Part shown: in pieces, positions 1-63,299 of the stretch
Position numbering within the stretch: position 1 is the stretch's first letter
Layout of the letters: every line of letters starts with the position of its first letter
Source: a virus
Length of the DNA stretch: 63,299 bases
Virus record (IMG/VR): IMGVR_UViG_3300010885_073058
Coordinates: 1-63,299 of that record
Strand: one strand, 5' to 3'
Translations under genes and position numbers: made by a program
Notes under the pieces: model-generated
Told to the model about the DNA's origin: nothing
The model's input: the letters and a program-made list of their open reading frames with translations, nothing else
Database searches by the model: none

Positions 1-87
1 GGAGCCCTCCAGGTCTACAACACAGCTCTCTCGGCAGCGCAGGTCTCAACTAACTTCCAGGCTGATCGCAGCAGGTATGGAGTCTAA
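1..87 (+). CDS. C-terminal end of a LamG/concanavalin A-like protein (partial)
   Basis: The first 28 codons before a TAA at 85-87 read as the tail of a protein whose start lies outside the window. The residues NTALSAAQVSTNF and the ending RYGV look like the last strand and C-terminus of LamG/concanavalin A-like domains found in phage tail and adhesin proteins, where a phrase such as 'alsaaqv..nf' is followed by a short basic tail. The stop overlaps the next start (TAATG), so the two genes are probably co-translated. Function is inferred as carbohydrate binding on the virion surface; only the tail is visible, so confidence is moderate. Confidence 0.55.
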   Translation, partial: GALQVYNTALSAAQVSTNFQADRSRYGV

Positions 88-626
88 TGTACGGAAGAAT
101 TTCAAATTTTGCAGGACCCATCTCCTCATTTCCAGCGCCAACAATCGTCTACTCCGCTGGTCTGTTTCGAACGACCTACACGGGCTACTTTGCTGACTCT
201 GTCAGTTTCTTCGCGACAGCCACTGCCACTGCCACGCTTGTTCAGACGACAGTCATTGAGGAACCGTCGACCGATGATGGCTCAAACTTCAGCATGCAAT
301 GGCTCGGATATTTCCGTCCCACGACAACTGAGACCTACACGTTCTTCCTCTCATCTGACGATGCTTCTTACCTGTGGATCGGAAGCAACGCGCTCTCTGG
401 ATTCACTACAGCAAATGCCACGGTCAATAATGGCGGTCTTCATGGTAACATTGAGACGTCAGGGACATCTGCTCTTACTTCCGGCGTCTATTATCCTATA
501 AGAATTCAATACGGAGAGCAGGGCGGCGGAGATGTCCTTACGTTCAACCACTCGACTGCTACAATCACTAAGACCACCAATGTGACAGGAAAGGTCTTCT
601 ACAACCCAACAACCAACGGATTCTAA
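87..626 (+). CDS. PA14/GLEYA-like carbohydrate-binding protein
   Basis: This 179-residue protein has a PA14/GLEYA-type core. It has FSMQWLGYFRP followed by TYTFFLSSDDASYLWIG (about residues 69-98), then NNGGLHGN and GVYYPIRIQYGEQGGGD (about 114-150). In PA14 domains the SDDAS segment lies near the ligand-binding loops and the YYPIRI strand is typical. No signal peptide or membrane segment is seen, so it is more likely a virion part than a secreted protein. It overlaps the stop of the LamG-type gene by one base and ends directly before the prepilin gene. The likely role is host-surface glycan attachment as a fibre or tail component, by family analogy. Confidence 0.65.
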   Translation: MYGRISNFAGPISSFPAPTIVYSAGLFRTTYTGYFADSVSFFATATATATLVQTTVIEEPSTDDGSNFSMQWLGYFRPTTTETYTFFLSSDDASYLWIGSNALSGFTTANATVNNGGLHGNIETSGTSALTSGVYYPIRIQYGEQGGGDVLTFNHSTATITKTTNVTGKVFYNPTTNGF

Positions 627-827
627 ATGATCAAAGAACTTCTAAAAGACGAAGAAGGCCAGTCCACCGTCGAGTACATGCTCCTCATCAGCGTGATCGT
701 CATCGCCATCGTCGCCGCGGCGTACGTGTTCATCGAGCCGTTCAAGCAGGGTGTTCTCGATCTAGGAAAGGACATCAAGAAGATCCTAAGCGACGGCAAG
801 ATAGGAAGAGTAGGAACAACTCGTTAA
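627..827 (+). CDS. Flp/Tad-type prepilin-like small protein
   Basis: The 66-residue product starts with a short charged leader (MIKELLKDEEG), then QSTVEYMLL and a hydrophobic stretch to about residue 35, then a charged tail. This matches a class III (type IVb/Flp) prepilin signal: glycine at position 11 as the cleavage residue, glutamate at +5 and tyrosine at +6 (the G-x4-E-Y pattern). Mature length would be about 55 residues, usual for Flp pilins. The gene follows the PA14-like stop immediately. Codons are strongly C/G-ending, unlike the glycosyltransferases downstream. No prepilin peptidase, ATPase or secretin is present, so any processing must use host machinery. It could also be a membrane-anchored decoy or a host gene picked up by chance. 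Confidence 0.7.
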   Translation: MIKELLKDEEGQSTVEYMLLISVIVIAIVAAAYVFIEPFKQGVLDLGKDIKKILSDGKIGRVGTTR

Positions 828-857
828 CTACGGCGAGGCCAGAAATACAATCTGTTC

Positions 858-2729
858 ATGGAAAAACAGATTATTTTTGTTGCTGATCTCTTCGCTGAAC
901 AGTATGCCGGCGGCGCTGAACTAACCTCTGATGCGCTGATTGAAGCATCACCCACGCTTGTTAAGAAAGTTCATGCAAAGAACTTAACTGTCGAGTTCTT
1001 ACAGCAGCATGTCGACGCTTTCTGGATCTTTGGTAATTTCTCATCTATCAACTGGTCACTGATCCCAGTCATTGCATCAAATCTCCGTTATGCTGTGCTT
1101 GAGTATGACTACAAGTTCTGCCTCCACCGCTCGATTGAGAAGCACAAGCACGAGACAGGACAGGAGTGTGACTGCCACAAACGCCAGCTAGGACAAATGG
1201 TTGCAGGCTTCTACCAAGCTGCAGATGCAATCTTCTGGATGTCAGAGCAGCAGCGCGCACGATACACCGAGCGGTTCCCAAATATGTTGGGACACAGGAA
1301 TTCTCACGTCCTAAGCTCTGTATTTGATAGTCGCTTCTTTGATAAGATTGAGCAGCTTAAGAGCAAGACAGCTGATAGAAGCGGCTGGATTGTCCTCGGG
1401 TCAAAGTCGTGGATCAAAGGCTATGAAGACGCTGTGAAGTGGTGTGAGGACAATGGAAAGAAGTTCCAGAGCTACTGGGACGTTCCATATGAGGAGCTTC
1501 TTGACATCATGTCAAGGTCTGAGGGTTTTGTCTATCTTCCGCGAGGTGGTGACACATGCCCAAGAATGGTGATCGAGGCAAAGCTACTTGGATGTGAGGT
1601 CGTCACCAACGATAATGTGCAGCATGCATCAGAAAAATGGTGGAATGCCAACCCAGATGATGTCTGTGATTATTTGAAGGGTAGGCCTGATGTGTTTTGG
1701 GCGGCCATAAATAATGTGATCCAGCAGCAACCGACGCTGTCTGGTTACAGCACGACCTACAACTGTGTCGATCAAAACTATCCATTCGTCGAGTCGATCA
1801 CGTCTCTCCTGGATGTCTGCGACGAGGTAGTCGTAGTTGATGGCGGATCAACAGATGGGACTTGGGATGTCCTCACAGCAATGGCTGAAGAGAATCCAAA
1901 GCTTAAGATCAAGCAGGTTGAACGCGACTGGAGTCATCCACGTCACAGCGTCTTTGATGGCATGCAGAAGGCAGCTGCACGAGATCTCTGCACAGGAGAC
2001 TTCTGCTGGCAGCAGGACGTCGACGAGATAATCCACCAGAATGATTACCAGAAGATCCGCAATTTGCTCACATCGACACCCAAGAGTGTTAATCTCATCT
2101 GTCTGCCTGTGACTGAATTCTGGGGCAGCAAGGGTAAGATCAGGATCGACATTAATCCCTGGAAGTGGCGTCTGAGTAGAAACCACCCAGAGATCACACA
2201 TGGCATTCCTGCAAGTCTACGTCGACAAGATGAGAATGGTGACCTCTACTCTGCACCAGGATCAGATGGATGTGATTACATTACACGAAGCACAGGTGAC
2301 TTAGTTCCAAATGTCAACTTCCACACGCAGCAGACAGAACAACTACGTCAAGCTGCATCTAGAGATCCTGCAGCAAGACACCAGTATGTTCAGTGGTTAG
2401 CAGCTGTGATACAGAACTTACCCGGCGTCTATCACTACTCTTGGTTTAATCTTCCTCGCAAGATCAAAACTTACAAGAACTACTGGTCACGTCACTGGCA
2501 GAGCATGTATAACATCAGTCAGGATGATACAGCAGAGAACAACATGTTCTTCAATAAGCCCTGGTCTGACGTAAGCGACGAAGAGATCGATCTACTTGCT
2601 GCACGCCTTGAGCAAGAAATGGGTGGTTGGATCTTCCACCGCAAGATTGATTGGAACAATCCTACGCCGAGTGTTATGATCAATGAAGTAACACATCCGG
2701 CTGTGATGGAAGATTATGTCAACGCCTAA
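858..2729 (+). CDS. Two-domain glycosyltransferase (GT-B-like plus GT2)
   Basis: This 623-residue protein appears to join two catalytic folds. Residues about 1-290 look GT-B-like: a Rossmann-type start, then RGGDTCPRMVIEAKLLGCEVV (about 228-248) in which the Glu fits the donor-binding position of group 1 transferases. Residues about 300-560 are a GT2 (GT-A) domain with YNCVDQNYPFVES, VVVVDGGSTDGTWDVL (about 323-338) and a DxD-like QQDVDE (about 385). Such fusions can add two sugars in sequence. No good Shine-Dalgarno precedes the ATG at 858. The next gene overlaps its 3' end by 14 bases. It opens the glycan island. Confidence 0.75.
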   Translation: MEKQIIFVADLFAEQYAGGAELTSDALIEASPTLVKKVHAKNLTVEFLQQHVDAFWIFGNFSSINWSLIPVIASNLRYAVLEYDYKFCLHRSIEKHKHETGQECDCHKRQLGQMVAGFYQAADAIFWMSEQQRARYTERFPNMLGHRNSHVLSSVFDSRFFDKIEQLKSKTADRSGWIVLGSKSWIKGYEDAVKWCEDNGKKFQSYWDVPYEELLDIMSRSEGFVYLPRGGDTCPRMVIEAKLLGCEVVTNDNVQHASEKWWNANPDDVCDYLKGRPDVFWAAINNVIQQQPTLSGYSTTYNCVDQNYPFVESITSLLDVCDEVVVVDGGSTDGTWDVLTAMAEENPKLKIKQVERDWSHPRHSVFDGMQKAAARDLCTGDFCWQQDVDEIIHQNDYQKIRNLLTSTPKSVNLICLPVTEFWGSKGKIRIDINPWKWRLSRNHPEITHGIPASLRRQDENGDLYSAPGSDGCDYITRSTGDLVPNVNFHTQQTEQLRQAASRDPAARHQYVQWLAAVIQNLPGVYHYSWFNLPRKIKTYKNYWSRHWQSMYNISQDDTAENNMFFNKPWSDVSDEEIDLLAARLEQEMGGWIFHRKIDWNNPTPSVMINEVTHPAVMEDYVNA

Positions 2730-3447
2730 AGTACTAGTCACGATATGCTGCTACAACCACGGCAAATACCTTAATGAATCAGTTCAGAGCATTATCGACC
2801 AGACACACACAAATTTGGATATCTGCATAGTTGACGATGGATCAGATGCAGATCAGCATATCGGCAGGATTGCAAGCGATCTGCAGCAAAGAGACGCCAG
2901 AATCCGAGTCATTACACTACCCAAAAATATTGGTAAGTGGCACGGTCTCAATGAGGCTATAAGGACGACTGACGCAGTTCTTTGTACATCACATGATGCA
3001 GATGACATCTCGCTTCCTGACAGGATCGAGAGACAAGTTACGTGCCTCATGAAGACACAAACACTTCACAACCTTTGTGGATTTCATCACTGCTGGTCAG
3101 AAGATGATGTTGATAAGATAAAAAGAGATTATGTGTCACCGAGCGAATTACAGATTGTAAATGCTGAATCTGTCTCCAGAGCTGTGATGATGGGTAAAAG
3201 CACACCTGGAATAAATCATTACTTTACAGGTCAATTTGAGACAGCAGGTGTCAGTGCGCTTTTTTACAGACAGATTTGGGAGATGGGTGTTCGTTTTAAC
3301 CCACCTGGTGCAGGTATTAGAACACTTTCTAGTGAAGACAGTGATTTTAATTTCAGAGTGACTGCACTCTTGAGCAGGACATCAATCCTAGCAGAGCAAC
3401 CTTATTGCTATAGAAGAAACACATCAACCAACAATGAGCGTACATGA
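2716..3447 (+). CDS. GT2 family glycosyltransferase
   Basis: The 243-residue product is a typical family 2 glycosyltransferase. It has VTICCYNHGKYLNESVQSI at residues 7-25, the nucleotide-binding CIVDDGSD near 37, and a DxD-type SHDADD near 93 that would hold the metal and sugar nucleotide. The start overlaps the upstream glycosyltransferase by 14 bases and its end overlaps the next gene by ATGA, so translation is probably coupled. It lacks membrane segments and should be cytosolic. Donor and acceptor cannot be read from sequence. Confidence 0.85.
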   Translation: MSTPKVLVTICCYNHGKYLNESVQSIIDQTHTNLDICIVDDGSDADQHIGRIASDLQQRDARIRVITLPKNIGKWHGLNEAIRTTDAVLCTSHDADDISLPDRIERQVTCLMKTQTLHNLCGFHHCWSEDDVDKIKRDYVSPSELQIVNAESVSRAVMMGKSTPGINHYFTGQFETAGVSALFYRQIWEMGVRFNPPGAGIRTLSSEDSDFNFRVTALLSRTSILAEQPYCYRRNTSTNNERT

Positions 3448-4388
3448 AGTACAGAATTTTAGCAATATCAGCACCAGGTGATGATCGAGGCCCAGGTGTA
3501 ATGTTTAAAAATCACATTAAAGCAGTTACTCATAAAGATAGTGAGATAGAAATAGTTCCACTCACACAGGAGATTTGGGATAATGATGCTGCACTGACTT
3601 CTTTTGATGCTGCATGGGGTTACGTTAGGTTTCACCCGGGAATAGTTCCACGTCTTAGGCAGCTTGGTGTTCCCATCATTGGTGGCCCGAACATTGTGAT
3701 GGAAAGAGCAGATGCAGGTATCACAGACGAGTATGAATGGTGGTATCTAACACAACCCAGTGTAGATGTCAATCTAAATGTTGCTGAATACTATAAAGAT
3801 CATGTCCAGAAGTTTGTTACCAACGGAATGCGGTGTGAAGTTCTAGAAGGATGCTATGATGTTTCTTCTTTAAATTTTGAAAAGAGCAAAAGAGACATTG
3901 ACGTCTTGCTCTATCATAAAGTTAGAGTAAATGATGACAATGATAAGGCATTAGACAGACTGAACCTCCTTAATAACAAGTTGAAGAGCAAAAATCTACA
4001 GACTGAGATCATAGTTTATGGCTCACACTCTAGGGAAGATTATTTCTCTCTATGCAGGCGGAGCAAAACCGTAGCCTGGTTAAGCATTGAGGACTATGCA
4101 AGCATAGCTCAAATTGAAGCTCATCTACTGGGCTCCTGCGTCGTAGGCACACCTTACAACTTGACTATTCCATCCTTTGATGCCACACTATGTCATAACT
4201 CACAAGATATGAACAATTGGATCACGTGGAAAGATGCAGAAACGGTAAGTGAAGATTACTTGAACACGATCTTACAAGTCATTGACACACACAATCTTGA
4301 TGAAAGAGTGCACACCACAGCTGCTGAAAGACATGGATATAAGCGCTATAGAGACGAACTTTCAAATATTATTGGAAGGATAAAGTGA
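3444..4388 (+). CDS. GT-B-like glycosyltransferase (group 1-like)
   Basis: The 314-residue product has a divergent GT-B shape: an N-terminal Rossmann-like half, and a C-terminal half with the segment IAQIEAHLLGSCVVGTPYN near residues 218-236, which resembles the donor-binding E-x-x-x-x-G region of group 1 transferases. The central segment RDIDVLLYHK starts the second Rossmann unit. It overlaps both neighbours by four bases. Detection of the family is weaker than for its neighbours, so an inactive relative is possible. Its place among glycosyltransferases supports a sugar transfer role. Confidence 0.6.
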   Translation: MKYRILAISAPGDDRGPGVMFKNHIKAVTHKDSEIEIVPLTQEIWDNDAALTSFDAAWGYVRFHPGIVPRLRQLGVPIIGGPNIVMERADAGITDEYEWWYLTQPSVDVNLNVAEYYKDHVQKFVTNGMRCEVLEGCYDVSSLNFEKSKRDIDVLLYHKVRVNDDNDKALDRLNLLNNKLKSKNLQTEIIVYGSHSREDYFSLCRRSKTVAWLSIEDYASIAQIEAHLLGSCVVGTPYNLTIPSFDATLCHNSQDMNNWITWKDAETVSEDYLNTILQVIDTHNLDERVHTTAAERHGYKRYRDELSNIIGRIK

Positions 4389-5101
4389 AGATACTGTACA
4401 AATACCCAACAAGAGAGCGACCTCTCCTTTTTTCTAGAACTTTACGCGCATGGTACGACAACATGCAGCGTGATGATTTTAGTTTTTTGATCTCTTGTGA
4501 TAACAATGACGCCCAGATGAACAATGACAATGCTAGACATTTCATGTCATCTTTCAAAAATCTCACATTTCGCTATGATGACAATTCAAGTAAGATTGAA
4601 GCCTGCAATAGAGGCGTGAGCGAAGAAAATTTTGACATTGTTGTGCTTGTGAGCGATGACATGGTTCCCGAAGTGCGTGGGTTTGACGATATAATTGTCC
4701 AAAGAATGTCTGAAGAATTTCCAGATACAGACGGTGCGCTGTGGTTCTTTGACGGCTACAACCCAGACATTAACACACTGTCTGTCTTAGGCAGGAAGTA
4801 CTACGAAAGGTTCGGTTACATTTATCACCCAAGTTATACCACACAGTGGTGCGATCAAGAGCACACGGACGTATCTAAGTCGCTAGGAAAGCTACGCAGG
4901 TACGATGACGTCATAGTTCGACACCTGCATCCGGAAGTTGCAGCTTTGAGAAATGATGTTCGCGATGCTCTCTCAAAGCATGTGCCTGAATACACACAAG
5001 CAAATTTTCTAGGCCATGATAATCTTTGGTTGAGAAATTCAAAGGGTGATCTTGACAGAGAGACATACTATAACAGAAGAGCAGCAGGCTTTCCAAGGTA
5101 A
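4385..5101 (+). CDS. GT-A-like glycosyltransferase
   Basis: This 238-residue protein begins at a GTG that overlaps the upstream stop (GTGA). It opens with ILYKYPTRERPLLF and has FSFLISCDNNDA (about 32-43), an acceptor-type CNRGVSEENFDIVVLVSDDMVPE near 75-97 and a late His-containing IVRHLHPE. The SDDM motif fits the DxD metal site of GT-A enzymes. These features point to a distant GT2-like transferase. It is followed by a 42-base gap carrying a small hairpin before the next gene, so it may end a co-translated group. Confidence 0.6.
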   Translation: MKILYKYPTRERPLLFSRTLRAWYDNMQRDDFSFLISCDNNDAQMNNDNARHFMSSFKNLTFRYDDNSSKIEACNRGVSEENFDIVVLVSDDMVPEVRGFDDIIVQRMSEEFPDTDGALWFFDGYNPDINTLSVLGRKYYERFGYIYHPSYTTQWCDQEHTDVSKSLGKLRRYDDVIVRHLHPEVAALRNDVRDALSKHVPEYTQANFLGHDNLWLRNSKGDLDRETYYNRRAAGFPR

Positions 5102-5127
5102 ACACTTTTTAACCAGACAATAAAATG

Positions 5128-5143
5128 GTACCTAGGAAGGTAC
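5128..5143 (+). promoter_or_regulatory. Small hairpin touching the start codon of the SDR gene
   Basis: GTACC pairs with GGTAC around the loop TAGGAA, a 5-bp stem ending one base before the ATG at 5144. The purine-rich loop and its 3' side (AGGAAGG) would serve as the ribosome binding site, so the fold presents or masks it. The stem is short, and this is a weak call. Confidence 0.3.
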
Positions 5144-6103
5144 ATGCTAACTAGTAAGAATATCTTTGTCACTGGCGCGGGTGGCTTTATTGGATCATCA
5201 ATTGTCAAAAAGTTGGTGTCACTTGACGCGAATGTTTTTAGTCTTGTGAGATCTAAGTCCACAGAAGATGTTGAAACTCTGAAAGGATCTAAGATATACG
5301 TCGGTGATGTCTGTGACTATTCACTAATGACTGAGATTATTTCAACAAACAGCGTAGACTACATCGTTCATCTAGCAGCCAATGCAATCGTCAAGAATTC
5401 TGCAAGAGATCCAATGAACACTTATCGTTCCAATGTCATGGGAACAGTTGCAGTCCTTGAGGCAGCAAGAAATGTTGGAAAGTGTACAAAGATAATTGCT
5501 GCATCAAGTGATAAAGCCTATGGTGACCACGAGATCCTTCCTTATACAGAGAGCACACCAATTGCCACCAGGAACACTTACGACACATCAAAGGCATGCT
5601 CTGATCTTATTGCAAGGACATATGCACACAACTACGGAATGCCAATAGTTGTGACACGATGCAGTAATGTGTACGGTCCAGGTGATCCTAACACATCGAG
5701 AATTATTCCTAATACCATTGCTCGTATTAGTCGTAACGAGACACCTGTTCTATATTCTGATGTGTCATCAATGGAGCGTGAGTTCATCTATATCGATGAC
5801 GTAGTGGATGCTTACCTGCGTCTAATGTTATCTGACGAAACAACAAATGGCGAAGCTTACAATATCGGTGGCGGCGGCCCAGTCAAGATAACTCAAGTTG
5901 TTAACAAGATACTTGACCTCATGGGATCTAGACTCGAGACGACAGTTATCCAGAGAGAGCCTACATTTAAGGAAATTTCAAGACAGTACATTGACGCTTC
6001 CAAGATATTTGATGCAACCGGATGGAAGCAAACCACAAGCCTGCAGGTTGGTCTTGCAACAACAATACAGAGTTATCTTAAGGGCAGTAGCGAGAAGCGC
6101 TGA
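5144..6103 (+). CDS. NAD-dependent epimerase/dehydratase, CDP-glucose 4,6-dehydratase-like
   Basis: The 319-residue product is an extended short-chain dehydrogenase. It has the NAD-binding GAGGFIG at residues 11-17, VHLAANA near 83, the catalytic-region AASSDKAYGDHE near 120-131 and the YxxxK pair in YDTSKAC near 146-152. The SSDKAYG and TRCSNVYGPGDPNTSRIIP segments are closer to CDP-glucose 4,6-dehydratases (RfbG-like) than to UDP-glucose epimerases. It probably makes a 4-keto-6-deoxy sugar nucleotide for the transferases around it. Length is slightly below the usual 350 residues. Substrate assignment is by motif likeness only. Confidence 0.75.
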   Translation: MLTSKNIFVTGAGGFIGSSIVKKLVSLDANVFSLVRSKSTEDVETLKGSKIYVGDVCDYSLMTEIISTNSVDYIVHLAANAIVKNSARDPMNTYRSNVMGTVAVLEAARNVGKCTKIIAASSDKAYGDHEILPYTESTPIATRNTYDTSKACSDLIARTYAHNYGMPIVVTRCSNVYGPGDPNTSRIIPNTIARISRNETPVLYSDVSSMEREFIYIDDVVDAYLRLMLSDETTNGEAYNIGGGGPVKITQVVNKILDLMGSRLETTVIQREPTFKEISRQYIDASKIFDATGWKQTTSLQVGLATTIQSYLKGSSEKR

Positions 6104-6105
6104 AT

Positions 6106-6759
6106 ATGAAGGTCGTATCTTACTGCTTATGGGGAAATAACCCAAAATACACAGTTGGTGCTGTGCGTAACGCTGAACTTGTTAAATCGCACTATCCAGA
6201 CTGGCAAGCGTGGTTCTACGTAGGATCATCCACATCAAAAGATGTGGTTGCATCTTTGGTAAATGAAGGTGCAAAAGTCATCGAGATGGAAGAGCCTGGT
6301 GATTGGCGCGGCATGTTCTGGAGATTTTATCCTGCATCAGATCCCAACGTTGAAGTAATGATCAGCAGAGACTGTGACAGTAGGATAAGTCAGAGAGAAG
6401 TTGATGCTGTGAATGACTGGCTCGACTCTGGCCTACCATTCCATATCATGAGAGATCATCCATGGCATGGAACAGAGATACTGGGAGGAATGTGGGGTGC
6501 AAGGTACCCATTCTTATCCAGGATGACAGAGCTTATTGATCAATTTGATAAAGGTGATTTCTGGCAGGTAGATCAGAATTTTCTAAAGCTGCTCTACCCA
6601 CATATCGCGCCTCATGCCAAGGTGCACGATGAGTTCTTCCAGAAGACTGGATGGCCATCTAAGAGAAATGGACCAGAATTTGTTGGACAAGTCTTTGATG
6701 AGAATGAGAAAACTGTGCAAGAACATCTAGAAGTTCTTTCACAATCTCTAGGAATGTAA
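6106..6759 (+). CDS. Putative GT-A-like sugar transferase (phage/bacterial conserved type)
   Basis: The 217-residue protein begins MKVVSYCLWGNNPKY and contains VEVMISRDCDSRIS near 82-95, where DCD could be the DxD metal site, followed by FHIMRDHPWHGTEILGGMWG near 118-137. This architecture, a short GT-A-like fold with an Arg-Asp-His-Pro loop, occurs in glycan clusters as an uncharacterised nucleotide-diphospho-sugar transferase type. I do not recognise a studied member. It starts three bases after the upstream stop and is followed directly by another transferase gene. Confidence 0.55.
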   Translation: MKVVSYCLWGNNPKYTVGAVRNAELVKSHYPDWQAWFYVGSSTSKDVVASLVNEGAKVIEMEEPGDWRGMFWRFYPASDPNVEVMISRDCDSRISQREVDAVNDWLDSGLPFHIMRDHPWHGTEILGGMWGARYPFLSRMTELIDQFDKGDFWQVDQNFLKLLYPHIAPHAKVHDEFFQKTGWPSKRNGPEFVGQVFDENEKTVQEHLEVLSQSLGM

Positions 6760-7827
6760 ATGAAGATTGCATTTTACTCACACAACATAGACTTTGCAGG
6801 AACTTGGCGGACACACGAAAGAAAGGCTGAATATATCCAAAATCAAGATGATTTTGATGTTTATGTCTTTTATTCGCCCAATGTTGAGAATAACAGACTT
6901 GAAGAATCTAAGAAAATATTGACAAATTGTAAGTTTGTTCCATTTGAAAGAACTTTAGAAAAATTTGACGCTTCTAGCGGTTATAACCCAATCTCATGTA
7001 ATATTAGACAAATTGTGAATGATCTTAAGATAGACATATTTCACTTTACTAGAAGCGGTTATTTTGAGTGGCCGTTTAATGTGAGAATGTGCCCTATTCA
7101 AATAGAAACAAACATCTTTGGCTATAAAGATAATTCAAGTTTTCTAGATGGATCGATTTTTATCACAAAAAGATTTGATATTGCTGAGAGCAATGTAAAA
7201 AAACTAATACACTGTCCAATACCAGAACCTGGCACAAAATTCGATTCTATCGAAAGCCTTAGAAGTGATCTGCATATTGACCAGGAATGTCTTGTTTTAG
7301 GAAGATCAGGTAGACCAGCAAATTTTGATCCAATTGCACTGAATGCTTTTGCTCTTTTCAAGAAAGAATTTAAAGCACCCGTCAAATATGTCATCATGGG
7401 TGGCTGTGAACAAGCTAAAAATGAAGTGTTACAATTAGGATTAAAAGATGATGTTATTTTTATAGATTGTACCAACGACGATGAGTATATCGAGAGGTTT
7501 CATAAGACAATCGATATATTTGCACACTACAGATCAGACGGTGAGACGTTTGGTACAGCTATAGGACAGGCAATGATGTATTCGATACCTGTTATTACAC
7601 ACTATGCAGGTCAAAATTCTCAAGTTGACACTGTTGCCGGAGGAGGATTTAGTGTCGCTAGCGTTAATGAATATGCAAGAGCGCTTCTAATTCTTTCTAA
7701 TAACAGTAATAGATCTTCTATTGGATTAAAAGCTAAAGATCATGCTATGACACACTATGCTCAGAATAAAATAGGATCTCAAGTAAAAGAATTCTACTAT
7801 GATGTAGCAGCATCTAAAGGGTTTTAA
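6760..7827 (+). CDS. GT4-type (group 1) glycosyltransferase
   Basis: The 355-residue product is a GT-B enzyme. The second Rossmann half begins near residue 178 with VLGRSGRPANFDP, and the donor-binding segment DGETFGTAIGQAMMYSIPVI lies near 260-279, including the E-x7-E-like spacing region with a Gln in place of the second Glu. The gene abuts the upstream stop (TAA then ATG). From here to about 12.35 kb the DNA is visibly AT-rich, with AAA/ATT/GAA codons, unlike genes on either side. That suggests a separate origin for this block. The retaining transfer chemistry of GT4 is inferred. Confidence 0.8.
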   Translation: MKIAFYSHNIDFAGTWRTHERKAEYIQNQDDFDVYVFYSPNVENNRLEESKKILTNCKFVPFERTLEKFDASSGYNPISCNIRQIVNDLKIDIFHFTRSGYFEWPFNVRMCPIQIETNIFGYKDNSSFLDGSIFITKRFDIAESNVKKLIHCPIPEPGTKFDSIESLRSDLHIDQECLVLGRSGRPANFDPIALNAFALFKKEFKAPVKYVIMGGCEQAKNEVLQLGLKDDVIFIDCTNDDEYIERFHKTIDIFAHYRSDGETFGTAIGQAMMYSIPVITHYAGQNSQVDTVAGGGFSVASVNEYARALLILSNNSNRSSIGLKAKDHAMTHYAQNKIGSQVKEFYYDVAASKGF

Positions 7828-7828
7828 A

Positions 7829-8701
7829 GTGAATTTTTTCATAATACAGGAACGCGGAAGACACGAGAAGAACAGAGAGTTTAGAGAAGCGCTGTGCATG
7901 AAACGATCACTAGAAAGATTAGGTCATAAGTGCACAGTCTGGGGTTTAGGGTATGAAAATTATTCCATACCATTTGAAGAAGCCTCTATAGGTCATGATA
8001 TTGTTCTTAGTCTTGAGAACTATGATACAGGGTGGCATCCTATAATTTCTGGTTTTAGTGGCTTGAAAGCATTCTGGAGCATTGACTCTCATTGCGTCCT
8101 GTACGATCACGTCAATTTTTGTCAAAAGAATAAGATAGATCTACTTTTAAATTCCACAGCGCGCTATATACCTGCCTTCCAAAACTGTGTTAGATATGCA
8201 GCATGGTTTCCAAATGGATACCCAGAAGATCTAATTTCACCAAGAAATGATGTTAAAAGGATCGTCGACATTGGTTTTTGTGGATCATCAATAGACAAGA
8301 GAAATGAAGTAATCTCTCAAATTGAGAGGACTATTCTTATTAAGAAGGACATCTTTTTAATTGGTGAAGACATGGTTAGAGCATTGTCAAGCTATAAGAT
8401 TGCATTCAACTATAACATCGCAGATGATATTAATTTTAGGACATTTGAAGCGACAGGTGCAGGTGCATTGTTGCTGACAAACTATACACCAAACTTAGAG
8501 AAACTTTTCAAGATTGGAGAAGAAGTTGTTGTATATCAAAATATTGACGATTTAATACAAAAAATACTTTACTTTGTTAAAAATAATGAAGAAAGAAATA
8601 CTATAGCAAACGCAGGGATCCTTAGATCCAAAGCAGATCATAGCTATGATGCTAGGTCACGTTACCTTATTGATCTATTGAGTAGCATAGGAATAAAATA
8701 A
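7829..8701 (+). CDS. GT-B glycosyltransferase, CgeB/spore-maturation-like
   Basis: It uses a GTG start one base after the previous stop. The 290-residue protein has DIVLSLENYDTGW, a central FCGSSIDKRNEVI near 150 and FRTFEATGAGALLLTNY near 203-219, which is the C-terminal signature of CgeB-like group 1 transferases (Glyco_trans_1_2 type). The end, KADHSYDARSRYLIDLL, also fits that family. Function is sugar transfer, with unknown donor. The DNA is AT-rich, consistent with the surrounding block. Confidence 0.75.
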   Translation: MNFFIIQERGRHEKNREFREALCMKRSLERLGHKCTVWGLGYENYSIPFEEASIGHDIVLSLENYDTGWHPIISGFSGLKAFWSIDSHCVLYDHVNFCQKNKIDLLLNSTARYIPAFQNCVRYAAWFPNGYPEDLISPRNDVKRIVDIGFCGSSIDKRNEVISQIERTILIKKDIFLIGEDMVRALSSYKIAFNYNIADDINFRTFEATGAGALLLTNYTPNLEKLFKIGEEVVVYQNIDDLIQKILYFVKNNEERNTIANAGILRSKADHSYDARSRYLIDLLSSIGIK

Positions 8702-8762
8702 AAAGTATAGATAGAACATTTGAATTTATCGCTTTTAGATATAACTAAATACAAGGTTTAAA

Positions 8763-9395
8763 ATGATTAAAAGATTTCATGAGCATTCATTTAGAACAGA
8801 TTTAATAGTTCCAGGAGGCTGGGGAATTGATTTTGGATGTGGCACTGATTTTTTTGTCGCCACAGATATGCTAGAATTAGGCTTGAATGTAATAGCTGTT
8901 GACCCTAATCCTGCTATTAAGTCTGTTCCCAATGTTTCAAATTTATATTTTGAAAGAGCGGCACTGGCAACAAGTAGCGGCAATATTGAGTTAAAAACTT
9001 ATAATGACAATGATGCAGCATCTGTCATGACACCTAAAAATGATGTCAGCTATCTTAGAAGCAAAGAGGCAGTACAGGTTTCTTGTGTTACAATAGAAGA
9101 CATTATGTTGAAATACAATATTGATGAATTCGAAATTCTAAAATTAGATATTGAAGGTGCAGAATATGAGTTTTTAATGTCATTGAAGAAGCCTATTGCA
9201 AAACAAATATCTGTAGAATTTCATGACTTTAGAGGTTTAAATCCATTCTACCCATATAATGAAAAATACTATGATGCTTTATTTGAGAAACTAAGCAAGT
9301 GGTACACAATTGAAAAGCACATTATTGAGCAGCATCCTGGACTAGACTCACCAACGTGCTATAATTACTGGGACAGTCTTTTTGTCCGTAGATGA
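8763..9395 (+). CDS. FkbM family SAM-dependent methyltransferase
   Basis: This 210-residue protein has the SAM-binding GIDFGCGTDFF at residues 20-30, the acidic strand end NVIAVDPNP near 41-49 and the family-typical EILKLDIEGAEYEFLMSL near 124-141, including the LDxEGxE motif. FkbM enzymes O-methylate sugars or small molecules, and in glycan clusters they often cap or decorate sugars. A 61-base gap precedes it. A weak hairpin (GGACA/TGTCC with a T-rich loop) sits in its last codons. Confidence 0.85.
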   Translation: MIKRFHEHSFRTDLIVPGGWGIDFGCGTDFFVATDMLELGLNVIAVDPNPAIKSVPNVSNLYFERAALATSSGNIELKTYNDNDAASVMTPKNDVSYLRSKEAVQVSCVTIEDIMLKYNIDEFEILKLDIEGAEYEFLMSLKKPIAKQISVEFHDFRGLNPFYPYNEKYYDALFEKLSKWYTIEKHIIEQHPGLDSPTCYNYWDSLFVRR

Positions 9396-9420
9396 ATAAT
9401 GGCAAAATAGAGGCAAACTA

Positions 9421-10374
9421 ATGATTTTAATTTCTGAAGAAACACACAGAGATCTATACTATGATGTAGAAAAATGCATTGAATATTGCAAGCAAATCTC
9501 TGAAAAAGATCAGAATGAGATAGTAGATTATCACATGTTGTGGCTTGTGACTAACTTGCCTTTCTCAAGAAAACAGGCACTTCCCGTTAAATCATACTTG
9601 ACCACTCAAAACTTGAAGACCACACGTCTCAATGTGTGGTCAAATGTTGACCTATCAGAGAATGAATACCTTAAGCCTTTAATAGAAAAATTTCCTGATA
9701 ACATTAAAATTAGAAAATGGGACCCAGTAGAAGAAGCAAAAGGGACGCCTCTTGAAGGCAAAAATTATCTAACACTTAATGCTAGTAGCTGCTACATATC
9801 GGACCTGTTTAGGATTTTGTGTCTTCACAATCACGGTGGCTTGTATGTTGACGTTGATGTTGTCTTTTTGAGAGATTTCTCACCACTTCTTGACCAAGAG
9901 TTCATGTATAAGTGGTCATTCCAGGAAAACATGATCAATGGTGCTGTGATGAGACTTTTTAAAAAAAGCCTACTATCACAGCAGTTGTTAGAAACAATGG
10001 TAGAATTAGGTGCACTGCCTGATTCTTTAAATTGGTCGAGTACTCTTTATGAAAAAGTCTATGAAAAGAATAAAAATTGGACTATATTCCCATCTGGCTT
10101 CTTTAACACCGAATGGCAAATAAAACTCTCTGATCAAGAAAAATTAGATCCTAAAAATACAGATTTGTTAAATTTTATTCGCTATCCTTTCAAGAAAAAT
10201 CCGCTTAGTCATAAAATGTATGACGGCGCATTTTGCTGGCACTGGCACAATGGTTGGACGGCAGAAATTGAAAATGGTAGCAAATGGGAACTTTTGGAAT
10301 CTAAAGCAAATTTTGAGTTGGCACAGGCGCATGGTGATAAAATCATCTACCGAGACAATCACCTGCAATATTAG
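9421..10374 (+). CDS. Glycosyltransferase with DxD motif (Gly_transf_sug/GT32-like)
   Basis: The 317-residue product contains ISDLFRILCLHNHGGLYVD and then DVDVVFLRDF near 126-153. This is the hallmark GG-x-Y-x-D-x-D of sugar transferases related to Och1 and capsular polysaccharide synthesis proteins. It also has a C-terminal CWHWHNGW near 271-278 that fits the metal-coordinating His region. The N-terminal half is long and unassigned. It probably adds a sugar to a growing surface or virion glycan. DNA is AT-rich like its neighbours. Confidence 0.8.
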   Translation: MILISEETHRDLYYDVEKCIEYCKQISEKDQNEIVDYHMLWLVTNLPFSRKQALPVKSYLTTQNLKTTRLNVWSNVDLSENEYLKPLIEKFPDNIKIRKWDPVEEAKGTPLEGKNYLTLNASSCYISDLFRILCLHNHGGLYVDVDVVFLRDFSPLLDQEFMYKWSFQENMINGAVMRLFKKSLLSQQLLETMVELGALPDSLNWSSTLYEKVYEKNKNWTIFPSGFFNTEWQIKLSDQEKLDPKNTDLLNFIRYPFKKNPLSHKMYDGAFCWHWHNGWTAEIENGSKWELLESKANFELAQAHGDKIIYRDNHLQY

Positions 10375-10404
10375 ATTTGATTAGTAGATCTAATAAACTG
10401 GAGA

Positions 10405-10429
10405 CCAATAAACTTTTTTAATTTATTGG
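10405..10429 (+). other. 8-bp hairpin with T-rich loop between glycan genes
   Basis: CCAATAAA (10405-10412) pairs with TTTATTGG (10422-10429) around the loop CTTTTTTAA. It lies in the 68-base gap between two transferase genes and is followed by ATAAAATAG and the next ATG. It may be a weak terminator or RNA-processing site; there is no classic T-run after the stem. Confidence 0.4.
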
Positions 10430-10442
10430 CATAAAATAGCAC

Positions 10443-11249
10443 ATGCAAATAGACAAATATTTTTTTGATCGCCTAATAGTCAGCTCAGATGATTCATGTT
10501 TCCTTGAATTTTCTCCAATTATCTCAAAAGCCTGGAGATCATTATTTCCAGGATTGAAGCTTACATTAGCATACGTTACAGACAGAGAAAATGTAATCCA
10601 AGAGCTATATGATCTTTTTGACGATATCATCGTCTTTAAAAATATTGAAGGTGTTCCTTCTGCTAACTTAGCAAAGATTGCAAGAAGGTACGCATGCACA
10701 CAGTATGGAAATGAAGTTTGCATGATTGAAGACATAGATACAGCACCCCTCAGATCAGATTATGTAATAAATTACGCAAAACAAAGACGGCCCGGGACCA
10801 TTGGAATGGTTGGTCTTGAAGTCTATGAAGGTACGCCTCATTACGGCAAAGTACCAGCAAGCAATACACACGCTGAATCAACAGTTTGGAAGAATGTTAT
10901 AAACCCTAAAAATTTAGAATTCCCTGAATGGATAAGCACTCTGAAGGGAACTAAAATTTTTGACAATGTAGAAGATCCTTACTCACAATCCACAGAATTT
11001 TCAGACGAATCTTTAATGCGTGCGCTAATCAAAATAAACAACGTAAGTTGTGATTCTATCACATACATTAATAGAGATTGCAACCCACGACACGATTGGA
11101 TCGATAGAAGTTGGTGGGAAGTCGATTCAAATAGACTTCAAAAAAATGAGTATACAATGGTTAACTTTAAAAGACCTATTGGTAATGAAGCAGAACTTGT
11201 GGTTTCTCATATTTTTAATTCATTAATTACACAAGGTGATAGATGTTAA
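10443..11249 (+). CDS. Putative GT-A-like transferase, uncharacterised
   Basis: The 268-residue protein begins with FDRLIVSSDDSCFLEF, and has KLTLAYVTDRENV, then YGNEVCMIEDIDTAPL near 87-102, where DID could be a DxD metal site. The order (strand, acidic loop, helix, DxD) fits a GT-A nucleotide-diphospho-sugar fold, but I do not recognise a defined family. It shares style with the 217-residue protein at 6106-6759. It overlaps the next gene by seven bases, so the two may act together. Confidence 0.5.
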   Translation: MQIDKYFFDRLIVSSDDSCFLEFSPIISKAWRSLFPGLKLTLAYVTDRENVIQELYDLFDDIIVFKNIEGVPSANLAKIARRYACTQYGNEVCMIEDIDTAPLRSDYVINYAKQRRPGTIGMVGLEVYEGTPHYGKVPASNTHAESTVWKNVINPKNLEFPEWISTLKGTKIFDNVEDPYSQSTEFSDESLMRALIKINNVSCDSITYINRDCNPRHDWIDRSWWEVDSNRLQKNEYTMVNFKRPIGNEAELVVSHIFNSLITQGDRC

Positions 11250-11800
11250 AAAATTATACAATTAGATTTGATGATGTTTGTGCTAACTGTGATATGACTG
11301 ATGTAAATGAAATGGGTAGACACGCATATGATCTTGGCGCCCGTGTTTTGTACTGTATCTCTCCGTTGGTCCATAACATGGAAGAGTTTAATGGAAAAGA
11401 TAGACAGAGAATATACCCAAAAATTCTAAATGCATATTCAGACTACAGAGAGTTTTTTAAAGTTGACATCGCTTCAATACCAGAAATTCCTGATTTTGCA
11501 ATCAGAGCTAGCCACGGTTTAATACACGTTGATCATAGGCTTTTAGAAGAGCATGCTCAAGAAATGAGTATATTGGTCAGCTGCTCGATTGCAAAATCAA
11601 AGATATTTGTTCCTCCCTTTAATAAGTGGAACAAGATAACAGAAAAAATTTGTGCTGAAAACAAAATAGAGCTTATTAAGTTCGAAGATGGATGGAAGTG
11701 TATTGAATACAATTCTTTCGATCCTTCACAAAATCTTTGGTACATTCATCATAGAGAGATGAGCGTTGATAACTTTAAGAAATGGTTTGAAATAAAATGA
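11243..11800 (+). CDS. Polysaccharide deacetylase-like protein
   Basis: The 185-residue product shows NodB-homology traits. These are an early IRFDDVC near residues 7-13 (the Asp-Asp pair), a later RASHGLIHVDHR near 89-100 in which two His residues are spaced to bind metal, and IFVPPFNKWN near 117-126, like the 'RPPxG/FxPPFxxW' motif of this superfamily. Such enzymes remove acetyl groups from amino sugars. The protein is shorter than usual NodB domains (about 200 residues). It overlaps its neighbours by 7 and 4 bases. Activity is inferred. Confidence 0.6.
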   Translation: MLKNYTIRFDDVCANCDMTDVNEMGRHAYDLGARVLYCISPLVHNMEEFNGKDRQRIYPKILNAYSDYREFFKVDIASIPEIPDFAIRASHGLIHVDHRLLEEHAQEMSILVSCSIAKSKIFVPPFNKWNKITEKICAENKIELIKFEDGWKCIEYNSFDPSQNLWYIHHREMSVDNFKKWFEIK

Positions 11801-12351
11801 TGATAGCGATTCATCAACCTAATTTTTTCCCATGGTTACCATTCTTTCTAAAGATGAAATCTGTTGAAAAGTTTGTGATCTTAAATCATTGTCAATTCGA
11901 AAAAAATAATTATCAGAATCGTTTTTTCTATAGAGGCTCATGGCAGACGATGTCTGTCCAGAAAGGGTTGGATCCGATTATAGAAAAGAAATACGTCGAT
12001 CCATTTAAAGATTGGGAACGAATTAAACGAAGAATTGCCGATAAGTCAAAAATTCTAGAAAAATTTGATGCATGCATCAGCGACAGTTTAACTGTCACAA
12101 ATTGCAATCTAATTTCATCTATCTCTCAACAGCTTCAAATTGATACTGAAATTCTGTTTGATGAAAAGACAGAACTAACAAGTAACGAACGTCTTATATC
12201 CATCTGTCAAAAGCTAGGAGCGAACAAATATCTTGCTGGGGCGGGTGGAAAGAATTATATGAACGTCAAAAAATTCAATGACGCAGGTATAGAGGTTATT
12301 TTTCAGGATCTTGAAAGCAAAGACAAAGTTCATATTCTTGATATTCTATAA
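11797..12351 (+). CDS. WbqC-like family protein
   Basis: The 184-residue protein starts IAIHQPNFFPWLPFFLKM, the clear N-terminal signature of the WbqC-like family (AIxQPxYxPWxGYF). It continues with FVILNHCQFEKNNYQNR near 27-43 and ERLISICQKLGANKYLAGAGG near 130-150. WbqC-like proteins are common in O-antigen and capsule clusters; their exact reaction is not settled, with proposed roles in modified-sugar transfer. The ATGATG start overlaps the previous stop. It ends the AT-rich part of the island. Confidence 0.8.
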   Translation: MMIAIHQPNFFPWLPFFLKMKSVEKFVILNHCQFEKNNYQNRFFYRGSWQTMSVQKGLDPIIEKKYVDPFKDWERIKRRIADKSKILEKFDACISDSLTVTNCNLISSISQQLQIDTEILFDEKTELTSNERLISICQKLGANKYLAGAGGKNYMNVKKFNDAGIEVIFQDLESKDKVHILDIL

Positions 12352-12359
12352 GATTAATC

Positions 12360-12530
12360 ATGAAAGAGATTATTACACCGTCGTTTCTAACAGAAACGAC
12401 GTGTGAAATTCTTATTTCACTTATCAAATCAAAATCACGATGTAAGATATTCGATAGGTGCCCAAATGAATATTGGAATTTTAGGATACGGCGAAATAGG
12501 GAAAGCAATCCATCAGTTGTATTCTAGATC
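12360..12530 (+). pseudogene. Short ORF, possibly the N-terminal relic of a lost gene
   Basis: An ATG at 12360 opens a 56-codon frame beginning MKEIITPSFLTETTCEILIS. The start resembles the N-terminus of small phage enzymes (for example 2OG-Fe(II) oxygenase-like 'itp.fl..e.c..li'), but the frame runs into the dehydrogenase start at 12466 in another register and stops at 12530. A 9-bp hairpin (12379-12401) lies within it. I read it as a possible gene remnant at a recombination junction. It may equally be non-coding, as no core domain is present. Confidence 0.3.
12379..12401 (+). terminator. 9-bp stem-loop, possible terminator or processing site
   Basis: CGTCGTTTC (12379-12387) pairs perfectly with GAAACGACG (12393-12401) around TAACA. 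It is GC-richer than its surroundings and lies between the WbqC-like and dehydrogenase genes. No U-run follows directly (TGTGAAATTC), so Rho-independent termination is uncertain. Confidence 0.45.
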
Positions 12531-13203
12531 GAGACAGCATCAGATATTTGTGAAAGATCTTGACCGCGATGATGGGATGACAAATATCGATGTTCTGAAC
12601 GTATGTATACCGCAACTTAATAATTTCAACGAGATTGTGATAGACATCGCGAAACGTTCGAAAAGCAAGATGATAATCATACACTCTACCGTCAGAGTAG
12701 GAACTACAGAGTTAATTTCAAAAAAATTAGCCTGTGATGTTGCTCACTCTCCGGTTCGTGGCGTTCATCCAAATCTACTTGAAGGTATACTGACATTTGT
12801 CAAATATGTGGGAAGCGATAATGAGGAAAGTAGTTCGAGAATTACTGAACATCTAAGAAGTTTAGGCGTGAATGCAGTATCCTTAAAAAGCTCACGTGAA
12901 ACTGAGCTTGGGAAGCTATTGGATACTACATACTATGGGATTTGCATCGCATGGCATGGTGAAATGAAGAAGATGTGCGATGAAGTTGGAGTAGATTTTG
13001 AGGAAGCTGTCACGCTTTTCAATAAAACATACAACTCTGGTTACACTCAATTGGGCAAAAGCAACGTCGTTAGACCCGTGCTATTTCCTCCTGAGTCAAA
13101 GATCGGAGGACACTGTGTTGTACCAAACGCAAAAATCTTGAAAGAAACTTTCGAATCAGAAGGTCTTGACATGATACTGAAGTACTCGAGAGATAATTCA
13201 TGA
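12466..13203 (+). CDS. Short nucleotide-sugar dehydrogenase-like protein (UDP-glucose/GDP-mannose dehydrogenase family)
   Basis: The ATG at 12466 is preferred to one at 12403 because it has AGGTG upstream and begins directly with the Rossmann strand NIGILGYGEIGKA. The 245-residue product has IIHSTVRVGTTE near 69-80, HSPVRGVHP near 93-101 and GGHCVVPNAKIL near 219-230, with the catalytic-type Cys. Family enzymes oxidise a sugar C6 alcohol to a carboxylate using NAD. The C-terminal UDP-binding domain (another 100 or more residues) is missing and the central domain is reduced, so substrate or activity may differ. It overlaps the next gene by ATGA. Confidence 0.65.
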   Translation: MNIGILGYGEIGKAIHQLYSRSRQHQIFVKDLDRDDGMTNIDVLNVCIPQLNNFNEIVIDIAKRSKSKMIIIHSTVRVGTTELISKKLACDVAHSPVRGVHPNLLEGILTFVKYVGSDNEESSSRITEHLRSLGVNAVSLKSSRETELGKLLDTTYYGICIAWHGEMKKMCDEVGVDFEEAVTLFNKTYNSGYTQLGKSNVVRPVLFPPESKIGGHCVVPNAKILKETFESEGLDMILKYSRDNS

Positions 13204-14126
13204 AATTAGTCACAGGTGCGACTGGGCTTCTGGGCAGTGAAATTCTTGCTCTGTCCCCTGTGTCTGTCGGCATGAGTTCAAAGGAATGCGACCTCACAGA
13301 TTCGAATCATGCTATCCTCACTCTGGAAGATGGACGAGTAGACACGGTCATTCACTGCGCGGCAAGGGTCGGTGGTGTGAAGGCAAACACTGACTACGTT
13401 GCAGACTTCTTCGACGACAATGTCAAGATGAACATGAATGTTCTTGATGCCTGCCGTGAAAGAAAGCTGAAGCTGGTCTCGGTTCTCTCAACCTGCATAT
13501 ATCCAGACAAGGTCTACGTCCAGTATCCTCTCACTGAGGGACAGCTTCATGCTGGTCCACCTCATCATTCGAACTTTGGGTATGCCTACGCAAAGAGGAT
13601 GCTTGAAGTCCAGAGTAGAGCTTACCGTCAACAGTTCGGATGCAACTTCATCTCCGTCATTCCGAACAATCTCTACGGCATAAATGACAACTACGACCTC
13701 AACAGTGGTCATGTTATTCCAGCTCTCATTCGCAAGTTCCACGAGGCAATGCTTGAAGGTAGGAACGAAGTGGTTATCTGGGGGACTGGACGCCCAATTC
13801 GAGAGTTTACTTCCGCCAGAGATGCAGCTAAGATCATCCTATGGCTCGCAGAAAATTATGACGGTGAAGAGCCCGTTAACATCGGCAATCCTGATTGGAT
13901 CTCTATCGAAAATCTTTCTCTAATGATCGGAGAAGAAATCGGATTTAAGGGACACGTGAAGTTTGACGCGTCAAAGCCTGATGGACAGTATGAGAAGCCC
14001 TCATCGAACCAGAAGCTTAGATCTCTTGGCTGGACAGATGCGTACACTCCACTTCGCGTTGGACTTAGAGAGACAATTCACAAATTTAAAGAAGCATATC
14101 CAAATGTTAGGGGAGTAGCAAATTGA
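13200..14126 (+). CDS. fcl: GDP-L-fucose synthase
   Basis: The 308-residue SDR has GATGLLGSEI near residues 6-15, HCAARVGGVKANTDYVADF near 49-67 (the GG-x-x-AN motif characteristic of GDP-fucose synthase), STCIYPD near 97-103 and the YxxxK site in FGYAYAKRM near 123-131. It catalyses epimerisation and reduction of GDP-4-keto-6-deoxy-mannose to GDP-L-fucose with NADPH. A GDP-mannose 4,6-dehydratase gene lies 0.6 kb downstream, giving the two-step route from GDP-mannose. Codons here are GC-richer than in the preceding block. Confidence 0.85.
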   Translation: MKLVTGATGLLGSEILALSPVSVGMSSKECDLTDSNHAILTLEDGRVDTVIHCAARVGGVKANTDYVADFFDDNVKMNMNVLDACRERKLKLVSVLSTCIYPDKVYVQYPLTEGQLHAGPPHHSNFGYAYAKRMLEVQSRAYRQQFGCNFISVIPNNLYGINDNYDLNSGHVIPALIRKFHEAMLEGRNEVVIWGTGRPIREFTSARDAAKIILWLAENYDGEEPVNIGNPDWISIENLSLMIGEEIGFKGHVKFDASKPDGQYEKPSSNQKLRSLGWTDAYTPLRVGLRETIHKFKEAYPNVRGVAN

Positions 14127-14731
14127 AAGGTAGAAATTTAACTTTAGAGTCTCTAGAGTATTTATTTTCAAACTTTGACTTATCTTACAAGTCTTGTATT
14201 GATTTATTTGCAAAAGATGGATCAAGACAGTCACACTTTTTTTATGATAAAGTAAGAAGCATGGAGATGTGGGAGATAGATCCTGCTGTCGCATCAAAAG
14301 CAAAATTGAAATTTCCAAATGCAAATGTTGTGTGTTGTGATAGTATTGATAAGATAAAAAATGATAGTTGGCGCGATAGTTTTGACATCATATTGGTAGA
14401 TAATCCTCTATCAACATATTGCAACAATGTATATTGCGAAAATTTTGATGTTATTGATCACATCCACAAAGCTATTAATGACGAAGCTTTATGCTTGATC
14501 AACATTGTAGTTCAACCATTTGACATAGAGAATGAAAAAAATAAAATTTGGAAAAATAGAAGGCTTGATTTTTTTGGTGAAGTAAACATAGAAATAGATC
14601 AAGCAGTTGATGTGTATGTGAGTAAGTTTAAAAAGTCGGGTCTTAATGTAACAAATGTTAAATTTTTCGATAGAGAAGAATATAACAATAATGTTTACTT
14701 ATATCACGCATTATTTTCATTGAAAAAGTGA
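14123..14731 (+). CDS. Putative SAM-dependent methyltransferase-like protein
   Basis: A TTG start overlaps the upstream stop (TTGA). The 202-residue product has SCIDLFAKDGSRQSHF near 24-39, MEMWEIDPAVASKAKLKFP near 47-65, VCCDSID and FDIILVDNPLS near 88-98. This order resembles motifs I, II and IV of Rossmann methyltransferases, with a DNP in place of the usual DPP. It could act on DNA, RNA or a sugar; the glycan setting favours the last. The gene is AT-rich between GC-richer neighbours, so it may be a separate insertion. Confidence 0.5.
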   Translation: MKGRNLTLESLEYLFSNFDLSYKSCIDLFAKDGSRQSHFFYDKVRSMEMWEIDPAVASKAKLKFPNANVVCCDSIDKIKNDSWRDSFDIILVDNPLSTYCNNVYCENFDVIDHIHKAINDEALCLINIVVQPFDIENEKNKIWKNRRLDFFGEVNIEIDQAVDVYVSKFKKSGLNVTNVKFFDREEYNNNVYLYHALFSLKK

Positions 14732-14742
14732 TAAAACTTTTT
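14723..14742 (+). terminator. A/T-rich hairpin followed by T residues
   Basis: AAAAAGT (14723-14729) pairs with ACTTTTT (14736-14742) around GATAAA, spanning the stop codon of the methyltransferase-like gene. The T-run in the 3' arm makes it look like a weak intrinsic terminator, but the stem has only one G-C pair. Confidence 0.35.
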
Positions 14743-14754
14743 TAAAATCATAAA

Positions 14755-15732
14755 ATGATAAAAAAAGCTTTAATTACTGGAGTAACTGGTCAAGATGGTT
14801 CTTATCTTGCTGAGCTTCTCCTTGAAAAGGGTTATAAAGTTGTTGGAATGAAGAGAAGGACTTCTCTTCTTGCTACCGATCGTATCGATCATCTCCTTGC
14901 AAATCCTAGGTTCCAGCTAGTCTACGGCTCAATGAATGATGTTGGCGCTTTCTATCGTCTCTTCTCTACACAGAAGTTCGATGAGGTATACAACCTTGCT
15001 GCTCAATCTCACGTTCGTGTCTCGTTCGAAGTCCCAGAGGAGACTGTGGATGCAGTAGCAATGGGACCGCTGCGCCTGCTTGAGTGCATACGCAACGTTC
15101 AGCCATCCTGTAGGTTCTACCAAGCTTCTTCTTCTGAGATGTATGGCGACAACCCAGCGCACCCGCAGAACGAGGAGACCCAACTTATGCCGGCTTCTCC
15201 TTACGCCTGTGCTAAAGTCTTTGCTCACGGTCTCACTCGCAACTACAGAGAGAGTTACGGTATCCACGCATCTTCCGGCATTCTCTTCAACCACGAGAGC
15301 CCCCGTCGTGGCGAGACTTTCGTCACTCGCAAGATCACGCTTGCTGCAGCGCGAATCAAGCTTGGTCTGCAGGACAAGATTGCTCTCGGCAATCTCGACG
15401 CTCTTCGCGACTGGGGCTATGCCAAGGACTATGTCGAGGCAATGTGGCTCATGCTCCAGCAGGACAGGCCTGACGACTATGTCGTTGCCACTGGAGAAAC
15501 CCACACTGTTCGCGAGTTTCTAGACGAAGTTTTCCAGATTGCAGGTCTTGATGTCGACAAACATCTGGTCATTGACGAGAGGTTAAGGCGACCTCATGAA
15601 GTTCCTTGGCTTGAGGGCGACTGTTCTAAAGCAAAGGAGAGGCTTGGATGGACACCAAAAACAACTTTCAAGGGTCTCGCAAAGCTCATGTATGAGGCTG
15701 ACTTAAAAAATGAAATGGAGAAGCTAAAATGA
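14755..15732 (+). CDS. gmd: GDP-mannose 4,6-dehydratase
   Basis: The 325-residue product opens with [21 protein letters not shown] near residues 5-25, the signature start of GMD enzymes. It continues with YNLAAQSHV near 79-87, [10 protein letters not shown] near 122-131, SPYACAK near 148-154 (YxxxK) and [17 protein letters not shown] near 178-194. It converts GDP-D-mannose to GDP-4-keto-6-deoxy-D-mannose. It is a little shorter than typical GMD (about 340-370). With fcl upstream it can supply GDP-L-fucose, provided the host gives GDP-mannose. The next gene overlaps it by ATGA. Confidence 0.92.
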
Positions 15733-16685
15733 GCATAGCTGTTATTGGTCAAGGATTTGTAGGAGGAAGTCTCACTACGGTCTTTGCAGAGCGTGGATTT
15801 GACGTCTATGCCTACGACAAATCTGGAAGATACGCAAAGGGAGCATTGCCTAGTCATGGAGATTTTGCAGCCGGCTATCCAAGCACCATCAAAGAGCTTG
15901 TACTAGATAATGAAGGTGGCGGAACACCAGGTTTCTCGAACGTGTACTTTGTCTGCCTTCCTACACCCATGTTCGAAGACGGCGACGCAGACCTCAGTAT
16001 TGTTGAGAGTGTCCTTGAAGAATTATCTTCAATTCCAGGAGAAAGAATTGCTGTTGTTAAATCTACAGTTCCTCCAGGATCTACAGAAGCGTGGAATGAA
16101 AGATTTGGCCCACAAGGGCTTCATGTTATTTTTAATCCTGAATTTTTGACAGAAGCAAACGCACTAGAAGACATGCGTAATCAAAATCGAATTATCCTTG
16201 GTGGTCCTCGCCCGTGGATTAATGAGGTAAAACAGATCTTCCAGACAGCATTCCCAAGAGTTCCTGTTATTAAGACATCTTCTACTACAGCGGAGATGGT
16301 AAAGTATGTAACAAATTGTATGCTCGCTGTGAAGGTCTCATTTGCAAATGAAGTTGCACAGATCTGTGAAGCCCTTGATAAAGATGGGCGCAACATTGAT
16401 TATGACAAAGTTGTTGAGTATGCCAAAGTTGATCGTCGCCTCGGTGATACACATTGGTCAGTACCCGGACCTGTTCCTACCCACGATGGTCGTTATGTTA
16501 GAGGCTTCGGAGGACACTGCTTTCCAAAGGACATTAATGCGCTTATGAGCGTTGCACGCCAGCATGGAATTGATCCAAAGGTAATGCAGGCTGCTTGGGA
16601 TAAAAATCTTGAAGTTCGCGCTCCAGATGATCGCGATTGGGAGAAACAGATCGGTCGTGCAGTTAGCAAGAGGAAACAGCAATGA
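15729..16685 (+). CDS. Nucleotide-sugar dehydrogenase (UDP-glucose 6-dehydrogenase family), short form
   Basis: The 318-residue product has [10 protein letters not shown] near residues 6-15, YFVCLPTPM near 74-82, [11 protein letters not shown] near 110-120, [11 protein letters not shown] near 134-144 and [14 protein letters not shown] near 258-271 with the catalytic Cys. These are the full catalytic motifs of UDP-glucose/UDP-ManNAc dehydrogenases, which make uronic acids with two NAD. It lacks most of the C-terminal UDP-binding domain (usual total 390-440 residues), so substrate binding may be altered. It overlaps gmd and the next epimerase by four bases each. Confidence 0.8.
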
Positions 16686-17578
16686 AAGCGCTTGTGACAG
16701 GAGCCGCAGGATTCATTGGTTCACACATCGTCGATGCGTTAGTCGCACGAGGTGATGAAGTCACTTGTATTGATGATGAATCAGCACCTCAAAATGAAAC
16801 TTTTCATTGGAATCAGAATACACTCAACATCATCGATGACATTAGAGATATGTACTTAAGAAAGTACTACGCTGACGTTGATGTTGTTTTCCATCTTGCA
16901 GCACGTTCTCGAATTCAACCAACCGTGAACAATCCATCTGAGTGTTTCTCTGTCAACGTATTAGGAACCCAAGAGGTCCTTGAGGCAAGTCGAATCGCAG
17001 GTGTCAAGAGAGTCGTATACTCGGCTTCTTCATCGTACTACGGTCATGCCTCAAAACCACCATTTCTTGAGTACGCTCCAAAGGGTTGCGCAACTCCATA
17101 CTCGCTCTCCAAGTGGCAAGGAGAGGAAGTGTGTGATCTCTACACAAAACTGTACGGTCTTTCGACAATCTCACTCAGATACTTCAATGTCTACGGGCCG
17201 CGTGAGCCGCTAAAGGGTGAGTATGCGCCAGTAATGGGATTGTTTCTCCGCCAGAAAGCAGCAGGTCAGCCAATGACTATTGTGGGAGATGGTCGCCAAC
17301 GCCGTGATTTCACACATATTAGTGATGTAGTTGCTGCGAACTTACAGGCAGCAGACAAGATTAGCGCGACGGGTCCTGTGAACATTGGAACAGGTCATAA
17401 CTACTCAATCAATGATCTTGCTGACATGATTGGCGTCGAGCGTGTCTATGTTCCAGAGAGAATCGGTGAGACAAGAGAGACACTTGCAAATAACATGAGA
17501 GCTCGTGAAGAGCTAAAGTGGCAACCTAGAATTTCTCTACGTGATTATCTCAATGAAAAGGTTAAGAACGCAACGTAA
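16682..17578 (+). CDS. NAD-dependent sugar 4-epimerase/decarboxylase-type SDR
   Basis: The 298-residue SDR shows TGAAGFIGSHIVDAL near residues 6-20, FHLAARSRIQPTVNNP near 69-84, YSASSSYYGHASK near 112-124, PYSLSKWQGEE near 138-148 (YxxxK) and RYFNVYGPRE near 162-171. This set fits UDP-glucose/UDP-GlcNAc 4-epimerases and UDP-glucuronate decarboxylases. It follows a UDP-sugar dehydrogenase, so a role downstream of UDP-glucuronate is possible but not proven. It ends the sugar-nucleotide cluster before the nuclease gene. Confidence 0.8.
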   Translation: MKALVTGAAGFIGSHIVDALVARGDEVTCIDDESAPQNETFHWNQNTLNIIDDIRDMYLRKYYADVDVVFHLAARSRIQPTVNNPSECFSVNVLGTQEVLEASRIAGVKRVVYSASSSYYGHASKPPFLEYAPKGCATPYSLSKWQGEEVCDLYTKLYGLSTISLRYFNVYGPREPLKGEYAPVMGLFLRQKAAGQPMTIVGDGRQRRDFTHISDVVAANLQAADKISATGPVNIGTGHNYSINDLADMIGVERVYVPERIGETRETLANNMRAREELKWQPRISLRDYLNEKVKNAT

Positions 17579-17583
17579 TATTA

Positions 17584-17599
17584 GAACGTGACTACGTTC
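17584..17599 (+). promoter_or_regulatory. 6-bp hairpin enclosing the GTG start of the nuclease gene
   Basis: GAACGT (17584-17589) pairs with ACGTTC (17594-17599) around GACT. The GTG start codon (17588-17590) lies within the 3' half of the first arm and the loop. No Shine-Dalgarno is visible, so this fold could reduce initiation. Small stem, so a modest call. Confidence 0.35.
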
Positions 17600-18403
17600 C
17601 CAACTGGCAAACCACACGTATCCTACTCTGAAGTCAAGACATGGAAGGAGTGCCCATGGCGGCACAAACTTGTCTATATTGACAAGATTGACATGTTCAA
17701 ACCAAGTCCAAACATTGACTTTGGAACTATCGTCCACGCTGAACTTGAGGACTATCTAGAGCATAGAACATTTAACCTCGATCGTATGCGCGATGCTATC
17801 ACATCGACATGGCAGCAGAAGGGTTTTGAGAAGCCAGAAAACTGGATCAAGGAAGCTGAGCAGATCCTGTCCGAAGTACCAAAGTTTCTTGATGAAACTT
17901 TTCCAGACTGGCAATTCATGGCCTCAGAGCATGAACTTTACGAAGAGATCCCAGGATCTGATGTTAAGTTCAAAGGATTCGTCGACGCGATGTTTCGAGC
18001 AAAGAACAGCCGCGGCAAAGAGATCCTCTGGATTGCAGACTGGAAGACGACATCCGCACGAGGCTGGTCGACTGATAAGAAGCAAGATTTTATCTATCAG
18101 GCGCAAATTGCACTCTACAAGTACTTCTGCTCAAGGAAGTTTGAACTTGATGCAAAGGAAATCAAGTGCGGTTTTGTCCTTCTAAAGCGTGGTGCAAAGC
18201 CAGGCAAGGCATGTGAGCTCGTCGAAGTATCAGTAGGACCGAAGGCATTCGAGAAAGCCACCAAGATGGTCAATTCTATGATCGCAGGAGTCAAAGCAAA
18301 TAAGCCGATTAAGAATCGGATTTCATGCACTTACTGTGACTACAAAAATACTGAGCATTGCAGTGGCTCAAGTGAGTTTGCAGCGTTTACCTCTTATAAA
18401 TAG
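17588..18403 (+). CDS. PD-(D/E)XK superfamily nuclease (RecB/Cas4-like)
   Basis: The 271-residue protein uses GTG; the next ATG (17641) would cut off the diagnostic N-terminus VSYSEVKTWKECPWRHKL (about 11-28). The nuclease core has FKGFVDAMF near 127-135 (the first Asp), ILWIADWKTT near 146-155 (D-x-K) and YQAQIALYKYF near 170-180 (motif with Gln and Tyr). The C-terminus has CTYCDYKNTEHC near 247-258, recalling the metal or Fe-S cysteines of RecB/AddB/Cas4 proteins. It should degrade or process DNA ends. It sits between sugar genes and more transferases, out of line with their job. Confidence 0.8.
   Translation: MTTFPTGKPHVSYSEVKTWKECPWRHKLVYIDKIDMFKPSPNIDFGTIVHAELEDYLEHRTFNLDRMRDAITSTWQQKGFEKPENWIKEAEQILSEVPKFLDETFPDWQFMASEHELYEEIPGSDVKFKGFVDAMFRAKNSRGKEILWIADWKTTSARGWSTDKKQDFIYQAQIALYKYFCSRKFELDAKEIKCGFVLLKRGAKPGKACELVEVSVGPKAFEKATKMVNSMIAGVKANKPIKNRISCTYCDYKNTEHCSGSSEFAAFTSYK
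18395..18402 (+). promoter_or_regulatory. T4-type late promoter (perfect TATAAATA)
   Basis: The octamer TATAAATA matches the T4 late promoter consensus exactly. It lies at the stop codon of the nuclease gene and 24 bases before the ATG at 18427. T4 gp55 recognises this element without a -35 box, and this genome encodes a gp55-like sigma factor 2.7 kb downstream. Initiation would fall near 18408-18410, inside the following hairpin. Confidence 0.65.
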
Positions 18404-18426
18404 GTGGTTATTATTGAAATAACCAC
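18404..18426 (+). promoter_or_regulatory. 9-bp hairpin abutting the start codon of a glycosyltransferase gene
   Basis: GTGGTTATT (18404-18412) pairs perfectly with AATAACCAC (18418-18426) around ATTGA, and the ATG follows at once. The SD-like AGGTGG is held in the 5' arm. Read-through RNA from upstream would carry the full hairpin; RNA from the late promoter at 18395 would start within the 5' arm and lose it. This suggests stage-dependent translation as in T4 late genes. Confidence 0.6.
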
Positions 18427-19671
18427 ATGCAGAAGAAAAAAATCATCGTCCTATCGGATCATGCGCTCTCAACATCTGGCGTAGGCACGCAGACACGACA
18501 CTTGCTCAACGGCCTTGTTAAGAAGGGTGAGTGGACGTTTAGACAGTTCGGTGCCGCCATGAAGCACAATGACTATCGAACAATCGTCGTGAATGAAGAT
18601 CTCATTATCAAGCCAATCGATGGTTTTGGTAATAGAGATCTTATTCGTGTGACAATTGCAACTGAGAAACCAGACGCAATCTTGATCTTTACAGATCCTC
18701 GTTTTTTCATCTGGCTCTTTGAGATGGAGGACGAAGTTCATCAGATGTGTCCTATCCTGTGGTGGCATGTTTGGGACAATTATCCATATCCAAAGTTCAA
18801 TGAGACGTTGTATCAGTCAACTGATCTGATCAACTGTCACTCTCACATGACCTATGAGATGCTTAAGGGACACTTTCCTAATAAGACGAACTTTGTACCT
18901 CACGCAATACCTGATGATATTTTCTTTCCATTGAATGAGACAGAGCGCTCAAACTACAAGAGAAGTTTGCTCGGTGTCAATAGAATGGATCATTTCGTCG
19001 GCATTTGGGTTAATAGAAACGCAAGAAGGAAGAGGCCATCTGACGTTCTTGCAGCTTGGAAGCAGATGCTTGATAAGATGCAAAACAACGATGGCCATAA
19101 GAAAGCAACTCTGATCATGCACACAGATCCACTTGATCAAGAGGGGCCAAATCTCTTTGCTGTTGCTGAAGAGCTTGGTATCATGGATAATGTGTTTTTC
19201 TCAAAGGATCGCATTGAATTTGACAAGATGAATGTCCTCTACAACATCTCAGACTGTTGTATCAATATGTCTTATGCAGAGGGATTTGGTCTAGGAACGC
19301 TTGAAGCAATGCAAGCAGGCACACCGATTGTCGCAGTCAAAACGGGCGGTTTAACACGACAAGTTGTGGACCACCGAGACGGATCAGAGAACGGCATTGC
19401 ACTTCCTGTAGAGATGAAGACACTTGTAGGTTCACAGATGGTCCCATACATCTACGAGGATTACGTCACAATAGAAACAGCAGCTGAGGGTCTCTACCGT
19501 CTCTTTAAAAAGACACCCGATGAGAAGAATGAACTCCGAAAGAAAGTAAGAGATTATGCACTGTCTGAATTCTCTTACCAGAAGACAATTGATGACTGGC
19601 ACCAGACAATGAAAGATACAATAGAGAACTGGAAAAATAACTACAAGCGCTGGGAAGCAAAGGAGATCTAA
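18427..19671 (+). CDS. GT4-family glycosyltransferase
   Basis: The 414-residue product is a GT-B enzyme with an N-terminal VLSDHALSTSGVGTQTRHLL near residues 8-27 (the Gly loop that contacts the donor in GT4 proteins), FVPHAIPDDIF near 157-167, FVGIWVNRNARRKRP near 183-197 and MSYAEGFGLGTLEAMQAG near 280-297, which holds the E-x7-E donor-binding motif. It heads a transcription unit preceded by a perfect late promoter and hairpin, so it may be made late, when virions assemble. It overlaps the next transferase by one base (TAATG). Confidence 0.85.
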   Translation: MQKKKIIVLSDHALSTSGVGTQTRHLLNGLVKKGEWTFRQFGAAMKHNDYRTIVVNEDLIIKPIDGFGNRDLIRVTIATEKPDAILIFTDPRFFIWLFEMEDEVHQMCPILWWHVWDNYPYPKFNETLYQSTDLINCHSHMTYEMLKGHFPNKTNFVPHAIPDDIFFPLNETERSNYKRSLLGVNRMDHFVGIWVNRNARRKRPSDVLAAWKQMLDKMQNNDGHKKATLIMHTDPLDQEGPNLFAVAEELGIMDNVFFSKDRIEFDKMNVLYNISDCCINMSYAEGFGLGTLEAMQAGTPIVAVKTGGLTRQVVDHRDGSENGIALPVEMKTLVGSQMVPYIYEDYVTIETAAEGLYRLFKKTPDEKNELRKKVRDYALSEFSYQKTIDDWHQTMKDTIENWKNNYKRWEAKEI

Positions 19672-20828
19672 TGAAGAAAGTAATCGTAAGAGCACCACTC
19701 CTCAGTGTCTCAGGTTATGGAGAGCATTCTCGACAAGTTTTCCAGTGGGCTAAATCTATTGATACTTGGGCAGTTCAGACACAAGTTCTAAACTGGGGTA
19801 ACACATCTTGGTTAATCAATCCAGATGCCGAGGATGGTCTCATCAGAGATATCATGTCACGCTCTACAAATCAGGCGACAGGATTTGACATCTCTATACA
19901 GGTACAGCTTCCTAATGAGTGGGATGCCAATATTGCAACCTACAACATCGGTGTAACAGCAGCGGTTGAAACTGATCGATGCAACCCAGCGTGGATTGAT
20001 GCCGTCAACAAGATGAATGTTGTCATCGTTCCTTCTGAACATGTTAAGAAGACTCTTGAGTCATCAGGTAAAGTTACAACTCCTGTCCACGTGATCGGCG
20101 AGTGGTACATGCCTGAGATTGATAATGCACCTTCATTCGATCTACCACTTTCAACTAACTTCAATTTTCTAATTGTGTCACAAATGACAGCGCAGAATAG
20201 TTTAGATGATCGAAAGAACATTCTAGATACATTGAAGTGGATGCTTGACGTCTTTAAAGATAATAAGGATGTTGGCATCATCTTGAAGACAAACTTTGGT
20301 CGCGGCACAAAAATTGATCGAAAGTATACACAAGATAACATAGAAAAGTTTATTAATCAGAATAGACGTGGTCTTTATCCAAGAATTCATGTTTTGCACG
20401 GTAATTTAACATCAGCTGAAATTGCAGGTCTATACAGACACCCAACCGTAAAGTGTCTAGTTAGTTTAACAAGAGGCGAAGGGTTTGGATTGCCGCTACT
20501 TGAAGCATCAGCGTCAGGTTTGCCTGTTATTACAACAAATTGGTCGGGTCATCTTGACTTCATGAAGTTAGGAAAGTTCATCCCAGTTGACTTTACTTTG
20601 GTCGACATACCAGCAACACGTGTTGACAACAACATCTTCATGGCAGGCACTAAGTGGGCACAACCACTTGAAGCAGATTTCAAGAAGAGATTGACAAAGT
20701 TTAAGGAAAGCTATATCACTCCACGACAGTGGGCCGAGGATCTTGCAGTAAAATGTCAAAAAAGCTTTTCAAGATCTGCAATACTTGATAATTATGCAAA
20801 GCTCACTGATGCTTTGGGGATTAGATAA
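19671..20828 (+). CDS. GT4-family glycosyltransferase
   Basis: The 385-residue GT-B protein has LLSVSGYGEHSRQVF near residues 10-24 as its N-terminal glycine loop, FLIVSQMTAQN near 165-175 starting the second half, and LTRGEGFGLPLLEASASGLP near 264-283 with the E-x7-E donor motif. It is similar in layout to the upstream 414-residue enzyme, and the pair may add successive sugars. It is the last glycan gene, joined by TAATG overlaps to its upstream neighbour and to the membrane protein gene that follows. Confidence 0.85.
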   Translation: MKKVIVRAPLLSVSGYGEHSRQVFQWAKSIDTWAVQTQVLNWGNTSWLINPDAEDGLIRDIMSRSTNQATGFDISIQVQLPNEWDANIATYNIGVTAAVETDRCNPAWIDAVNKMNVVIVPSEHVKKTLESSGKVTTPVHVIGEWYMPEIDNAPSFDLPLSTNFNFLIVSQMTAQNSLDDRKNILDTLKWMLDVFKDNKDVGIILKTNFGRGTKIDRKYTQDNIEKFINQNRRGLYPRIHVLHGNLTSAEIAGLYRHPTVKCLVSLTRGEGFGLPLLEASASGLPVITTNWSGHLDFMKLGKFIPVDFTLVDIPATRVDNNIFMAGTKWAQPLEADFKKRLTKFKESYITPRQWAEDLAVKCQKSFSRSAILDNYAKLTDALGIR

Positions 20829-21139
20829 TGCTGATTGCGTTTCTGATCATAACCTGCCTAATCTTGTCAACCTTGTTAGCTATCTCAGCTTACTACAATT
20901 ACAAGTTTGGCAAGATAATCATTAATGTTGAAGACACAATTGAAAGCTCACTTGATGAGCTTGATGGTGTCTATGGGAGGATCTCTAAGATTTTAGAGAT
21001 CCCAGTTTTTTTTGACTCTGTCGAAGTTCGACAGGTCATTGCTGATATTGAAGTTGCACAGCAAACTGTTCTCAAGATTGCTGGTTCTTTAACACAAACG
21101 CTAAGGGATAATGATGACACACAAGAAGAAGACAGTTAA
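20828..21139 (+). CDS. Small single-pass membrane protein, unknown function
   Basis: The 103-residue product has one hydrophobic N-terminal segment (about residues 2-22, LIAFLIITCLILSTLLAISA), then a mainly helical, acidic domain ending in TQEEDS. The topology fits a membrane-anchored protein with the C-terminal domain in the cytoplasm. Its 3' end overlaps the sigma factor gene by about 26-29 bases. I do not recognise the family. It lacks the lipobox or cysteine expected of a spanin, and one segment alone does not make a convincing holin. Confidence 0.55.
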   Translation: MLIAFLIITCLILSTLLAISAYYNYKFGKIIINVEDTIESSLDELDGVYGRISKILEIPVFFDSVEVRQVIADIEVAQQTVLKIAGSLTQTLRDNDDTQEEDS

Positions 21140-21842
21140 ATCATCGTCCCCAGGCGGTATGAAGCTTTACTTCCATGCAGGAACTCATGATGCTATTGTG
21201 AGATTTCAAAGTGAGACATGTGACGATGAGCGAGAGAGTATCTATGTTCAAGAGATACTCCCAGCATTTGATAAGCTAGTAGAAAATCTGATTTTTATAC
21301 AGGGCTTTAATGTGACGCATGGTAACTTTGATGACCTCAAGAACGATTGCATCACTTTCTTGTTTGAGACACTGAAGAAGTTTGATGCTACGAGAGGCAC
21401 TAAGGCTTTTAGCTATTTCAACGTCGTTGCCAAAAACTGGCTTATTGTCAAGAGTCGCCAGCGCGCAAAGGCTGCCAAGAGAATGTGCAGCATTGACGAT
21501 AAGGACGCAATCAGTGAGATCGATCTAATCGACCTTGAGAACTACTCTGTTGAGCAGAATCAAGATGCCAATTTAATCAAAGAAGACACGACTACTAACA
21601 TCTTTGTCCTACTTGAAGATATTAGATCAGACATGACGTGTGAGAATGAGATCAAGTGCATCGAAGCAATTAAGAAGATCTTCAATGAAATTGATGATGT
21701 GGAGATACTCAACAAGCGGGCAATCTTTGTCTACGTTAGAGACATCACAGGTTTAACGCCAAAGCAGCTTTCAATCTCAATGTCAAGCATCAGAAAGCGC
21801 TACAAGGACCTGATGGTGACAGGCGAATATGACATATTCTAG
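21114..21842 (+). CDS. 55: Late transcription sigma factor, T4 gp55-like
   Basis: There are two adjacent ATGs (21111, 21114); the second is better spaced from AAGGG at 21103-21107. The 242-residue product has DDLKNDCITFLFETLKKFD near 74-92 and then ATRGTKAFSYFNVVAKNWLI near 93-112, the sigma region 2 pattern (core-RNA-polymerase and -10 binding) seen in T4 gp55-type sigma factors. The C-terminal LTPKQLSISMSSIRKRYKDL resembles a helix-turn-helix. It should direct host RNA polymerase to TATAAATA-like late promoters such as that at 18395. T4 gp55 is 185 residues, so this one is longer. Confidence 0.8.
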   Translation: MTHKKKTVKSSSPGGMKLYFHAGTHDAIVRFQSETCDDERESIYVQEILPAFDKLVENLIFIQGFNVTHGNFDDLKNDCITFLFETLKKFDATRGTKAFSYFNVVAKNWLIVKSRQRAKAAKRMCSIDDKDAISEIDLIDLENYSVEQNQDANLIKEDTTTNIFVLLEDIRSDMTCENEIKCIEAIKKIFNEIDDVEILNKRAIFVYVRDITGLTPKQLSISMSSIRKRYKDLMVTGEYDIF

Positions 21843-21851
21843 GAGTTTCTA

Positions 21852-22211
21852 ATGTCTTCGATAGATAAGTCACTTGACTCACTTAACGATAAAGAGAAGA
21901 AGATCAAGCAGTTTTCAGACATCCTTGATAGTTTAACATCTACCGAAGATAAGAAGAAGATGCTCTGGAAGGAAGTGTATGAGAATGCTGTTAATGACCG
22001 GGAGAATGCCGGTATTCTATTCACAGATACACTGATGCAGATAAAGGGCAATGCAGCTAACCACAACATCCTAGGACCCGTTGTTGTTAAATACATCGAG
22101 CGTATGTCCCGAGCCAATGATCAAATTCTTAAGCTTGCTGAGCTTATTGCGCAGGAAGAGAGTAAGGAGATGAGCATGGATGCGATCTATGATAAGATCG
22201 GTGAGAGCTAA
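21852..22211 (+). CDS. Small helical protein of unknown function
   Basis: The 119-residue product is almost entirely helical and charged: SLDSLNDKEKKIKQFSDIL at the start, KMLWKEVYENAVNDREN in the middle and QEESKEMSMDAIYDKIGES at the end. No catalytic motif or membrane segment is seen. AGGAG lies upstream of its start. It sits between the sigma factor and the baseplate hub gene. A transcription co-factor such as gp33 would fit the position, but nothing in the sequence proves it. A tail chaperone-like role is another option. Confidence 0.5.
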   Translation: MSSIDKSLDSLNDKEKKIKQFSDILDSLTSTEDKKKMLWKEVYENAVNDRENAGILFTDTLMQIKGNAANHNILGPVVVKYIERMSRANDQILKLAELIAQEESKEMSMDAIYDKIGES

Positions 22212-23644
22212 TGTCTATTTTTACTAGGGCATCAGGTCCATTTGTTGTTCCTAGCACAGATAGAGGTGATAGGCAGACGAATACACAAAGTACTTCGCAA
22301 AGTCCCGGTGCATTTATTACAGCTAAAGTGATCGACTTTATATCAGATCCAAAGACTTTAAGCCAAGAGAGAGCCGACCTTATTAAGTCCGCTGTTGTCA
22401 ACAGTTCTCATGTCAATTCAATGCCTATCAACTCTATCTGGTGCCAGATAATTGAGGCGAATCGTCTTGACCAGCACATCGCATATCCATTTTTCCCTGC
22501 GCATCTTTGCTTTCCCATAAAACCTGCAGAGCAAGTTTGGATTTTCTACTCTGCTGTAGATCAAACTTACTATTGGATGTGCCGAAAGCCAGGCGATTAC
22601 ATCTCAGAAGATGTAAATTACACACACATTGATCGAATTGTCAATCAACCGATCACAATCGGTGGTGCAGGTAGCGAACCACAGATTGGTGCCAAAAATG
22701 CTTTCAACGGAACAGTGCCAAATGCAGCCAGCTTCCCACAAGGCAAGACAGACAGTGTGTATGATAAAACGTCAGGATCATCAATCAATGACGATCAGAT
22801 CATTGCACAGTCGATAGAGTACCAAGAAAAATTTATTCAAGAAGCCGTCCCAAGATTGGTTAGACAGCCAGGTGACCTTGTTATTCAAGGGTCTAACAAT
22901 GCATCTGTTTTGCTGGGTTCGTCTACGAATGTTCCAGGACAAGGAATAGTTGACATTGTTGCAGGTCACAATTTAGAGACAATACCTGTCAGAAACACGC
23001 GCGGCAACCAAGAAATTGACAAGACGCAGGCGGCAATCACCGACAGTGCTACTGACTTCATACTTGACAAGTCAAGATTGTACCTTGCGATGAATGATAA
23101 TCCAGACAGCAATTTTTCAATCAACATTGAAGGCATCAATGGGAGCGGCGATGGTGCTAGTGCTGTTATCAAGAGCGATCAAGTAAGGTTAGTCGCAAGA
23201 AATGATGTCAAGATAAAGGCAGAAAATTCCAATGCTGCTGTTGTCATTAGATCTAACGGTGACATAGTTGTTGTTCCAGGAAGCGAAGGGCAGGTATATC
23301 TGGCAGGGACGTCATCAGATCAGCCCTACCTCAGATATGATCAATTTACTGATATTATTAACAGAATTTTAGATATAACAGCAGTATTGCAGGCAAATAT
23401 TCCAATAGTTTCTGCTGCCGCCGCCGTTGCTGCCGTTGGCGCCTCCGCCGCCGCCGCCGCTGCAGCCGCAGGACCCACCGCCGCCGCCGCCGCAGCTTCG
23501 GCGGCGCAGCAAGCTGCATCTCAACCTGCGACAACAGCAGCTGATACAGCCGCAAAAGCAATGGCAGTGCCAATTGATCCTTATACAGCACAAATCAACG
23601 ACGCGCTGGAAAGCATAAAATCAAGTATAATTCTGGGATCTTAG
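22211..23644 (+). CDS. 5: Baseplate hub/spike protein, gp5-like, with alanine-rich C-terminal tract
   Basis: The 477-residue protein has an OB-fold-like region (about residues 72-150) with INSIWCQIIEAN, FPAHLCFPIKPAEQVWIFY and YYWMCRKPGDYI, as in gp5/VgrG-type hub proteins. It is followed by a beta-helix-like stretch (about 215-385) rich in short Gly/Asn turns and ending SNGDIVVVPGSEGQVYLAG. No lysozyme domain like that of T4 gp5 is visible. Residues about 400-445 are nearly all Ala. Its role is the central spike that punctures the host membrane. It is followed by gp25 and gp6, a baseplate order. Confidence 0.7.
   Translation: MSIFTRASGPFVVPSTDRGDRQTNTQSTSQSPGAFITAKVIDFISDPKTLSQERADLIKSAVVNSSHVNSMPINSIWCQIIEANRLDQHIAYPFFPAHLCFPIKPAEQVWIFYSAVDQTYYWMCRKPGDYISEDVNYTHIDRIVNQPITIGGAGSEPQIGAKNAFNGTVPNAASFPQGKTDSVYDKTSGSSINDDQIIAQSIEYQEKFIQEAVPRLVRQPGDLVIQGSNNASVLLGSSTNVPGQGIVDIVAGHNLETIPVRNTRGNQEIDKTQAAITDSATDFILDKSRLYLAMNDNPDSNFSINIEGINGSGDGASAVIKSDQVRLVARNDVKIKAENSNAAVVIRSNGDIVVVPGSEGQVYLAGTSSDQPYLRYDQFTDIINRILDITAVLQANIPIVSAAAAVAAVGASAAAAAAAAGPTAAAAAASAAQQAASQPATTAADTAAKAMAVPIDPYTAQINDALESIKSSIILGS
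23411..23512 (+). repeat. GCC-type trinucleotide tract coding poly-alanine
   Basis: About 100 bases made largely of GCC/GCT/GCA codons, with runs such as GCCGCCGCCGCCGC. It is far more GC-rich than the flanking DNA and codes the alanine-rich segment of the gp5-like protein. Simple-sequence expansion is the likely origin. Confidence 0.75.
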
Positions 23645-23667
23645 CAGTCGAATACTTATAAACTGAG

Positions 23668-24138
23668 ATGGCAGAACGCAGCTTTAAAAATATCGGGACG
23701 ACGGTCACGCAGCTTAGAACAGCTACGCCCACTGTTCCTGTATTTCCAATTGGCATCAAGACACCGATGTCGCTCGGCGGCAATGGTAATCCATACCAGA
23801 TGCACACGTCTGTTGCTGAACAGGTTCAGGACAACTTACGCAACATGATCATGACAAACTGGGGTGAGCGTCTAGGTCTGTACGACTACGGTGGCAATCT
23901 TAGGCTAATTTTGGCAGATTATTCGACTAACTCAGATATTGAGACGACAGTCATGCAGTCAATCATGCGAACGGTTGAGAAGTACATGCCGTTCGTCACA
24001 CTTGACACATTTGACATGCAGAACCTCCCGTCGACAAGAAACGGGCAGGCAAAATTTCAAATCATAGTAAATTACAGCGTCCCAAAGATCGGCGCAAATA
24101 ACCAGAAAGTTAAGATCATACTAGAGGTGATGGGATAA
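23668..24138 (+). CDS. 25: Baseplate wedge subunit, gp25-like
   Basis: The 156-residue product carries the gp25/W family pattern. A leading FPIGIKTPMSLG is followed by SVAEQVQDNLRNMIMTNWGER near residues 47-67, in which N-x-x-x-x-x-x-x-x-x-GER is the family hallmark, then LRLILADYST and a C-terminal beta pair FQIIVNYSVPK and VKIILEVMG. gp25 joins gp6 and gp53 in the wedge core of contractile tails and is conserved in related injection systems. It ends one base into the gp6-like start (TAATG). A TATAAACT sequence lies just before the gene but is too near the ATG to be its promoter. Confidence 0.85.
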   Translation: MAERSFKNIGTTVTQLRTATPTVPVFPIGIKTPMSLGGNGNPYQMHTSVAEQVQDNLRNMIMTNWGERLGLYDYGGNLRLILADYSTNSDIETTVMQSIMRTVEKYMPFVTLDTFDMQNLPSTRNGQAKFQIIVNYSVPKIGANNQKVKIILEVMG

Positions 24139-25982
24139 TGGCAACAATTCAGCAAAAACTCCGTCAAAAGCGCCAGAGATCTTACCTCGGTAAGGATTTT
24201 GATGCGCTTAGAGATAATCTTGCGACCTATGCAAAGAGCTATTACTCTGACCAGATCAAAGATGTATCAGAAAGCTCTGTTGCAGGAATGTTCATCGACA
24301 TGGCTGCATACACGGGTGATGTCCTGTCATACTATCTCGACTACCAGTTTAATGAGCTTGATCTTGCATCAGCAACAGACGTAAACAACGTTGAGCGTCT
24401 TGTTAGAAGAGCAGGCGTCAAGATCGGCGGAGCATCACCCTCCATAGTAAATGTCAACTTTTACGCAGTAATTCCGGCACAAGTTGTCAACGGTAACTAC
24501 CAGCCTAATACACAGTATCTCCCAATTATCCAGTCAGGAACACAAGTTACTTCAAACTCTGGAATTGTGTTTGAGCTAGCAGAAGATGTTAATTTTGGTG
24601 CCGTTGATAGCATTGGAAATCTTACCACAGAGTATAAAATCTTTTCGCAAGACGCAGCAGGAAATCCTACACGTTTTGTTATGAAAGGAATAGGCATCTG
24701 CTCATCAGGGCGTGTTGCAACTGAGACTTTCACTATTGATGACAGCTTTATTCCCTTTAGAACGTTAACTCTTGCTAACCAGAATGTGTCAGAGATTATT
24801 GGTGTCACCGATTCAGACGGTAATCAATATTATGAAGTCGAATCTCTCACACACGATGTTGTCTACAAGGCAATGACAAACACCAAATACGATTCTGACG
24901 TTGTCGAGGATTCACTATCAGTGATACCCGCTCCACGCCGCTTTACATCGAGTGGAAGTCGCGTTTCAGGAAGAACAACGTTGACTTTTGGGTCAGGAGA
25001 TGCACAGTCACTCGATGATGATGTCATACCAGATCCATCAGAGCTTGCACTTCCTCTCTATGGATCAAAGAAGACTTTTAACAAAGTTTCAATTGATCCC
25101 AATACGCTGCTCCAGACAAGAAGTCTAGGCATTTCTCCCACAAGCACAACAATCACTGTATCATATCGATATGGCGGAGGCTTAAACAATAACGTGGGAG
25201 CAGGAACTATCAATAGCATCTCACGACTTGTGCATCGCTTTCCACCTTCGACACCCACAAGCATTGCCTCCACAATTCGGGCAACTTTTGAAGTTGACAA
25301 CACGGAGACGGCAGTGGGTGGTGAGGATGCTCTAACACTTGAAGATCTTAGATCTATTGCACTTGGTTATGCAAATTCACAGAATAGAATTGTGACCAAG
25401 CAAGATGCTGCAGCACGCATCTATACCATGCCATCTAATTTTGGCAGAGTTTATCGTGCAGGTTTCCGCCCGAACCCAGTTAACCCGCTATCAACTTTAA
25501 TGTACGTTGTTAGTCGAAACTCCAGCGGTCAACTTGTGCTATCAAGTGATACACTTAAGATCAATTTGAGCAAGTACCTCAACGAATTTAGATTGATCTC
25601 TGACGCAATAGACATTGTTGATGCAGCAATTGTGAACATAAGAGTCAAGTACACAGTGACACTTAATGCATCTGCTGTGAAGAATACGACATTACAACAG
25701 ATTAATCAGTCTCTTAAAGATTATTTCAACATTAAGAACTTCCAAATTGATCAAGGAATTCTAACTTCTGACATCATGAATATACTTTTAAACACAGATG
25801 GTGTCTTAACAGTATCAAATCTTACATTTGAAGGTGTCAACGGCGTTGTCAATGGAACGGCATACAGTGATGTAGTCTTTAACGTGACGCAGAATACTCT
25901 GAATGGGGTAATAGTTCCACCTCCCGGCGGGATATTTGAAGTTAGATATCCAGATTTTGATATTATTGGTAACGTTAGTTAG
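24138..25982 (+). CDS. 6: Baseplate wedge subunit, gp6-like (baseplate J family)
   Basis: The 614-residue protein opens with FDALRDNLATYAKSYYSDQI (about residues 21-40), SSVAGMFIDMAAYTGDVLSYYLDY near 46-69 and NNVERLVRRAGVKIGGASPS near 83-102. This is the conserved N-terminal region of T4-like gp6 that binds gp25 and gp53. The middle has the gp6/J-type segment LEDLRSIALGYANSQNRIVTKQD near 396-418. It forms the inner ring of the baseplate. T4 gp6 is 660 residues, so the size fits. The next gene follows after eight bases with AGGAG. Confidence 0.85.
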   Translation: MATIQQKLRQKRQRSYLGKDFDALRDNLATYAKSYYSDQIKDVSESSVAGMFIDMAAYTGDVLSYYLDYQFNELDLASATDVNNVERLVRRAGVKIGGASPSIVNVNFYAVIPAQVVNGNYQPNTQYLPIIQSGTQVTSNSGIVFELAEDVNFGAVDSIGNLTTEYKIFSQDAAGNPTRFVMKGIGICSSGRVATETFTIDDSFIPFRTLTLANQNVSEIIGVTDSDGNQYYEVESLTHDVVYKAMTNTKYDSDVVEDSLSVIPAPRRFTSSGSRVSGRTTLTFGSGDAQSLDDDVIPDPSELALPLYGSKKTFNKVSIDPNTLLQTRSLGISPTSTTITVSYRYGGGLNNNVGAGTINSISRLVHRFPPSTPTSIASTIRATFEVDNTETAVGGEDALTLEDLRSIALGYANSQNRIVTKQDAAARIYTMPSNFGRVYRAGFRPNPVNPLSTLMYVVSRNSSGQLVLSSDTLKINLSKYLNEFRLISDAIDIVDAAIVNIRVKYTVTLNASAVKNTTLQQINQSLKDYFNIKNFQIDQGILTSDIMNILLNTDGVLTVSNLTFEGVNGVVNGTAYSDVVFNVTQNTLNGVIVPPPGGIFEVRYPDFDIIGNVS

Positions 25983-25990
25983 GAGATGAA

Positions 25991-27502
25991 ATGTATTTAG
26001 CACTATCAGCAAGTAAGGATACATACATTACCAATAAAATTATTGGGTCATCTTTCCGTGCCACAGATGCAAATCTAGGCCAAGCAGGCACACTTGACTT
26101 GTTCAAATTGTACGATGAGAACAGGATCATCGGAGAGACAAATCCAATTGAGCTTTCTAGAATTCTCATAAAGTTTGATTACTCGCCTCTCGTATCACTC
26201 CTTGCCACCAAGCTGAACACAAATGACACTTCATTTAAGTGTGAGTTAGTTTTAAAGGATGTTTATGGTGGCCAACCAACACCCACTAACTTTAAACTAA
26301 TTGTTTTCCCGCTGTCAAGAAGCTTTGATGAGGGTGTGGGTAGAGACGTTGTCGGTTATAGGGACATTGATGTCTGCAATTTTTTGACTGCATCTGTTTC
26401 AACAGGACAAGTTGAGAAGTGGTATGTGACAGGTGCCGATAAACAAGGCCTGCTAAGATCTTCTGACATCGACATCATCTCAAGCGGTAACTTGAATGAC
26501 GGAAATGGAGTTGTCAACCTTTGGAAAGAGCAGATCTTTGCATCGGGTGAAGAAGATCTTCGAGTTGATATAACAGACATTGTATCAGGGACGCTTGCAG
26601 GACTTATTCCTGATCATGGTTTTAGGATATCCTTCACAGGATCGCAAGAGACAGATGAATTCACGCGGTTTGTGAAGAGATTTACGTCTAGAAACGCCAC
26701 GAATGTAGGTAAACGTCCTAATATTGTTGTAACTTACAATGATCTTGTTCGTGATAATCACAATAATTTCTTCTTCAATGAAGTAGGGACGCTTCTCCTA
26801 TCAAACAATGTTAGAGGCATACCAAGAAACATCCTGTCGGGTACTTTGCTTACGCCGATAACAGGAACAAATTGCATGATCTTAAAGCTATCAACAGGAT
26901 CATTTTCAAAGCAATTTAATGTCTCACAACTAAGCTATGGCCAGAATTTTATCACAGGTGTCTACACAGCTGATGTCATTTTAAACAGCTTTGAGAATTC
27001 AACGATCTACAATCATTTAATAGGTACAGGATCAGTTGATTTTACTGAAGTGTGGGGATCTAATAATGGTAAAGTAGGCTTCCTGACAGGATCACTCACT
27101 GTCTACAGGCCTGACACAGAGCAGTATCATGTTGATCTTGAAAGATTGACAATTAGCATGACAAATATGCGGACATCATACCAGCAGAATGAGCAATATC
27201 GATTTAGAATTTTCATAGAAGACATCACAAGGCAGTTCATATCTAAGAAGCTTCCTTACGAGAACAAAGGAATATTTGTCGAGGACATCTACTACCAAGT
27301 TCGCGACACAGATTTAAATGAGGTGATTGTGCCATTTCACGATCCAGGAACGGCTGTGTCGAATGACACATCAAGTCATTACTTTGACTTTAATATGACA
27401 TCACTTCCTCGTGGACGCACATATACATTTGACTTCAAGATCTTGAGAGAGGGTTCAGAAGTTGTCTTCAAGGACGTTGCAGCAAAATTTAGGGTGGATT
27501 AA
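25991..27502 (+). CDS. Virion structural protein, DNRLRE-like start
   Basis: The 503-residue product begins LSASKDTYITNKIIG, then DANLGQAGTLDLFKL and LSRILIKFDYS (residues 4-70). This matches the 'sxDtyi.....r...NfG....L' layout of DNRLRE-type beta-sandwich proteins found on phage and bacterial surfaces. The rest is beta-rich, with repeated TGS turns (about 290-380). AGGAG precedes its start. Its place between gp6 and a large LamG protein suggests a baseplate wedge or peripheral part, in the position of T4 gp7-gp8, but the family differs. Confidence 0.6.
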   Translation: MYLALSASKDTYITNKIIGSSFRATDANLGQAGTLDLFKLYDENRIIGETNPIELSRILIKFDYSPLVSLLATKLNTNDTSFKCELVLKDVYGGQPTPTNFKLIVFPLSRSFDEGVGRDVVGYRDIDVCNFLTASVSTGQVEKWYVTGADKQGLLRSSDIDIISSGNLNDGNGVVNLWKEQIFASGEEDLRVDITDIVSGTLAGLIPDHGFRISFTGSQETDEFTRFVKRFTSRNATNVGKRPNIVVTYNDLVRDNHNNFFFNEVGTLLLSNNVRGIPRNILSGTLLTPITGTNCMILKLSTGSFSKQFNVSQLSYGQNFITGVYTADVILNSFENSTIYNHLIGTGSVDFTEVWGSNNGKVGFLTGSLTVYRPDTEQYHVDLERLTISMTNMRTSYQQNEQYRFRIFIEDITRQFISKKLPYENKGIFVEDIYYQVRDTDLNEVIVPFHDPGTAVSNDTSSHYFDFNMTSLPRGRTYTFDFKILREGSEVVFKDVAAKFRVD

Positions 27503-27504
27503 TC

Positions 27505-30500
27505 ATGGCATCAAATGTTGTTAGAACAAATCGCCCCACAGTTTTTACTTCAAACTTAAAGCTTGCGTCACTGTCTAATCGTTATGATGATGTCACGATC
27601 AGCAACCAGGAAGCATCAAATATAGGCAATACAGGCTCTTTTAGATATGATCAAATTGGTGCTGCGCTAAAGTCCACACAAGAACTCAATATCGACTACA
27701 CTCAGTTCGAAAATCACACTTTCTTCAACTCTGCAGTCGCAAAAGTTAATGTTGCATTTGATAGAATAATCAATAACTACCCATTTGATGGAAGCATCCA
27801 AGAGATACAAGATTTTGAAGATAGCTTGACAGGCTACGAGAAGTATATTCTCTCACAGTTTACCAAAAGTAGAAATTTTCTGTTGTTTGATGGAACATCT
27901 AAGATCATTACAGCTGACGCAGCAGGTATCAATTTTCCAACCGTGTCAAAGAATGATACAGGTTTGAGTGTCCTTGATCCAAGAACAAATAGCTTCTCAT
28001 TTGAGTTATTTTGCTACCCTGCAGCACAATCAAATAACAACCAGATTATCTTGCAGAAGAGAAAAGATGCGACATCTGCAATTACACTTGCTCTATCACA
28101 GTCGTCGTCAACATCTTCCTGCGACGCACTCTTCATTGTCTCTCTAGGCAGCACTTACGTAACAGCCTCGGCGCCTGTTATAAAGGGACAATTTAACCAC
28201 CTGTATTTTGAATACAACGCACAGGCATCATCTTCATCACTTGCCATCTACCGTGATCTTAAACTTGCATCACCTAAATCAGATTTTGTCATTTTTGATG
28301 ATCTAAATTTCAGTGCTGCTGATCTTTTAATAGGATCTGGATCGACCCACACAGCAGGTTCTTACACGTTTGTTCCACAACAGCAACTATCAGGTGCATT
28401 AGACGAGCTGAGATTTTTTCATGACACAAGAACTACTGCAGATCTTGACTACAATTGGAAGAAAGAGATTTACGCCACGTCGCCTTTAAAAATGTATTTT
28501 AAGTTTAATGAGCCGACAGGTTCTTACACGGCAAGTGATGTTGTCCTTGACTATTCGGGAAATTCACTGCACTCATACATTACGAGCTACAATAACACAC
28601 TAAGGGCAGGCGCAGGAATAGAAAATCCGATGGTTGCCGAAGACCTAGAACGGTGTCCCGTTCTATTTGCAGACTACCCTGAGACGCTAACATACAATCA
28701 AGAGCTTCTGGCAGACGCACGTGATTTTGATGCAGTTAATCCTAACTTGATTACTAAAATCATACCTGCACACTATCTTAGAGAAGGTTTGTCAAGCCAA
28801 GGATTTACAGATGAAGATGGAACAATTGGTAATGACTTTACAGGAACGTCAATTCCAGGAACAGGCGAGATAGGATCGCCTCAGATTATAACAGCGATGC
28901 TTCTCGTCTATGCAAAGTTCTTCGATGAACTGAAGATGTTTGTGGATCATTTCTCAAATTTGGTCCACGTTGATTATGATCAAGACATATCAGTCAGTGA
29001 CAAATTTCTACCATTTCTTGCGAATTATTACGGTTTTGAGGTTCCATCTTTCTTTAAGACTGCCCAGGGTGAGCAGTTCTACGATGGAAGAAATGTCACG
29101 CAGAACGACGAGAAATTAGCACAAAATCTTGACTATGTGAGAAAGCAACTGTGGCGACGCCTATTGATAAACATGTCGAGCATAATGAGAGAAAAAGGAA
29201 CTAATGCATCTGTTCGTTCTCTTTTCAACGCTGCTGGAATCATTCCTGAGAACTTCTTTACAATTAGAGAGTTTGGTGGCCCTAAAAAGAACTTTCTTAC
29301 TGGTCGAAGAGAGAATAAGTCAGAAGTTGCCACTATGCTTGACTTCTCGGGTAGTTTAAATCTAACGCCAGGAACACTTAATTCACAAGGATTTTCGTCC
29401 GTAAAGCCAAGAATTATAGGCAGCTTCCTCTCGGGAACACGTGTCGAACCAGGATACCCAACCGTTGCTGGAACGCCATCTGATGGCCTGTTTACATCGG
29501 GATCGTTCACGCTTGAGGGCATCTACAAGTATTCAGAACGTCAAGTGCACTTCGCGTCAGAGAGCTTGATGAGGCTTCACGTTACAGGTACAACATCACC
29601 TTCTAGCGCGCACGGTGTTCTTTTCAACGTCATCGCAGCATCAGGAAGCGAAGAAGGTGATTATTCACTAACTCTTTACGGGCGCCCACTTCAAGGCGTT
29701 TCAACAAATGTTATTACCTTGCAGCTAACAGGCGTCAACGTCTTTGATGGTGATAAGTGGAACATTGCTTTTGGACGACAGAGAAGCGACCAGATAGACC
29801 ATGTGTCTTCATCCTACTTTCTGCGCATCGGTAAGAATATCGATACCGAGACAATTGTTACTTTCCAGACATCATCTTACTTTTATGACGTGGATACATT
29901 CGGTACGACCAACGTCCTGCAGAATGTGAGTAGTAACTACAATGCATCGGGTTCTTTCGTTGTCATTGGGTCACAGAGTATGGCAACAGGCGCATCATTC
30001 TTAAACAGCTACATAGCTGATGCCAAAGTTACTAATTTTACAGGACGTGTTGCTCAACTAAGGACATGGTCGAAGGCACTGACTGACACAGAATTCAGTG
30101 AGCATGTCCGGAACTTTAAGTCTCTAGGTGTTGTTGATCCTAAAATCAATTTCTCATTTGACACAGAGACGACAGGAACCTTTGAGCGCTTACGTGTTGA
30201 TGCAAGTACTGACCAGTTTGTCACAGGCGCTAACGGTAGCGGGCAAATCCAGATTTTCGACTTCAGCCAGAACAACTTGATCATGTCGGGTTTTGGATTT
30301 GAGGTGAATGCAAAAGTCGTCAAGCCAGAGACATTCTACTACTCACATTTAGCACCTAACTTTGACCAAAGTGTAACAACGAACAAAGTGCGTGTGAGGA
30401 GCTTGCAGCGCCCTGAGGAATATGACATCAACACTGCACGCCTCGCACCTGTCTATGACGTCATTAGAAGTGAAGAGCCAGAAGATGATCGTCGTTTCCT

Positions 30501-30900
30501 CATCGAGTACTCGGTTGTTAAAGCGCTTAACGAGGATATCATCCGTCTCCTTGCAGATCTTGATTTCTTCAATAACGGTTTAGGAAAACCATCGTACCTC
30601 TACGATGAATACTACCCAGACATTGAACAGCTTCGAAAGATCTACTTCAATCGTCTAACTGACAAACTCAATTATAAAGTGTTCTTCGATCTCTTCAAGT
30701 GGTTTGACACATCCTACACGGACCTTGTCAGCTCTTTGATGCCCAAAAAGACACAGTTTCTTGGGATCAACTACACAATCGAGTCACACATGCTCGAGCG
30801 CCACAGGATGCGTTATCTCTACGATCAGCAGTATACACTGGGCACAGTCGCTGTCCAGAATGAGACAGGTGTGGGCTTTGAAACTGGCATCATCACATAG
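27505..30900 (+). CDS. Large virion protein with two LamG-like domains
   Basis: The 1131-residue protein has an N-terminal structural part (about residues 1-130). A LamG/concanavalin-like domain follows (about 130-345, with FSFELFCYPAAQ and LSGALDELRFFHDTRT). The middle (about 370-640) has VHVDYDQDISVSDKFLPFLANYYGFEVPSF and RRLLINMSSIMREKGTNASV. A second LamG-like domain (about 670-880) includes GRVAQLRTWSKALTDTEF. The end is helical (about 980-1100). The middle segment is like the tail-protein I/gp7-type 'YGF..P' region of baseplate proteins. The LamG domains probably bind host glycans or stabilise the baseplate rim. Confidence 0.65.
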   Translation: MASNVVRTNRPTVFTSNLKLASLSNRYDDVTISNQEASNIGNTGSFRYDQIGAALKSTQELNIDYTQFENHTFFNSAVAKVNVAFDRIINNYPFDGSIQEIQDFEDSLTGYEKYILSQFTKSRNFLLFDGTSKIITADAAGINFPTVSKNDTGLSVLDPRTNSFSFELFCYPAAQSNNNQIILQKRKDATSAITLALSQSSSTSSCDALFIVSLGSTYVTASAPVIKGQFNHLYFEYNAQASSSSLAIYRDLKLASPKSDFVIFDDLNFSAADLLIGSGSTHTAGSYTFVPQQQLSGALDELRFFHDTRTTADLDYNWKKEIYATSPLKMYFKFNEPTGSYTASDVVLDYSGNSLHSYITSYNNTLRAGAGIENPMVAEDLERCPVLFADYPETLTYNQELLADARDFDAVNPNLITKIIPAHYLREGLSSQGFTDEDGTIGNDFTGTSIPGTGEIGSPQIITAMLLVYAKFFDELKMFVDHFSNLVHVDYDQDISVSDKFLPFLANYYGFEVPSFFKTAQGEQFYDGRNVTQNDEKLAQNLDYVRKQLWRRLLINMSSIMREKGTNASVRSLFNAAGIIPENFFTIREFGGPKKNFLTGRRENKSEVATMLDFSGSLNLTPGTLNSQGFSSVKPRIIGSFLSGTRVEPGYPTVAGTPSDGLFTSGSFTLEGIYKYSERQVHFASESLMRLHVTGTTSPSSAHGVLFNVIAASGSEEGDYSLTLYGRPLQGVSTNVITLQLTGVNVFDGDKWNIAFGRQRSDQIDHVSSSYFLRIGKNIDTETIVTFQTSSYFYDVDTFGTTNVLQNVSSNYNASGSFVVIGSQSMATGASFLNSYIADAKVTNFTGRVAQLRTWSKALTDTEFSEHVRNFKSLGVVDPKINFSFDTETTGTFERLRVDASTDQFVTGANGSGQIQIFDFSQNNLIMSGFGFEVNAKVVKPETFYYSHLAPNFDQSVTTNKVRVRSLQRPEEYDINTARLAPVYDVIRSEEPEDDRRFLIEYSVVKALNEDIIRLLADLDFFNNGLGKPSYLYDEYYPDIEQLRKIYFNRLTDKLNYKVFFDLFKWFDTSYTDLVSSLMPKKTQFLGINYTIESHMLERHRMRYLYDQQYTLGTVAVQNETGVGFETGIIT

Positions 30901-30908
30901 TTATCATC

Positions 30909-31637
30909 ATGTCATACACACCATTCAACGAGAGCCTACACGTCATTAGAGGCAATTCTAATCAAGATGGCATAGACATAACACCCGTAAGTCAGCTACT
31001 TCAGGGGAACGAGATCAGAGATCCCCTACGTCTTAGAAAAGGTGTCCTACCATATATGGGGATGCGCTCAATTAGAGTTGATGAGCAAGGTCTAATAGAT
31101 AAATCAATAGAGATCAACGACCTTGGGCAGGATGTCAAATCATCAACAACGGCATATGTGGACACAACTGAGCGTTGGACACCCGCACAGATCATCCAGG
31201 GAGATCTGGCAGAGAGTTTTCTCAGTGAGCTTGTGACGCAGCAGGTGATCGATGAGAAAAATGACGGACAAGTTAGCGTTTTTGAGCCAGATGGAATTGA
31301 AGTTCCCTACACATTGCGCGGATTGAAGTCAAGCCTTAATGGTGAGAATGAGTACATAGGAGCGCAATTACTTGATAGCAAGTATCAACTTCTTGATGGG
31401 CTAGATGATTTTCTAGACGGTCAAGAAGAGATCTTGGGGATAGCGGTACCTGCAATTCAATCTATGAATGATCAGATCATAAAGCCTTATGAAGATCTAA
31501 GACACGACGACACAGATCGTTTTGGTATCAATATTTTAAACCAGAATGTAAATCTGTATGATCGATATGCGGCAGGCGGTTTTGTTTATGCAGGTAATGA
31601 CCGCGACTCAATCGCCTTCGCGGGACTTAAAGGCTGA
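30909..31637 (+). CDS. Virion-associated protein of unknown family
   Basis: The 242-residue product begins SYTPFNESLHVIRGN and contains PLRLRKGVLPYMGMRSIRV (about 39-57), TTERWTPAQIIQGDLAES and a C-terminal RYAAGGFVYAGNDRDSIAFAG. It looks globular with few Cys and no membrane segment. I recognise no family. The setting, nine bases after the LamG protein and three before the next tail gene, points to a baseplate or tail-fibre part. Confidence 0.5.
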   Translation: MSYTPFNESLHVIRGNSNQDGIDITPVSQLLQGNEIRDPLRLRKGVLPYMGMRSIRVDEQGLIDKSIEINDLGQDVKSSTTAYVDTTERWTPAQIIQGDLAESFLSELVTQQVIDEKNDGQVSVFEPDGIEVPYTLRGLKSSLNGENEYIGAQLLDSKYQLLDGLDDFLDGQEEILGIAVPAIQSMNDQIIKPYEDLRHDDTDRFGINILNQNVNLYDRYAAGGFVYAGNDRDSIAFAGLKG

Positions 31638-31639
31638 CA

Positions 31640-33997
31640 ATGTCAACTAAATTTCTTAGAAAAACTGCGCGACGACTAATAAGAGACTTTGACCAGTTCC
31701 AGGATGCATATCCACAATTAATCAGATCATCTGATCCCCTTAATAATGGTATTGATACGGACACGAAGTTCGCAGATGATAGGATAATTGTGTTCTCGAC
31801 AAACAACACATCATTTCCTGCGATGGTCCCTGTTGGTTCGACAACAATGCCATCAAGTTCAATTAGTGCACTTGTTTCTATTGCACCTGCTTCTGTAGAA
31901 CAGCGTCCTCGGTTGCCGGGTAGCAGTGAGTCACTCAAGCCATTTAATGAAAGTCTGTTCTATCTCCCAGCAACATATGAAAATACAGCATCAATTGCGT
32001 TTGCGCCTGGATTCAATATTCCTACTAGGAATAAAATCGGAATTCCAATTGATATTACATCGCAGCAAGAAAAATTCCTATTTAGACTAGGATTCACAGA
32101 TACTAATGCAGATCCCGGCGGTCTTTTTTATGGTCAAGCAAGCACAGGATTCTGTTACTATAATTTTGACTCAAAGCGTTGGGAAGATATCGGACTAAAT
32201 AATAATAGCTACCTTGGCTATATGGGTAACGTCACGCCCTCTAATGAGACCACTTTTAGTGGTCAGAATTACTTTATGGCACAATTTGTTGGCACTCCTA
32301 ATAGGATAGGACGCCCTATAGGTACACCGTACGAAGATGCAACAGTAAAATATTTTGGTTATAATAAAATAGGAAGTCCGACCGAATTTTTTGATGCACC
32401 TGCTGCACCACGGTATCATGCAACATCTAGTCAAGGGCTACCAATGTCTGATTATATCAGACAACCATTTGCACTTGAGCGTGTCGATGTCGAATTACCT
32501 TTCGTTGCAAGAAGAAAGCATGGTAATCAAACAGGCGGTGCAACAGACCCGTATGAGTCATCTCTTCGTGATATCGATAATTTAGTTTTCTTTGTCTATC
32601 GACAAGCAGGAAATGACAATAGAGAAACTTCTCAAAGATTTTTAATATCTCATGAGTCCTTGACGTTCTACAATAGTGCAATAAATGGCAATGCGAACTT
32701 TTTAACACACAATCCAGCATTCAGCTATGATTATCAACTCTCAGTATCGTCAAGTCAAGAAGGTTTATTTACTGGGTCAATAAGCTTTTCAATGTATCCA
32801 AAAGTCACATCTCCAAATTTTGGTGGTGTAACAGCTTATTCTGTCTACGATACCGCAGGAAGCGATTTTAGACGTGCAGGCGTCTTGAACTTCTGGACAG
32901 GACCGATGCTGTCAACAATTTCAAGTAGCATCAATACAGTAGATGGCCAGCTAGGACCTTCTGGCAATAATACATTTTGGCGAATAAAAAACACAACTAA
33001 TACTGAATTAGTTTTTGATGCCCAATTAAATCCAGATCAGCGATTTTTGACCAATTTTGCAACTGGCTCACTTTTGCCTACTGTTGCAGGAAGCACGTCA
33101 ATTGGACCTGCGCCATACGAAGAATTAAATAGTATTAATTGGTCTCAAAACAGCACGCCCTACGTCTTGGTTCCAGAAGATAGGTTAATATTTGGACTTG
33201 AATCTGATATTTGCAATCGATCAACTGCCAATGGCACGTATGCAAATGGTGCCGATAAATCTCCGCTCAGTATAACAAGTTCATTTTTTAAGATATTAAC
33301 AGATCATGCACAGATCACACTGTACGGATCTCTAATCCAGGGTGGAATTGCAAAGCAGCACAACAGCATCAACCAGCACCTTGTGTCTCCTGCTGTGCAT
33401 GAGATCGTTGCAAACACGCAAGATGACACTGATCAATTTGACATTGCAGAACAAGCTTTGTATAGTGGAACTTATGCTGACAACTATGTGACAGGTTCTA
33501 TGACAGACGGTACTAGAGGCGTCGCATTTAGTAATATCCTATCAGGTTCGCTTTCACGTTTTCTTCAATTAACCGATGATCAAAAGACGTACTACCAGAA
33601 CGGTCCTAGCACAATTAGCATTGGCCCACCCCCATTTACACAAAGATTTAACCTCCTGTACAGCGATCCTAAAAATCCTAAGAATTACTTCCGTCTCAAT
33701 AAATACGGAAATTTTAGAGACATGCTAGAGCAGGCACGTGATTATAGGATATTCAACAAAGTAATCTATAAGAAGAACGGTGGATTCGAAGATCAAGGGC
33801 CTGCATACGCAAAGTTTGTCCTATCATCATCTGATATTCCTGTGTCAGCATCGCTAACACAGTGCAACAACCTTAGCCCTTACATGACGGGAACATTTCC
33901 ATTTGTTGACAACATTGACACGTCAACATCACGCGGCGCATACACAACAACGCAGAATAATCCATTTATACCGATCACCAACATTTTCAAGACATGA
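31640..33997 (+). CDS. Large tail/baseplate structural protein, unknown family
   Basis: The 785-residue protein is rich in Ser, Asn, Gly and aromatic residues and appears mostly beta. It starts STKFLRKTARRLIRDFDQF. It contains repeated patterns such as TGSISFSMYPKVTSPNFGG (about 376-394) and a C-terminal region with RFNLLYSDPKNPKNYFRLNKYG (about 675-696). No enzyme motif is seen. AAAGG lies before the start. The size and place within the tail block suggest a baseplate rim or fibre-anchor protein. The DNA is somewhat AT-rich in its middle. Confidence 0.5.
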   Translation: MSTKFLRKTARRLIRDFDQFQDAYPQLIRSSDPLNNGIDTDTKFADDRIIVFSTNNTSFPAMVPVGSTTMPSSSISALVSIAPASVEQRPRLPGSSESLKPFNESLFYLPATYENTASIAFAPGFNIPTRNKIGIPIDITSQQEKFLFRLGFTDTNADPGGLFYGQASTGFCYYNFDSKRWEDIGLNNNSYLGYMGNVTPSNETTFSGQNYFMAQFVGTPNRIGRPIGTPYEDATVKYFGYNKIGSPTEFFDAPAAPRYHATSSQGLPMSDYIRQPFALERVDVELPFVARRKHGNQTGGATDPYESSLRDIDNLVFFVYRQAGNDNRETSQRFLISHESLTFYNSAINGNANFLTHNPAFSYDYQLSVSSSQEGLFTGSISFSMYPKVTSPNFGGVTAYSVYDTAGSDFRRAGVLNFWTGPMLSTISSSINTVDGQLGPSGNNTFWRIKNTTNTELVFDAQLNPDQRFLTNFATGSLLPTVAGSTSIGPAPYEELNSINWSQNSTPYVLVPEDRLIFGLESDICNRSTANGTYANGADKSPLSITSSFFKILTDHAQITLYGSLIQGGIAKQHNSINQHLVSPAVHEIVANTQDDTDQFDIAEQALYSGTYADNYVTGSMTDGTRGVAFSNILSGSLSRFLQLTDDQKTYYQNGPSTISIGPPPFTQRFNLLYSDPKNPKNYFRLNKYGNFRDMLEQARDYRIFNKVIYKKNGGFEDQGPAYAKFVLSSSDIPVSASLTQCNNLSPYMTGTFPFVDNIDTSTSRGAYTTTQNNPFIPITNIFKT

Positions 33998-34021
33998 TGA
34001 CACTGTTATAATTAGAATAGC

Positions 34022-35035
34022 ATGTCTGGTATTCTCGATTCAAAAACACGCATCATGGACGTCGTTCTCACAGTCGAAGGGCGACGTCAGCTAGCAGCAG
34101 GAAAATTTGTCCCACAGTTTGCATCTTTCACAGATCGACATGTGTTTTACGCTAAAGATGCAGCAAGTGGGTCAGATGACGCATCTGCTTACATCTACTT
34201 TGAAGCAGGTAATCGCGTCCAGGATCAAATTGTCATTGAGAACGATGATAGCGGTCTTCTTGTTCCCTATGATGGCAGCACAACAAGAGTGTCAACAGAC
34301 GGTAAAGTCTACTCTGCGTCTATCAACATCCTGACTTCTCCTGGAGGAGTAGGAACTTACAATCGTGTTGACTATGAACCGGTGACAAGCTCATTTGCTT
34401 CCATGTTTGAGTTAGTCAGTGGTTCTATCCTTGACAGTCTAACTGAGCAACAGCTCATTCAGACATCGTTGCCTTATGAGATCTATAGTCAATTTAAGCT
34501 GACAACAGGATCAATCACATTTCGTAGAAATAACTTTGTCCCATTTCGTGGCACCCAACCCGTGGGGCAGATCGGCTCTCTAGATCCTTTCATTATTGAT
34601 CGACAGCTCTCGCATCTTGATAATTTCCAGTTTTTAGCACCTGTCTATGCAGATGACACAGGTGTCCAGAAAAACTTAGGCGTCTATGATCCAATTGTAG
34701 AAGTAGAACCGCTGACGTACGACGAGATGATGAGAAATCTTGTAGGAACTGATCCTCAAGTTCCACTTAAAGAAAAGATGACAGTTGATTTTGCTGAGTC
34801 ATCTCTGTCTAGTAACGTCTTTATGCAGATCTTTGAAGGCTCAACAACAGACAGCACAGGCGTTGAGATGCTTAAGAAGCTTGATTGCATTGACTTCGGT
34901 GAGTTTAAAGATGAAAATGATAAGCAACGTCCATTCAAGAGAGTATTCTTCGTCGGTAAGGTTTATTCTAAAGATGGTGAAGATAACTTCCAGGCGCCTG
35001 CTTTTGTTAATCTCTTCACAATTGTGGCGGAGTAA
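34022..35035 (+). CDS. Tail/baseplate structural protein with VLT-x2-GR-x2-LA N-terminal motif
   Basis: The 337-residue product begins with TRIMDVVLTVEGRRQLAAGKF (about residues 9-29), similar in pattern to the 234-residue protein at 42844 (VDAVLTDLGRQFLA). The rest holds PLTYDEMMRNLVGTDPQVPLKE near 234-255 and a C-terminal acidic and aromatic stretch. It is probably a virion protein that shares an assembly domain with its paralogue. It follows a 24-base gap and is closely linked to the next gene. Confidence 0.55.
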   Translation: MSGILDSKTRIMDVVLTVEGRRQLAAGKFVPQFASFTDRHVFYAKDAASGSDDASAYIYFEAGNRVQDQIVIENDDSGLLVPYDGSTTRVSTDGKVYSASINILTSPGGVGTYNRVDYEPVTSSFASMFELVSGSILDSLTEQQLIQTSLPYEIYSQFKLTTGSITFRRNNFVPFRGTQPVGQIGSLDPFIIDRQLSHLDNFQFLAPVYADDTGVQKNLGVYDPIVEVEPLTYDEMMRNLVGTDPQVPLKEKMTVDFAESSLSSNVFMQIFEGSTTDSTGVEMLKKLDCIDFGEFKDENDKQRPFKRVFFVGKVYSKDGEDNFQAPAFVNLFTIVAE

Positions 35036-37453
35036 ATGAACACAGTCAACAGTGATCTGATTACTATCATCAAAGATCTGCCACAGTCAAGTATTGAGCT
35101 TAAAACTGTGACAATAGATGATAGACAGTTCTATGAATATAAAGTCAATTTCTTAGTCGACCAGATTGCTGCATATGCTGCAAATGTTAGGTCTATGCGT
35201 GTTGATGTTGCCTACAAGCGTGTTGGCAAAGCATTCGCGCTATTGAGCAGAAGAGTATTCACATCCACAAGCGACATTAACAATCAGATACTTAATGGAA
35301 AGAAGATTAGAAGTGATTTTGTCAAAGATCGCGATAAAGAACAGTTAGACAACACAATCACATCCCGTCGAGCAGACATTTTTTCACGTTCAAGAAAAGT
35401 GAGTCGTTTTCGCCTACAGGGGACTAAGTTTGTTGATCTTGCTGTAATTGAGAGTACTTTTGAGCCTGTTGCAGGTCTACCGACCAGCCAAGTGTCGAAA
35501 ATCATCGCTTCTGATCTTATCAAGAGCGCTGCGCCTGAAGCGACGTCCTCTAATGGCGTCAACTTGTACTCTAACTTGACACTTTCAGGAAGAGATCCTG
35601 CAAAGCAGATTATAGGATCAAGTTTGGTTGTAGATGCTGAGATTGCTCGTAAGGGAATAAGCACAACAATACAACCACAACGCAGTATCGGCGGTGCATT
35701 CACAACAGTGCAAGTACCTGGCAATAGAAATAACCTGCTTCCTTCGACTTTAACTGTTCAAAAACGCCAGAAAGTATCAACAGATGTGCTGTTACCACAC
35801 ACATTTTTAATTCCTGTGTCAGTTGCGCCACCAAATGGTAAATTTTCTATCATATGCACAATTAGAAAGACAAATGGTGATCTTGTCCAGAAGTCTGATT
35901 TTACAGTCAATCATTCTCGTCAACTAACTAAAAATAATGTTCCACGTCAGCTCCCGTCTGTTGGAGTGCAGTTTACATCTAAGACCACCGCTCAAGTCAA
36001 CGTCTTCAACAAAGATCCTCGTGTTACAGGCATTAGGATTTACAACCGTGATGTTCCCACCTATCAATCGACTGCAGCACAGTCACCTTTCAAAGTAGTC
36101 GGGATAATTCCAGCTGACTGGCGTCAACAATCAGTAACAAAAAAGTTACAGATCAAGTCGACAACAAATAAGATCATGCGTGCTGTACCCGTCCTCACAT
36201 CAGGTTTAGTGTTGGGTAACTTTGAGAGTAAAACAAGATCCGTGAGAGATGAGCTTGTTGCAGGATCTGTTGTTGCAACTGCAAATAAAGGTAATGTGAT
36301 CGTTGAGTTATACGGTGCACCTGCAAGCTACAAATATGTGCAGTTTGCACGTCGATCTATCGACAAGAAGCAAAAACAATGGAGCAATATTCAGACACCG
36401 ATTAAAATAGATGCTGGCATTGCTTCGATTGAAGATCTAACAGTTAACACTGAACGAACATATGAGTATGCTGCATTCTTGCAGGACACTTATGGAAACA
36501 TAAGACGAGCAAGAACTACATCAATAGTCAGAGTTACTGATTACACATCAGGAACAGAAATTAATGTCGTACAAAAGAATGTAAGTATCAGTGGAGCAGA
36601 TACGACAACGACGTTCAATATAGCAGTTACACTTATTAAAGACAGCGATACGACAGCAATTCTCAGCGCAACAAAAGAGCAGGGAATTGATAACTACTTT
36701 GAAGAAGAGACTCTAAAATTATCAGGTGATTTGTCTTCAATCACAAAAGTAAATGTTAGAAGGGTATCACTTGACACAGGTGAGATCAAAGATCTCGGCG
36801 TTGTTGTTCCAGGAGAATTTACTGATACGGCGTCAGATAACGTTGTCTATATCTTCGAAGGTCTCTTACGTGGTCAAGCAGACCTCTTTGAAGAGATAGG
36901 ATCTGACAAGACTTCACCTCGTGTCTTCAATCCAAGAGATGCACTCCAGCGAAGTCAGATTGTGTCTGCAGGTTTGACATCAAAGCCCCAGATCTCAAAG
37001 GTTAATTTTACCCAGAAGTTCTTGTCTAAGAAAGCTACATTGCGTGGAACACTATCGTATGGCAACACAAAAGTTACTGATGTTGACACATCAGGTTTCT
37101 TGCAAGGGAGACTAGGCATCACAGATACATTTACTGTGAGACGAGCAGGCGGGTCAATTAATATTAGCAATTTTGAACTTGTTACGGCTGATGAAGGGCG
37201 ACGCCTTATATCGTTTGATGTAATTAGCACAACTCCTCAAAAGTTCATCGACTTCTTTATCATCTCAACCATTAAGGGCGGTGTGAGATCTATTGTTGGA
37301 ACATGTCACTATATCGACGACACTGTACGACAAAATTTTCTCGATGACAAGACAAGGTTGAGGACGGGCCAGTTTGCTTATGTCATCACGCCTGTCAAGT
37401 ATGATGGAACAACACTGAGTGAGATAACAACTCGCCTATTTGAGGTGGTGTGA
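35036..37453 (+). CDS. Large structural protein with FN3/Ig-like region
   Basis: The 805-residue protein starts right after the previous stop. The N-terminal 120 residues are helical and charged; the rest is beta-rich. About residues 400-500 look like a fibronectin-III-type unit (VIVELYGAPASYKYVQFARRS and then IEDLTVNTERTYEYAAFLQD). FN3-like domains on phage tails aid attachment to surfaces. The C-terminal 200 residues also form repeated beta units (ITKVNVRRVSLDTGEI; SFDVISTTPQKF). Exact place in the tail is unknown. Confidence 0.55.
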   Translation: MNTVNSDLITIIKDLPQSSIELKTVTIDDRQFYEYKVNFLVDQIAAYAANVRSMRVDVAYKRVGKAFALLSRRVFTSTSDINNQILNGKKIRSDFVKDRDKEQLDNTITSRRADIFSRSRKVSRFRLQGTKFVDLAVIESTFEPVAGLPTSQVSKIIASDLIKSAAPEATSSNGVNLYSNLTLSGRDPAKQIIGSSLVVDAEIARKGISTTIQPQRSIGGAFTTVQVPGNRNNLLPSTLTVQKRQKVSTDVLLPHTFLIPVSVAPPNGKFSIICTIRKTNGDLVQKSDFTVNHSRQLTKNNVPRQLPSVGVQFTSKTTAQVNVFNKDPRVTGIRIYNRDVPTYQSTAAQSPFKVVGIIPADWRQQSVTKKLQIKSTTNKIMRAVPVLTSGLVLGNFESKTRSVRDELVAGSVVATANKGNVIVELYGAPASYKYVQFARRSIDKKQKQWSNIQTPIKIDAGIASIEDLTVNTERTYEYAAFLQDTYGNIRRARTTSIVRVTDYTSGTEINVVQKNVSISGADTTTTFNIAVTLIKDSDTTAILSATKEQGIDNYFEEETLKLSGDLSSITKVNVRRVSLDTGEIKDLGVVVPGEFTDTASDNVVYIFEGLLRGQADLFEEIGSDKTSPRVFNPRDALQRSQIVSAGLTSKPQISKVNFTQKFLSKKATLRGTLSYGNTKVTDVDTSGFLQGRLGITDTFTVRRAGGSINISNFELVTADEGRRLISFDVISTTPQKFIDFFIISTIKGGVRSIVGTCHYIDDTVRQNFLDDKTRLRTGQFAYVITPVKYDGTTLSEITTRLFEVV

Positions 37454-40400
37454 TGGGTTATAGGTTTAACAAAACAGCATCTAACTTACAGGTTCAGTCT
37501 AAAACTATTGTCAAAGATACTTTAGCAACTCGACTTCAAGGGTCATTTGAAGGAGGAGTTTTTGCTGTAACTAGCTCTAGACCAGCTACGGCAGAAGAAA
37601 GAATTTCACGGAGATTATCAGCACGTGAGACGTCAGGCGCAAGAACAAATCAGATAAACGACTATACTGTTTTACCTGAATCTTCACGTGATGTTTATCT
37701 CACTTCGTCACATGGTTTGACTTCACTGTATCCTGCAATTCTGTTGACATCTCCGAGAAGCTCAAAAGTCGTTGATGTAGGCACAGGATTGACATCTACA
37801 CCGTTCATTATCGATCTCAATAACGAGGTAAAGAAGTCTATTGAAAGAGACGTTAAAGATGCTCTCGATCAAAACATAGACTTACTACAGTTGTCAACTA
37901 TACAATACGATCAAAACGTCCAGACAGCTCGTCAATATGCTGATCTATGCTTGCAAACTGCACTCTCAAAAGATAAGCTAATCAATCTGCTAAACATCTC
38001 AAATGTCAATGCATCACAGAATTTCTACTTTAGATCATTCAATCTAATTGGTGAACGATACGATTATCTTAAGAGCGCGAGTAATGTCATCGACTATTTG
38101 AAGAGCATAAACGAAGACTACAACACAGACGTTTTGCAGCTAGGCACAAATACACAATCGGTCGCGCAGATACTAAAGACTGTGTATTTTTATTTTTTGT
38201 TTGGTGACATGTCATTTGTTGAAAACAATTACTCTGCTGATCCTATCTTTGCAGCAAGAGAAGGAATAGTAGACGGGTACTTGAACAGTTTTTATGTTAA
38301 CCAGATTAGAAATCTTAGAAAAATTGCACCAGAAACTATAAAAATTAATGAACAAAATGTTAGATCAGTGCAGTTGTACGACAACGGAACACCAATATTT
38401 GACTTTACACCATTTAAGAATGCAGACAAAATTACAAGTCTTGTGCGGCTCGTCCAGAGAGATTTAACAATTCACGGATTGAGAGATCAACAATTTGGAA
38501 TAACAGGGAGTATTGGAGTCACAGCGCAGGATATATTAGGAGATTACACATCTGTTTACTCGCAGGTCAAAGACTACGAAGGGCCAACGTCTGAGGATCG
38601 TGACGTTGTTGCCACAGGATACAGAAATATCAATGAAATCTTAGAATCTTCCAACGCTACAACGGGATTTCGTTCAGAAACACGAGCGTCTTCATCACAG
38701 CGTTTTCGTGATACTCTTGTTTCTATCGATTCAGAAGGTAAGAGCTATGGCAAATTTGATGTTGTCAAAGGCATAGACTACTTAATTTACAATGACCTTG
38801 TAAGATCAAATTCATCTCCGGCATTTACAGATCTTTTAACAACAACAAACTTATACGAGAGCTATACAAGACAGATTAATGATCTCGTATTCAATACGAT
38901 ATTGCTTAATCAGGGTGCTATTATTGACAAGATAAAAGACTACTTTTTAAGCTTTATAAGGGGTTCTGGCATCAATACGGATGAAATAAGCAGCAGCGCG
39001 AGCGCATTTAGAATTGCATGCTTTGTTATGGCTGCCGATGATGATAGAATTATGTCACGTCTTTTTAGGTTGCTTTGTGCGCTTGACAAGAAGACAAACG
39101 GAGATGAGCTAAATCAAGAAGAGATAGACGCGGCAAGAAAAAAATTAGCAGATGACATCTTTAGCAAAACAAGCGTTGAAATTGGAAATAGCAATGTTTC
39201 AATTCGAGGAGCAGAAGCAACACGCGACATACTAAGCATGGTTTATACAACAGCATACTCTTATATGCAAGATGAAGATTCATCATTTCAGACATTTCAC
39301 AACGTTGTTAGAGAAACAGAGAAAGTTTTAATTAATGACATAGCCAACTTTCAAAGCTTTTTTAAAGCAAAAACATCGTTTGGTCTGACACTTGACCGAG
39401 ATGCCCGCACATTTGTCATTTTAAACTTATTCCTAAGCATTTTTAGAGAAATGAGTATGACAGTAGAATATTCATCTACAAATCAAAAAATGACTGTCAA
39501 GTACTATCCAGATCAATTTAAGGCACTAAAACTCAGCTTAGAGAACGCAGAGCTATCACCTACCGAGCTAGATACCGCTATTAATCAATATTTAGCAAAT
39601 TCAACTAACTTTAGCGACGCAAATAGAGCACAGAAATTCAAAGATAGCGTGCGCTACCTGCAAGGCACATATTTCAATTCAATTGTCCAAAAGATCAATC
39701 AGCAAAATCAAGTTTGCCTTGATCTGGTAAATCTTTTAGCTAATCACGCCCAACAGATTTCAGATCAAGCACAAGATTTTAAGACAAAAGTTGAAAGTGT
39801 TTCAAATCTACTACAGACAAGTCAGCTGTTAGATAAGGAATCGCTCCTTAACTCCGTTCAATCAGAACAAGCATTTCTTAAGAAGAATCTTGTTGATCGC
39901 TATTCATCGCCGCTGCGCGGCGCAACATATCTCCCCACTGCCATAGATCACAATGCGGGTCAAGCACTGAACACCAAGACAGTAGTTTTAACTTATCCTG
40001 TCTTAAATGATCCAATCAGCGATCTAGTGACCAGGAAGTTTTTAATTGCTGTGGGTATGCCCACAGGACTAATGGAAACACTTAGGTATCAAAATACTGT
40101 TTCAACATCAGAACACTTGTACAGCATCGATCTAGTCTTTAAGAAAATTCAGGTGACACAAGAAGAAGAAGACACAAGTAGATTTGACTCATTTGTGACA
40201 AAAGGTTACACTTTTTCAACACGTGTCTTTGTTAACGAAGGCGCGCAGCTTACTGGTGGACCAGACACTAAATCAAGTGAATTAACAAATTATGCACAGA
40301 TTTATAGCGCCACAAAGTATAAAGTTATTGACGATTCTGGAAATTATCGCGATATTGCTGTACCAGATCTTGAACAAGTTTTAGGAAATAGCAAAATTGT

Positions 40401-40974
40401 TGAGAATCACTTCATGAGTCACTACTCAAAGCTGCTGCTAAAGACAACAGCAGGGATCACGCTTGATGAAGAAGTTTTTGATCTTGTGCCGCAGGCTAGG
40501 CGTTATCCAGATGCAGCGCAAGATGCTAACTACACGACTATCGTTGACCGAGCATCGGTCAAATATCCTGACACGCCAGAGGGACAGCTTAACAAAGAGA
40601 GAGCACAGCGTGATCTGTCTCGTGCAATACAGCTTGCACCTAACCAGCATAAGACATCAATGATGGTGTCAAAGACTTTTGAGAGAATACACGTGATACC
40701 CATCGATATCAGCGATATTGTCGAACAACTCCAGATGTCAAGAGAAGACATTGCTTTTATAGATGTTGTCGCCATGATACGCCTCGAATCCAGTCAACCC
40801 CCGGTTTCTTTTGAGGAAGCACCCACCCGCCGGAGCTACACAGGAGCTATTCAGGATGCTGCAACTACAATTACACAGACAGACGTTAGGGCACAAGGTG
40901 CAGACAGTGTGGGTATAAATGCTATGGTAGAATCAAGCAATAGATTTGACGGTCTTATGAGAGGAAATAGCTGA
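37453..40974 (+). CDS. Very large virion structural protein, unknown family
   Basis: The ATG at 37453 overlaps the upstream stop (TGATG); a GTG at 37450 is an alternative. The 1173-residue product is mostly helical in its first 850 residues, with coiled-coil-like stretches (HAQQISDQAQDFKTKVESVS near 775-794) and many Asn/Asp/Ser. The last 300 are mixed. No peptidase or lysozyme motif is visible. Its length and helical nature could suit a tape measure, but the region is baseplate-rich, so I leave it as structural. Confidence 0.5.
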   Translation: MGYRFNKTASNLQVQSKTIVKDTLATRLQGSFEGGVFAVTSSRPATAEERISRRLSARETSGARTNQINDYTVLPESSRDVYLTSSHGLTSLYPAILLTSPRSSKVVDVGTGLTSTPFIIDLNNEVKKSIERDVKDALDQNIDLLQLSTIQYDQNVQTARQYADLCLQTALSKDKLINLLNISNVNASQNFYFRSFNLIGERYDYLKSASNVIDYLKSINEDYNTDVLQLGTNTQSVAQILKTVYFYFLFGDMSFVENNYSADPIFAAREGIVDGYLNSFYVNQIRNLRKIAPETIKINEQNVRSVQLYDNGTPIFDFTPFKNADKITSLVRLVQRDLTIHGLRDQQFGITGSIGVTAQDILGDYTSVYSQVKDYEGPTSEDRDVVATGYRNINEILESSNATTGFRSETRASSSQRFRDTLVSIDSEGKSYGKFDVVKGIDYLIYNDLVRSNSSPAFTDLLTTTNLYESYTRQINDLVFNTILLNQGAIIDKIKDYFLSFIRGSGINTDEISSSASAFRIACFVMAADDDRIMSRLFRLLCALDKKTNGDELNQEEIDAARKKLADDIFSKTSVEIGNSNVSIRGAEATRDILSMVYTTAYSYMQDEDSSFQTFHNVVRETEKVLINDIANFQSFFKAKTSFGLTLDRDARTFVILNLFLSIFREMSMTVEYSSTNQKMTVKYYPDQFKALKLSLENAELSPTELDTAINQYLANSTNFSDANRAQKFKDSVRYLQGTYFNSIVQKINQQNQVCLDLVNLLANHAQQISDQAQDFKTKVESVSNLLQTSQLLDKESLLNSVQSEQAFLKKNLVDRYSSPLRGATYLPTAIDHNAGQALNTKTVVLTYPVLNDPISDLVTRKFLIAVGMPTGLMETLRYQNTVSTSEHLYSIDLVFKKIQVTQEEEDTSRFDSFVTKGYTFSTRVFVNEGAQLTGGPDTKSSELTNYAQIYSATKYKVIDDSGNYRDIAVPDLEQVLGNSKIVENHFMSHYSKLLLKTTAGITLDEEVFDLVPQARRYPDAAQDANYTTIVDRASVKYPDTPEGQLNKERAQRDLSRAIQLAPNQHKTSMMVSKTFERIHVIPIDISDIVEQLQMSREDIAFIDVVAMIRLESSQPPVSFEEAPTRRSYTGAIQDAATTITQTDVRAQGADSVGINAMVESSNRFDGLMRGNS

Positions 40975-42794
40975 TGTCTGAGTCAGTCGTATCAAAACCT
41001 GCACTGCTAGTTGACCTTCCAGAAGTCAGCAGCATAGAAGCAAAGTTCGTCTATAACTTTTTCACACCAGACGAGCGGACCAATGAGACGTCTAATGTCT
41101 ACGGAAGTGTTGGATTTACATCAACTGATGTCAGTCAAACAACAACAACATTTACAGACAATGTAGGAACGTCAAATATCCAAAATGAGTCGCTTAGAGC
41201 TTTTTACGGACGCAATGCTAAATACCCAAGATTTAACATGATAAGCATAACAAAGCCTCCCGTTAACATTGATAGAAATTTATCAATTAAGAGAGGCGAC
41301 ATCAAGGGAAATATTGCAAGAGAAGATGCACTTAATGTATTTGGAAGAGTTGGAATCAGTATTATTGACACAACGCTAGATAAAACAGTCTACAGGCTTC
41401 TATCGGGTTCTATTTCATCTCCTGAGGCGCAAGAGACAACAAGCGCATCGCAGAGAATTTTAGATGCTGTTGTAAATAGCATACAGCCTGATGGATACAG
41501 ATACGCATCAACAGACGCTCGTCAAGGTGTTGTTAATGCTGTTGAAGAAACGCTGCAAGGTTTTAATTTTGGTTTTTCTTACCTTCCCAATGTTGCAGGT
41601 ACAATTACAGCAGCTAGTTTAAATTCTCCAAAGAGTGTCTATGTAGACGAGATCTCGAGCACACGTGAAGCTTTGACGGGTATTGAGACACAAGCAGTTG
41701 CAGGAAGCAGACCTTATGTTCTAAGAACGTCTGATTATGAAGCAGATTTTAATTTTATCAACAACGAAGTCACAGATAGTCGAATTCTTAAGAATTATTT
41801 GATCGGCTATCTAGTTCAAAAGTTTGGCACAAAAGCTGATGGGACACTAGATATTTTTAGTGAGATTCTTGAGCTCAACCCAAATGCCACAGCATTCTTT
41901 GATCCTGAAATTGCGTATGGTAGGCGCTACAAGTACAGAGTGGTATCACTGTATGCATGTCAATTCCAGATGAACCAGCAAGTGAAGACACCATTCGGAA
42001 CAGAAGAAGACAAGCCTGTGACTAGGTACGCGCTTTTTGCCTCAAGGGGTGCAGATACATCTGTTATTTGCGAAGAGTACATTGCTCCGCCACCACCTGT
42101 AGATCTTGCTTTTAGATATAGAGCAGACAATACTGGCTTAAACATTACATGGAACTTTCCTGTCAATCTTCAGCGTGATATTAAGAAAATTCAAGTTTTC
42201 CGGAGAAGCTCAACATCTGAGCCATTCCAGCTACTCAGAATGTACGACTTTGACGATTCAGTTGTCAAGTCACCAGATCCAGAAGGCGTGCCAGCGCTCC
42301 TAATAACGCGAAGCTTGTTACCTATTACACTGCATAGAGATACAGAGTTCACTAAGAGCAGCAAGTTCATCTATGCAGTGTGTGCAATTGACGCACATGG
42401 TTACACATCTAACTACTCTGTGCAACTTGAAGCATCGTATGACAGATACCGCAATAGAATCAACACACGTGTCATCTCTAGATCAGATGCCCCTAAGCCC
42501 TATCCTAACATCTTTCTCAACCGTGACACGTTTGTCGACACAATGAAGATGTCAGGTTACACACGACTTAACATCTACTTTGATCCAGAGTACATCAGCA
42601 TCTCCGACGCGACCGGTGATGATCAAGAGCACATTGTCTTTAATAATAACAGGGGAGATGATAACTCTTACAAGCTCCTTGTTGTCAATACAGACTTTCA
42701 ACAGAGTCAAACGCTTGACATTAAGATCAATGACAGCTATGTTCAACCACCAGTTATTACGCCCTCGACGGCACGCGTCTTTAGGCCAACGTAA
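40974..42794 (+). CDS. Tail structural protein with fibronectin-III-like domain
   Basis: The 606-residue product overlaps the previous stop by one base. The C-terminal part has a clear FN3-like domain after PPPPVDLAFRYRADNTGLNI, with WNFPVNLQRDIKKIQVFRR (about 390-408) and SSKFIYAVCAIDAHGYTSNYS (about 463-483). The typical pattern is Pro-rich entry, W in strand B, Y in strand F. The N-terminal 370 residues are unassigned. Such domains decorate phage tails and may bind glycans weakly. A 49-base gap with weak promoter-like AT sequence follows. Confidence 0.65.
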   Translation: MSESVVSKPALLVDLPEVSSIEAKFVYNFFTPDERTNETSNVYGSVGFTSTDVSQTTTTFTDNVGTSNIQNESLRAFYGRNAKYPRFNMISITKPPVNIDRNLSIKRGDIKGNIAREDALNVFGRVGISIIDTTLDKTVYRLLSGSISSPEAQETTSASQRILDAVVNSIQPDGYRYASTDARQGVVNAVEETLQGFNFGFSYLPNVAGTITAASLNSPKSVYVDEISSTREALTGIETQAVAGSRPYVLRTSDYEADFNFINNEVTDSRILKNYLIGYLVQKFGTKADGTLDIFSEILELNPNATAFFDPEIAYGRRYKYRVVSLYACQFQMNQQVKTPFGTEEDKPVTRYALFASRGADTSVICEEYIAPPPPVDLAFRYRADNTGLNITWNFPVNLQRDIKKIQVFRRSSTSEPFQLLRMYDFDDSVVKSPDPEGVPALLITRSLLPITLHRDTEFTKSSKFIYAVCAIDAHGYTSNYSVQLEASYDRYRNRINTRVISRSDAPKPYPNIFLNRDTFVDTMKMSGYTRLNIYFDPEYISISDATGDDQEHIVFNNNRGDDNSYKLLVVNTDFQQSQTLDIKINDSYVQPPVITPSTARVFRPT

Positions 42795-42843
42795 TATTTA
42801 ACTTATAACTTCACGCAAAGAATATTTAGAAACAGGTGTACAA

Positions 42844-43548
42844 ATGGGTTTTCTCAATCAAACAACAAACAACATCATCGTTGACGCAGTTTTGACTGAC
42901 TTGGGTCGACAGTTTCTCGCGAGAAACGATGGTAGTTTCAACATCGTTAAGTTTGCCCTAGCAGACAATGAAGTTGACTACACTATCATCCAACAGTACG
43001 GTCGACTTGTTGGTAAAGACAAGATCGAGAAGAACACGCCGGTGTTTGAAGCTTCGACCAATGCAAACATTGCGCTGAAGTACAAGCTGGTGAGCATCTC
43101 TAATCCAGCACTGACTCTACTCCCGTCACTCACGCTCGATTATGGATCAGCGATTGTTAACTCTAACGTCGTGTCGATCTCACGTCTCACACAGAACCCA
43201 TCTCTCACAATAACTGTTAAGCAGTCGATCACCCAGGGTAACTTTGTCTCACCTGAGCTTATTGACAATGCATTTGAAGTGCGCGTCAATGACCTATTCC
43301 TAGGCCTACAGAACCTGGTGCCCGACTCAGTCGATGCAAGCAACAATGCAACCTACCTCGTTGATAGGTCATCAGCGTTGTCAAGTGCCAGTGAAGCATC
43401 AGGTCAGTTCACGTTGCGCCTCAAGACATTCTCACAGACGTTGTTCGACACCTACAAGTCAAGTGGCTTAAATGTTGTTAGATCATACGTCCGAATCACA
43501 GGCATCAACTCTGGTGCCGTCAAAGAATTTGAAGTAAGGATCAGCTAG
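42844..43548 (+). CDS. Tail structural protein with VLT-x2-GR-x2-LA N-terminal motif
   Basis: The 234-residue protein opens FLNQTTNNIIVDAVLTDLGRQFLA, then FNIVKFALADNEVDYTII (about residues 31-48). This start is a pattern I associate with T4-like virion proteins from aquatic phages and is shared with the protein at 34022. The C-terminal half is beta-rich (RSYVRITGINSGAVKEFEV). AGGTG precedes the ATG. It lies in the tail block with two related proteins downstream and could be a small connector or wedge part. Confidence 0.6.
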   Translation: MGFLNQTTNNIIVDAVLTDLGRQFLARNDGSFNIVKFALADNEVDYTIIQQYGRLVGKDKIEKNTPVFEASTNANIALKYKLVSISNPALTLLPSLTLDYGSAIVNSNVVSISRLTQNPSLTITVKQSITQGNFVSPELIDNAFEVRVNDLFLGLQNLVPDSVDASNNATYLVDRSSALSSASEASGQFTLRLKTFSQTLFDTYKSSGLNVVRSYVRITGINSGAVKEFEVRIS

Positions 43549-43556
43549 GATAAAAA

Positions 43557-44750
43557 ATGCCCACATTTAAAGAGATAACTGCAGCAGATATCAAGACTAG
43601 CAGATCAGCACTCAACCAGCTGGTCGACGTCATCCAGAACGACATCTCTGGATCGAGCACGCGCAAAAAGTACCAGGTGTTCGTCACAGGCGGATTGGGC
43701 CCAGGTGTAACATCTTCTCTATTCCAGACAGTTTTTGACCAAGATTACACACTACAGACATCAAATGAGGTCCTCGACCTAACAGTTGGCCTCTTCTCAG
43801 GCAGCTCAACTGTTGCTGGTAGCACAACTGGTGTCGATTCAGCAGGCAAGCTGCTCTTCCCATCACAGTCATTGATGATGAGAGAGAAGATCAACATCTA
43901 CCGCCAATTTGCACAGACCTTATTGGGTGATGCAGACGCGCAGTTCACAGCACCATTCAGCAATCCTGCAACAACTGACTATGTCGACGAGGCAATATTC
44001 GTCAATATTAAGCGTCTATTTGCACGCGATCGTGTCAAGCCACAGACATTTGCAATGCAGTTCTACACGACTGGCGTCGTTGATAGTACAACGTCGGGTC
44101 AGCCTGCCTATTCAAATATTGATAGAACATCAACGTCAGGCTCAGCCATTTTGACAGATGCAGGTCAAGGGACACAGTTTGGCTTCGGCGGTCAAGTCGG
44201 TGACGTTGCTTTCTCCACGGTGTCATCTAATATCGTAGGAAATCTCTTCTACGATCAGGGCATCATGGTGCTCGATGCCAAGAAGGTTCTCTCAGGCACA
44301 CAACACGTCTCTGGCACAATAGACGCAATTTCATCAGGTGGCACAGCAGTAATTGGCTCCGCTGCAGGTAATCCTAGAGCCAAGTTCATTCCCGACTTCT
44401 TCGTGTCAGCATCTATTGATGACGTTGTTGATCATCTCGCATCCTGCAGATTTAGCTCTGGTTCACTCACAGCGTTGACCTTCCAGAATGTCACCAACAT
44501 CAACTCGACTTTGGTTTTCTGCAGAGCAACAGCAGATGAGTTCAACTACTCGTCAAACCCGACATTCACAGATTCAGATGGTAATATCATCGTCATCGAC
44601 GACCCTACAACTGATCGAACATTCAGTTACATCACAACTGTGGGTCTCTACGATGCAAACGACAATCTGCTCGCGGTTGCCAAGATGAGCCGACCCATTG
44701 AAAAGAATGATGAGAAAGATTTGACATTTAGAGTCAGACTCGATTTCTAA
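43557..44750 (+). CDS. Tail structural protein sharing a C-terminal domain with the next gene
   Basis: The 397-residue product begins FKEITAADIKTSRSALNQLVD. Its C-terminal third has NLFYDQGIMVLDA (about 223-235), FNYSSNPTFTDSDG (about 332-345), FSYITTVGLYDANDNLLAVA and the ending DLTFRVRLDF. The same elements, in the same order, close the 799-residue protein that follows, so the two are paralogues joined by a common assembly domain. AGGA precedes the ATG. The family is unnamed here; a baseplate rim or neck role is plausible. Confidence 0.55.
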   Translation: MPTFKEITAADIKTSRSALNQLVDVIQNDISGSSTRKKYQVFVTGGLGPGVTSSLFQTVFDQDYTLQTSNEVLDLTVGLFSGSSTVAGSTTGVDSAGKLLFPSQSLMMREKINIYRQFAQTLLGDADAQFTAPFSNPATTDYVDEAIFVNIKRLFARDRVKPQTFAMQFYTTGVVDSTTSGQPAYSNIDRTSTSGSAILTDAGQGTQFGFGGQVGDVAFSTVSSNIVGNLFYDQGIMVLDAKKVLSGTQHVSGTIDAISSGGTAVIGSAAGNPRAKFIPDFFVSASIDDVVDHLASCRFSSGSLTALTFQNVTNINSTLVFCRATADEFNYSSNPTFTDSDGNIIVIDDPTTDRTFSYITTVGLYDANDNLLAVAKMSRPIEKNDEKDLTFRVRLDF

Positions 44751-44764
44751 GATGAAGGAGAAAG

Positions 44765-47164
44765 ATGTCATTTATCAAGCTGCAGCCTGAGAACTTCGAT
44801 TCGTTCTCTCTCACGCTGCGGCCTCGCGCCGAGTTTGTGTCGTCTTCAAGCGGGATCACAGGATCAGTTCGGCTGATAGAGCGCCCGAGCTCCTATCTTA
44901 AGGAAGAAATTGCCATAGGCGCGAGAGGGACGACAGAGTTTGTAGAAGATCCTGCAGGTCCTGCATATATCGAGTCACTGAGGCAGGACATAATTGCTAA
45001 TACTACAGATCGACCTGCTCTTCTATCTGATTACATTCGTCTTGTAAATCTCTTAGCTGAGAGTAGGAAAAACGACATCGTCAGTCCTGTCCAGAGAATA
45101 ACACAGTCGATCGACTTTGATCGCAACTCATTTACTAAAAGTATCATCAAGAACGTGCTGATGCCTCAGTACCGATCTGTCTACACAGATTGCGACTACT
45201 CTTATAAGAATTATCACACGATCAACTTCTTCACAGCGTCGTCTGTTCCCAGTGATAGTGCGATCATCTATCCCAATATTAATGATCAATACACACTGAC
45301 AGATGCTTTTAGCTTTGACTTCTATATCAATCCCAGGTATCTTGCAGATGCTGGTGCTTCTTTTAGCGCAGGCGCAATCTTGCACATGTCTTCGTCGCTG
45401 TGTGTATCTCTTTTAACAGGTTCAAACAAGAACGCAGACGGTCAAGTTGATCAATTTCGTCTTGCTGTTGGTTTTAAACACAGCGCAAACGTCTCACCTA
45501 GTAGCATTAATGCTGCTCAAGCTAACGGCTCAAGAACATATCCTCAAGATCTAGTCTACGTCAGTGACGACAATCTTTTGAAGAATAACAACTGGCACCA
45601 TGTCTCAATTCGCTGGGGTTCGGCATACAACAACGGAACAGGATCATTTACTGTTGACTCCACAACATCGTCTTTCTACTATCCAAGCAGCTCAATTGTG
45701 GGAAGCCAAAAGCCTGACGTAGTCATCTTAGGAAATCAGTATATTGGCAGCGATGACACAGCTAAGTTTTTTAACAGTGTAGTTGCTAATTCTCTCAATG
45801 GAGAAGGCGTAACGCAGCGAGACACAGGCACAACAGATCCTGTCGGATTTACATTTTCAAGCCCACTCAATGCCGAAATACATGAAGTCAAAATTTTCAA
45901 TAGAGTACTGACAAATACAGAAGTTAGTTATTACAGAACAAATGGTGCCGATATTGGCACATCTGGATTGATTTTTTACGTTCCTCCTTATTTCACAAAT
46001 TTTAGTGTAAGAACACAATTAGATTATGTTACACCCATTGCAAAAAGTATTTTTTTACCTGGAACTCCTTCGACAATAGTTCCACGTACTCCATTCAATA
46101 TACCACTTGCTTTGGGCACGCAAGTTTTTTCGCCAAATCTTCAAAATTTCTTATTTGATCAAGTTGCAAGTTCACCAGAACGTGTTAGAGCAAGTAGCGT
46201 TAACTATGCGCCTCGTCTCTTTAAATTGACAGGCAGTATAAACACATCATACACAGCAGGAGATTACGCAATTGATCATCTTTTCGAAGATCCTGCATTC
46301 ATTAAACGTGCTTATACGATACTTCCATGTGATAATGGTTTTTTGTCACCTAACTATAACCTCCTCGTAAGCGCGTCAGATGGTGTATACAATCAATTTT
46401 TATCTCAAGCAGGCAATGATGTTACGTCAATATCACTTTTAAACATAGACACGACTCTAAATCCAACATCACTAGGTACAGGATCTATTGATTTAATCAC
46501 TAATTTTTTAACACCTAATAATTTTGGATTTGATGCAACATACTACAGCGGCGGAGCTCGAGGACGTCTAGGAACAGTTACATCACTCTTTTCTTTCAAT
46601 ACAACGTCGTCTTTTGCTGACATATCAAGCAACCTCTCGACGATCTACCAGGTTAGCAATCTCTACTACGGCAATCAGATCTTCCCACAGTCATTTACTT
46701 TGTCGTCAACAGCATTGACAGGATCTGGCGGAAAGATCAACATCACGCTTAAGGACAACGGCTTTGGAGGCCTCTATCGCGCAGATGCGGTCACACCCCC
46801 GCCGGCATGGGCGACCGTAGGTAACCTCTTCTATGATGAGGGACTTGCCATTATCAAGTCACCCCACCTCTACTACTTCGGTAAGGATAATTTCTCTGTC
46901 TCGTTCAATGGGTCGCAGAATATCCACACATATACCATAGATGCTATCTGTCCAGCTGGAGAGATCAACTCATCATCAAATCCGAGTTACCTATCATTCC
47001 CGCCTACAAATGAACAGAATGAAACGGCAGATAACTTCGTATACATCACAGGCATCAATATTCACGACGACAACTTCAACGTTATTATGAGAGCAAACCT
47101 GGCACAACCAGTACTCAAGAGGCCCGATGAAGAATTTCTCTTTAGAATCAAGTACGACATGTGA
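44765..47164 (+). CDS. Large tail protein with LamG-like domain and shared C-terminal domain
   Basis: The 799-residue protein has an N-terminal part, a LamG-like domain at about residues 165-400 (FSFDFYINPRYLAD, NNWHHVSIRWGSAYNNGTG and AEIHEVKIFNRVLTNTEV) and a C-terminal domain (about 680-799) matching that of the preceding 397-residue protein: NLFYDEGLAIIKS, INSSSNPSYLS, FVYITGINIHDDNFNVIM and EFLFRIKYDM. GAAGGAGAAAG precedes the ATG. The LamG part likely binds glycan, and the C-terminal part docks it to the tail. It overlaps the resolvase gene by 38 bases. Confidence 0.65.
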   Translation: MSFIKLQPENFDSFSLTLRPRAEFVSSSSGITGSVRLIERPSSYLKEEIAIGARGTTEFVEDPAGPAYIESLRQDIIANTTDRPALLSDYIRLVNLLAESRKNDIVSPVQRITQSIDFDRNSFTKSIIKNVLMPQYRSVYTDCDYSYKNYHTINFFTASSVPSDSAIIYPNINDQYTLTDAFSFDFYINPRYLADAGASFSAGAILHMSSSLCVSLLTGSNKNADGQVDQFRLAVGFKHSANVSPSSINAAQANGSRTYPQDLVYVSDDNLLKNNNWHHVSIRWGSAYNNGTGSFTVDSTTSSFYYPSSSIVGSQKPDVVILGNQYIGSDDTAKFFNSVVANSLNGEGVTQRDTGTTDPVGFTFSSPLNAEIHEVKIFNRVLTNTEVSYYRTNGADIGTSGLIFYVPPYFTNFSVRTQLDYVTPIAKSIFLPGTPSTIVPRTPFNIPLALGTQVFSPNLQNFLFDQVASSPERVRASSVNYAPRLFKLTGSINTSYTAGDYAIDHLFEDPAFIKRAYTILPCDNGFLSPNYNLLVSASDGVYNQFLSQAGNDVTSISLLNIDTTLNPTSLGTGSIDLITNFLTPNNFGFDATYYSGGARGRLGTVTSLFSFNTTSSFADISSNLSTIYQVSNLYYGNQIFPQSFTLSSTALTGSGGKINITLKDNGFGGLYRADAVTPPPAWATVGNLFYDEGLAIIKSPHLYYFGKDNFSVSFNGSQNIHTYTIDAICPAGEINSSSNPSYLSFPPTNEQNETADNFVYITGINIHDDNFNVIMRANLAQPVLKRPDEEFLFRIKYDM

Positions 47165-47687
47165 CACGATCCTCGGGCTTGACATCTCAACGTCCTGCAC
47201 CGGTTACGCGATTGTGACGACAGACGTGGGTAAGGTAGTTGAGGTAGGAAATTTTAAACTTGATAAGTTTGATGACTTCTTTGACAAGTGTGACTCATAT
47301 AGGGCAGCCCTTGCAGCAGTATCCGCCAGACACGTGGGTATCAAGAAGATCTGCATCGAGGAGAACTTACAGGCATTCCGCCCGGGCATGTCATCTGCCA
47401 AGACGATCAATACACTCGCGCGATTCAATGGAGCTGCCTCGCTGATCGCCTACGAAGTTTGTAGGTCGAAGCCCATCTTTCTCAATGCCACTTCAGCGAG
47501 GTCAAAGCTGGGCATCAAGCTTGACCGCAAGTCAGACGTGTCCACGAAGCAGCAGATCTTTGAGTTCGTGAAGCCTCAAATTGACATTGAGTGGCCCACC
47601 ACGAGGACGGGCGGCGTCCAAACATCTTGCTACGACATGGCAGATGCATACGTGCTAGCTCGCGCAGGCTGGTTGAACAAAGAGTAG
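47127..47687 (+). CDS. RuvC-like Holliday junction resolvase/RNase H-fold nuclease
   Basis: The 186-residue product has the RNase H-fold catalytic acids in RuvC order: ILGLDISTSCTGYAI near residues 15-29 (first Asp), KKICIEENLQAF near 73-84 (Glu) and SCYDMADAYVLARAGW near 167-182 (last Asp pair). It should cut branched DNA before packaging, the role of endonuclease VII in T4, which is a different fold. The ATG at 47127 lies 38 bases inside the previous gene; no better in-frame start precedes the first motif. It opens the DNA module. Confidence 0.8.
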   Translation: MKNFSLESSTTCDTILGLDISTSCTGYAIVTTDVGKVVEVGNFKLDKFDDFFDKCDSYRAALAAVSARHVGIKKICIEENLQAFRPGMSSAKTINTLARFNGAASLIAYEVCRSKPIFLNATSARSKLGIKLDRKSDVSTKQQIFEFVKPQIDIEWPTTRTGGVQTSCYDMADAYVLARAGWLNKE

Positions 47688-47690
47688 ACG

Positions 47691-47708
47691 TATCTTACTA
47701 TTAAGATA
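47691..47708 (+). promoter_or_regulatory. 7-bp hairpin ending on the primase start codon
   Basis: TATCTTA (47691-47697) pairs with TAAGATA (47702-47708) around CTAT. The last paired A is the first base of the ATG at 47708; a second ATG follows at 47711. It could restrain initiation, like the hairpin at 18404. All but two of its pairs are A-T, so it is only modestly stable. Confidence 0.4.
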
Positions 47709-48670
47709 TGATGACCGTCACTTCGACTGAGAAGATACGATTTCTGCGTGGTATCTTTCGGGACATTCATGTTTCAAGAGATGGAAATGACTGTGCAGTT
47801 GCTTGTCCAAACTGTAAGACACCTGATAAGAAAAAGCTCTCGATCAACGTCGAGACGTGGAAGTACCACTGTTGGGTGTGCGGCGTAAAAGGAGGAAATC
47901 TTCGATCGCTCTTTAAGCAGTACTACACACCCGAAGTTGTTGTTGCTTTTAGAGAGAGATTCGGCATAGGTGATGATGATACGACAGAGGTTCCCACTGT
48001 CGAAGTTGTGACATTACCCGACGGTTTGAAGCCCGTAGCACACGTGGCAAACTCTAAGAATCCTAATTTCAGAGCGACGTACAACTATCTGATGCGCCGC
48101 GGGTTAACTGAGCGTGACATGTGGTACTGGAAGATGTGTGTCAGCAGTGAGAATAGATTTGACAGGCGTGTCATCATTCCTTCGTTTGACTCTGACGGGG
48201 ATCTCAATTACTACGTCACGCGCTCGATTGACAAGGACACAAAGCCGCGCTATGTCAATTCAAAAGCAAACAAGACTGAGATTATCTTCAATGATCTAAT
48301 GGTCGATTGGTCAAAGCCCGTCGTGATCGTTGAGGGAGTCTTTGATGCGATCAATGTCGGGCAGAATGCCATCCCAATACTTGGATCTTATCTACCACAA
48401 TCTGCTGCTCTTTTTGCAAAGATCGTGGCAAATAATATTCCAGTGACATTAGCACTAGATCCGGACGTTGAGGACAAGATGCACAAGATTGCAGGAGATC
48501 TGTACAAGTTTGGCATTGATGTCCGTCAAGCAGACATCACGGGCTTTAAAGACATCGGAGAGATGCCTCGCGACGTTGCTAAGCAGCGGCTCGCAGATGC
48601 AAAGGCATGGTACCCCAAGATCAGCATGTTACACAAAATTAGCAAGATATCGAGCGGATCTATTCTGTAG
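47708..48670 (+). CDS. DNA primase (zinc-finger and Toprim domains)
   Basis: The 320-residue protein has an N-terminal zinc-binding region with CPNC near residues 33-36 and CWVC near 55-58. A Toprim domain follows, with VVIVEGVFDAINVGQ near 203-217 (catalytic Glu) and LALDPDVED near 248-256 (DxD). These are the two units of DnaG/T4 gp61-type primases that lay down RNA primers for lagging strands. It has no helicase domain, so it must pair with a separate helicase outside the window. The start is ATGATG; either ATG could serve. Confidence 0.85.
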   Translation: MMTVTSTEKIRFLRGIFRDIHVSRDGNDCAVACPNCKTPDKKKLSINVETWKYHCWVCGVKGGNLRSLFKQYYTPEVVVAFRERFGIGDDDTTEVPTVEVVTLPDGLKPVAHVANSKNPNFRATYNYLMRRGLTERDMWYWKMCVSSENRFDRRVIIPSFDSDGDLNYYVTRSIDKDTKPRYVNSKANKTEIIFNDLMVDWSKPVVIVEGVFDAINVGQNAIPILGSYLPQSAALFAKIVANNIPVTLALDPDVEDKMHKIAGDLYKFGIDVRQADITGFKDIGEMPRDVAKQRLADAKAWYPKISMLHKISKISSGSIL

Positions 48671-48685
48671 CACATATTTAAGGTT

Positions 48686-49045
48686 ATGCCCAGAAATCTA
48701 AAACTTCGACGCGTCATTCTCAAAGAGATGGCTGATATACTTGCTGATGATGCTCTCTTTACAACAATGTCACATCAAGACGACTCTCCTGTCGGAAATA
48801 TTGAAGATGAGACTGTAGACGAGGGCGGCGACTGCGGTTGCGGCTGCGGCGGAGCGCCTGGAGGCTGCAGTGACAAGAAGCGTGGAACTGTTACGGCAAC
48901 AGCACTCTTCAAGAGAGGTCTCTATGAGATCATCGAGGACGCGATCGGTGTCTACGACCAATACGATGACGCTGATCAGATAAGCGATGAGATGATCGCA
49001 GAGATAGAGCACTTCAGCAACAAACTCAAGGCCTTTAGGAACTAA
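48686..49045 (+). CDS. Small protein with Cys/Gly cluster and head-protein-like N-terminus
   Basis: The 119-residue product starts MPRNLKLRRVILKEMADIL, an amphipathic helix like those of the small head-core-like proteins at 57926 and 58501. It then has a Gly/Cys-rich run, DCGCGCGGAPGGC (about residues 50-62), which could bind metal. It ends in a helical domain (ALFKRGLYEIIEDAIGVYDQY and then a second helix). The LKE in the first helix fits the (L/I)-x-E cleavage pattern of T4 prohead proteases. I do not recognise a named family. It lies between primase and recombination nuclease genes. Confidence 0.5.
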   Translation: MPRNLKLRRVILKEMADILADDALFTTMSHQDDSPVGNIEDETVDEGGDCGCGCGGAPGGCSDKKRGTVTATALFKRGLYEIIEDAIGVYDQYDDADQISDEMIAEIEHFSNKLKAFRN

Positions 49046-49047
49046 AA

Positions 49048-49055
49048 TATAAATC
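49048..49055 (+). promoter_or_regulatory. T4-type late promoter-like element (TATAAATC)
   Basis: TATAAATC matches seven of eight bases of the T4 late consensus. It sits three bases after the stop codon at 49045 and 29 bases before the ATG of the fused nuclease gene, which lacks a Shine-Dalgarno. The spacing fits a transcription start in the gap. Confidence 0.45.
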
Positions 49056-49083
49056 TATCGTTTCTTGTCTAAGATTAGAACAT

Positions 49084-52000
49084 ATGAAAGCGTTCCATAT
49101 CTCAGACATCCATTTTAGAGGCCTGTCTCGACATGACGAGTATAGGAAGTGTTTCACTAGATTGTTCGACATTGCGCGGAAGGAGAAGCCAGATGTCTTC
49201 TTTGTCGGTGGTGACATTGTTCACTCAAAGACGCAAGGCATCACACCAGAGCTGATTGATATTCTGTCTTGGTGCTTTGAGACTATGGCAGAGATCGCGC
49301 CTGTCCATATGATCCTAGGCAATCATGACGGCCTCATCCACAACAAGAGCCGTCAAGATGCGATCACACCCATCATCAATGCGCTAGGCAACAAGCGCAT
49401 CTATCTATACAAGAAGTCAGGTGTTTATCCAACAGGTCTGCCTGGCATTAACTGGTGTGTCTTTTCGTGCTTTGACGAGGAGGGGTGGGACGATGTCAAG
49501 CCCGTCAAGGGTGAGATTAACATCGCGTGCTTCCACGGTGCAGTACGTGGGTCATCGACTGACTCCGACTGGAAGATCAACGGTGAAGTGACTGCAAGCT
49601 TCTTTGATGAGTTTGACTACACTTTCCTGGGTGACATCCACAAGCGTCAAAATGTCACAGGTGTCGGTGTCATCGCGTATCCTGGTTCGTTCATCCAGCA
49701 GGATTACGGTGAGGATGTTATCAAGGGCTGCCTGCTGTGGGATATTAAGTCAGCAGTCGATTACAGCTGTAAGTTCATCCACATTATTAATGACTCACCA
49801 TTTGTAACAATTGGTTACCGCGGTGATCTTGATGAAACTTACCAGATGATCGACGGCGCACCTGCAGGTGCACGTGTCCGAATTGGCTCTGATGTTCCAG
49901 TGCCTCCTACAACTCTGCACCTCATTGAATCGAAGCTGCAAGCTGAGAAGTCTCCGAAAGAGATTGTCTATAAGATCGCAGATCTAGACGCTGGAAAAAG
50001 CCTTGCAAAGACAAGTGGAACACCTGTAACAGATCTCAGGCAGCCTAGCACAATCAAAGAGCTGATTCGCGACTTCTATGCTGACTCAGCGTTACCAAAA
50101 GACAAGTTTGAGCGTGTCGATGCAATTGTCGACAGGTACATGAAGTCACTTGATTTGGGCGGAGATGAGGATCGAAACTACAGCTGGTCACTTGATAAGC
50201 TGACTTTTAGGAACACATTTGCGTTCCGCGGCGACAATGAGATCGACTTTACCAAGTCATCAGGCATCACGGGTATCTTTGGCAAGAACCGTGCTGGAAA
50301 GTCATCCATCATTGGCAGCCTTGTCTACTGTCTCTTCAACACATCAGATAGAGGATCCCTCAAGAACCTCCACATCATCAATGATAAGGAGGACACATGC
50401 GATGCAGAAGCAGACATTACAGTAAAGGGCGACAAGTATAAGATTTCTCGCAGAACTAAGAAGACGGTCAATAAGAAGGGCGATGTCAACGTCAACACGA
50501 CCCTGGGCATCACAAAGCTTGACACGGATATGCAGCTAAGTGACGTCTCAGATGAACAGCGTCGTGAGACAGAGAAAGTGCTGCGACAGCTAATTGGAAC
50601 TGCAGATGATTTCTTCATGACATCGCTTGCAGCTCAAGGCAACCTCAATAAGTTCTTTGAGGAGAAGTCGACCGCTCGGAAGCAGATCATTGGAAAGTTT
50701 CTTAATCTTGATATTTTTGACGCGCTTTATGAGCGGTCACGCGAGGATCTTGTGCCACTTCGTGCCTCATTTAGAGGGCGACGTGACAAGCAGCAGATTG
50801 ATGCAAAAATTGCTGATGCTGTTAAGATGCTAGCAGTTGAGAGAGAGAAAACTTCTGAACTTGACAATGCGCACAGCGATCTTACTAGGAAGCTAGCAGA
50901 TCTACGTGTCATCATCAACGGTGACACATCAGTCGAAGCAGCTGTTAAGCTACGTGAGCTCGAGCAGCGCAGGGATCGTCTTGCTGATAAGCGCAAGGAT
51001 CATGCATCTCAAATTGAAGATGCTAGCACGCTACGCTCTAAGCACACAGTGCGTCTTGAGAAATTCAGCGCACTGAAGGAAAAATTTCCTATTGATGAAC
51101 TTCGACAGAAAGTTCAATCACAAAGGTCGCTAGAGACTAAGCTTGAAGCTGCGAATAGAGAGCTGCAGCAGCATCTTAAATCTCTAGGAAGACTGAATGA
51201 AGATGTTGGAATTCTATCAACAGTTCCATGCGGTGATGAATTTCCAACGTGTCCATTCATCAAGAAGGCATTTGAGAGCAAATCAAAGATTGGCCAGGAA
51301 CAACTAGAAGTTGAAGAGCAGCGGAAGTACATCAAGCAGCTTCAATCTGTTATTAATGAAATAGCCGAGCAAAATCTTGACGAAAAGGTCAAGAAATACG
51401 ACTTAATGCTCCAGGAAGAGCGAACACTGCAGTTTGATGTTAGTAAGCTTGACCTGAAGATTGAGCATGCAGAGACGTCACTCAAGACTGTCGACGGTGA
51501 TCTTGATACATGTAATCTTGAAATTGATCGTCTTAGCGCAGTTGTTAAAGACTCAGACAACTTGTGTGGCGTCTATGACAGTATCAAAGAAGTAGAAGAA
51601 GAGCTTGAGAAGACACGTAAATTGCAGCTCACAAATGCAAAGAACGTCGGTGCTCATGAGACATCGATAACAACACTTCAGAGCGAGAAAGAGACACTTG
51701 AGCGTGATCTTGCAGACCTCGAGATCTTTGAGCTGTTTAATGTTGCAATGTCAAAGAAGGGCCTCCCGTCACGTCTAATCTCTAAACTACTTCCTCTAGT
51801 CAATGCTGAGATCCAGAACATTCTGCTCGGTGTCTGTAATTTCACAGTCGAGCTTGAGGTGGACGAGGAGTCGAACTCACTTGAAGTTTACATTAACTAC
51901 GGTGACAAGCGACGGATAATTGAGCTAGGCTCAGGAATGGAAAAGATGATCTCTGCAATTGCAACAAGAGTTGCTCTCATCAATATGTCATCTTTGCCTA

Positions 52001-52203
52001 AATCCAACATCTTCATCATTGATGAAGGGTTCGGTGCTCTTGATGATACCAACCTTGAAGCATGTTCACGCCTCCTGCGGTCACTGAAGAAGCACTTTAA
52101 CCAGATCCTTATCATCTCACACGTGGATGCAATTAAGGATGCAGTTGATAACTTTGTTGAGATCAATTGGATTGATGGAGGCGCAAGTGTCAGATACTCC
52201 TGA
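49084..52203 (+). CDS. Fused SbcD-SbcC-type recombination nuclease (gp47 and gp46 in one chain)
   Basis: A single 1039-residue chain carries both subunits. The first part (about residues 1-340) is an Mre11/gp47-type metallophosphoesterase: HISDIHFRG near 5-13, VGGDIVHSK near 40-48, LGNHDG near 78-83 and FLGDIHKRQ near 181-189. The second (about 365-1039) is a Rad50/gp46-type ATPase: Walker A in GIFGKNRAGKSS near 396-407, long coiled coils with a C-x6-C hook (CGDEFPTC near 716), a signature LGSGMEKM near 946 and Walker B IFIIDEGFGALDD near 975. It resects DNA ends for recombination-dependent replication. T4 has these as separate genes, so the fusion is unusual. No frameshift or internal stop is seen. 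Confidence 0.85.
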   Translation: MKAFHISDIHFRGLSRHDEYRKCFTRLFDIARKEKPDVFFVGGDIVHSKTQGITPELIDILSWCFETMAEIAPVHMILGNHDGLIHNKSRQDAITPIINALGNKRIYLYKKSGVYPTGLPGINWCVFSCFDEEGWDDVKPVKGEINIACFHGAVRGSSTDSDWKINGEVTASFFDEFDYTFLGDIHKRQNVTGVGVIAYPGSFIQQDYGEDVIKGCLLWDIKSAVDYSCKFIHIINDSPFVTIGYRGDLDETYQMIDGAPAGARVRIGSDVPVPPTTLHLIESKLQAEKSPKEIVYKIADLDAGKSLAKTSGTPVTDLRQPSTIKELIRDFYADSALPKDKFERVDAIVDRYMKSLDLGGDEDRNYSWSLDKLTFRNTFAFRGDNEIDFTKSSGITGIFGKNRAGKSSIIGSLVYCLFNTSDRGSLKNLHIINDKEDTCDAEADITVKGDKYKISRRTKKTVNKKGDVNVNTTLGITKLDTDMQLSDVSDEQRRETEKVLRQLIGTADDFFMTSLAAQGNLNKFFEEKSTARKQIIGKFLNLDIFDALYERSREDLVPLRASFRGRRDKQQIDAKIADAVKMLAVEREKTSELDNAHSDLTRKLADLRVIINGDTSVEAAVKLRELEQRRDRLADKRKDHASQIEDASTLRSKHTVRLEKFSALKEKFPIDELRQKVQSQRSLETKLEAANRELQQHLKSLGRLNEDVGILSTVPCGDEFPTCPFIKKAFESKSKIGQEQLEVEEQRKYIKQLQSVINEIAEQNLDEKVKKYDLMLQEERTLQFDVSKLDLKIEHAETSLKTVDGDLDTCNLEIDRLSAVVKDSDNLCGVYDSIKEVEEELEKTRKLQLTNAKNVGAHETSITTLQSEKETLERDLADLEIFELFNVAMSKKGLPSRLISKLLPLVNAEIQNILLGVCNFTVELEVDEESNSLEVYINYGDKRRIIELGSGMEKMISAIATRVALINMSSLPKSNIFIIDEGFGALDDTNLEACSRLLRSLKKHFNQILIISHVDAIKDAVDNFVEINWIDGGASVRYS

Positions 52204-52429
52204 TATTACACCGCTGTTTTGCCTTGTCTGTGAGACAGTAATGGTAGGTCAAGATGACGTTGATTACCATCGATTGTTTCAGTGCTGCACAGCGTGCGGT
52301 ATGAAGTGGGCTGAGACGAACCGCACACAATGGCAGATGGGTTGGCGCCCTAGTATTGATGATGTGTCTTCTGAAGTTATTAATAGAAGATCACACATAT
52401 TTAACGAAATAGATATACTAAGAGGATAG
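52187..52429 (+). CDS. Small zinc-ribbon protein
   Basis: A GTG at 52187, six bases after a strong GGAGG, gives an 80-residue protein starting SDTPDITPLF; the 5' end overlaps the fused nuclease gene by 17 bases. Cysteine pairs CLVC (about residues 12-15) and CTAC (about 33-36) form a likely zinc ribbon, and the rest (WQMGWRPSIDDVSSEVINR) is helical. An in-frame ATG at 52127 would create a 77-base overlap and lacks a ribosome site. Function unknown; DNA or protein binding is likely. Confidence 0.6.
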   Translation: MSDTPDITPLFCLVCETVMVGQDDVDYHRLFQCCTACGMKWAETNRTQWQMGWRPSIDDVSSEVINRRSHIFNEIDILRG

Positions 52430-52433
52430 TCGC

Positions 52434-52817
52434 ATGCTTTCAATGCAACAAGTAAACACGCTCGGGCAGCTTATCGATACAACATTCGGTAAAAGCTCAA
52501 CAACAGCAGCACCAACAGTCTCAATAAAGATGACACTACAGGGCAACTCTCTCATCGTTAAGTACACAACACTAGTTCACTTTGCTTCTGAACAATCTAT
52601 GAGAGAGCAGACTAAGGAGCTTGAGCGTGCTGCCGTACAGCTAACAAAGAAATCAATTGATCAAGTTGAGAAAGATTTCAAGAGAATTGAAGGTAAGACG
52701 CTCAATCTCAAGAAGAAGACAACTGACAATGGCATCGAGCTGATTAGCATGTCACCTTACAATCCACGTAAGGTCGCCTACTATAGATTTAATACGACAT
52801 ATGAAATCGATGTATGA
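52434..52817 (+). CDS. Conserved-looking hypothetical protein before the terminase
   Basis: The 127-residue product has PTVSIKMTLQGNSLIVKYTTLVHF near residues 27-50 (a beta hairpin), a central helix EQTKELERAAVQLTKKSIDQVEKDF and a C-terminal KVAYYRFNTTYEIDV. No metal or nucleotide motif is present. AGAGGA precedes the ATG. It overlaps the terminase start (ATGA), so it may help packaging. A terminase small subunit (gp16) would be expected in this place in T4, but the beta-rich fold does not obviously match it. Confidence 0.5.
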   Translation: MLSMQQVNTLGQLIDTTFGKSSTTAAPTVSIKMTLQGNSLIVKYTTLVHFASEQSMREQTKELERAAVQLTKKSIDQVEKDFKRIEGKTLNLKKKTTDNGIELISMSPYNPRKVAYYRFNTTYEIDV

Positions 52818-54409
52818 ATACGAGCAACAAGTCAAGACAAGTATCTGAGATTATACGATGTGGCAAGGATCCTGCGTATTTTTTCAATAACTATGTAAAG
52901 ATCCAGCATCCAACAAGAGGAACGATTCCATTTAAGACGTTCCCATTTCAAGATGACTGTGTCAATGACTTCATAGAAAATCGATTTACAGTCATTGTTA
53001 AGAGTCGACAGCTTGGATTGTCGACGCTCGTTGCAGCTTACTCTGTTTGGCTCGCGCTGTTCCAGAAAGATAAGAACATCCTCATCATTGCAACTAAACT
53101 TGGCGTCGCTCAGAACTTCATCAAGAAAGTAAAAACGATGGTTAGCAATCTTCCGCCATGGATGGTTCTACCGCAGATTACACTGAACAATCGTCAACTG
53201 ATAGAGTTTAGTCACGGATCTTCGATCAAGGCAGTGCCCACGTCAGAAGATGCAGGTCGTTCTGAGTCGTTGTCTCTTCTGATCATTGACGAGGCAGCAT
53301 TTGTTAGAAACTTTGACGAGCTGTGGACAGGCTTGTATCCTACGATCTCAACAGGTGGTCGTGCCATTGTGCTTTCAACACCCAATGGTGTTGGAGGACA
53401 GTATTACAAGCTTTTCACTGAGGCAGAATCAGGACTGAACGAATTTAAATCCATTCGATTGAACTGGGACGTCCACCCAGAGCGCAATCAAGAGTGGTTC
53501 GAGAAGGAAACGAGAAATCTGTCAACCAAAGAGATCGCGCAGGAGTACCTGTGTGACTTCGCCGCATCAGGTGAGACGTTCCTCAATGACGACGATATTA
53601 AGTGGATTAGCAAGATTATACGCCCACCAATCGACCGCGGAGGCCCAGATAGAAATGTCTGGATTTGGAAGCATGCGCTTACTGAGCACAAGTACATCAT
53701 TTCTGCTGACGTTGCAAGAGGCGATGGAAAAGACTACTCAACTTTTCATGTTATTGACGGCACTGAAGGTGAAGTAGTTGCTGAGTATAAGGGCAAGATT
53801 GCACCTGATAAGTTTGGTGAACTCTTAAATGAGTATGGATTACTGTACAATAAAGCACTAATGTGCCCAGAGAATAACTCATTTGGATACGCAACCATAG
53901 TCAAGCTTAAAGATCTAGGTTACCCAAAGATGTACTACAATAAGAACAAGTCTGTCTACATCGGCGACTATGTTCCTCCTGCTGAGACGGAGCTTGCAGG
54001 TTTTACAACGAGCGGTAAGTCAAGAAACCAGATCCTCACCAAGCTTGAGGAGATCATTAGAAACAAACAACTTCTAATATACTCATCTCGCTTCTATGAA
54101 GAACTAAAGACGTTTGTCTGGAATGAGAACAAAGCTCAAGCAATGAAGGGAGAGAACGACGATCTTATTCTCTCGTTGGCAATTGGAACTTGGTTGTACG
54201 ATGCATCAAATGACTACAGCAAGGACTCAGACAAACTAAATAATGCGATGCTTGCTGCGATGGGTTTTAAGAACAAGCAATTTAATGGTGCGTCAAACGA
54301 CGTAATATCAAACAAGCATCATCAAGAGATAAATCGTGATCGTGCATTGCGTGGACACGCACGCCCTCTGGGAATACCCCCTGAGTTTGCGTGGGTGTAC
54401 AAGAACTAG
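52814..54409 (+). CDS. 17: Large terminase subunit, gp17-like
   Basis: The 531-residue protein has an N-terminal packaging ATPase with a Walker A-like KSRQLGLSTLVAAYS near residues 60-74 and Walker B LLIIDEAAF near 155-163, then the coupling motif LSTPNG near 191-196. A C-terminal RNase H-fold nuclease has ISADVARGDGKDYSTFHVID near 295-314, MCPENNSFG and ENDDLILSLAIG near 446-457. The Asp residues in the first and last segments would bind metal. It cuts the concatemer and drives DNA into the prohead. T4 gp17 is 610 residues. The portal gene follows directly. Confidence 0.93.
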   Translation: MNTSNKSRQVSEIIRCGKDPAYFFNNYVKIQHPTRGTIPFKTFPFQDDCVNDFIENRFTVIVKSRQLGLSTLVAAYSVWLALFQKDKNILIIATKLGVAQNFIKKVKTMVSNLPPWMVLPQITLNNRQLIEFSHGSSIKAVPTSEDAGRSESLSLLIIDEAAFVRNFDELWTGLYPTISTGGRAIVLSTPNGVGGQYYKLFTEAESGLNEFKSIRLNWDVHPERNQEWFEKETRNLSTKEIAQEYLCDFAASGETFLNDDDIKWISKIIRPPIDRGGPDRNVWIWKHALTEHKYIISADVARGDGKDYSTFHVIDGTEGEVVAEYKGKIAPDKFGELLNEYGLLYNKALMCPENNSFGYATIVKLKDLGYPKMYYNKNKSVYIGDYVPPAETELAGFTTSGKSRNQILTKLEEIIRNKQLLIYSSRFYEELKTFVWNENKAQAMKGENDDLILSLAIGTWLYDASNDYSKDSDKLNNAMLAAMGFKNKQFNGASNDVISNKHHQEINRDRALRGHARPLGIPPEFAWVYKN

Positions 54410-54417
54410 GAGAATCA

Positions 54418-56463
54418 ATGGCACAAGATAATAATCTCTTTGGCAGACTAACCAAGCTCTTTAGGAGTGGTCCAGTCATCAAGAGAAGAGTGAGAGAAGT
54501 CACTCCTTCAACAAAGTCAACATCAGCATTTGAACAATTTAGGAAGGCACAGAGCTACGTCTACAGCTCAGCAATGAGTGCATATGGTTCTTACGACCGT
54601 ATGGCAAGGTACTCAGACTTCCAGGAGATGGAGTATACACCAGAGATTGCATCTGCACTCGACATCTACTCTGAGGAGACAATCTCGCCCGATGAGAAGG
54701 GTAACGTCCTCCACATCCACTCAGAGAATCCAGTTATCCACAAGCTACTTAACGAGCTCTTTTACGACACGCTCAACGTCAATTTCAACTTGACCGCTTG
54801 GGCACGTAACATGTGCAAGTACGGTGACTTCTTCCTCTTTAACGACGTTTCACCCGACCAGGGTGTCATCAACGTCTATCCAATTCCAGTCAATGAGATT
54901 GAGCGTGAAGAGGGTTATGACAAGGACGACCCAATGGCAGTTCGCTTCCGCTGGCTGACACAGGGAAATCAAGTTCTTGAGAACTGGCAGGTATCCCACT
55001 TCAGGATTCTAGGTAATGACGCATTCTTACCATATGGATCGTCAGTACTTGAAGCAGCACGCCGCATCTGGCGGCAGCTGATCCTTGTTGAGGACGCAAT
55101 GCTTGTCTATCGCGTCGTTCGTGCACCAGATCGTCGCGTATTCTACATTGACGTAGGAAATGTACCGCCTGAGGACATTGCCAACTACATGGAGCAAGCT
55201 CAAGCACAACTTAAGAAGAGTCAAGTTGTTGACAAGCAGACAGGGCGCGTAGACCTCAGATACAATCCTTTGTCGGTCGATGAAGATTACTTCATTCCTG
55301 TCCGAGGCGGTCAATCAGGCACAAAGATTGAGCCTCTCGCCGGCGGCGCAAATGCAGCAGCGATCGAGGACGTCCAGTACATCCAGAAGAAGATGTTTGC
55401 AGCGTTAAAGATTCCAAAGGCATATCTCGGTTACGACGAGGGTTTAGGCGCAAAGGCAACACTGTCACAGGAAGACATCCGTTTTTCTCGCACAATTGCA
55501 CGCATCCAGCGAACAATAGTGTCCGAACTCAACAAGATTGCCATCATCCATCTACATTCAAATGGTTTTGACGGACCAGATCTTCTTGACTTCGATCTTA
55601 AGCTCACGAATCCTTCAACAATTGCACAGCAGCAGAAGCTTGAGCTCTTCAATACTAAGTTCCAGATTGCAGGATCTGCTAACGGTATTCCTAACCTTGT
55701 TGACAAGCGTTGGGTTCGCAAGAAGATCTTCCAGATGACTGACGAAGAGATTGATGCCATTGAGAAGGGTATCATTAAGGACAAGGAGATGGAGCTCAAG
55801 GTTGAAGCAGTCAAGCTTCCTGAAGATAAATCTACAGCTCCTGACATGTCATCCATGGCAGCAGGCATTCCAACTAGTCCATTCGCATCTGAGCCTGAGC
55901 CGGCGCCCGCACCGGAGACACCACCCGCTGGAGGTGAAGCGACCCCAGCAGCACCAGCAGCACCCGGTCCTGAGACGGCTTCATCTAATACAAACAAACG
56001 CGGTTTAGGAATTCTAGGCGAACCAGATTTTGACTTGTCTAACTTGTCAATCAATGATGAGAGTGCACCCATCAAAGCACAGAACACAGTTGATGCAATA
56101 GGGCGTAAGCTTCTAGGTGAAAGGATCGAGGGAAAGACAAAAGCTGACCGAGATCGCTATAATGACAAGAGAAAGCGCCGCGGCCATTTGCATGGCATGT
56201 CTGATCATAATGCAATGGTCAGTCACGACAAGAGCGATCAAACAGACTCAATTGCACACCCATTTGGTGCCAAGAATGACTTAATCAATCCATTTAAGGA
56301 TGTTCTTAAAGAGATTGATGATGACGTTGATCCAGACGAAGACTACACTTTCAACGATACAAGAATGTCAGAGATACACAGTGTTTTAGGTTCAATGCGA
56401 CGTAAGAATATATTTAATAGGCAGATCTCTGCGTCTCACAATACGTCAGAGGAGGACGAATGA
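54418..56463 (+). CDS. 20: Portal protein, gp20-like
   Basis: The ATG at 54418 is preferred, with AGGAG six bases upstream; an ATG at 54391 lies inside the terminase gene. The 681-residue product shows the gp20 hallmarks: YSDFQEMEYTPEIASALDIYSEETI near residues 63-87, NFNLTAWARNMCKYGDFFLF, YPIPVNEIERE, and KKMFAALKIPKAYLGYDEG near 324-342, then LSQEDIRFSRTIARIQRTI. It forms the dodecameric DNA entry ring. It exceeds T4 gp20 (524 residues) because of a C-terminal Pro/Ala-rich linker (about 490-525) and an acidic tail. Confidence 0.9.
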   Translation: MAQDNNLFGRLTKLFRSGPVIKRRVREVTPSTKSTSAFEQFRKAQSYVYSSAMSAYGSYDRMARYSDFQEMEYTPEIASALDIYSEETISPDEKGNVLHIHSENPVIHKLLNELFYDTLNVNFNLTAWARNMCKYGDFFLFNDVSPDQGVINVYPIPVNEIEREEGYDKDDPMAVRFRWLTQGNQVLENWQVSHFRILGNDAFLPYGSSVLEAARRIWRQLILVEDAMLVYRVVRAPDRRVFYIDVGNVPPEDIANYMEQAQAQLKKSQVVDKQTGRVDLRYNPLSVDEDYFIPVRGGQSGTKIEPLAGGANAAAIEDVQYIQKKMFAALKIPKAYLGYDEGLGAKATLSQEDIRFSRTIARIQRTIVSELNKIAIIHLHSNGFDGPDLLDFDLKLTNPSTIAQQQKLELFNTKFQIAGSANGIPNLVDKRWVRKKIFQMTDEEIDAIEKGIIKDKEMELKVEAVKLPEDKSTAPDMSSMAAGIPTSPFASEPEPAPAPETPPAGGEATPAAPAAPGPETASSNTNKRGLGILGEPDFDLSNLSINDESAPIKAQNTVDAIGRKLLGERIEGKTKADRDRYNDKRKRRGHLHGMSDHNAMVSHDKSDQTDSIAHPFGAKNDLINPFKDVLKEIDDDVDPDEDYTFNDTRMSEIHSVLGSMRRKNIFNRQISASHNTSEEDE

Positions 56464-57320
56464 ATATCCAGCATAACAAGAAGCGAAATGTCGGTATCAT
56501 CTATGAACTGCTACTGAGATCAGTGTCAGCAGCGATAGTCGAGAATGATAAATCTAGAGCACAAAGGGCACTTGACATCATCGAGAAGCACTATGATAAG
56601 TCAACAGAGCTCTACAAGGAATACAGGCTCTTTAATGCACTTGTTAAGTCAACTGTAAGCGATACACCTGTTGCTGCTGCTGTCCTTTCTGAAGCAAAAT
56701 CTGCAGCACGCAGAGCTGACATTCGCAAACTTGATCATGAGAAGTCGATACTGATCAGAGAGATCAACCACAACTTAAAAGACGACGACTTTTATCAAAG
56801 AAGAATTCCAGATTACCGCTTCTATGCAACTGTGCAAAATTTGCTAAATGAGTGGTGTGCAGGTGATCGTTCTGATTTAACAAAGATGGTAATGCTAGAA
56901 GGACAGGTAGTTCACTGGCTCCTCTCTGAGAAAAATGATCTGCCCGTTGATCTCAACACACCTGCTCCTGAAGTTGACAATCTTGTTGTCAAGCTCATGA
57001 ATGAGAAGTTTAATGAGAAATATTCAGGCAAGCTAAACGTAGATCAGACAAAGCTAATTCAAGATTACATCTTCAGCATTGAGAATGGTCAAGAGGAGAA
57101 ATTCCTGGGACGACTCAACTCACTGAGAGAGACAGCACTCACTAGAGTAAGGATGCTAAAGACAGTAACTAAGAATCAAACTCTACAAGAGCGGATACCA
57201 CTTGTAGAGACAGCTTTGCGTAACTTAAATTTCACATCACTCAATGACGAGACAATCTCACGCTTCATGACAGTGTCTCAATTAGTGACAGAACTGAGCG
57301 AGGAGGAAGACGATGTCTAG
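56460..57320 (+). CDS. Head-region protein of unknown function between portal and protease
   Basis: The 286-residue protein begins NIQHNKKRNVGIIYELLLRSVS, a basic helical start, and is helical throughout (for example RAQRALDIIEKHYDKSTELYKEY and ALTRVRMLKTVTKNQTLQERI). It ends in acidic TELSEEEDDV. It overlaps the portal by four bases and the prohead protease by eight. In T4 the slot between genes 20 and 21 is held by the core proteins gp67 and gp68, which are much smaller. A scaffold or portal-adaptor role is possible, by position only. Confidence 0.5.
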   Translation: MNIQHNKKRNVGIIYELLLRSVSAAIVENDKSRAQRALDIIEKHYDKSTELYKEYRLFNALVKSTVSDTPVAAAVLSEAKSAARRADIRKLDHEKSILIREINHNLKDDDFYQRRIPDYRFYATVQNLLNEWCAGDRSDLTKMVMLEGQVVHWLLSEKNDLPVDLNTPAPEVDNLVVKLMNEKFNEKYSGKLNVDQTKLIQDYIFSIENGQEEKFLGRLNSLRETALTRVRMLKTVTKNQTLQERIPLVETALRNLNFTSLNDETISRFMTVSQLVTELSEEEDDV

Positions 57321-57924
57321 CGACAACATGGTTCTTTTAAAGGAGTGGCTGCCACTTAAGTACTCACCTGACATTGTTCGTGAGTCAAAGCAGCTTAACG
57401 GTGGTAAGGTAATGCTCCGCGGTGTTATCCAGCGTGCTGATACACTGAACCAGAATGGTCGTATTTATCCACGCGCCATCCTTGAGCGAGAGATTGATAA
57501 CTACCAGAAGTTCATTCGTGAGAATAGAGCGCTGGGTGAGTGCGACCATCCTGACACATCTGTCGTAGAATTGAAGAATGTGTCACACATTGTGCGTGAA
57601 GCCAAGATGGACGGCGACACTGTAACAGGCGTCGTTGAGCTACTTGACACACCTAGCGGTAAGATTCTCCAGAGTCTTGTTGAGGCAGGCATCACACTTG
57701 GTATCTCATCTAGAGGTGTTGGATCAACACGTAATCAAAGTGGCGCCGTCGTAGTTCAAGACGACTTCCAACTGATCTGCTTCGACATCGTCTCAGAGCC
57801 TTCAACACCAGGCGCATTCATGATGAATGAGAGCAAGGTGATATCGGGAAGAGAGTTAAAGAAAACTTTTACGAAATCCGACAGAGTTAATAGGATCTTC
57901 ACAGACATCTTAGCATGGAAGTAG
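57313..57924 (+). CDS. 21: Prohead core protease, gp21-like
   Basis: The 203-residue product has LRGVIQRADTLNQNGRIYPR near residues 35-54 and the catalytic His in LGECDHPD near 75-82. The Ser is in LGISSRGVGSTRN near 129-141, and CFDIVSEPSTPGAFM near 156-170 is a further conserved segment. This order matches the S80 family protease of T4-like phages, which matures the prohead by cutting scaffold and capsid after (L/I)-x-E. The start overlaps its neighbour by eight bases. An internal ATG six residues on (MVLLKEW) could also serve. Confidence 0.9.
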   Translation: MSSDNMVLLKEWLPLKYSPDIVRESKQLNGGKVMLRGVIQRADTLNQNGRIYPRAILEREIDNYQKFIRENRALGECDHPDTSVVELKNVSHIVREAKMDGDTVTGVVELLDTPSGKILQSLVEAGITLGISSRGVGSTRNQSGAVVVQDDFQLICFDIVSEPSTPGAFMMNESKVISGRELKKTFTKSDRVNRIFTDILAWK

Positions 57925-57925
57925 C

Positions 57926-58450
57926 ATGAAGTTATCTAAAGAAGATCTGAAGAGTATCGTAAAGGAGTGTCTCGTAGAGATACTAAGTGAGGGACTTGGC
58001 GGCAGTGGTAGTCTTGTTGAAAGTCGTCAAGTTCAAAGACAAGCTCCATCTGTACAATCACCTGCAAGAAATCTAAGCGGAAGAACAGTCGCTGCACCGC
58101 AGCAACAACCACGCCAGTCTGTCTATGATAAACTTGCATTCGCTCCCACGCGCGAGCAAGTTCAGAGAGCTGCACCTGCCGCTAAGAAGATTAACCCACT
58201 TAGCATGGTCAAAGACATTACATCTGATCCGATCATGGCAGGAATTCTAGCTGAGACTGCTGCATCAGGACAACACATGCACATGGGTGAGAGCAATAGC
58301 AGAAATGCACAGCCCTCGCATGAAGAGCAGGTGATGTCAGCAGGCGATGCTGCTGCAAGAAAGATGATGATGTCAGATCCTACTGACCTATTTGGTGAGA
58401 GCGCTTCAATTTGGTCAGCATTGGCATTCTCAGAGAAAATAAGAAAGTAG
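57926..58450 (+). CDS. Head-core-like small protein with (L/I)xE-rich N-terminal helix
   Basis: The 174-residue protein starts MKLSKEDLKSIVKECLVEIL, an amphipathic helix with LVE and LSE, both fitting gp21-type cleavage sites. A disordered, Gln/Pro/Ser-rich middle follows (about residues 30-85), then TSDPIMAGILAETAA and a Met/His-rich HMHMGES. The architecture, a helix then disorder between protease and scaffold genes, fits a prohead core protein processed on maturation, the place of gp67/gp68 in T4. No sequence match to those is claimed. Confidence 0.5.
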   Translation: MKLSKEDLKSIVKECLVEILSEGLGGSGSLVESRQVQRQAPSVQSPARNLSGRTVAAPQQQPRQSVYDKLAFAPTREQVQRAAPAAKKINPLSMVKDITSDPIMAGILAETAASGQHMHMGESNSRNAQPSHEEQVMSAGDAAARKMMMSDPTDLFGESASIWSALAFSEKIRK

Positions 58451-58500
58451 TAAATTTGCAAAGTTCGTGATAATTAATTTATGTTCCATAGGAGTTTACA

Positions 58501-58794
58501 ATGAAGAAGCTTACACCACAGATGCTTAGAAGAATGGTCCTCGAGGAGAAGAAGAAGGTCGAGGCTGCCCACGCTAAGGAAAATGCAAAGGCTCGCAAGG
58601 ACTACGGTCTTAACGAGAAAGAGGCACAGTGGGCCGATGAGACGCCTCCTGCCGCTACAGAGTACAAGCCTGGTGACAGTGACATGAAGGCAGCAAAGAT
58701 GCTCAAGGAGGAGGAAGTTCGCCTCCGTCGTCGCCTCCAGGCCGTCATGGAGCGTCGTCTTGCTCTCAAGCGTCGCATCATGGAGAGCCTCTAA
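58501..58794 (+). CDS. Small basic head-core-like protein
   Basis: The 97-residue product is highly charged: it starts KKLTPQMLRRMVLEEKKKVE and ends EEVRLRRRLQAVMERRLALK, with little but helix between. LEE at residues 16-18 fits the prohead protease motif. Basic and acidic helical proteins of this size make up the T4 head core. AGGAG precedes its ATG. It shares the N-terminal LRR-x-V/I-L-x-E pattern with the 119-residue protein at 48686. Confidence 0.55.
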   Translation: MKKLTPQMLRRMVLEEKKKVEAAHAKENAKARKDYGLNEKEAQWADETPPAATEYKPGDSDMKAAKMLKEEEVRLRRRLQAVMERRLALKRRIMESL

Positions 58795-58837
58795 TCTCTC
58801 TGTTAAGTTTGTGATCCACTAAGGAGGGAGAGACAAG

Positions 58838-59419
58838 ATGGCAGTTAACTATACAACAGTTGTGTCACCAGATGATGGTGCAAAGACAGGTGGCCTTGGA
58901 AATCGAAACCAGGCTAATCTGAAGTCGTGCTTTCCCTCTTCACCCATCTACAGCAATGTGTACACACCCACAGCTGCTGAAAATGCAGGTATTTCTGCAT
59001 TAAATGGCAATGGTGGACCCGGCGACAGCGTACCTAACATCGGTGTCGCTGACGGTGTCCTTGATGACGGTGGGTATATGTTCAACCAGGTTGACCTTCG
59101 CTTTGCAGGCCGTAGATCATCAGGTGTAGATGATGCTTACGCATCACCTAATCTTGCTGATGTTGTGACAGGCGGCGAGGGACTTCCAGCTTCTGCCTAT
59201 ACGCCTAATCCCACGTCCCCAGGTGAAGGTAATGGTGCCGACCCATTTGCACAGCCAGAGTTCACAGGTGACATACCCTATGGTGGCGACCCAGGACAGG
59301 CATCCGCAGCGCAGTTTGGTCGCGGCGAAGGTTCAGCAGCCAACCCTGAGACAGCCACAGCAGGAGTTGCACGAGCGACGATCGGCAAGTTCATGTTGGG
59401 AACGTCTAAGATTACCTGA
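58838..59419 (+). CDS. Gly/Pro/Ala-rich head-region protein, unknown
   Basis: The 193-residue product is of low complexity, with GNRNQANLKSCFPSSPIYSN near the start, GGPGDSVPNIG and many Gly/Pro/Asp runs (about residues 120-180), ending VARATIGKFMLGTSKIT. Little regular structure is expected. A very strong AAGGAGG lies upstream, so it is probably made in quantity. Its place between the core and scaffold genes suggests a head protein or decoration protein. No family recognised. Confidence 0.5.
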   Translation: MAVNYTTVVSPDDGAKTGGLGNRNQANLKSCFPSSPIYSNVYTPTAAENAGISALNGNGGPGDSVPNIGVADGVLDDGGYMFNQVDLRFAGRRSSGVDDAYASPNLADVVTGGEGLPASAYTPNPTSPGEGNGADPFAQPEFTGDIPYGGDPGQASAAQFGRGEGSAANPETATAGVARATIGKFMLGTSKIT

Positions 59420-59421
59420 TT

Positions 59422-59982
59422 ATGAGAGACGCACCTCCAACTACACACCGCTTTTGGTTTAAAGGCGATGCAAATGCAGGTGCAGGTTACGGTACACTAA
59501 AGAAAAAGTTCTCCGGTGGCGATTATACCACTGTGGGAACTTTTCCTTATTTTGAAGATGATGACACTTTTGAAGATGAAGAGCTTGATGATCTAATGCA
59601 CACTCAAGATTTCATCAACAAGACGGGTTACACAGGTGTTGCAAAGGCAAGGACTCATGTTAGAAAAGATAATGCATCTTTCACTAAGATGAGATGGAGT
59701 ACACCTCTAGAAGAAACTGCTGTAATGAAGGGAATCACACCATTTCCTGCTTCTATGCTCTACAAGAATTTTACTGGGCCAGCAGTTGGTGGTTCTTCTT
59801 CGAATCAATCTTTTACAAATGCACCTGGGCGTCTAATAGGTAACCAGTACGGTTCAACACGCGCAAGCCCACTTGCTGATGACGAACTTATCACAATCAA
59901 CAGACTAAATGATCTTATGGATCCAGACACACGCAATCTTGTTAAGCAGCGCTTAAAAATAAAGATATTGCAGGATGTTTGA
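59422..59982 (+). CDS. Head-region protein, unknown
   Basis: The 186-residue product begins RDAPPTTHRFWFKGDANAG, has an acidic DDDTFEDEELDDLMHTQDF near residues 50-68, and a C-terminal ELITINRLNDLMDPDTRNLV that looks helical. It starts three bases after the previous stop. No enzymatic motif. The setting before the scaffold and capsid genes suggests a structural or assembly protein. Confidence 0.5.
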   Translation: MRDAPPTTHRFWFKGDANAGAGYGTLKKKFSGGDYTTVGTFPYFEDDDTFEDEELDDLMHTQDFINKTGYTGVAKARTHVRKDNASFTKMRWSTPLEETAVMKGITPFPASMLYKNFTGPAVGGSSSNQSFTNAPGRLIGNQYGSTRASPLADDELITINRLNDLMDPDTRNLVKQRLKIKILQDV

Positions 59983-60021
59983 TAAAGAACCTAATATGTA
60001 TTGAAAGCAGGGAAACAGTTA

Positions 60022-61479
60022 ATGTCTAAGACACTATATGATGAAGCAATCGCCGATGCCAAGCGACTTCGTGAAGTTGCTGAGCTGAATGCCAAGAATG
60101 CAATCGTAGAAGCAGTCACGCCTCGCATTAGAGAGTTTATCGACAGCCAACTTGTAGGTGACACAACCAAGTCAGTGTCAGCTGAGAAGTTTCTTGTCGA
60201 TGCGCTGAATGAAGGTGCAACAGATGACAGCGGAGAGGACGAGGTAGTCCTCGACGAATCAGCACTCAAGTCACTTGTCTCACTATTCACACCAAAACAG
60301 ACAGCGCAAGCAAAGGATAGCTTCCAGGAAGCATTTGACCAGCTTAGCGACGCTGAGAAGAAAAAGCTTTTGAACCTGATCAGCGAAGAGAAGTCTGACG
60401 CAGATCTGGAAGAAAATGAAGAAGAAAGCGCACCAGCGCAGGAGAAGAAAATGAACGATTCACTCTATGAGATTGATCTGAATGAGCTCAAGAATGAGCT
60501 TGCTGCAGTTGCTTCTCCTGGTAAGCCCGCAGTCAAGCCTGCAGGTGCAGCAATGCCTCCCAGAGCAGGCGGTATGAAGAAGAAGATGCCTGCACCCGCC
60601 ATGGAAGACATGTTCGAGATGGATGAAGATCTATACGAGATGGACATGGACAGCGACCTTGATGAGGAGTACATGGAAGAGCTCAATGAGATGAAGCTTG
60701 AGGTTGACCTCGGTGATCTCGAGCTTCCAGAAGATTTCATGCCCTCCGTTCGGGTTGTCCCCGAGGAAGAAGAAGAGGATATGCTCGCAGCTGATGACGG
60801 TGACATGGGCGACATGGCACCTGATGCTGAAGAAACACCTGCTGATGAGGCACCTCCTGCTCCCGTCGCTGAGACATTCTACGTCGATGAGAACATGCTC
60901 CGTCGTGAGCTCTTCCGTCTCCGTGAGGCTCGCAAGCAGAAGGAGGACAAGCTCCTCAACAAGAAGAGCCTCAAGAGCGCTGCACACGTCAAGGCCGCTG
61001 CTAAGGCATTCGGCGACGGTGAGCTCGAAGAAGTTGACGAAGTTGAGATCAACGCTCTCGACAACGCCAAGAAGCACAAGCTTAAGAAACTAAAGGAGGC
61101 ACGCGATAATCGTGCTCTCGCAACCCAGCTCAATGAATACAGAAGCGCTGTTGAAACGCTTCGTGAGCAAATGACTGATATGAATCTCTTCAACGCAAAG
61201 CTGCTCTACGTCAATAAGATGCTGCAGTCAAAGGATTTGACGCCCAAGCAACAGAAGGTCGTCATTGAGGCCATCGACGGCGCTAAGACACTACGCGAAG
61301 TGAAGATGCTCTACAAGAGCCTGACTGAGTCACTGACTGGCGGCAATGGTGCCACACTCAATGAGTCAGCTTCTAGGTTCAATGCCGGCGGGTCATCCCG
61401 CGCGACATCATCGGCTGCAGCTCGGACAACCGAGACAACCGAAGTCGACCGCTGGGCTCGCCTTGCCGGTCTCAAGTAA
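60022..61479 (+). CDS. 22: Prohead scaffolding protein, gp22-like
   Basis: The ATG at 60022, with AGGG upstream, is preferred to a TTG at 60001 that has no ribosome site. The 485-residue protein is acidic and helical: SKTLYDEAIADAKRLREVA at the start, and long Glu/Asp runs (about residues 130-285) separated by Pro/Ala linkers (KPAGAAMPPRAGGMKKKMP). Residues about 285-430 are a charged coiled-coil region, with a Ser-rich end (ASRFNAGGSS). It lies directly before the capsid gene as in T4, where gp22 forms the removable core. It is longer than T4 gp22 (about 270) and holds many possible (L/I)xE sites. Confidence 0.7.
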   Translation: MSKTLYDEAIADAKRLREVAELNAKNAIVEAVTPRIREFIDSQLVGDTTKSVSAEKFLVDALNEGATDDSGEDEVVLDESALKSLVSLFTPKQTAQAKDSFQEAFDQLSDAEKKKLLNLISEEKSDADLEENEEESAPAQEKKMNDSLYEIDLNELKNELAAVASPGKPAVKPAGAAMPPRAGGMKKKMPAPAMEDMFEMDEDLYEMDMDSDLDEEYMEELNEMKLEVDLGDLELPEDFMPSVRVVPEEEEEDMLAADDGDMGDMAPDAEETPADEAPPAPVAETFYVDENMLRRELFRLREARKQKEDKLLNKKSLKSAAHVKAAAKAFGDGELEEVDEVEINALDNAKKHKLKKLKEARDNRALATQLNEYRSAVETLREQMTDMNLFNAKLLYVNKMLQSKDLTPKQQKVVIEAIDGAKTLREVKMLYKSLTESLTGGNGATLNESASRFNAGGSSRATSSAAARTTETTEVDRWARLAGLK

Positions 61480-61508
61480 TTTGTCAAGTATTCAAGGAGT
61501 AAATTAAT

Positions 61509-63299
61509 ATGTCAAAGGCATTTACCCTTAATCACCTCACAGAGGGCATTAAGGATCGCAACAACAGCCAGGAAGGCGCCCGCCTCGTTGAGAAGTGGAG
61601 CCGCACAGGCCTCCTCCGTGGTCTCGACGGCACCAAGCGTGACAACATGGCCCGCCTCATGGAGAACCAGGCAGCTCAGGTCCTTCGCGAGGTTAACAGC
61701 CTCGGCGGCGGCGGTGGCAGCACCTCCTCATCCGGCGACATCCGTGGCTTTGCCAACATCGCCTTCCCCATCGTCCGCCGTGTCTTCGGTGGTCTTGTGG
61801 CAAACGAGCTCGTCTCCATCCAGCCCATGAGCCTTCCATCCGGTCTCCTGTTCTACTTGGACTACACCTACGGCACCAACGTCGGCGGCGACACCAACCT
61901 CCAGACCGGCGCATCAACAGTTGCACAGACCTACACCGCTGGCAAGTCCATCTACAACAACCCCACAGGCAAGGGCATCCGCAGCGGATCTCTCGGCGTC
62001 GGTGGTCAGTACGACCTCGTCGGCACCTCCTACTCACAGGTCCACCAGAAGAATGTTGCCGTCCAGCTCTGGGCATCAGGTGCATTCCACACAGCAGCCG
62101 GCGCCAACTCAGCAACAATCGTTAACAACGTGGCCGCCTTCGCAACTGGCACTGACGGCAAGCTGATCGGCTTCGACCCACAGATCGCAAACCTCATTGA
62201 GGCCAACAGCGGCGGCCCAGGTGCAACAGCAGGCGACGGCGTCTTCTCATTCGCCGTTCTCAAGACCACAGGCTTCACCAACATCGACCCAACCCAGGTG
62301 AAGGACGTCTCTCTCTACTCCACAACCGCAGCAGCAACTCTCGGTCTTGGCACAATCGGAGACACTGTCCAGGGCGGCGCGAACCTCCTCAACGTCCGCC
62401 GTCTCAACCAGCTCGGCACATTCAGCGGCGGCGTGTTCACACCCAATCCTCTCGTCGATGTGACAGCAGGCAATGCAGCCATCCTCACTGTCGTGTCCGG
62501 TGTCTTCTTGCCAGCAGCTTCACTCGCCAGCGGTCAATTCCTCTCAGCATCATATGTCATCTCCGACGCATTCAGCGCTGACTCTACCGATGCATCGGCT
62601 CTTACCGTTCCAGTCTTCGAGTCTGACTTCGGCCTCGGCAACGGCCCACAGCCAATCATCCCTGAGATCGACATCAAGATCGAGTCCATCGCCGTCACAG
62701 CTACCACTCGTAAGCTGCGCGCTCGTTGGAGCCCAGAGCTCGCTCAGGACCTCAATGCTTACCACAGCATGGATGCCGAGGTCGAGCTCACTCAGATCCT
62801 CTCCGAGCAGATCGCTCTCGAGATCGACCGCGAGATCCTCAACGACCTCCTCGTTCAGGCCAACGGCGCCAACTACTACTGGTCACGTGCACCAGGACGC
62901 TTCGTCAACAAGGTGACAGGCGCCGAGATCCTCCAGGGCAACACCGCACCCGGTCCCCAGTTCACCGGTACAGTTCGTGAATGGTATGAAACCCTAATCG
63001 AAACCGTGATCGACGTTGCCAACGAGATCCACCGCAAGACCCTCCGTGGTTCGGCCAACTTCATCGTGGTCTCACCCGATGTCGCCACCGTTCTCGAGGC
63101 TTCGGTCCTCTACAAGCCCAGCTACAGCCTCGACGGCCAGGGCCAGGTCGGCAGCGGCTTCTCGATCGGTGCAACACCCATCGGCAGCCTCTCCAACCGC
63201 TTCACCGTCTACAAGGACCCCTACTTCCCACGTAACAAGATCCTCGTCGGTTACAAGGGCGGCAGCTACCTCGAGACCGGCTACGTCTACGCTCCTTAC
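61509..63299 (+). CDS. 23: Major capsid protein, gp23-like (3' end beyond window)
   Basis: From the ATG at 61509 (AAGGAG upstream) the frame is open for 597 codons to the window edge. Key segments are MARLMENQAAQVLREVNSL near residues 47-65, GDIRGFANIAFPIVRRVFGG near 77-96, LVANELVSIQPMSLPSGLL near 97-115, and late KLRARWSPELAQDLNAYHSM and RGSANFIVVSPDVA, as in T4-like gp23. LRE at 59-61 is the likely prohead protease cut (T4 cuts after E65). A beta-rich insert (about 120-370) makes it longer than T4 gp23 (521). Codons are strongly C-ending, which fits high expression. Confidence 0.93.
   Translation, partial: MSKAFTLNHLTEGIKDRNNSQEGARLVEKWSRTGLLRGLDGTKRDNMARLMENQAAQVLREVNSLGGGGGSTSSSGDIRGFANIAFPIVRRVFGGLVANELVSIQPMSLPSGLLFYLDYTYGTNVGGDTNLQTGASTVAQTYTAGKSIYNNPTGKGIRSGSLGVGGQYDLVGTSYSQVHQKNVAVQLWASGAFHTAAGANSATIVNNVAAFATGTDGKLIGFDPQIANLIEANSGGPGATAGDGVFSFAVLKTTGFTNIDPTQVKDVSLYSTTAAATLGLGTIGDTVQGGANLLNVRRLNQLGTFSGGVFTPNPLVDVTAGNAAILTVVSGVFLPAASLASGQFLSASYVISDAFSADSTDASALTVPVFESDFGLGNGPQPIIPEIDIKIESIAVTATTRKLRARWSPELAQDLNAYHSMDAEVELTQILSEQIALEIDREILNDLLVQANGANYYWSRAPGRFVNKVTGAEILQGNTAPGPQFTGTVREWYETLIETVIDVANEIHRKTLRGSANFIVVSPDVATVLEASVLYKPSYSLDGQGQVGSGFSIGATPIGSLSNRFTVYKDPYFPRNKILVGYKGGSYLETGYVYAPY

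Follow-up and report, generated by a model that had tools for sequence, protein, structure and literature searches.

A Flp/Tad-type prepilin gene, derived from Myxococcota-like hosts, conserved in T4-like freshwater phages

Introduction

The window considered here, a 63.3 kb virus record taken at its full length, has close to its left end a small gene with the form of a pilus subunit. What would a phage do with a pilin, and from where did it obtain one? Phages that block pili are known, and do so with unrelated inhibitors; a pilus subunit carried by the phage, under strong selection and in some genomes overlapping a gliding gene, would be a different way to control the host surface. To the sequence-only reading of the window, a pilin gene in a T4-like phage, between a PA14/GLEYA-like gene and a glycan island, was not known as described, and in the open literature searched no phage-encoded pilin and no phage GltF was found.

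The gene and its setting in the window

The predicted protein (Table 1) has the leader MIKELLKDEEG followed by QSTVEY, with cleavage expected after Gly11 (DEEG / QSTVEY). It has Gly at position -1, Glu16 at +5 and Tyr17 at +6, followed by approximately 20 hydrophobic residues, as is characteristic of a class III leader. These features, along with the length of 66 codons, were found just as first described from the sequence. The predicted structure is a single long, plain helix, with block-mean pLDDT values of 89-96 over residues 21-50, and a PDB sequence search with the pilin gave no meaningful match.

The start of the gene abuts the stop codon of a GLEYA/PA14-domain gene, which is itself preceded by the end of a further adhesin gene (bases 1-86), present in whole in contig L002. 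A glycosyltransferase gene lies downstream, confirming the placement between a PA14/GLEYA-like gene and a glycan island. By inspection of translations, this island of glycosyltransferase, nucleotide-sugar epimerase and methyltransferase-like genes is long (858-17578) and sits between the adhesins and the baseplate genes. The adhesin genes at 87-626, L001:1086-1835 and L006:6948-8000 have in common a short N-terminal motif, MYGRxSNFAGPIS or MLxxTSSFAGS, which precedes differing binding domains, like an exchangeable attachment module. A search for the T4 late promoter TATAAATA showed no enrichment, with none near the pilin gene, and a tRNA search of the window found none.

Table 1. Features of the prepilin region in the window and positions of the GltF-like gene in related viral contigs (L numbers)
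Feature	Position	Strand	Remarks
Prepilin ORF, Flp/Tad-type and of host origin	627..827	+	66 aa; MIKELLKDEEGQSTVEYMLLISVIVIAIVAAAYVFIEPFKQGVLDLGKDIKKILSDGKIGRVGTTR; leader residues 1-11, mature part 55 aa
Class III signal Gly11 / Gln-Ser-Thr-Val-Glu(+5)-Tyr(+6)	657..677	+	Invariant in 14 phage and 18 host copies
Hydrophobic helix MLLISVIVIAIVAAAYVFIE	678..737	+	Phage and host copies nearly invariant here
GLEYA/PA14-domain protein, tail-fibre/adhesin region	87..626	+	Pfam 74.9 and 56.3 bits, above cut-off
Glycosyltransferase, first gene of the sugar island	858..2729	+	Pfam; not a constant neighbour of the pilin
GltF-like gene loci	L003:7744-8001, L005:5721-5975, L007:8219-8455, L008:9094-9354		
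GltF-like gene loci, continued	L010:7744-8001, L013:7720-7983, L014:7226-7492, L015:7711-7983		

Assignment to the Flp/Tad prepilins

The Pfam models Flp1_like, Class_IIIsignal, DUF4244 and Flp_Fap each matched the pilin below cut-off (14.1 of 32.2 bits for Flp_Fap, 17.1 of 23.7 for Class_IIIsignal), while the NCBIfam and PHROGs searches gave no meaningful family. The assignment is made instead through homologous host pilins whose genes adjoin that of a prepilin peptidase. More distant family relatives (E-value about 1e-6 to 1e-18) lie at most about 400 bp from an A24 prepilin peptidase gene in 11 of 12 host genomes, and the relative beside the peptidase in G010 exceeds the Class_IIIsignal cut-off (24.6). 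By Pfam, genes for RcpC/CpaB and a secretin are also present in the host loci read, along with one for a protein that combines ParA-like and T2SSE domains (TadA-type ATPase), and TadE was found in all 12 genomes. The pilins of these Tad loci read MRRGQSTVEWMLLVSVLSVGLALAAYAFIPGFQNGIESL... and are plainly of the same family as that of the phage. On this homology the product of 627-827 is identified as a Flp/Tad-type prepilin, though not as a member of Pfam Flp_Fap; the identity proposed from the sequence alone thus holds by kinship, and the profile match to Flp/Fap expected with it was seen only below cut-off.

Phages carrying the pilin

PHROGs matches in the window include the large terminase, gp20-type portal, gp21-type protease, gp23-type major head protein and a baseplate wedge protein. 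With gp17-, gp20-, gp21- and gp23-type head genes and a gp6-type baseplate gene, the record belongs to a T4-like phage, as was originally recognised. A scan of 2.9 million viral contigs identified the pilin in 16 further contigs at 84-100% identity, and a profile scan returned the same 16 loci. Neither protein nor DNA comparison matched any INPHARED phage. The terminase of the window has relatives at 64-93% identity in three pilin-bearing records and its gp6-type baseplate protein at 48-94% in five, the other records being fragments without these two genes. The pilin thus occurs across a range of related T4-like phages. In L002, L004 and L006 it is flanked on both sides by the same kinds of neighbours as in the window; the neighbour pair, for which the sequence-only reading suggested a survey, does recur, but it is not constant elsewhere.

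The alignment of the phage pilins shows variable leaders and an invariant helix, the invariant columns including G11-Q-S-T-V-E16-Y17. Differences between copies are mostly at third codon positions, and the 56 phage-phage pairs have a median dN/dS of 0.047, synonymous sites in many cases being close to saturation or past it. The pilin is under strong purifying selection, which is strong on the mature part. This part is conserved over its full length, including the C-terminal tail, with no truncation. Within residues 11-35, every position that never varies in hosts is also fixed in the phage copies, and phage-specific residues occur mostly from position 37 onward.

Such conservation already refutes the view that the gene is an assembly artefact or a recent, passive pick-up of functionless host DNA. 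The host-like codon use of the gene core (see below) would agree with that view, but many samples contributed the seventeen viral records that have the gene, synonymous sites are near saturation between many of these, dN/dS is about 0.05 and the terminases of the carrier phages are down to 64% identical, leaving it a negligible probability. A chance ORF or a chimeric join of the first kilobase with host DNA, which had been named as a possible failing of the find, is excluded by the 16 independent contigs that encode the pilin at 84-100% identity.

Host orthologues and origin of the gene

A genome scan returned 24 pilin loci, mostly in metagenome-assembled genomes named 'Deltaproteobacteria' or 'proteobacterium'. 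An orthologue 64-80% identical was present in 12 of 12 tested 'Deltaproteobacteria'/Myxococcota genomes, and many of these loci have, by inspection, an aldehyde dehydrogenase gene upstream and a metallophosphoesterase gene downstream, the conserved surroundings indicating a chromosomal gene. Among 71 genomes of the class, a strong orthologue (over 90 bits) was found in 20, the remainder having weak matches or none. The host orthologue closest to the phage pilin is usually not part of the Tad cluster; in one host a phage-type copy (69%; G010:C482) is itself beside the A24 peptidase. Three loci (L023, L030, L031) are titled Klebsiella pneumoniae, a label that is not credible with 65-72% GC and a Myxococcota-like pilin.

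A tree of 36 pilins, built on an alignment of only 66 columns, groups the phage copies in a single clade (99/97) within the host orthologues, with host L032 as its sister (96/94); many of its other branchings are not firm. Since the phage clade is nested among host copies, the gene was taken from a host; by this sequence evidence an ancestor of these T4-like phages acquired it from a Myxococcota-like host. The pilin gene links these uncultured freshwater phages to such hosts, which would be freshwater myxobacteria-like bacteria.

Codons 12-40 of the window gene (660-746) have a GC3 of 100% (28/28), where about 12/28 is predicted from phage codon usage (P about 1e-11); their DNA identity to host L032 is 93%. 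Codon use elsewhere in the gene resembles that of the phage (phage GC 43%), and the AT-rich phages L003, L010 and L011 are without high GC3 in the pilin core. This segment may owe its host-like GC3 to codon selection, or to an exchange with the host at a later time.

Neighbouring genes and the GltF-like protein

The pilin directly follows tail-adhesin genes in the window and in L002, L004, L005, L006 and L007. In L003, L010 and L013-L016 it is away from adhesins, beside a GltF-like gene or unrelated small genes. In five contigs (L003, L010, L013, L015, L016) its start overlaps the stop of the gene for this small secreted GltF-like protein instead, and hence proximity to virion adhesins is not a constant setting. 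Immediately downstream of the pilin, a glycosyltransferase gene is found in the window and in L002, L004, L006 and L012; L001 has one nearby. This arrangement would suit the idea, put forward in the sequence-only reading, of a glycosylated surface protein made by the adjoining transferases. However, no transferase adjoins the pilin in L003, L005, L007, L008, L010 and L013-L016, the next genes in L003, L005, L007 and L010 being of other kinds, and the idea is therefore highly improbable. A constant link of pilin and glycosyltransferase was ruled out by this comparison of neighbours across contigs.

The GltF-like gene is present in 10 of the 17 pilin-bearing records and absent from the window. 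It extends far beyond the pilin-carrying phages, with 46 viral loci overall (L104-L149), and the pilin was sought and not found in 30 records having the GltF-like gene alone. A tree of the GltF-like proteins would allow one or several acquisitions by phages. The protein has no Pfam domain. Relatives at 55-71% identity occur in all 12 hosts, with a TPR gene on one side and an FHA gene on the other in the contexts read. In Myxococcus xanthus, gltF (MXAN_4868) codes for a domain-free protein of 89 aa with a signal peptide and is located between gltE (TPR) and gltG (FHA); it is required for gliding, and its reported occurrence is confined to Myxococcales and Bdellovibrionales (PMC3169522). Because the host relatives share this gene order and the phage protein is likewise small, secreted and domain-free, the linked gene is most likely a gltF homolog, a likeness drawn from size, leader and gene order.

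Discussion

No A24 peptidase and no T2SSF (TadB/C-type) gene was identified in the 17 phage records, while the same search was positive in the host control. These records are fragments and machinery genes could lie in their unsequenced parts; barring this, the phage pilin must use host processing and assembly. We place at about even chances that the phage puts its own pilin into the host Tad machinery and so changes or blocks host pili. During infection the phage prepilin would enter the host inner membrane, be cut after Gly11 by a TadV/CpaA-like A24 peptidase of the host, and then compete or co-assemble with the closely similar host pilin in the host Tad machine. Host pili would then differ in their surface or in their number, the packing helix being almost unchanged and the C-terminal half having phage-specific residues. 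The benefit could be a surface closed to other phages, or a change in the attachment and movement of the infected cell, and the GltF-like protein would act alongside in phages carrying both. In Flp pili the part from about position 37 onward is expected to be exposed, and the combination of fixed residues 11-35 with phage-specific residues from 37 fits a subunit that enters the filament but changes its surface or dynamics. That the Tad machine is the one served is inferred, the closest host orthologue usually being outside the Tad cluster.

The intact protein suits a working role no less well than a blocking one, both blocking and sustaining being matters of interpretation. The main rival is that the phage supplies a working pilin, and GltF, whereby host pili and gliding are sustained after shutdown of host expression; this is possible, if the less probable. 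Infected cells would then still attach, move or keep cell contact, and the pilin would be an auxiliary gene for host function, a role to which we give a similarly modest chance. The conservation of the whole, untruncated mature pilin with its C-terminal tail and its link to a full-length GltF-like protein, GltF being needed for M. xanthus gliding (PMC3169522), speak for a supplied subunit, but the phages have just one subunit from either machine, and what a lytic phage would gain is hard to see. Improbable, in turn, is that the pilin form is due to ancestry only and that the protein serves a private purpose of the phage, in the virion or anchored in the envelope. Its use could be, with the same small probability, as part of the adhesin apparatus or as an inner-membrane holin-like or signalling peptide. 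The position directly behind tail-adhesin genes in the window and five contigs would suit this, yet in six others the gene is away from adhesins, and the cleavage motif and polymer helix are unchanged relative to host copies. Blocking or exclusion through the host pilus is proposed as the most likely role.

The protein is of a known kind; what is new, as far as could be tested, is that phages encode it, keep it strongly conserved and pair it with a gliding gene. A faithful copy of one of the host's pilus subunits, often joined to a copy of a host gliding-motility protein, suggests that the virus reworks host surface machinery in infection. We tentatively consider that host-derived pilin and gliding-machine subunit, an overlapping pair in some genomes, could make up a surface-takeover cassette reprogramming two envelope machines at once, in which case the Tad pilus and the Glt apparatus would be functionally linked in this lineage. 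The role of Tad pili and gliding in infection of predatory or social bacteria thereby becomes testable.

Like the Flp/Tad (type IVb/IVc) pilins, such as Flp1 of Aggregatibacter and PilA of Caulobacter, the phage pilin is small, with an acidic leader ending in Gly, Glu and Tyr at +5 and +6 and one long helix, and its host relatives adjoin genes for prepilin peptidase, CpaB, secretin and TadA. It differs in being phage-encoded without this machinery and in a sequence under the Pfam Flp_Fap cut-off. The GltF-like protein resembles GltF of the M. xanthus Agl/Glt machinery, whose gltE-gltF-gltG order is mirrored by the host copies, although here the gene is found in viral contigs. Small phage proteins aimed at the host pilus, as proposed for the phage pilin, have counterparts in Tip of D3112 and Aqs1 of DMS3, Pseudomonas phage proteins which reportedly bind the PilB ATPase; these are however unrelated PilB-binding proteins, whereas the present phage carries the pilus subunit itself. 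As with other host-derived auxiliary genes of T4-like phages, the pilin was acquired once from a host, is strongly selected and has spread among related phages; unlike the auxiliary metabolic enzymes of that group, the genes described here would encode structural parts of host surface machines.

What the first reader, a model, noticed from the sequence alone, without database searches (positions are those of the whole stretch)
49084..52203. gp47 and gp46 recombination nuclease subunits fused in one gene
Seen: one uninterrupted frame of 1039 codons with Mre11-type phosphoesterase motifs (SDIH, GGD, GNHD, GDIH) followed by Walker A, hook C-x6-C, signature and Walker B of a Rad50-type ATPase. Known: in T4 and cells these are two proteins in a complex of two of each. 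A fusion fixes 1:1 ratio and would force a particular dimer geometry. The hook is C-x6-C rather than the usual C-x2-C.
Basis: partly seen in the sequence, partly recalled or inferred. Interest (0 to 1): 0.65.

Follow-up and report, generated by a model that had tools for sequence, protein, structure and literature searches.

The report
Single-chain phage DNA-end repair nuclease
A bacterial virus makes its DNA-end-trimming nuclease and the ATP-driven motor that controls it as one long protein; such fusions have been known since 2011, but this one belongs to a large virus family with an unusual zinc-hook tip, and in some relatives the same gene has been cut again in a different place by a mobile DNA-cutting element.

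Summary
In detail: window 49084-52203 is one open frame of 1039 codons. It encodes an SbcD/Mre11-type phosphoesterase, a helix-loop-helix, an 11-residue linker and an SbcC/Rad50-type ATPase whose coiled coil ends in C716-x6-C723. It is not an assembly error: independent IMG/VR contigs 96-97% identical, and a 77% relative, keep the seam open. More than 60 full-length fused relatives were read, down to 22% identity.

The fusion is not new. Yoshida, Claverie and Ogata (2011) described Mre11/Rad50 fusions in Mimivirus R555, a Bacillus phage, plasmids and aquatic, mostly phage, metagenomes. The window protein shares R555's two active-site substitutions (GDxxH and GDIH), and giant-virus fusions are its best viral fold matches. 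The linker fits the canonical complex, so no new geometry is needed.

That paper does not mention the hook: C-x6-C in 38 of 38 aligned relatives and in 55 of 55 found without using the hook.

Outside the window, 31 distinct relatives have the gene broken inside the nuclease domain after GDIH, with conserved protein tails and, in some, a homing-endonuclease gene or its remnants. This looks like recurrent "genes-in-pieces" fission.

Verdict: a real member of a known kind, with a variant hook.

The parts
49084..52203 (+). fused SbcD/Mre11 - SbcC/Rad50 gene, 1039 codons
   Evidence: seam intact in relatives
49084..49782 (+). calcineurin-like phosphoesterase (nuclease) domain, residues 1-233; metal-site motifs DxH, GDxxH, GNHD, H151, GDIH
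   Evidence: Pfam PF00149; invariant columns; fold match to SbcD 7dog/4lu9, Z 25.9/25.6 over residues 1-299
49801..49977 (+). capping-type domain, residues 240-298
   Evidence: model secondary structure; SbcD alignment runs to residue 299
50044..50148 (+). helix-loop-helix (Rad50-binding type), residues 321-355
   Evidence: model helices 321-331 and 339-355; assignment by position, inferred
50149..50181 (+). linker at the seam, residues 356-366; next to it the (R/K)(N/G)xxW368 motif
   Evidence: W368 invariant in 38 of 38
50281..50304 (+). Walker A GKNRAGKS, residues 400-407
50710..51222 (+). ascending coiled-coil arm, residues 543-713
51229..51252 (+). variant hook C716-x6-C723 (CGDEFPTC)
   Evidence: C716 and C723 invariant in 38 of 38; 55 of 55 in a census not seeded on the hook
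51253..51825 (+). descending coiled-coil arm, residues 724-914
51931..51945 (+). ABC signature SGMEK, residues 950-954
52009..52026 (+). Walker B region ending in D980-E981, residues 976-981
47127..47687 (+). neighbour: RuvC-like Holliday-junction resolvase
   Evidence: PHROG 159/827; same order in L147
47708..48670 (+). neighbour: DnaG-type primase
   Evidence: PHROG 47, E 4.8e-40
52814..54409 (+). neighbour: T4-type large terminase
   Evidence: PF03237
54391..56463 (+). neighbour: T4-type portal protein
   Evidence: PF07230, E 6.9e-79

Best explanation
The gene encodes a single-chain Mre11-Rad50 (SbcDC) nuclease-ATPase of the family of Mimivirus R555, carried by a T4-related tailed phage. 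Each chain supplies one nuclease, one capping domain, one helix-loop-helix and one ABC ATPase with a coiled coil; two chains dimerise into the usual two-nuclease, two-ATPase particle. ATP binding closes the two ATPase heads over a DNA end, hydrolysis opens the nuclease site, and the enzyme trims the end or cleaves hairpins, so that the phage RecA-type protein can start recombination-dependent replication. The fusion fixes the 1:1 ratio but leaves the canonical geometry available because the linker is long enough. The coiled coils meet through a C-x6-C tip that most likely still binds one metal ion between two chains. Shown: the frame, its conservation, motifs, folds, gene order, and a recA gene in near relatives. 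Inferred: dimer form, nuclease activity, role in replication, metal at the hook.
For: One frame with both halves. Seam open in independent contigs and in over 60 full-length relatives. Nuclease and ATPase motifs invariant or nearly so. Rad50 half matches E. coli SbcC, Z 32.6; nuclease half matches SbcD, Z 25.9. Helix-loop-helix and 11-residue linker fit the 9-12 residues calculated in PMC3175470. GDxxH and GDIH are the two departures reported for R555 and are invariant here. Best viral fold matches are giant-virus fusions, e.g. Tupanvirus E 1.8e-60. Gene order RuvC, primase, fusion, 125/127-aa protein, terminase, portal is the same in a 41%-identical phage contig. RecA (PF00154, E about 1e-62) in the 164 kb and 123 kb relatives. 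No second Rad50-type ATPase found in four relatives.
Against: No biochemistry. Model pTM is only 0.48, so how the nuclease half sits on the ATPase half is not established. The relatives tested for a second Rad50 are incomplete contigs. H206-to-D (GDIH) and GDxxH could alter metal use or activity.
Confidence: 0.85

Rival explanations
1. The frame is an assembly or base-calling error that joins two normal genes.
For: The sequence is from a metagenome. An isolate record, Listeria phage LMTA-57, shows what a recent or spurious join looks like: its fused frame still carries AGGAGG and an ATG at the Rad50 start.
Against: Independent contigs from different samples, and relatives down to 22% identity, share the fused frame and the linker. 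No conserved internal start.
Confidence: 0.01
2. A fused precursor that is processed, or an internal start, yields separate Rad50 as well as the fusion.
For: An ATG (M353) lies at the end of the helix-loop-helix in the window.
Against: M at 353 in 6 of 38 relatives only, and no strong ribosome-binding site before it. The linker keeps its length and the invariant W368 follows it.
Confidence: 0.06
3. The fusion is not the phage's recombination nuclease but mainly degrades host DNA or acts against other DNA.
For: T4 gp46/47 also take part in host DNA breakdown (note in the T4 record).
Against: Sits between primase, resolvase and packaging genes; no second Rad50 in four related contigs.
Confidence: 0.08
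4. The C-x6-C tip is not a metal hook but a disulphide or a plain coiled-coil apex (compatible with the rest of the best explanation).
For: Spacing differs from CxxC; T4, S-SSM7 and Goe7 have CPTC or CPVC.
Against: Both cysteines and the P, G, D, P, T, F, I and K around them are invariant; an unfused phage SbcC (MTATph1) has a similar C-x7-C; the Cys are at the apex of the modelled coil.
Confidence: 0.3

Closest known systems
Mimivirus R555 and the Mre11/Rad50 fusion proteins of Yoshida, Claverie and Ogata 2011 (PMC3175470)
   Same: Mre11 before Rad50 in one chain, capping and helix-loop-helix kept, short linker, GDxxH and D for His206; abundant in aquatic viral fractions, mostly on phage-like scaffolds
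   Different: shorter (1039 against 1351 aa); in a T4-related phage; C-x6-C hook, which that paper does not discuss
T4 gp47/gp46
   Same: same domains and expected role in recombination-dependent replication; T4-type terminase and portal nearby
   Different: two genes in T4, with two small genes between; T4 gp46 is 560 aa with a CPTC hook
E. coli SbcCD
   Same: folds of both halves; long coiled coil
   Different: two proteins; about 20% identity in the fold alignment
Microcystis phage Mel-JY01 WWT39521.1
   Same: fused over its whole length, 28% identity over the aligned span, primase beside it
   Different: KCKHCC hook with C-x2-C
Genes-in-pieces: phage Aeh1 nrdA, phage 25 gene 43, T4 gene 60 (PMC2988022)
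   Same: mechanism proposed for the split relatives found here: a homing endonuclease breaks a gene into two working pieces
   Different: here the gene is the SbcD half of a fusion and the break is after the GDIH metal motif; the window gene itself is not split

Membership tests
R555-like Mre11/Rad50 fusion | Mre11-type domain N-terminal to Rad50-type domain in one frame | tested here: met
R555-like Mre11/Rad50 fusion | capping and helix-loop-helix region kept, linker of about 9-12 residues | tested here: met
   contact of the helix-loop-helix with the coil root not tested
R555-like Mre11/Rad50 fusion | GDxxH in place of GDxxD and Asp in place of P. furiosus His206 | tested here: met
   H47 and D184 invariant in 38 relatives; R555 values
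R555-like Mre11/Rad50 fusion | groups with R555 in a tree | not tested
   R555 itself was not at hand; giant-virus fusions are the best viral fold matches
Mre11/SbcD nuclease | five phosphoesterase metal motifs | tested here: met
   present and conserved, with the two substitutions above
Mre11/SbcD nuclease | Mn-dependent nuclease activity | not testable with these tools
   needs protein
Rad50/SbcC ATPase | Walker A, signature, Walker B and H-loop around a long coiled coil | tested here: met
Canonical zinc-hook Rad50 | CxxC at the coil apex | tested here: not met
   C-x6-C; so not filed as a canonical zinc-hook Rad50, though it may work like one
T4 gp46/gp47 | two separate subunits | tested here: not met
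   one chain

The most novel reading that the evidence does not exclude
This viral lineage has moved the subunit boundary of the Mre11-Rad50 machine twice. It first fused the two subunits into one chain with a C-x6-C tip. Then, in many relatives, homing endonucleases landing in the codons after GDIH cut the chain again inside the nuclease domain. The result is a two-chain enzyme made of a 214-aa metal-site fragment and a capping-Rad50 fragment, held together by tails that came with the element.
Probability: 0.65. Interest if true: 0.6.

Novelty: new variant of a known kind. Interest (0 to 1): 0.42.

Why it matters
A compact single-chain Mre11-Rad50 is a convenient object for structure and mechanism, since stoichiometry is fixed and one expression construct is enough. 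The uniform C-x6-C tip gives a natural test of what the zinc hook needs. The split relatives are a graded natural series of a mobile element taking an enzyme apart: a full endonuclease gene, then deleted remnants, then overlapping genes.

Tried and rejected
Assembly error: rejected. Internal start at the seam: not conserved. Cellular origin: one scan of 84,980 species genomes gave four contigs; the one checked, L147, is itself a phage contig by gene order. Plasmids: only distant matches confined to about the Rad50 half among the rows listed, none covering 80% of the query. Intron at the split site of relatives: no Rfam match in four loci, and compact seams leave no room for one. Intein: the tails are too short (about 24 and 12 residues). 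Alignments A3 and A4 misplaced parts of the split genes and were not used; A5 was. In the first tree L063 and L122 were wrongly labelled split; the corrected tree is. No paper found on a C-x6-C Rad50 hook or a split phage SbcD, but only open-licence papers were searched.

Full report
OBSERVATION. The frame at 49084-52203 is real and uninterrupted. Pfam and PHROGs place an SbcD/Mre11 phosphoesterase in residues 1-187 (Pfam) or 1-356 (PHROG 100) and an SbcC/Rad50 ATPase in residues 369-1037. The hook reads V-P-C716-G-D-E-F-P-T-C723, a C-x6-C.

IS THE FUSION REAL? The window is a 63 kb virus record. A protein search of IMG/VR gave 17 loci: eight complete copies 96-97% identical from different metagenomes, one complete copy at 77%, and partial copies. 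All those read are open across the seam where covered. Most complete frames with it are fused proteins of about 1,050 aa; the rest are the split form described below. 63 full-length fused frames could be collected, in 39 groups at below 85% identity. The alignment with Microcystis phage Mel-JY01 and a 735 kb metagenomic phage (A1) still covers the whole length at 26% and 22% identity. Methionines between residues 340 and 370 are not conserved. By contrast, the fused frame in Listeria phage LMTA-57 still holds an AGGAGG and ATG at its Rad50 start, so that record looks like a recent or spurious join.

WHAT IT IS. AlphaFold2 on an alignment of 38 sequences gave mean pLDDT 83.9 and pTM 0.48. The order is nuclease, capping domain, helix-loop-helix (321-331 and 339-355), linker (356-366), then the first Rad50 strand (367-376), and coil arms 543-713 and 724-914 with the hook between. 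The low pTM means relative domain placement is not established. VIA-align on the PDB matches the Rad50 half to E. coli SbcC in SbcCD (7yzo_D, Z 32.6, 352 residues, 3.2 A) and the nuclease half to SbcD (7dog_B, Z 25.9, 277 residues, 3.0 A; 4lu9_C, Z 25.6). Among viral models the best matches are giant-virus proteins of 1,343-1,389 aa (Tupanvirus, Yasminevirus, Harvfovirus), with Tenacibaculum phage proteins and LMTA-57 further down.

PRIOR KNOWLEDGE. Yoshida, Claverie and Ogata (Virol J 2011, PMC3175470) described such fusions in Mimivirus R555 and twelve other sequences, including Bacillus phage 0305phi8-36, and argued that most metagenomic R555 homologues are viral and probably largely from phages. 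They reported that R555 has His for the third Asp of GDxxD and Asp for P. furiosus His206, and that a 9-12 residue linker would span the gap in the T. maritima complex. The window family has both substitutions, H47 and D184, as invariant columns, and an 11-residue linker. The window protein is therefore best filed in that family. The paper does not mention the hook.

HOOK. C716, C723 and the residues P715, G717, D718, P721, T722, F725, I726 and K727 are invariant in 38 sequences. Some of those loci were found by the hook pattern, so to avoid circularity loci found only by their N-terminal half were read: 55 of 55 distinct proteins with a Rad50 half have C-x6-C. T4 gp46, S-SSM7 gp46 and Bacillus phage Goe7 have C-x2-C; the unfused SbcC of Moorella phage MTATph1 has VPCNDKLKPSC, a C-x7-C. 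So longer spacings are not unique to this family. Within the fused group, Mel-JY01 and the 735 kb phage have C-x2-C, which suggests the C-x6-C arose inside it (inference). That it binds metal is likely but untested.

SURROUNDINGS. The order RuvC-like resolvase, DnaG-type primase, fusion, 127-aa protein, T4-type terminase, T4-type portal matches that in L147, a 41% relative. RecA is encoded in the 164 kb and 123 kb relatives, and no second Rad50-type ATPase was found in four relatives. This fits a T4-like role in recombination-dependent replication; that step is inference from the known biology of gp46/gp47.

SPLIT RELATIVES (outside the window). In 31 distinct loci the gene is broken between GDIHKxQ and the AYPGS strand. 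Piece one (about 214 aa) contains all five metal motifs and ends with a conserved tail (RDVELEIDExDLxKYPGAEVIE-like). Piece two starts with a conserved MGKKIKIKVKKPW-like head and runs through capping domain, helix-loop-helix and Rad50. The seam varies: start and stop codons overlapping by four bases (L069, L083), short gaps, 311 nt holding both ends of an endonuclease gene with its middle deleted (L178, by comparison with L182), shorter spacers, or a full endonuclease gene of about 300 codons (L182/L090: PHROG homing endonuclease, Vsr-like; L021: a different, HNH-type family). L035 has a similar insert uninterrupted. On a tree of the shared C-terminal part the split state needs 10 changes, at least 9 forced by well-supported branches, and near neighbours differ (L178 split, L061 and L087 fused). 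Recombination among phages could contribute. Tails evolve under protein-level constraint (for example pS 0.61, pN 0.05 for L083/L152), and L176/L182 tails are less diverged at silent sites than the neighbouring gene (0.22 against 0.60), as expected if tails travel with the element; these are 24-codon samples. Rfam found no intron in four loci. A model of L161 read through its stop shows strand-helix-strand in the tail and a strand in the head (192-217 and 222-231, block pLDDT about 69-85, falling after 230), suggesting that the pieces pair; that chain is artificial and its second half had few relatives in the alignment. Known parallels are Aeh1 nrdA, phage 25 gene 43 and T4 gene 60 (PMC2988022).

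VERDICT. The finding is real. The fusion is a known kind; the uniform C-x6-C hook makes it a variant; and the most interesting new element is the second, differently placed break in relatives.

Noticed in passing
L069:1456-2100 and onward; L083:174-815 and onward; L152-L156, L158-L162, L165, L168, L169, L171, L172, L175, L176, L178, L180-L183, L193, L027, L043, L072, L100, L124: Relatives in which the fused gene is broken inside the nuclease domain after GDIH, with conserved tails on both pieces; 31 distinct seams counting L021.
   Followed up: partly
L090:38-937 (same contig as L182); L021:4656-5570: Endonuclease genes of two different families (Vsr-like homing endonuclease; HNH) sit in the seam of the split gene in distant phages.
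   Followed up: partly
L178 from 5044; L181 from 5038; L176 from 2389: Eroded copies of the seam endonuclease: both ends kept with the middle deleted, then shorter remnants.
   Followed up: partly
L035, - strand, region coding for GDIHRTQFLSYRQVKLLVSADKLHEYTGATVVG...PWIGYSGS: Uninterrupted version of the insert after GDIH in a fused gene: ancestor of the split or a re-joined one.
   Followed up: no
L020:2917-5946: Listeria phage LMTA-57 record has a fused SbcDC frame that still contains a good ribosome-binding site and ATG at the Rad50 start; possibly a recent fusion or a sequencing error.
   Followed up: no
L147, L148: Two of the four hits among species genomes are in bacterial MAGs (Halobacteriovorax, Methylococcaceae); L147 is a phage contig by gene order.
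   Followed up: partly
window 48686-49045: 119-aa ORF with a cysteine- and glycine-rich run CGCGCGGAPGGC; no family match.
   Followed up: no
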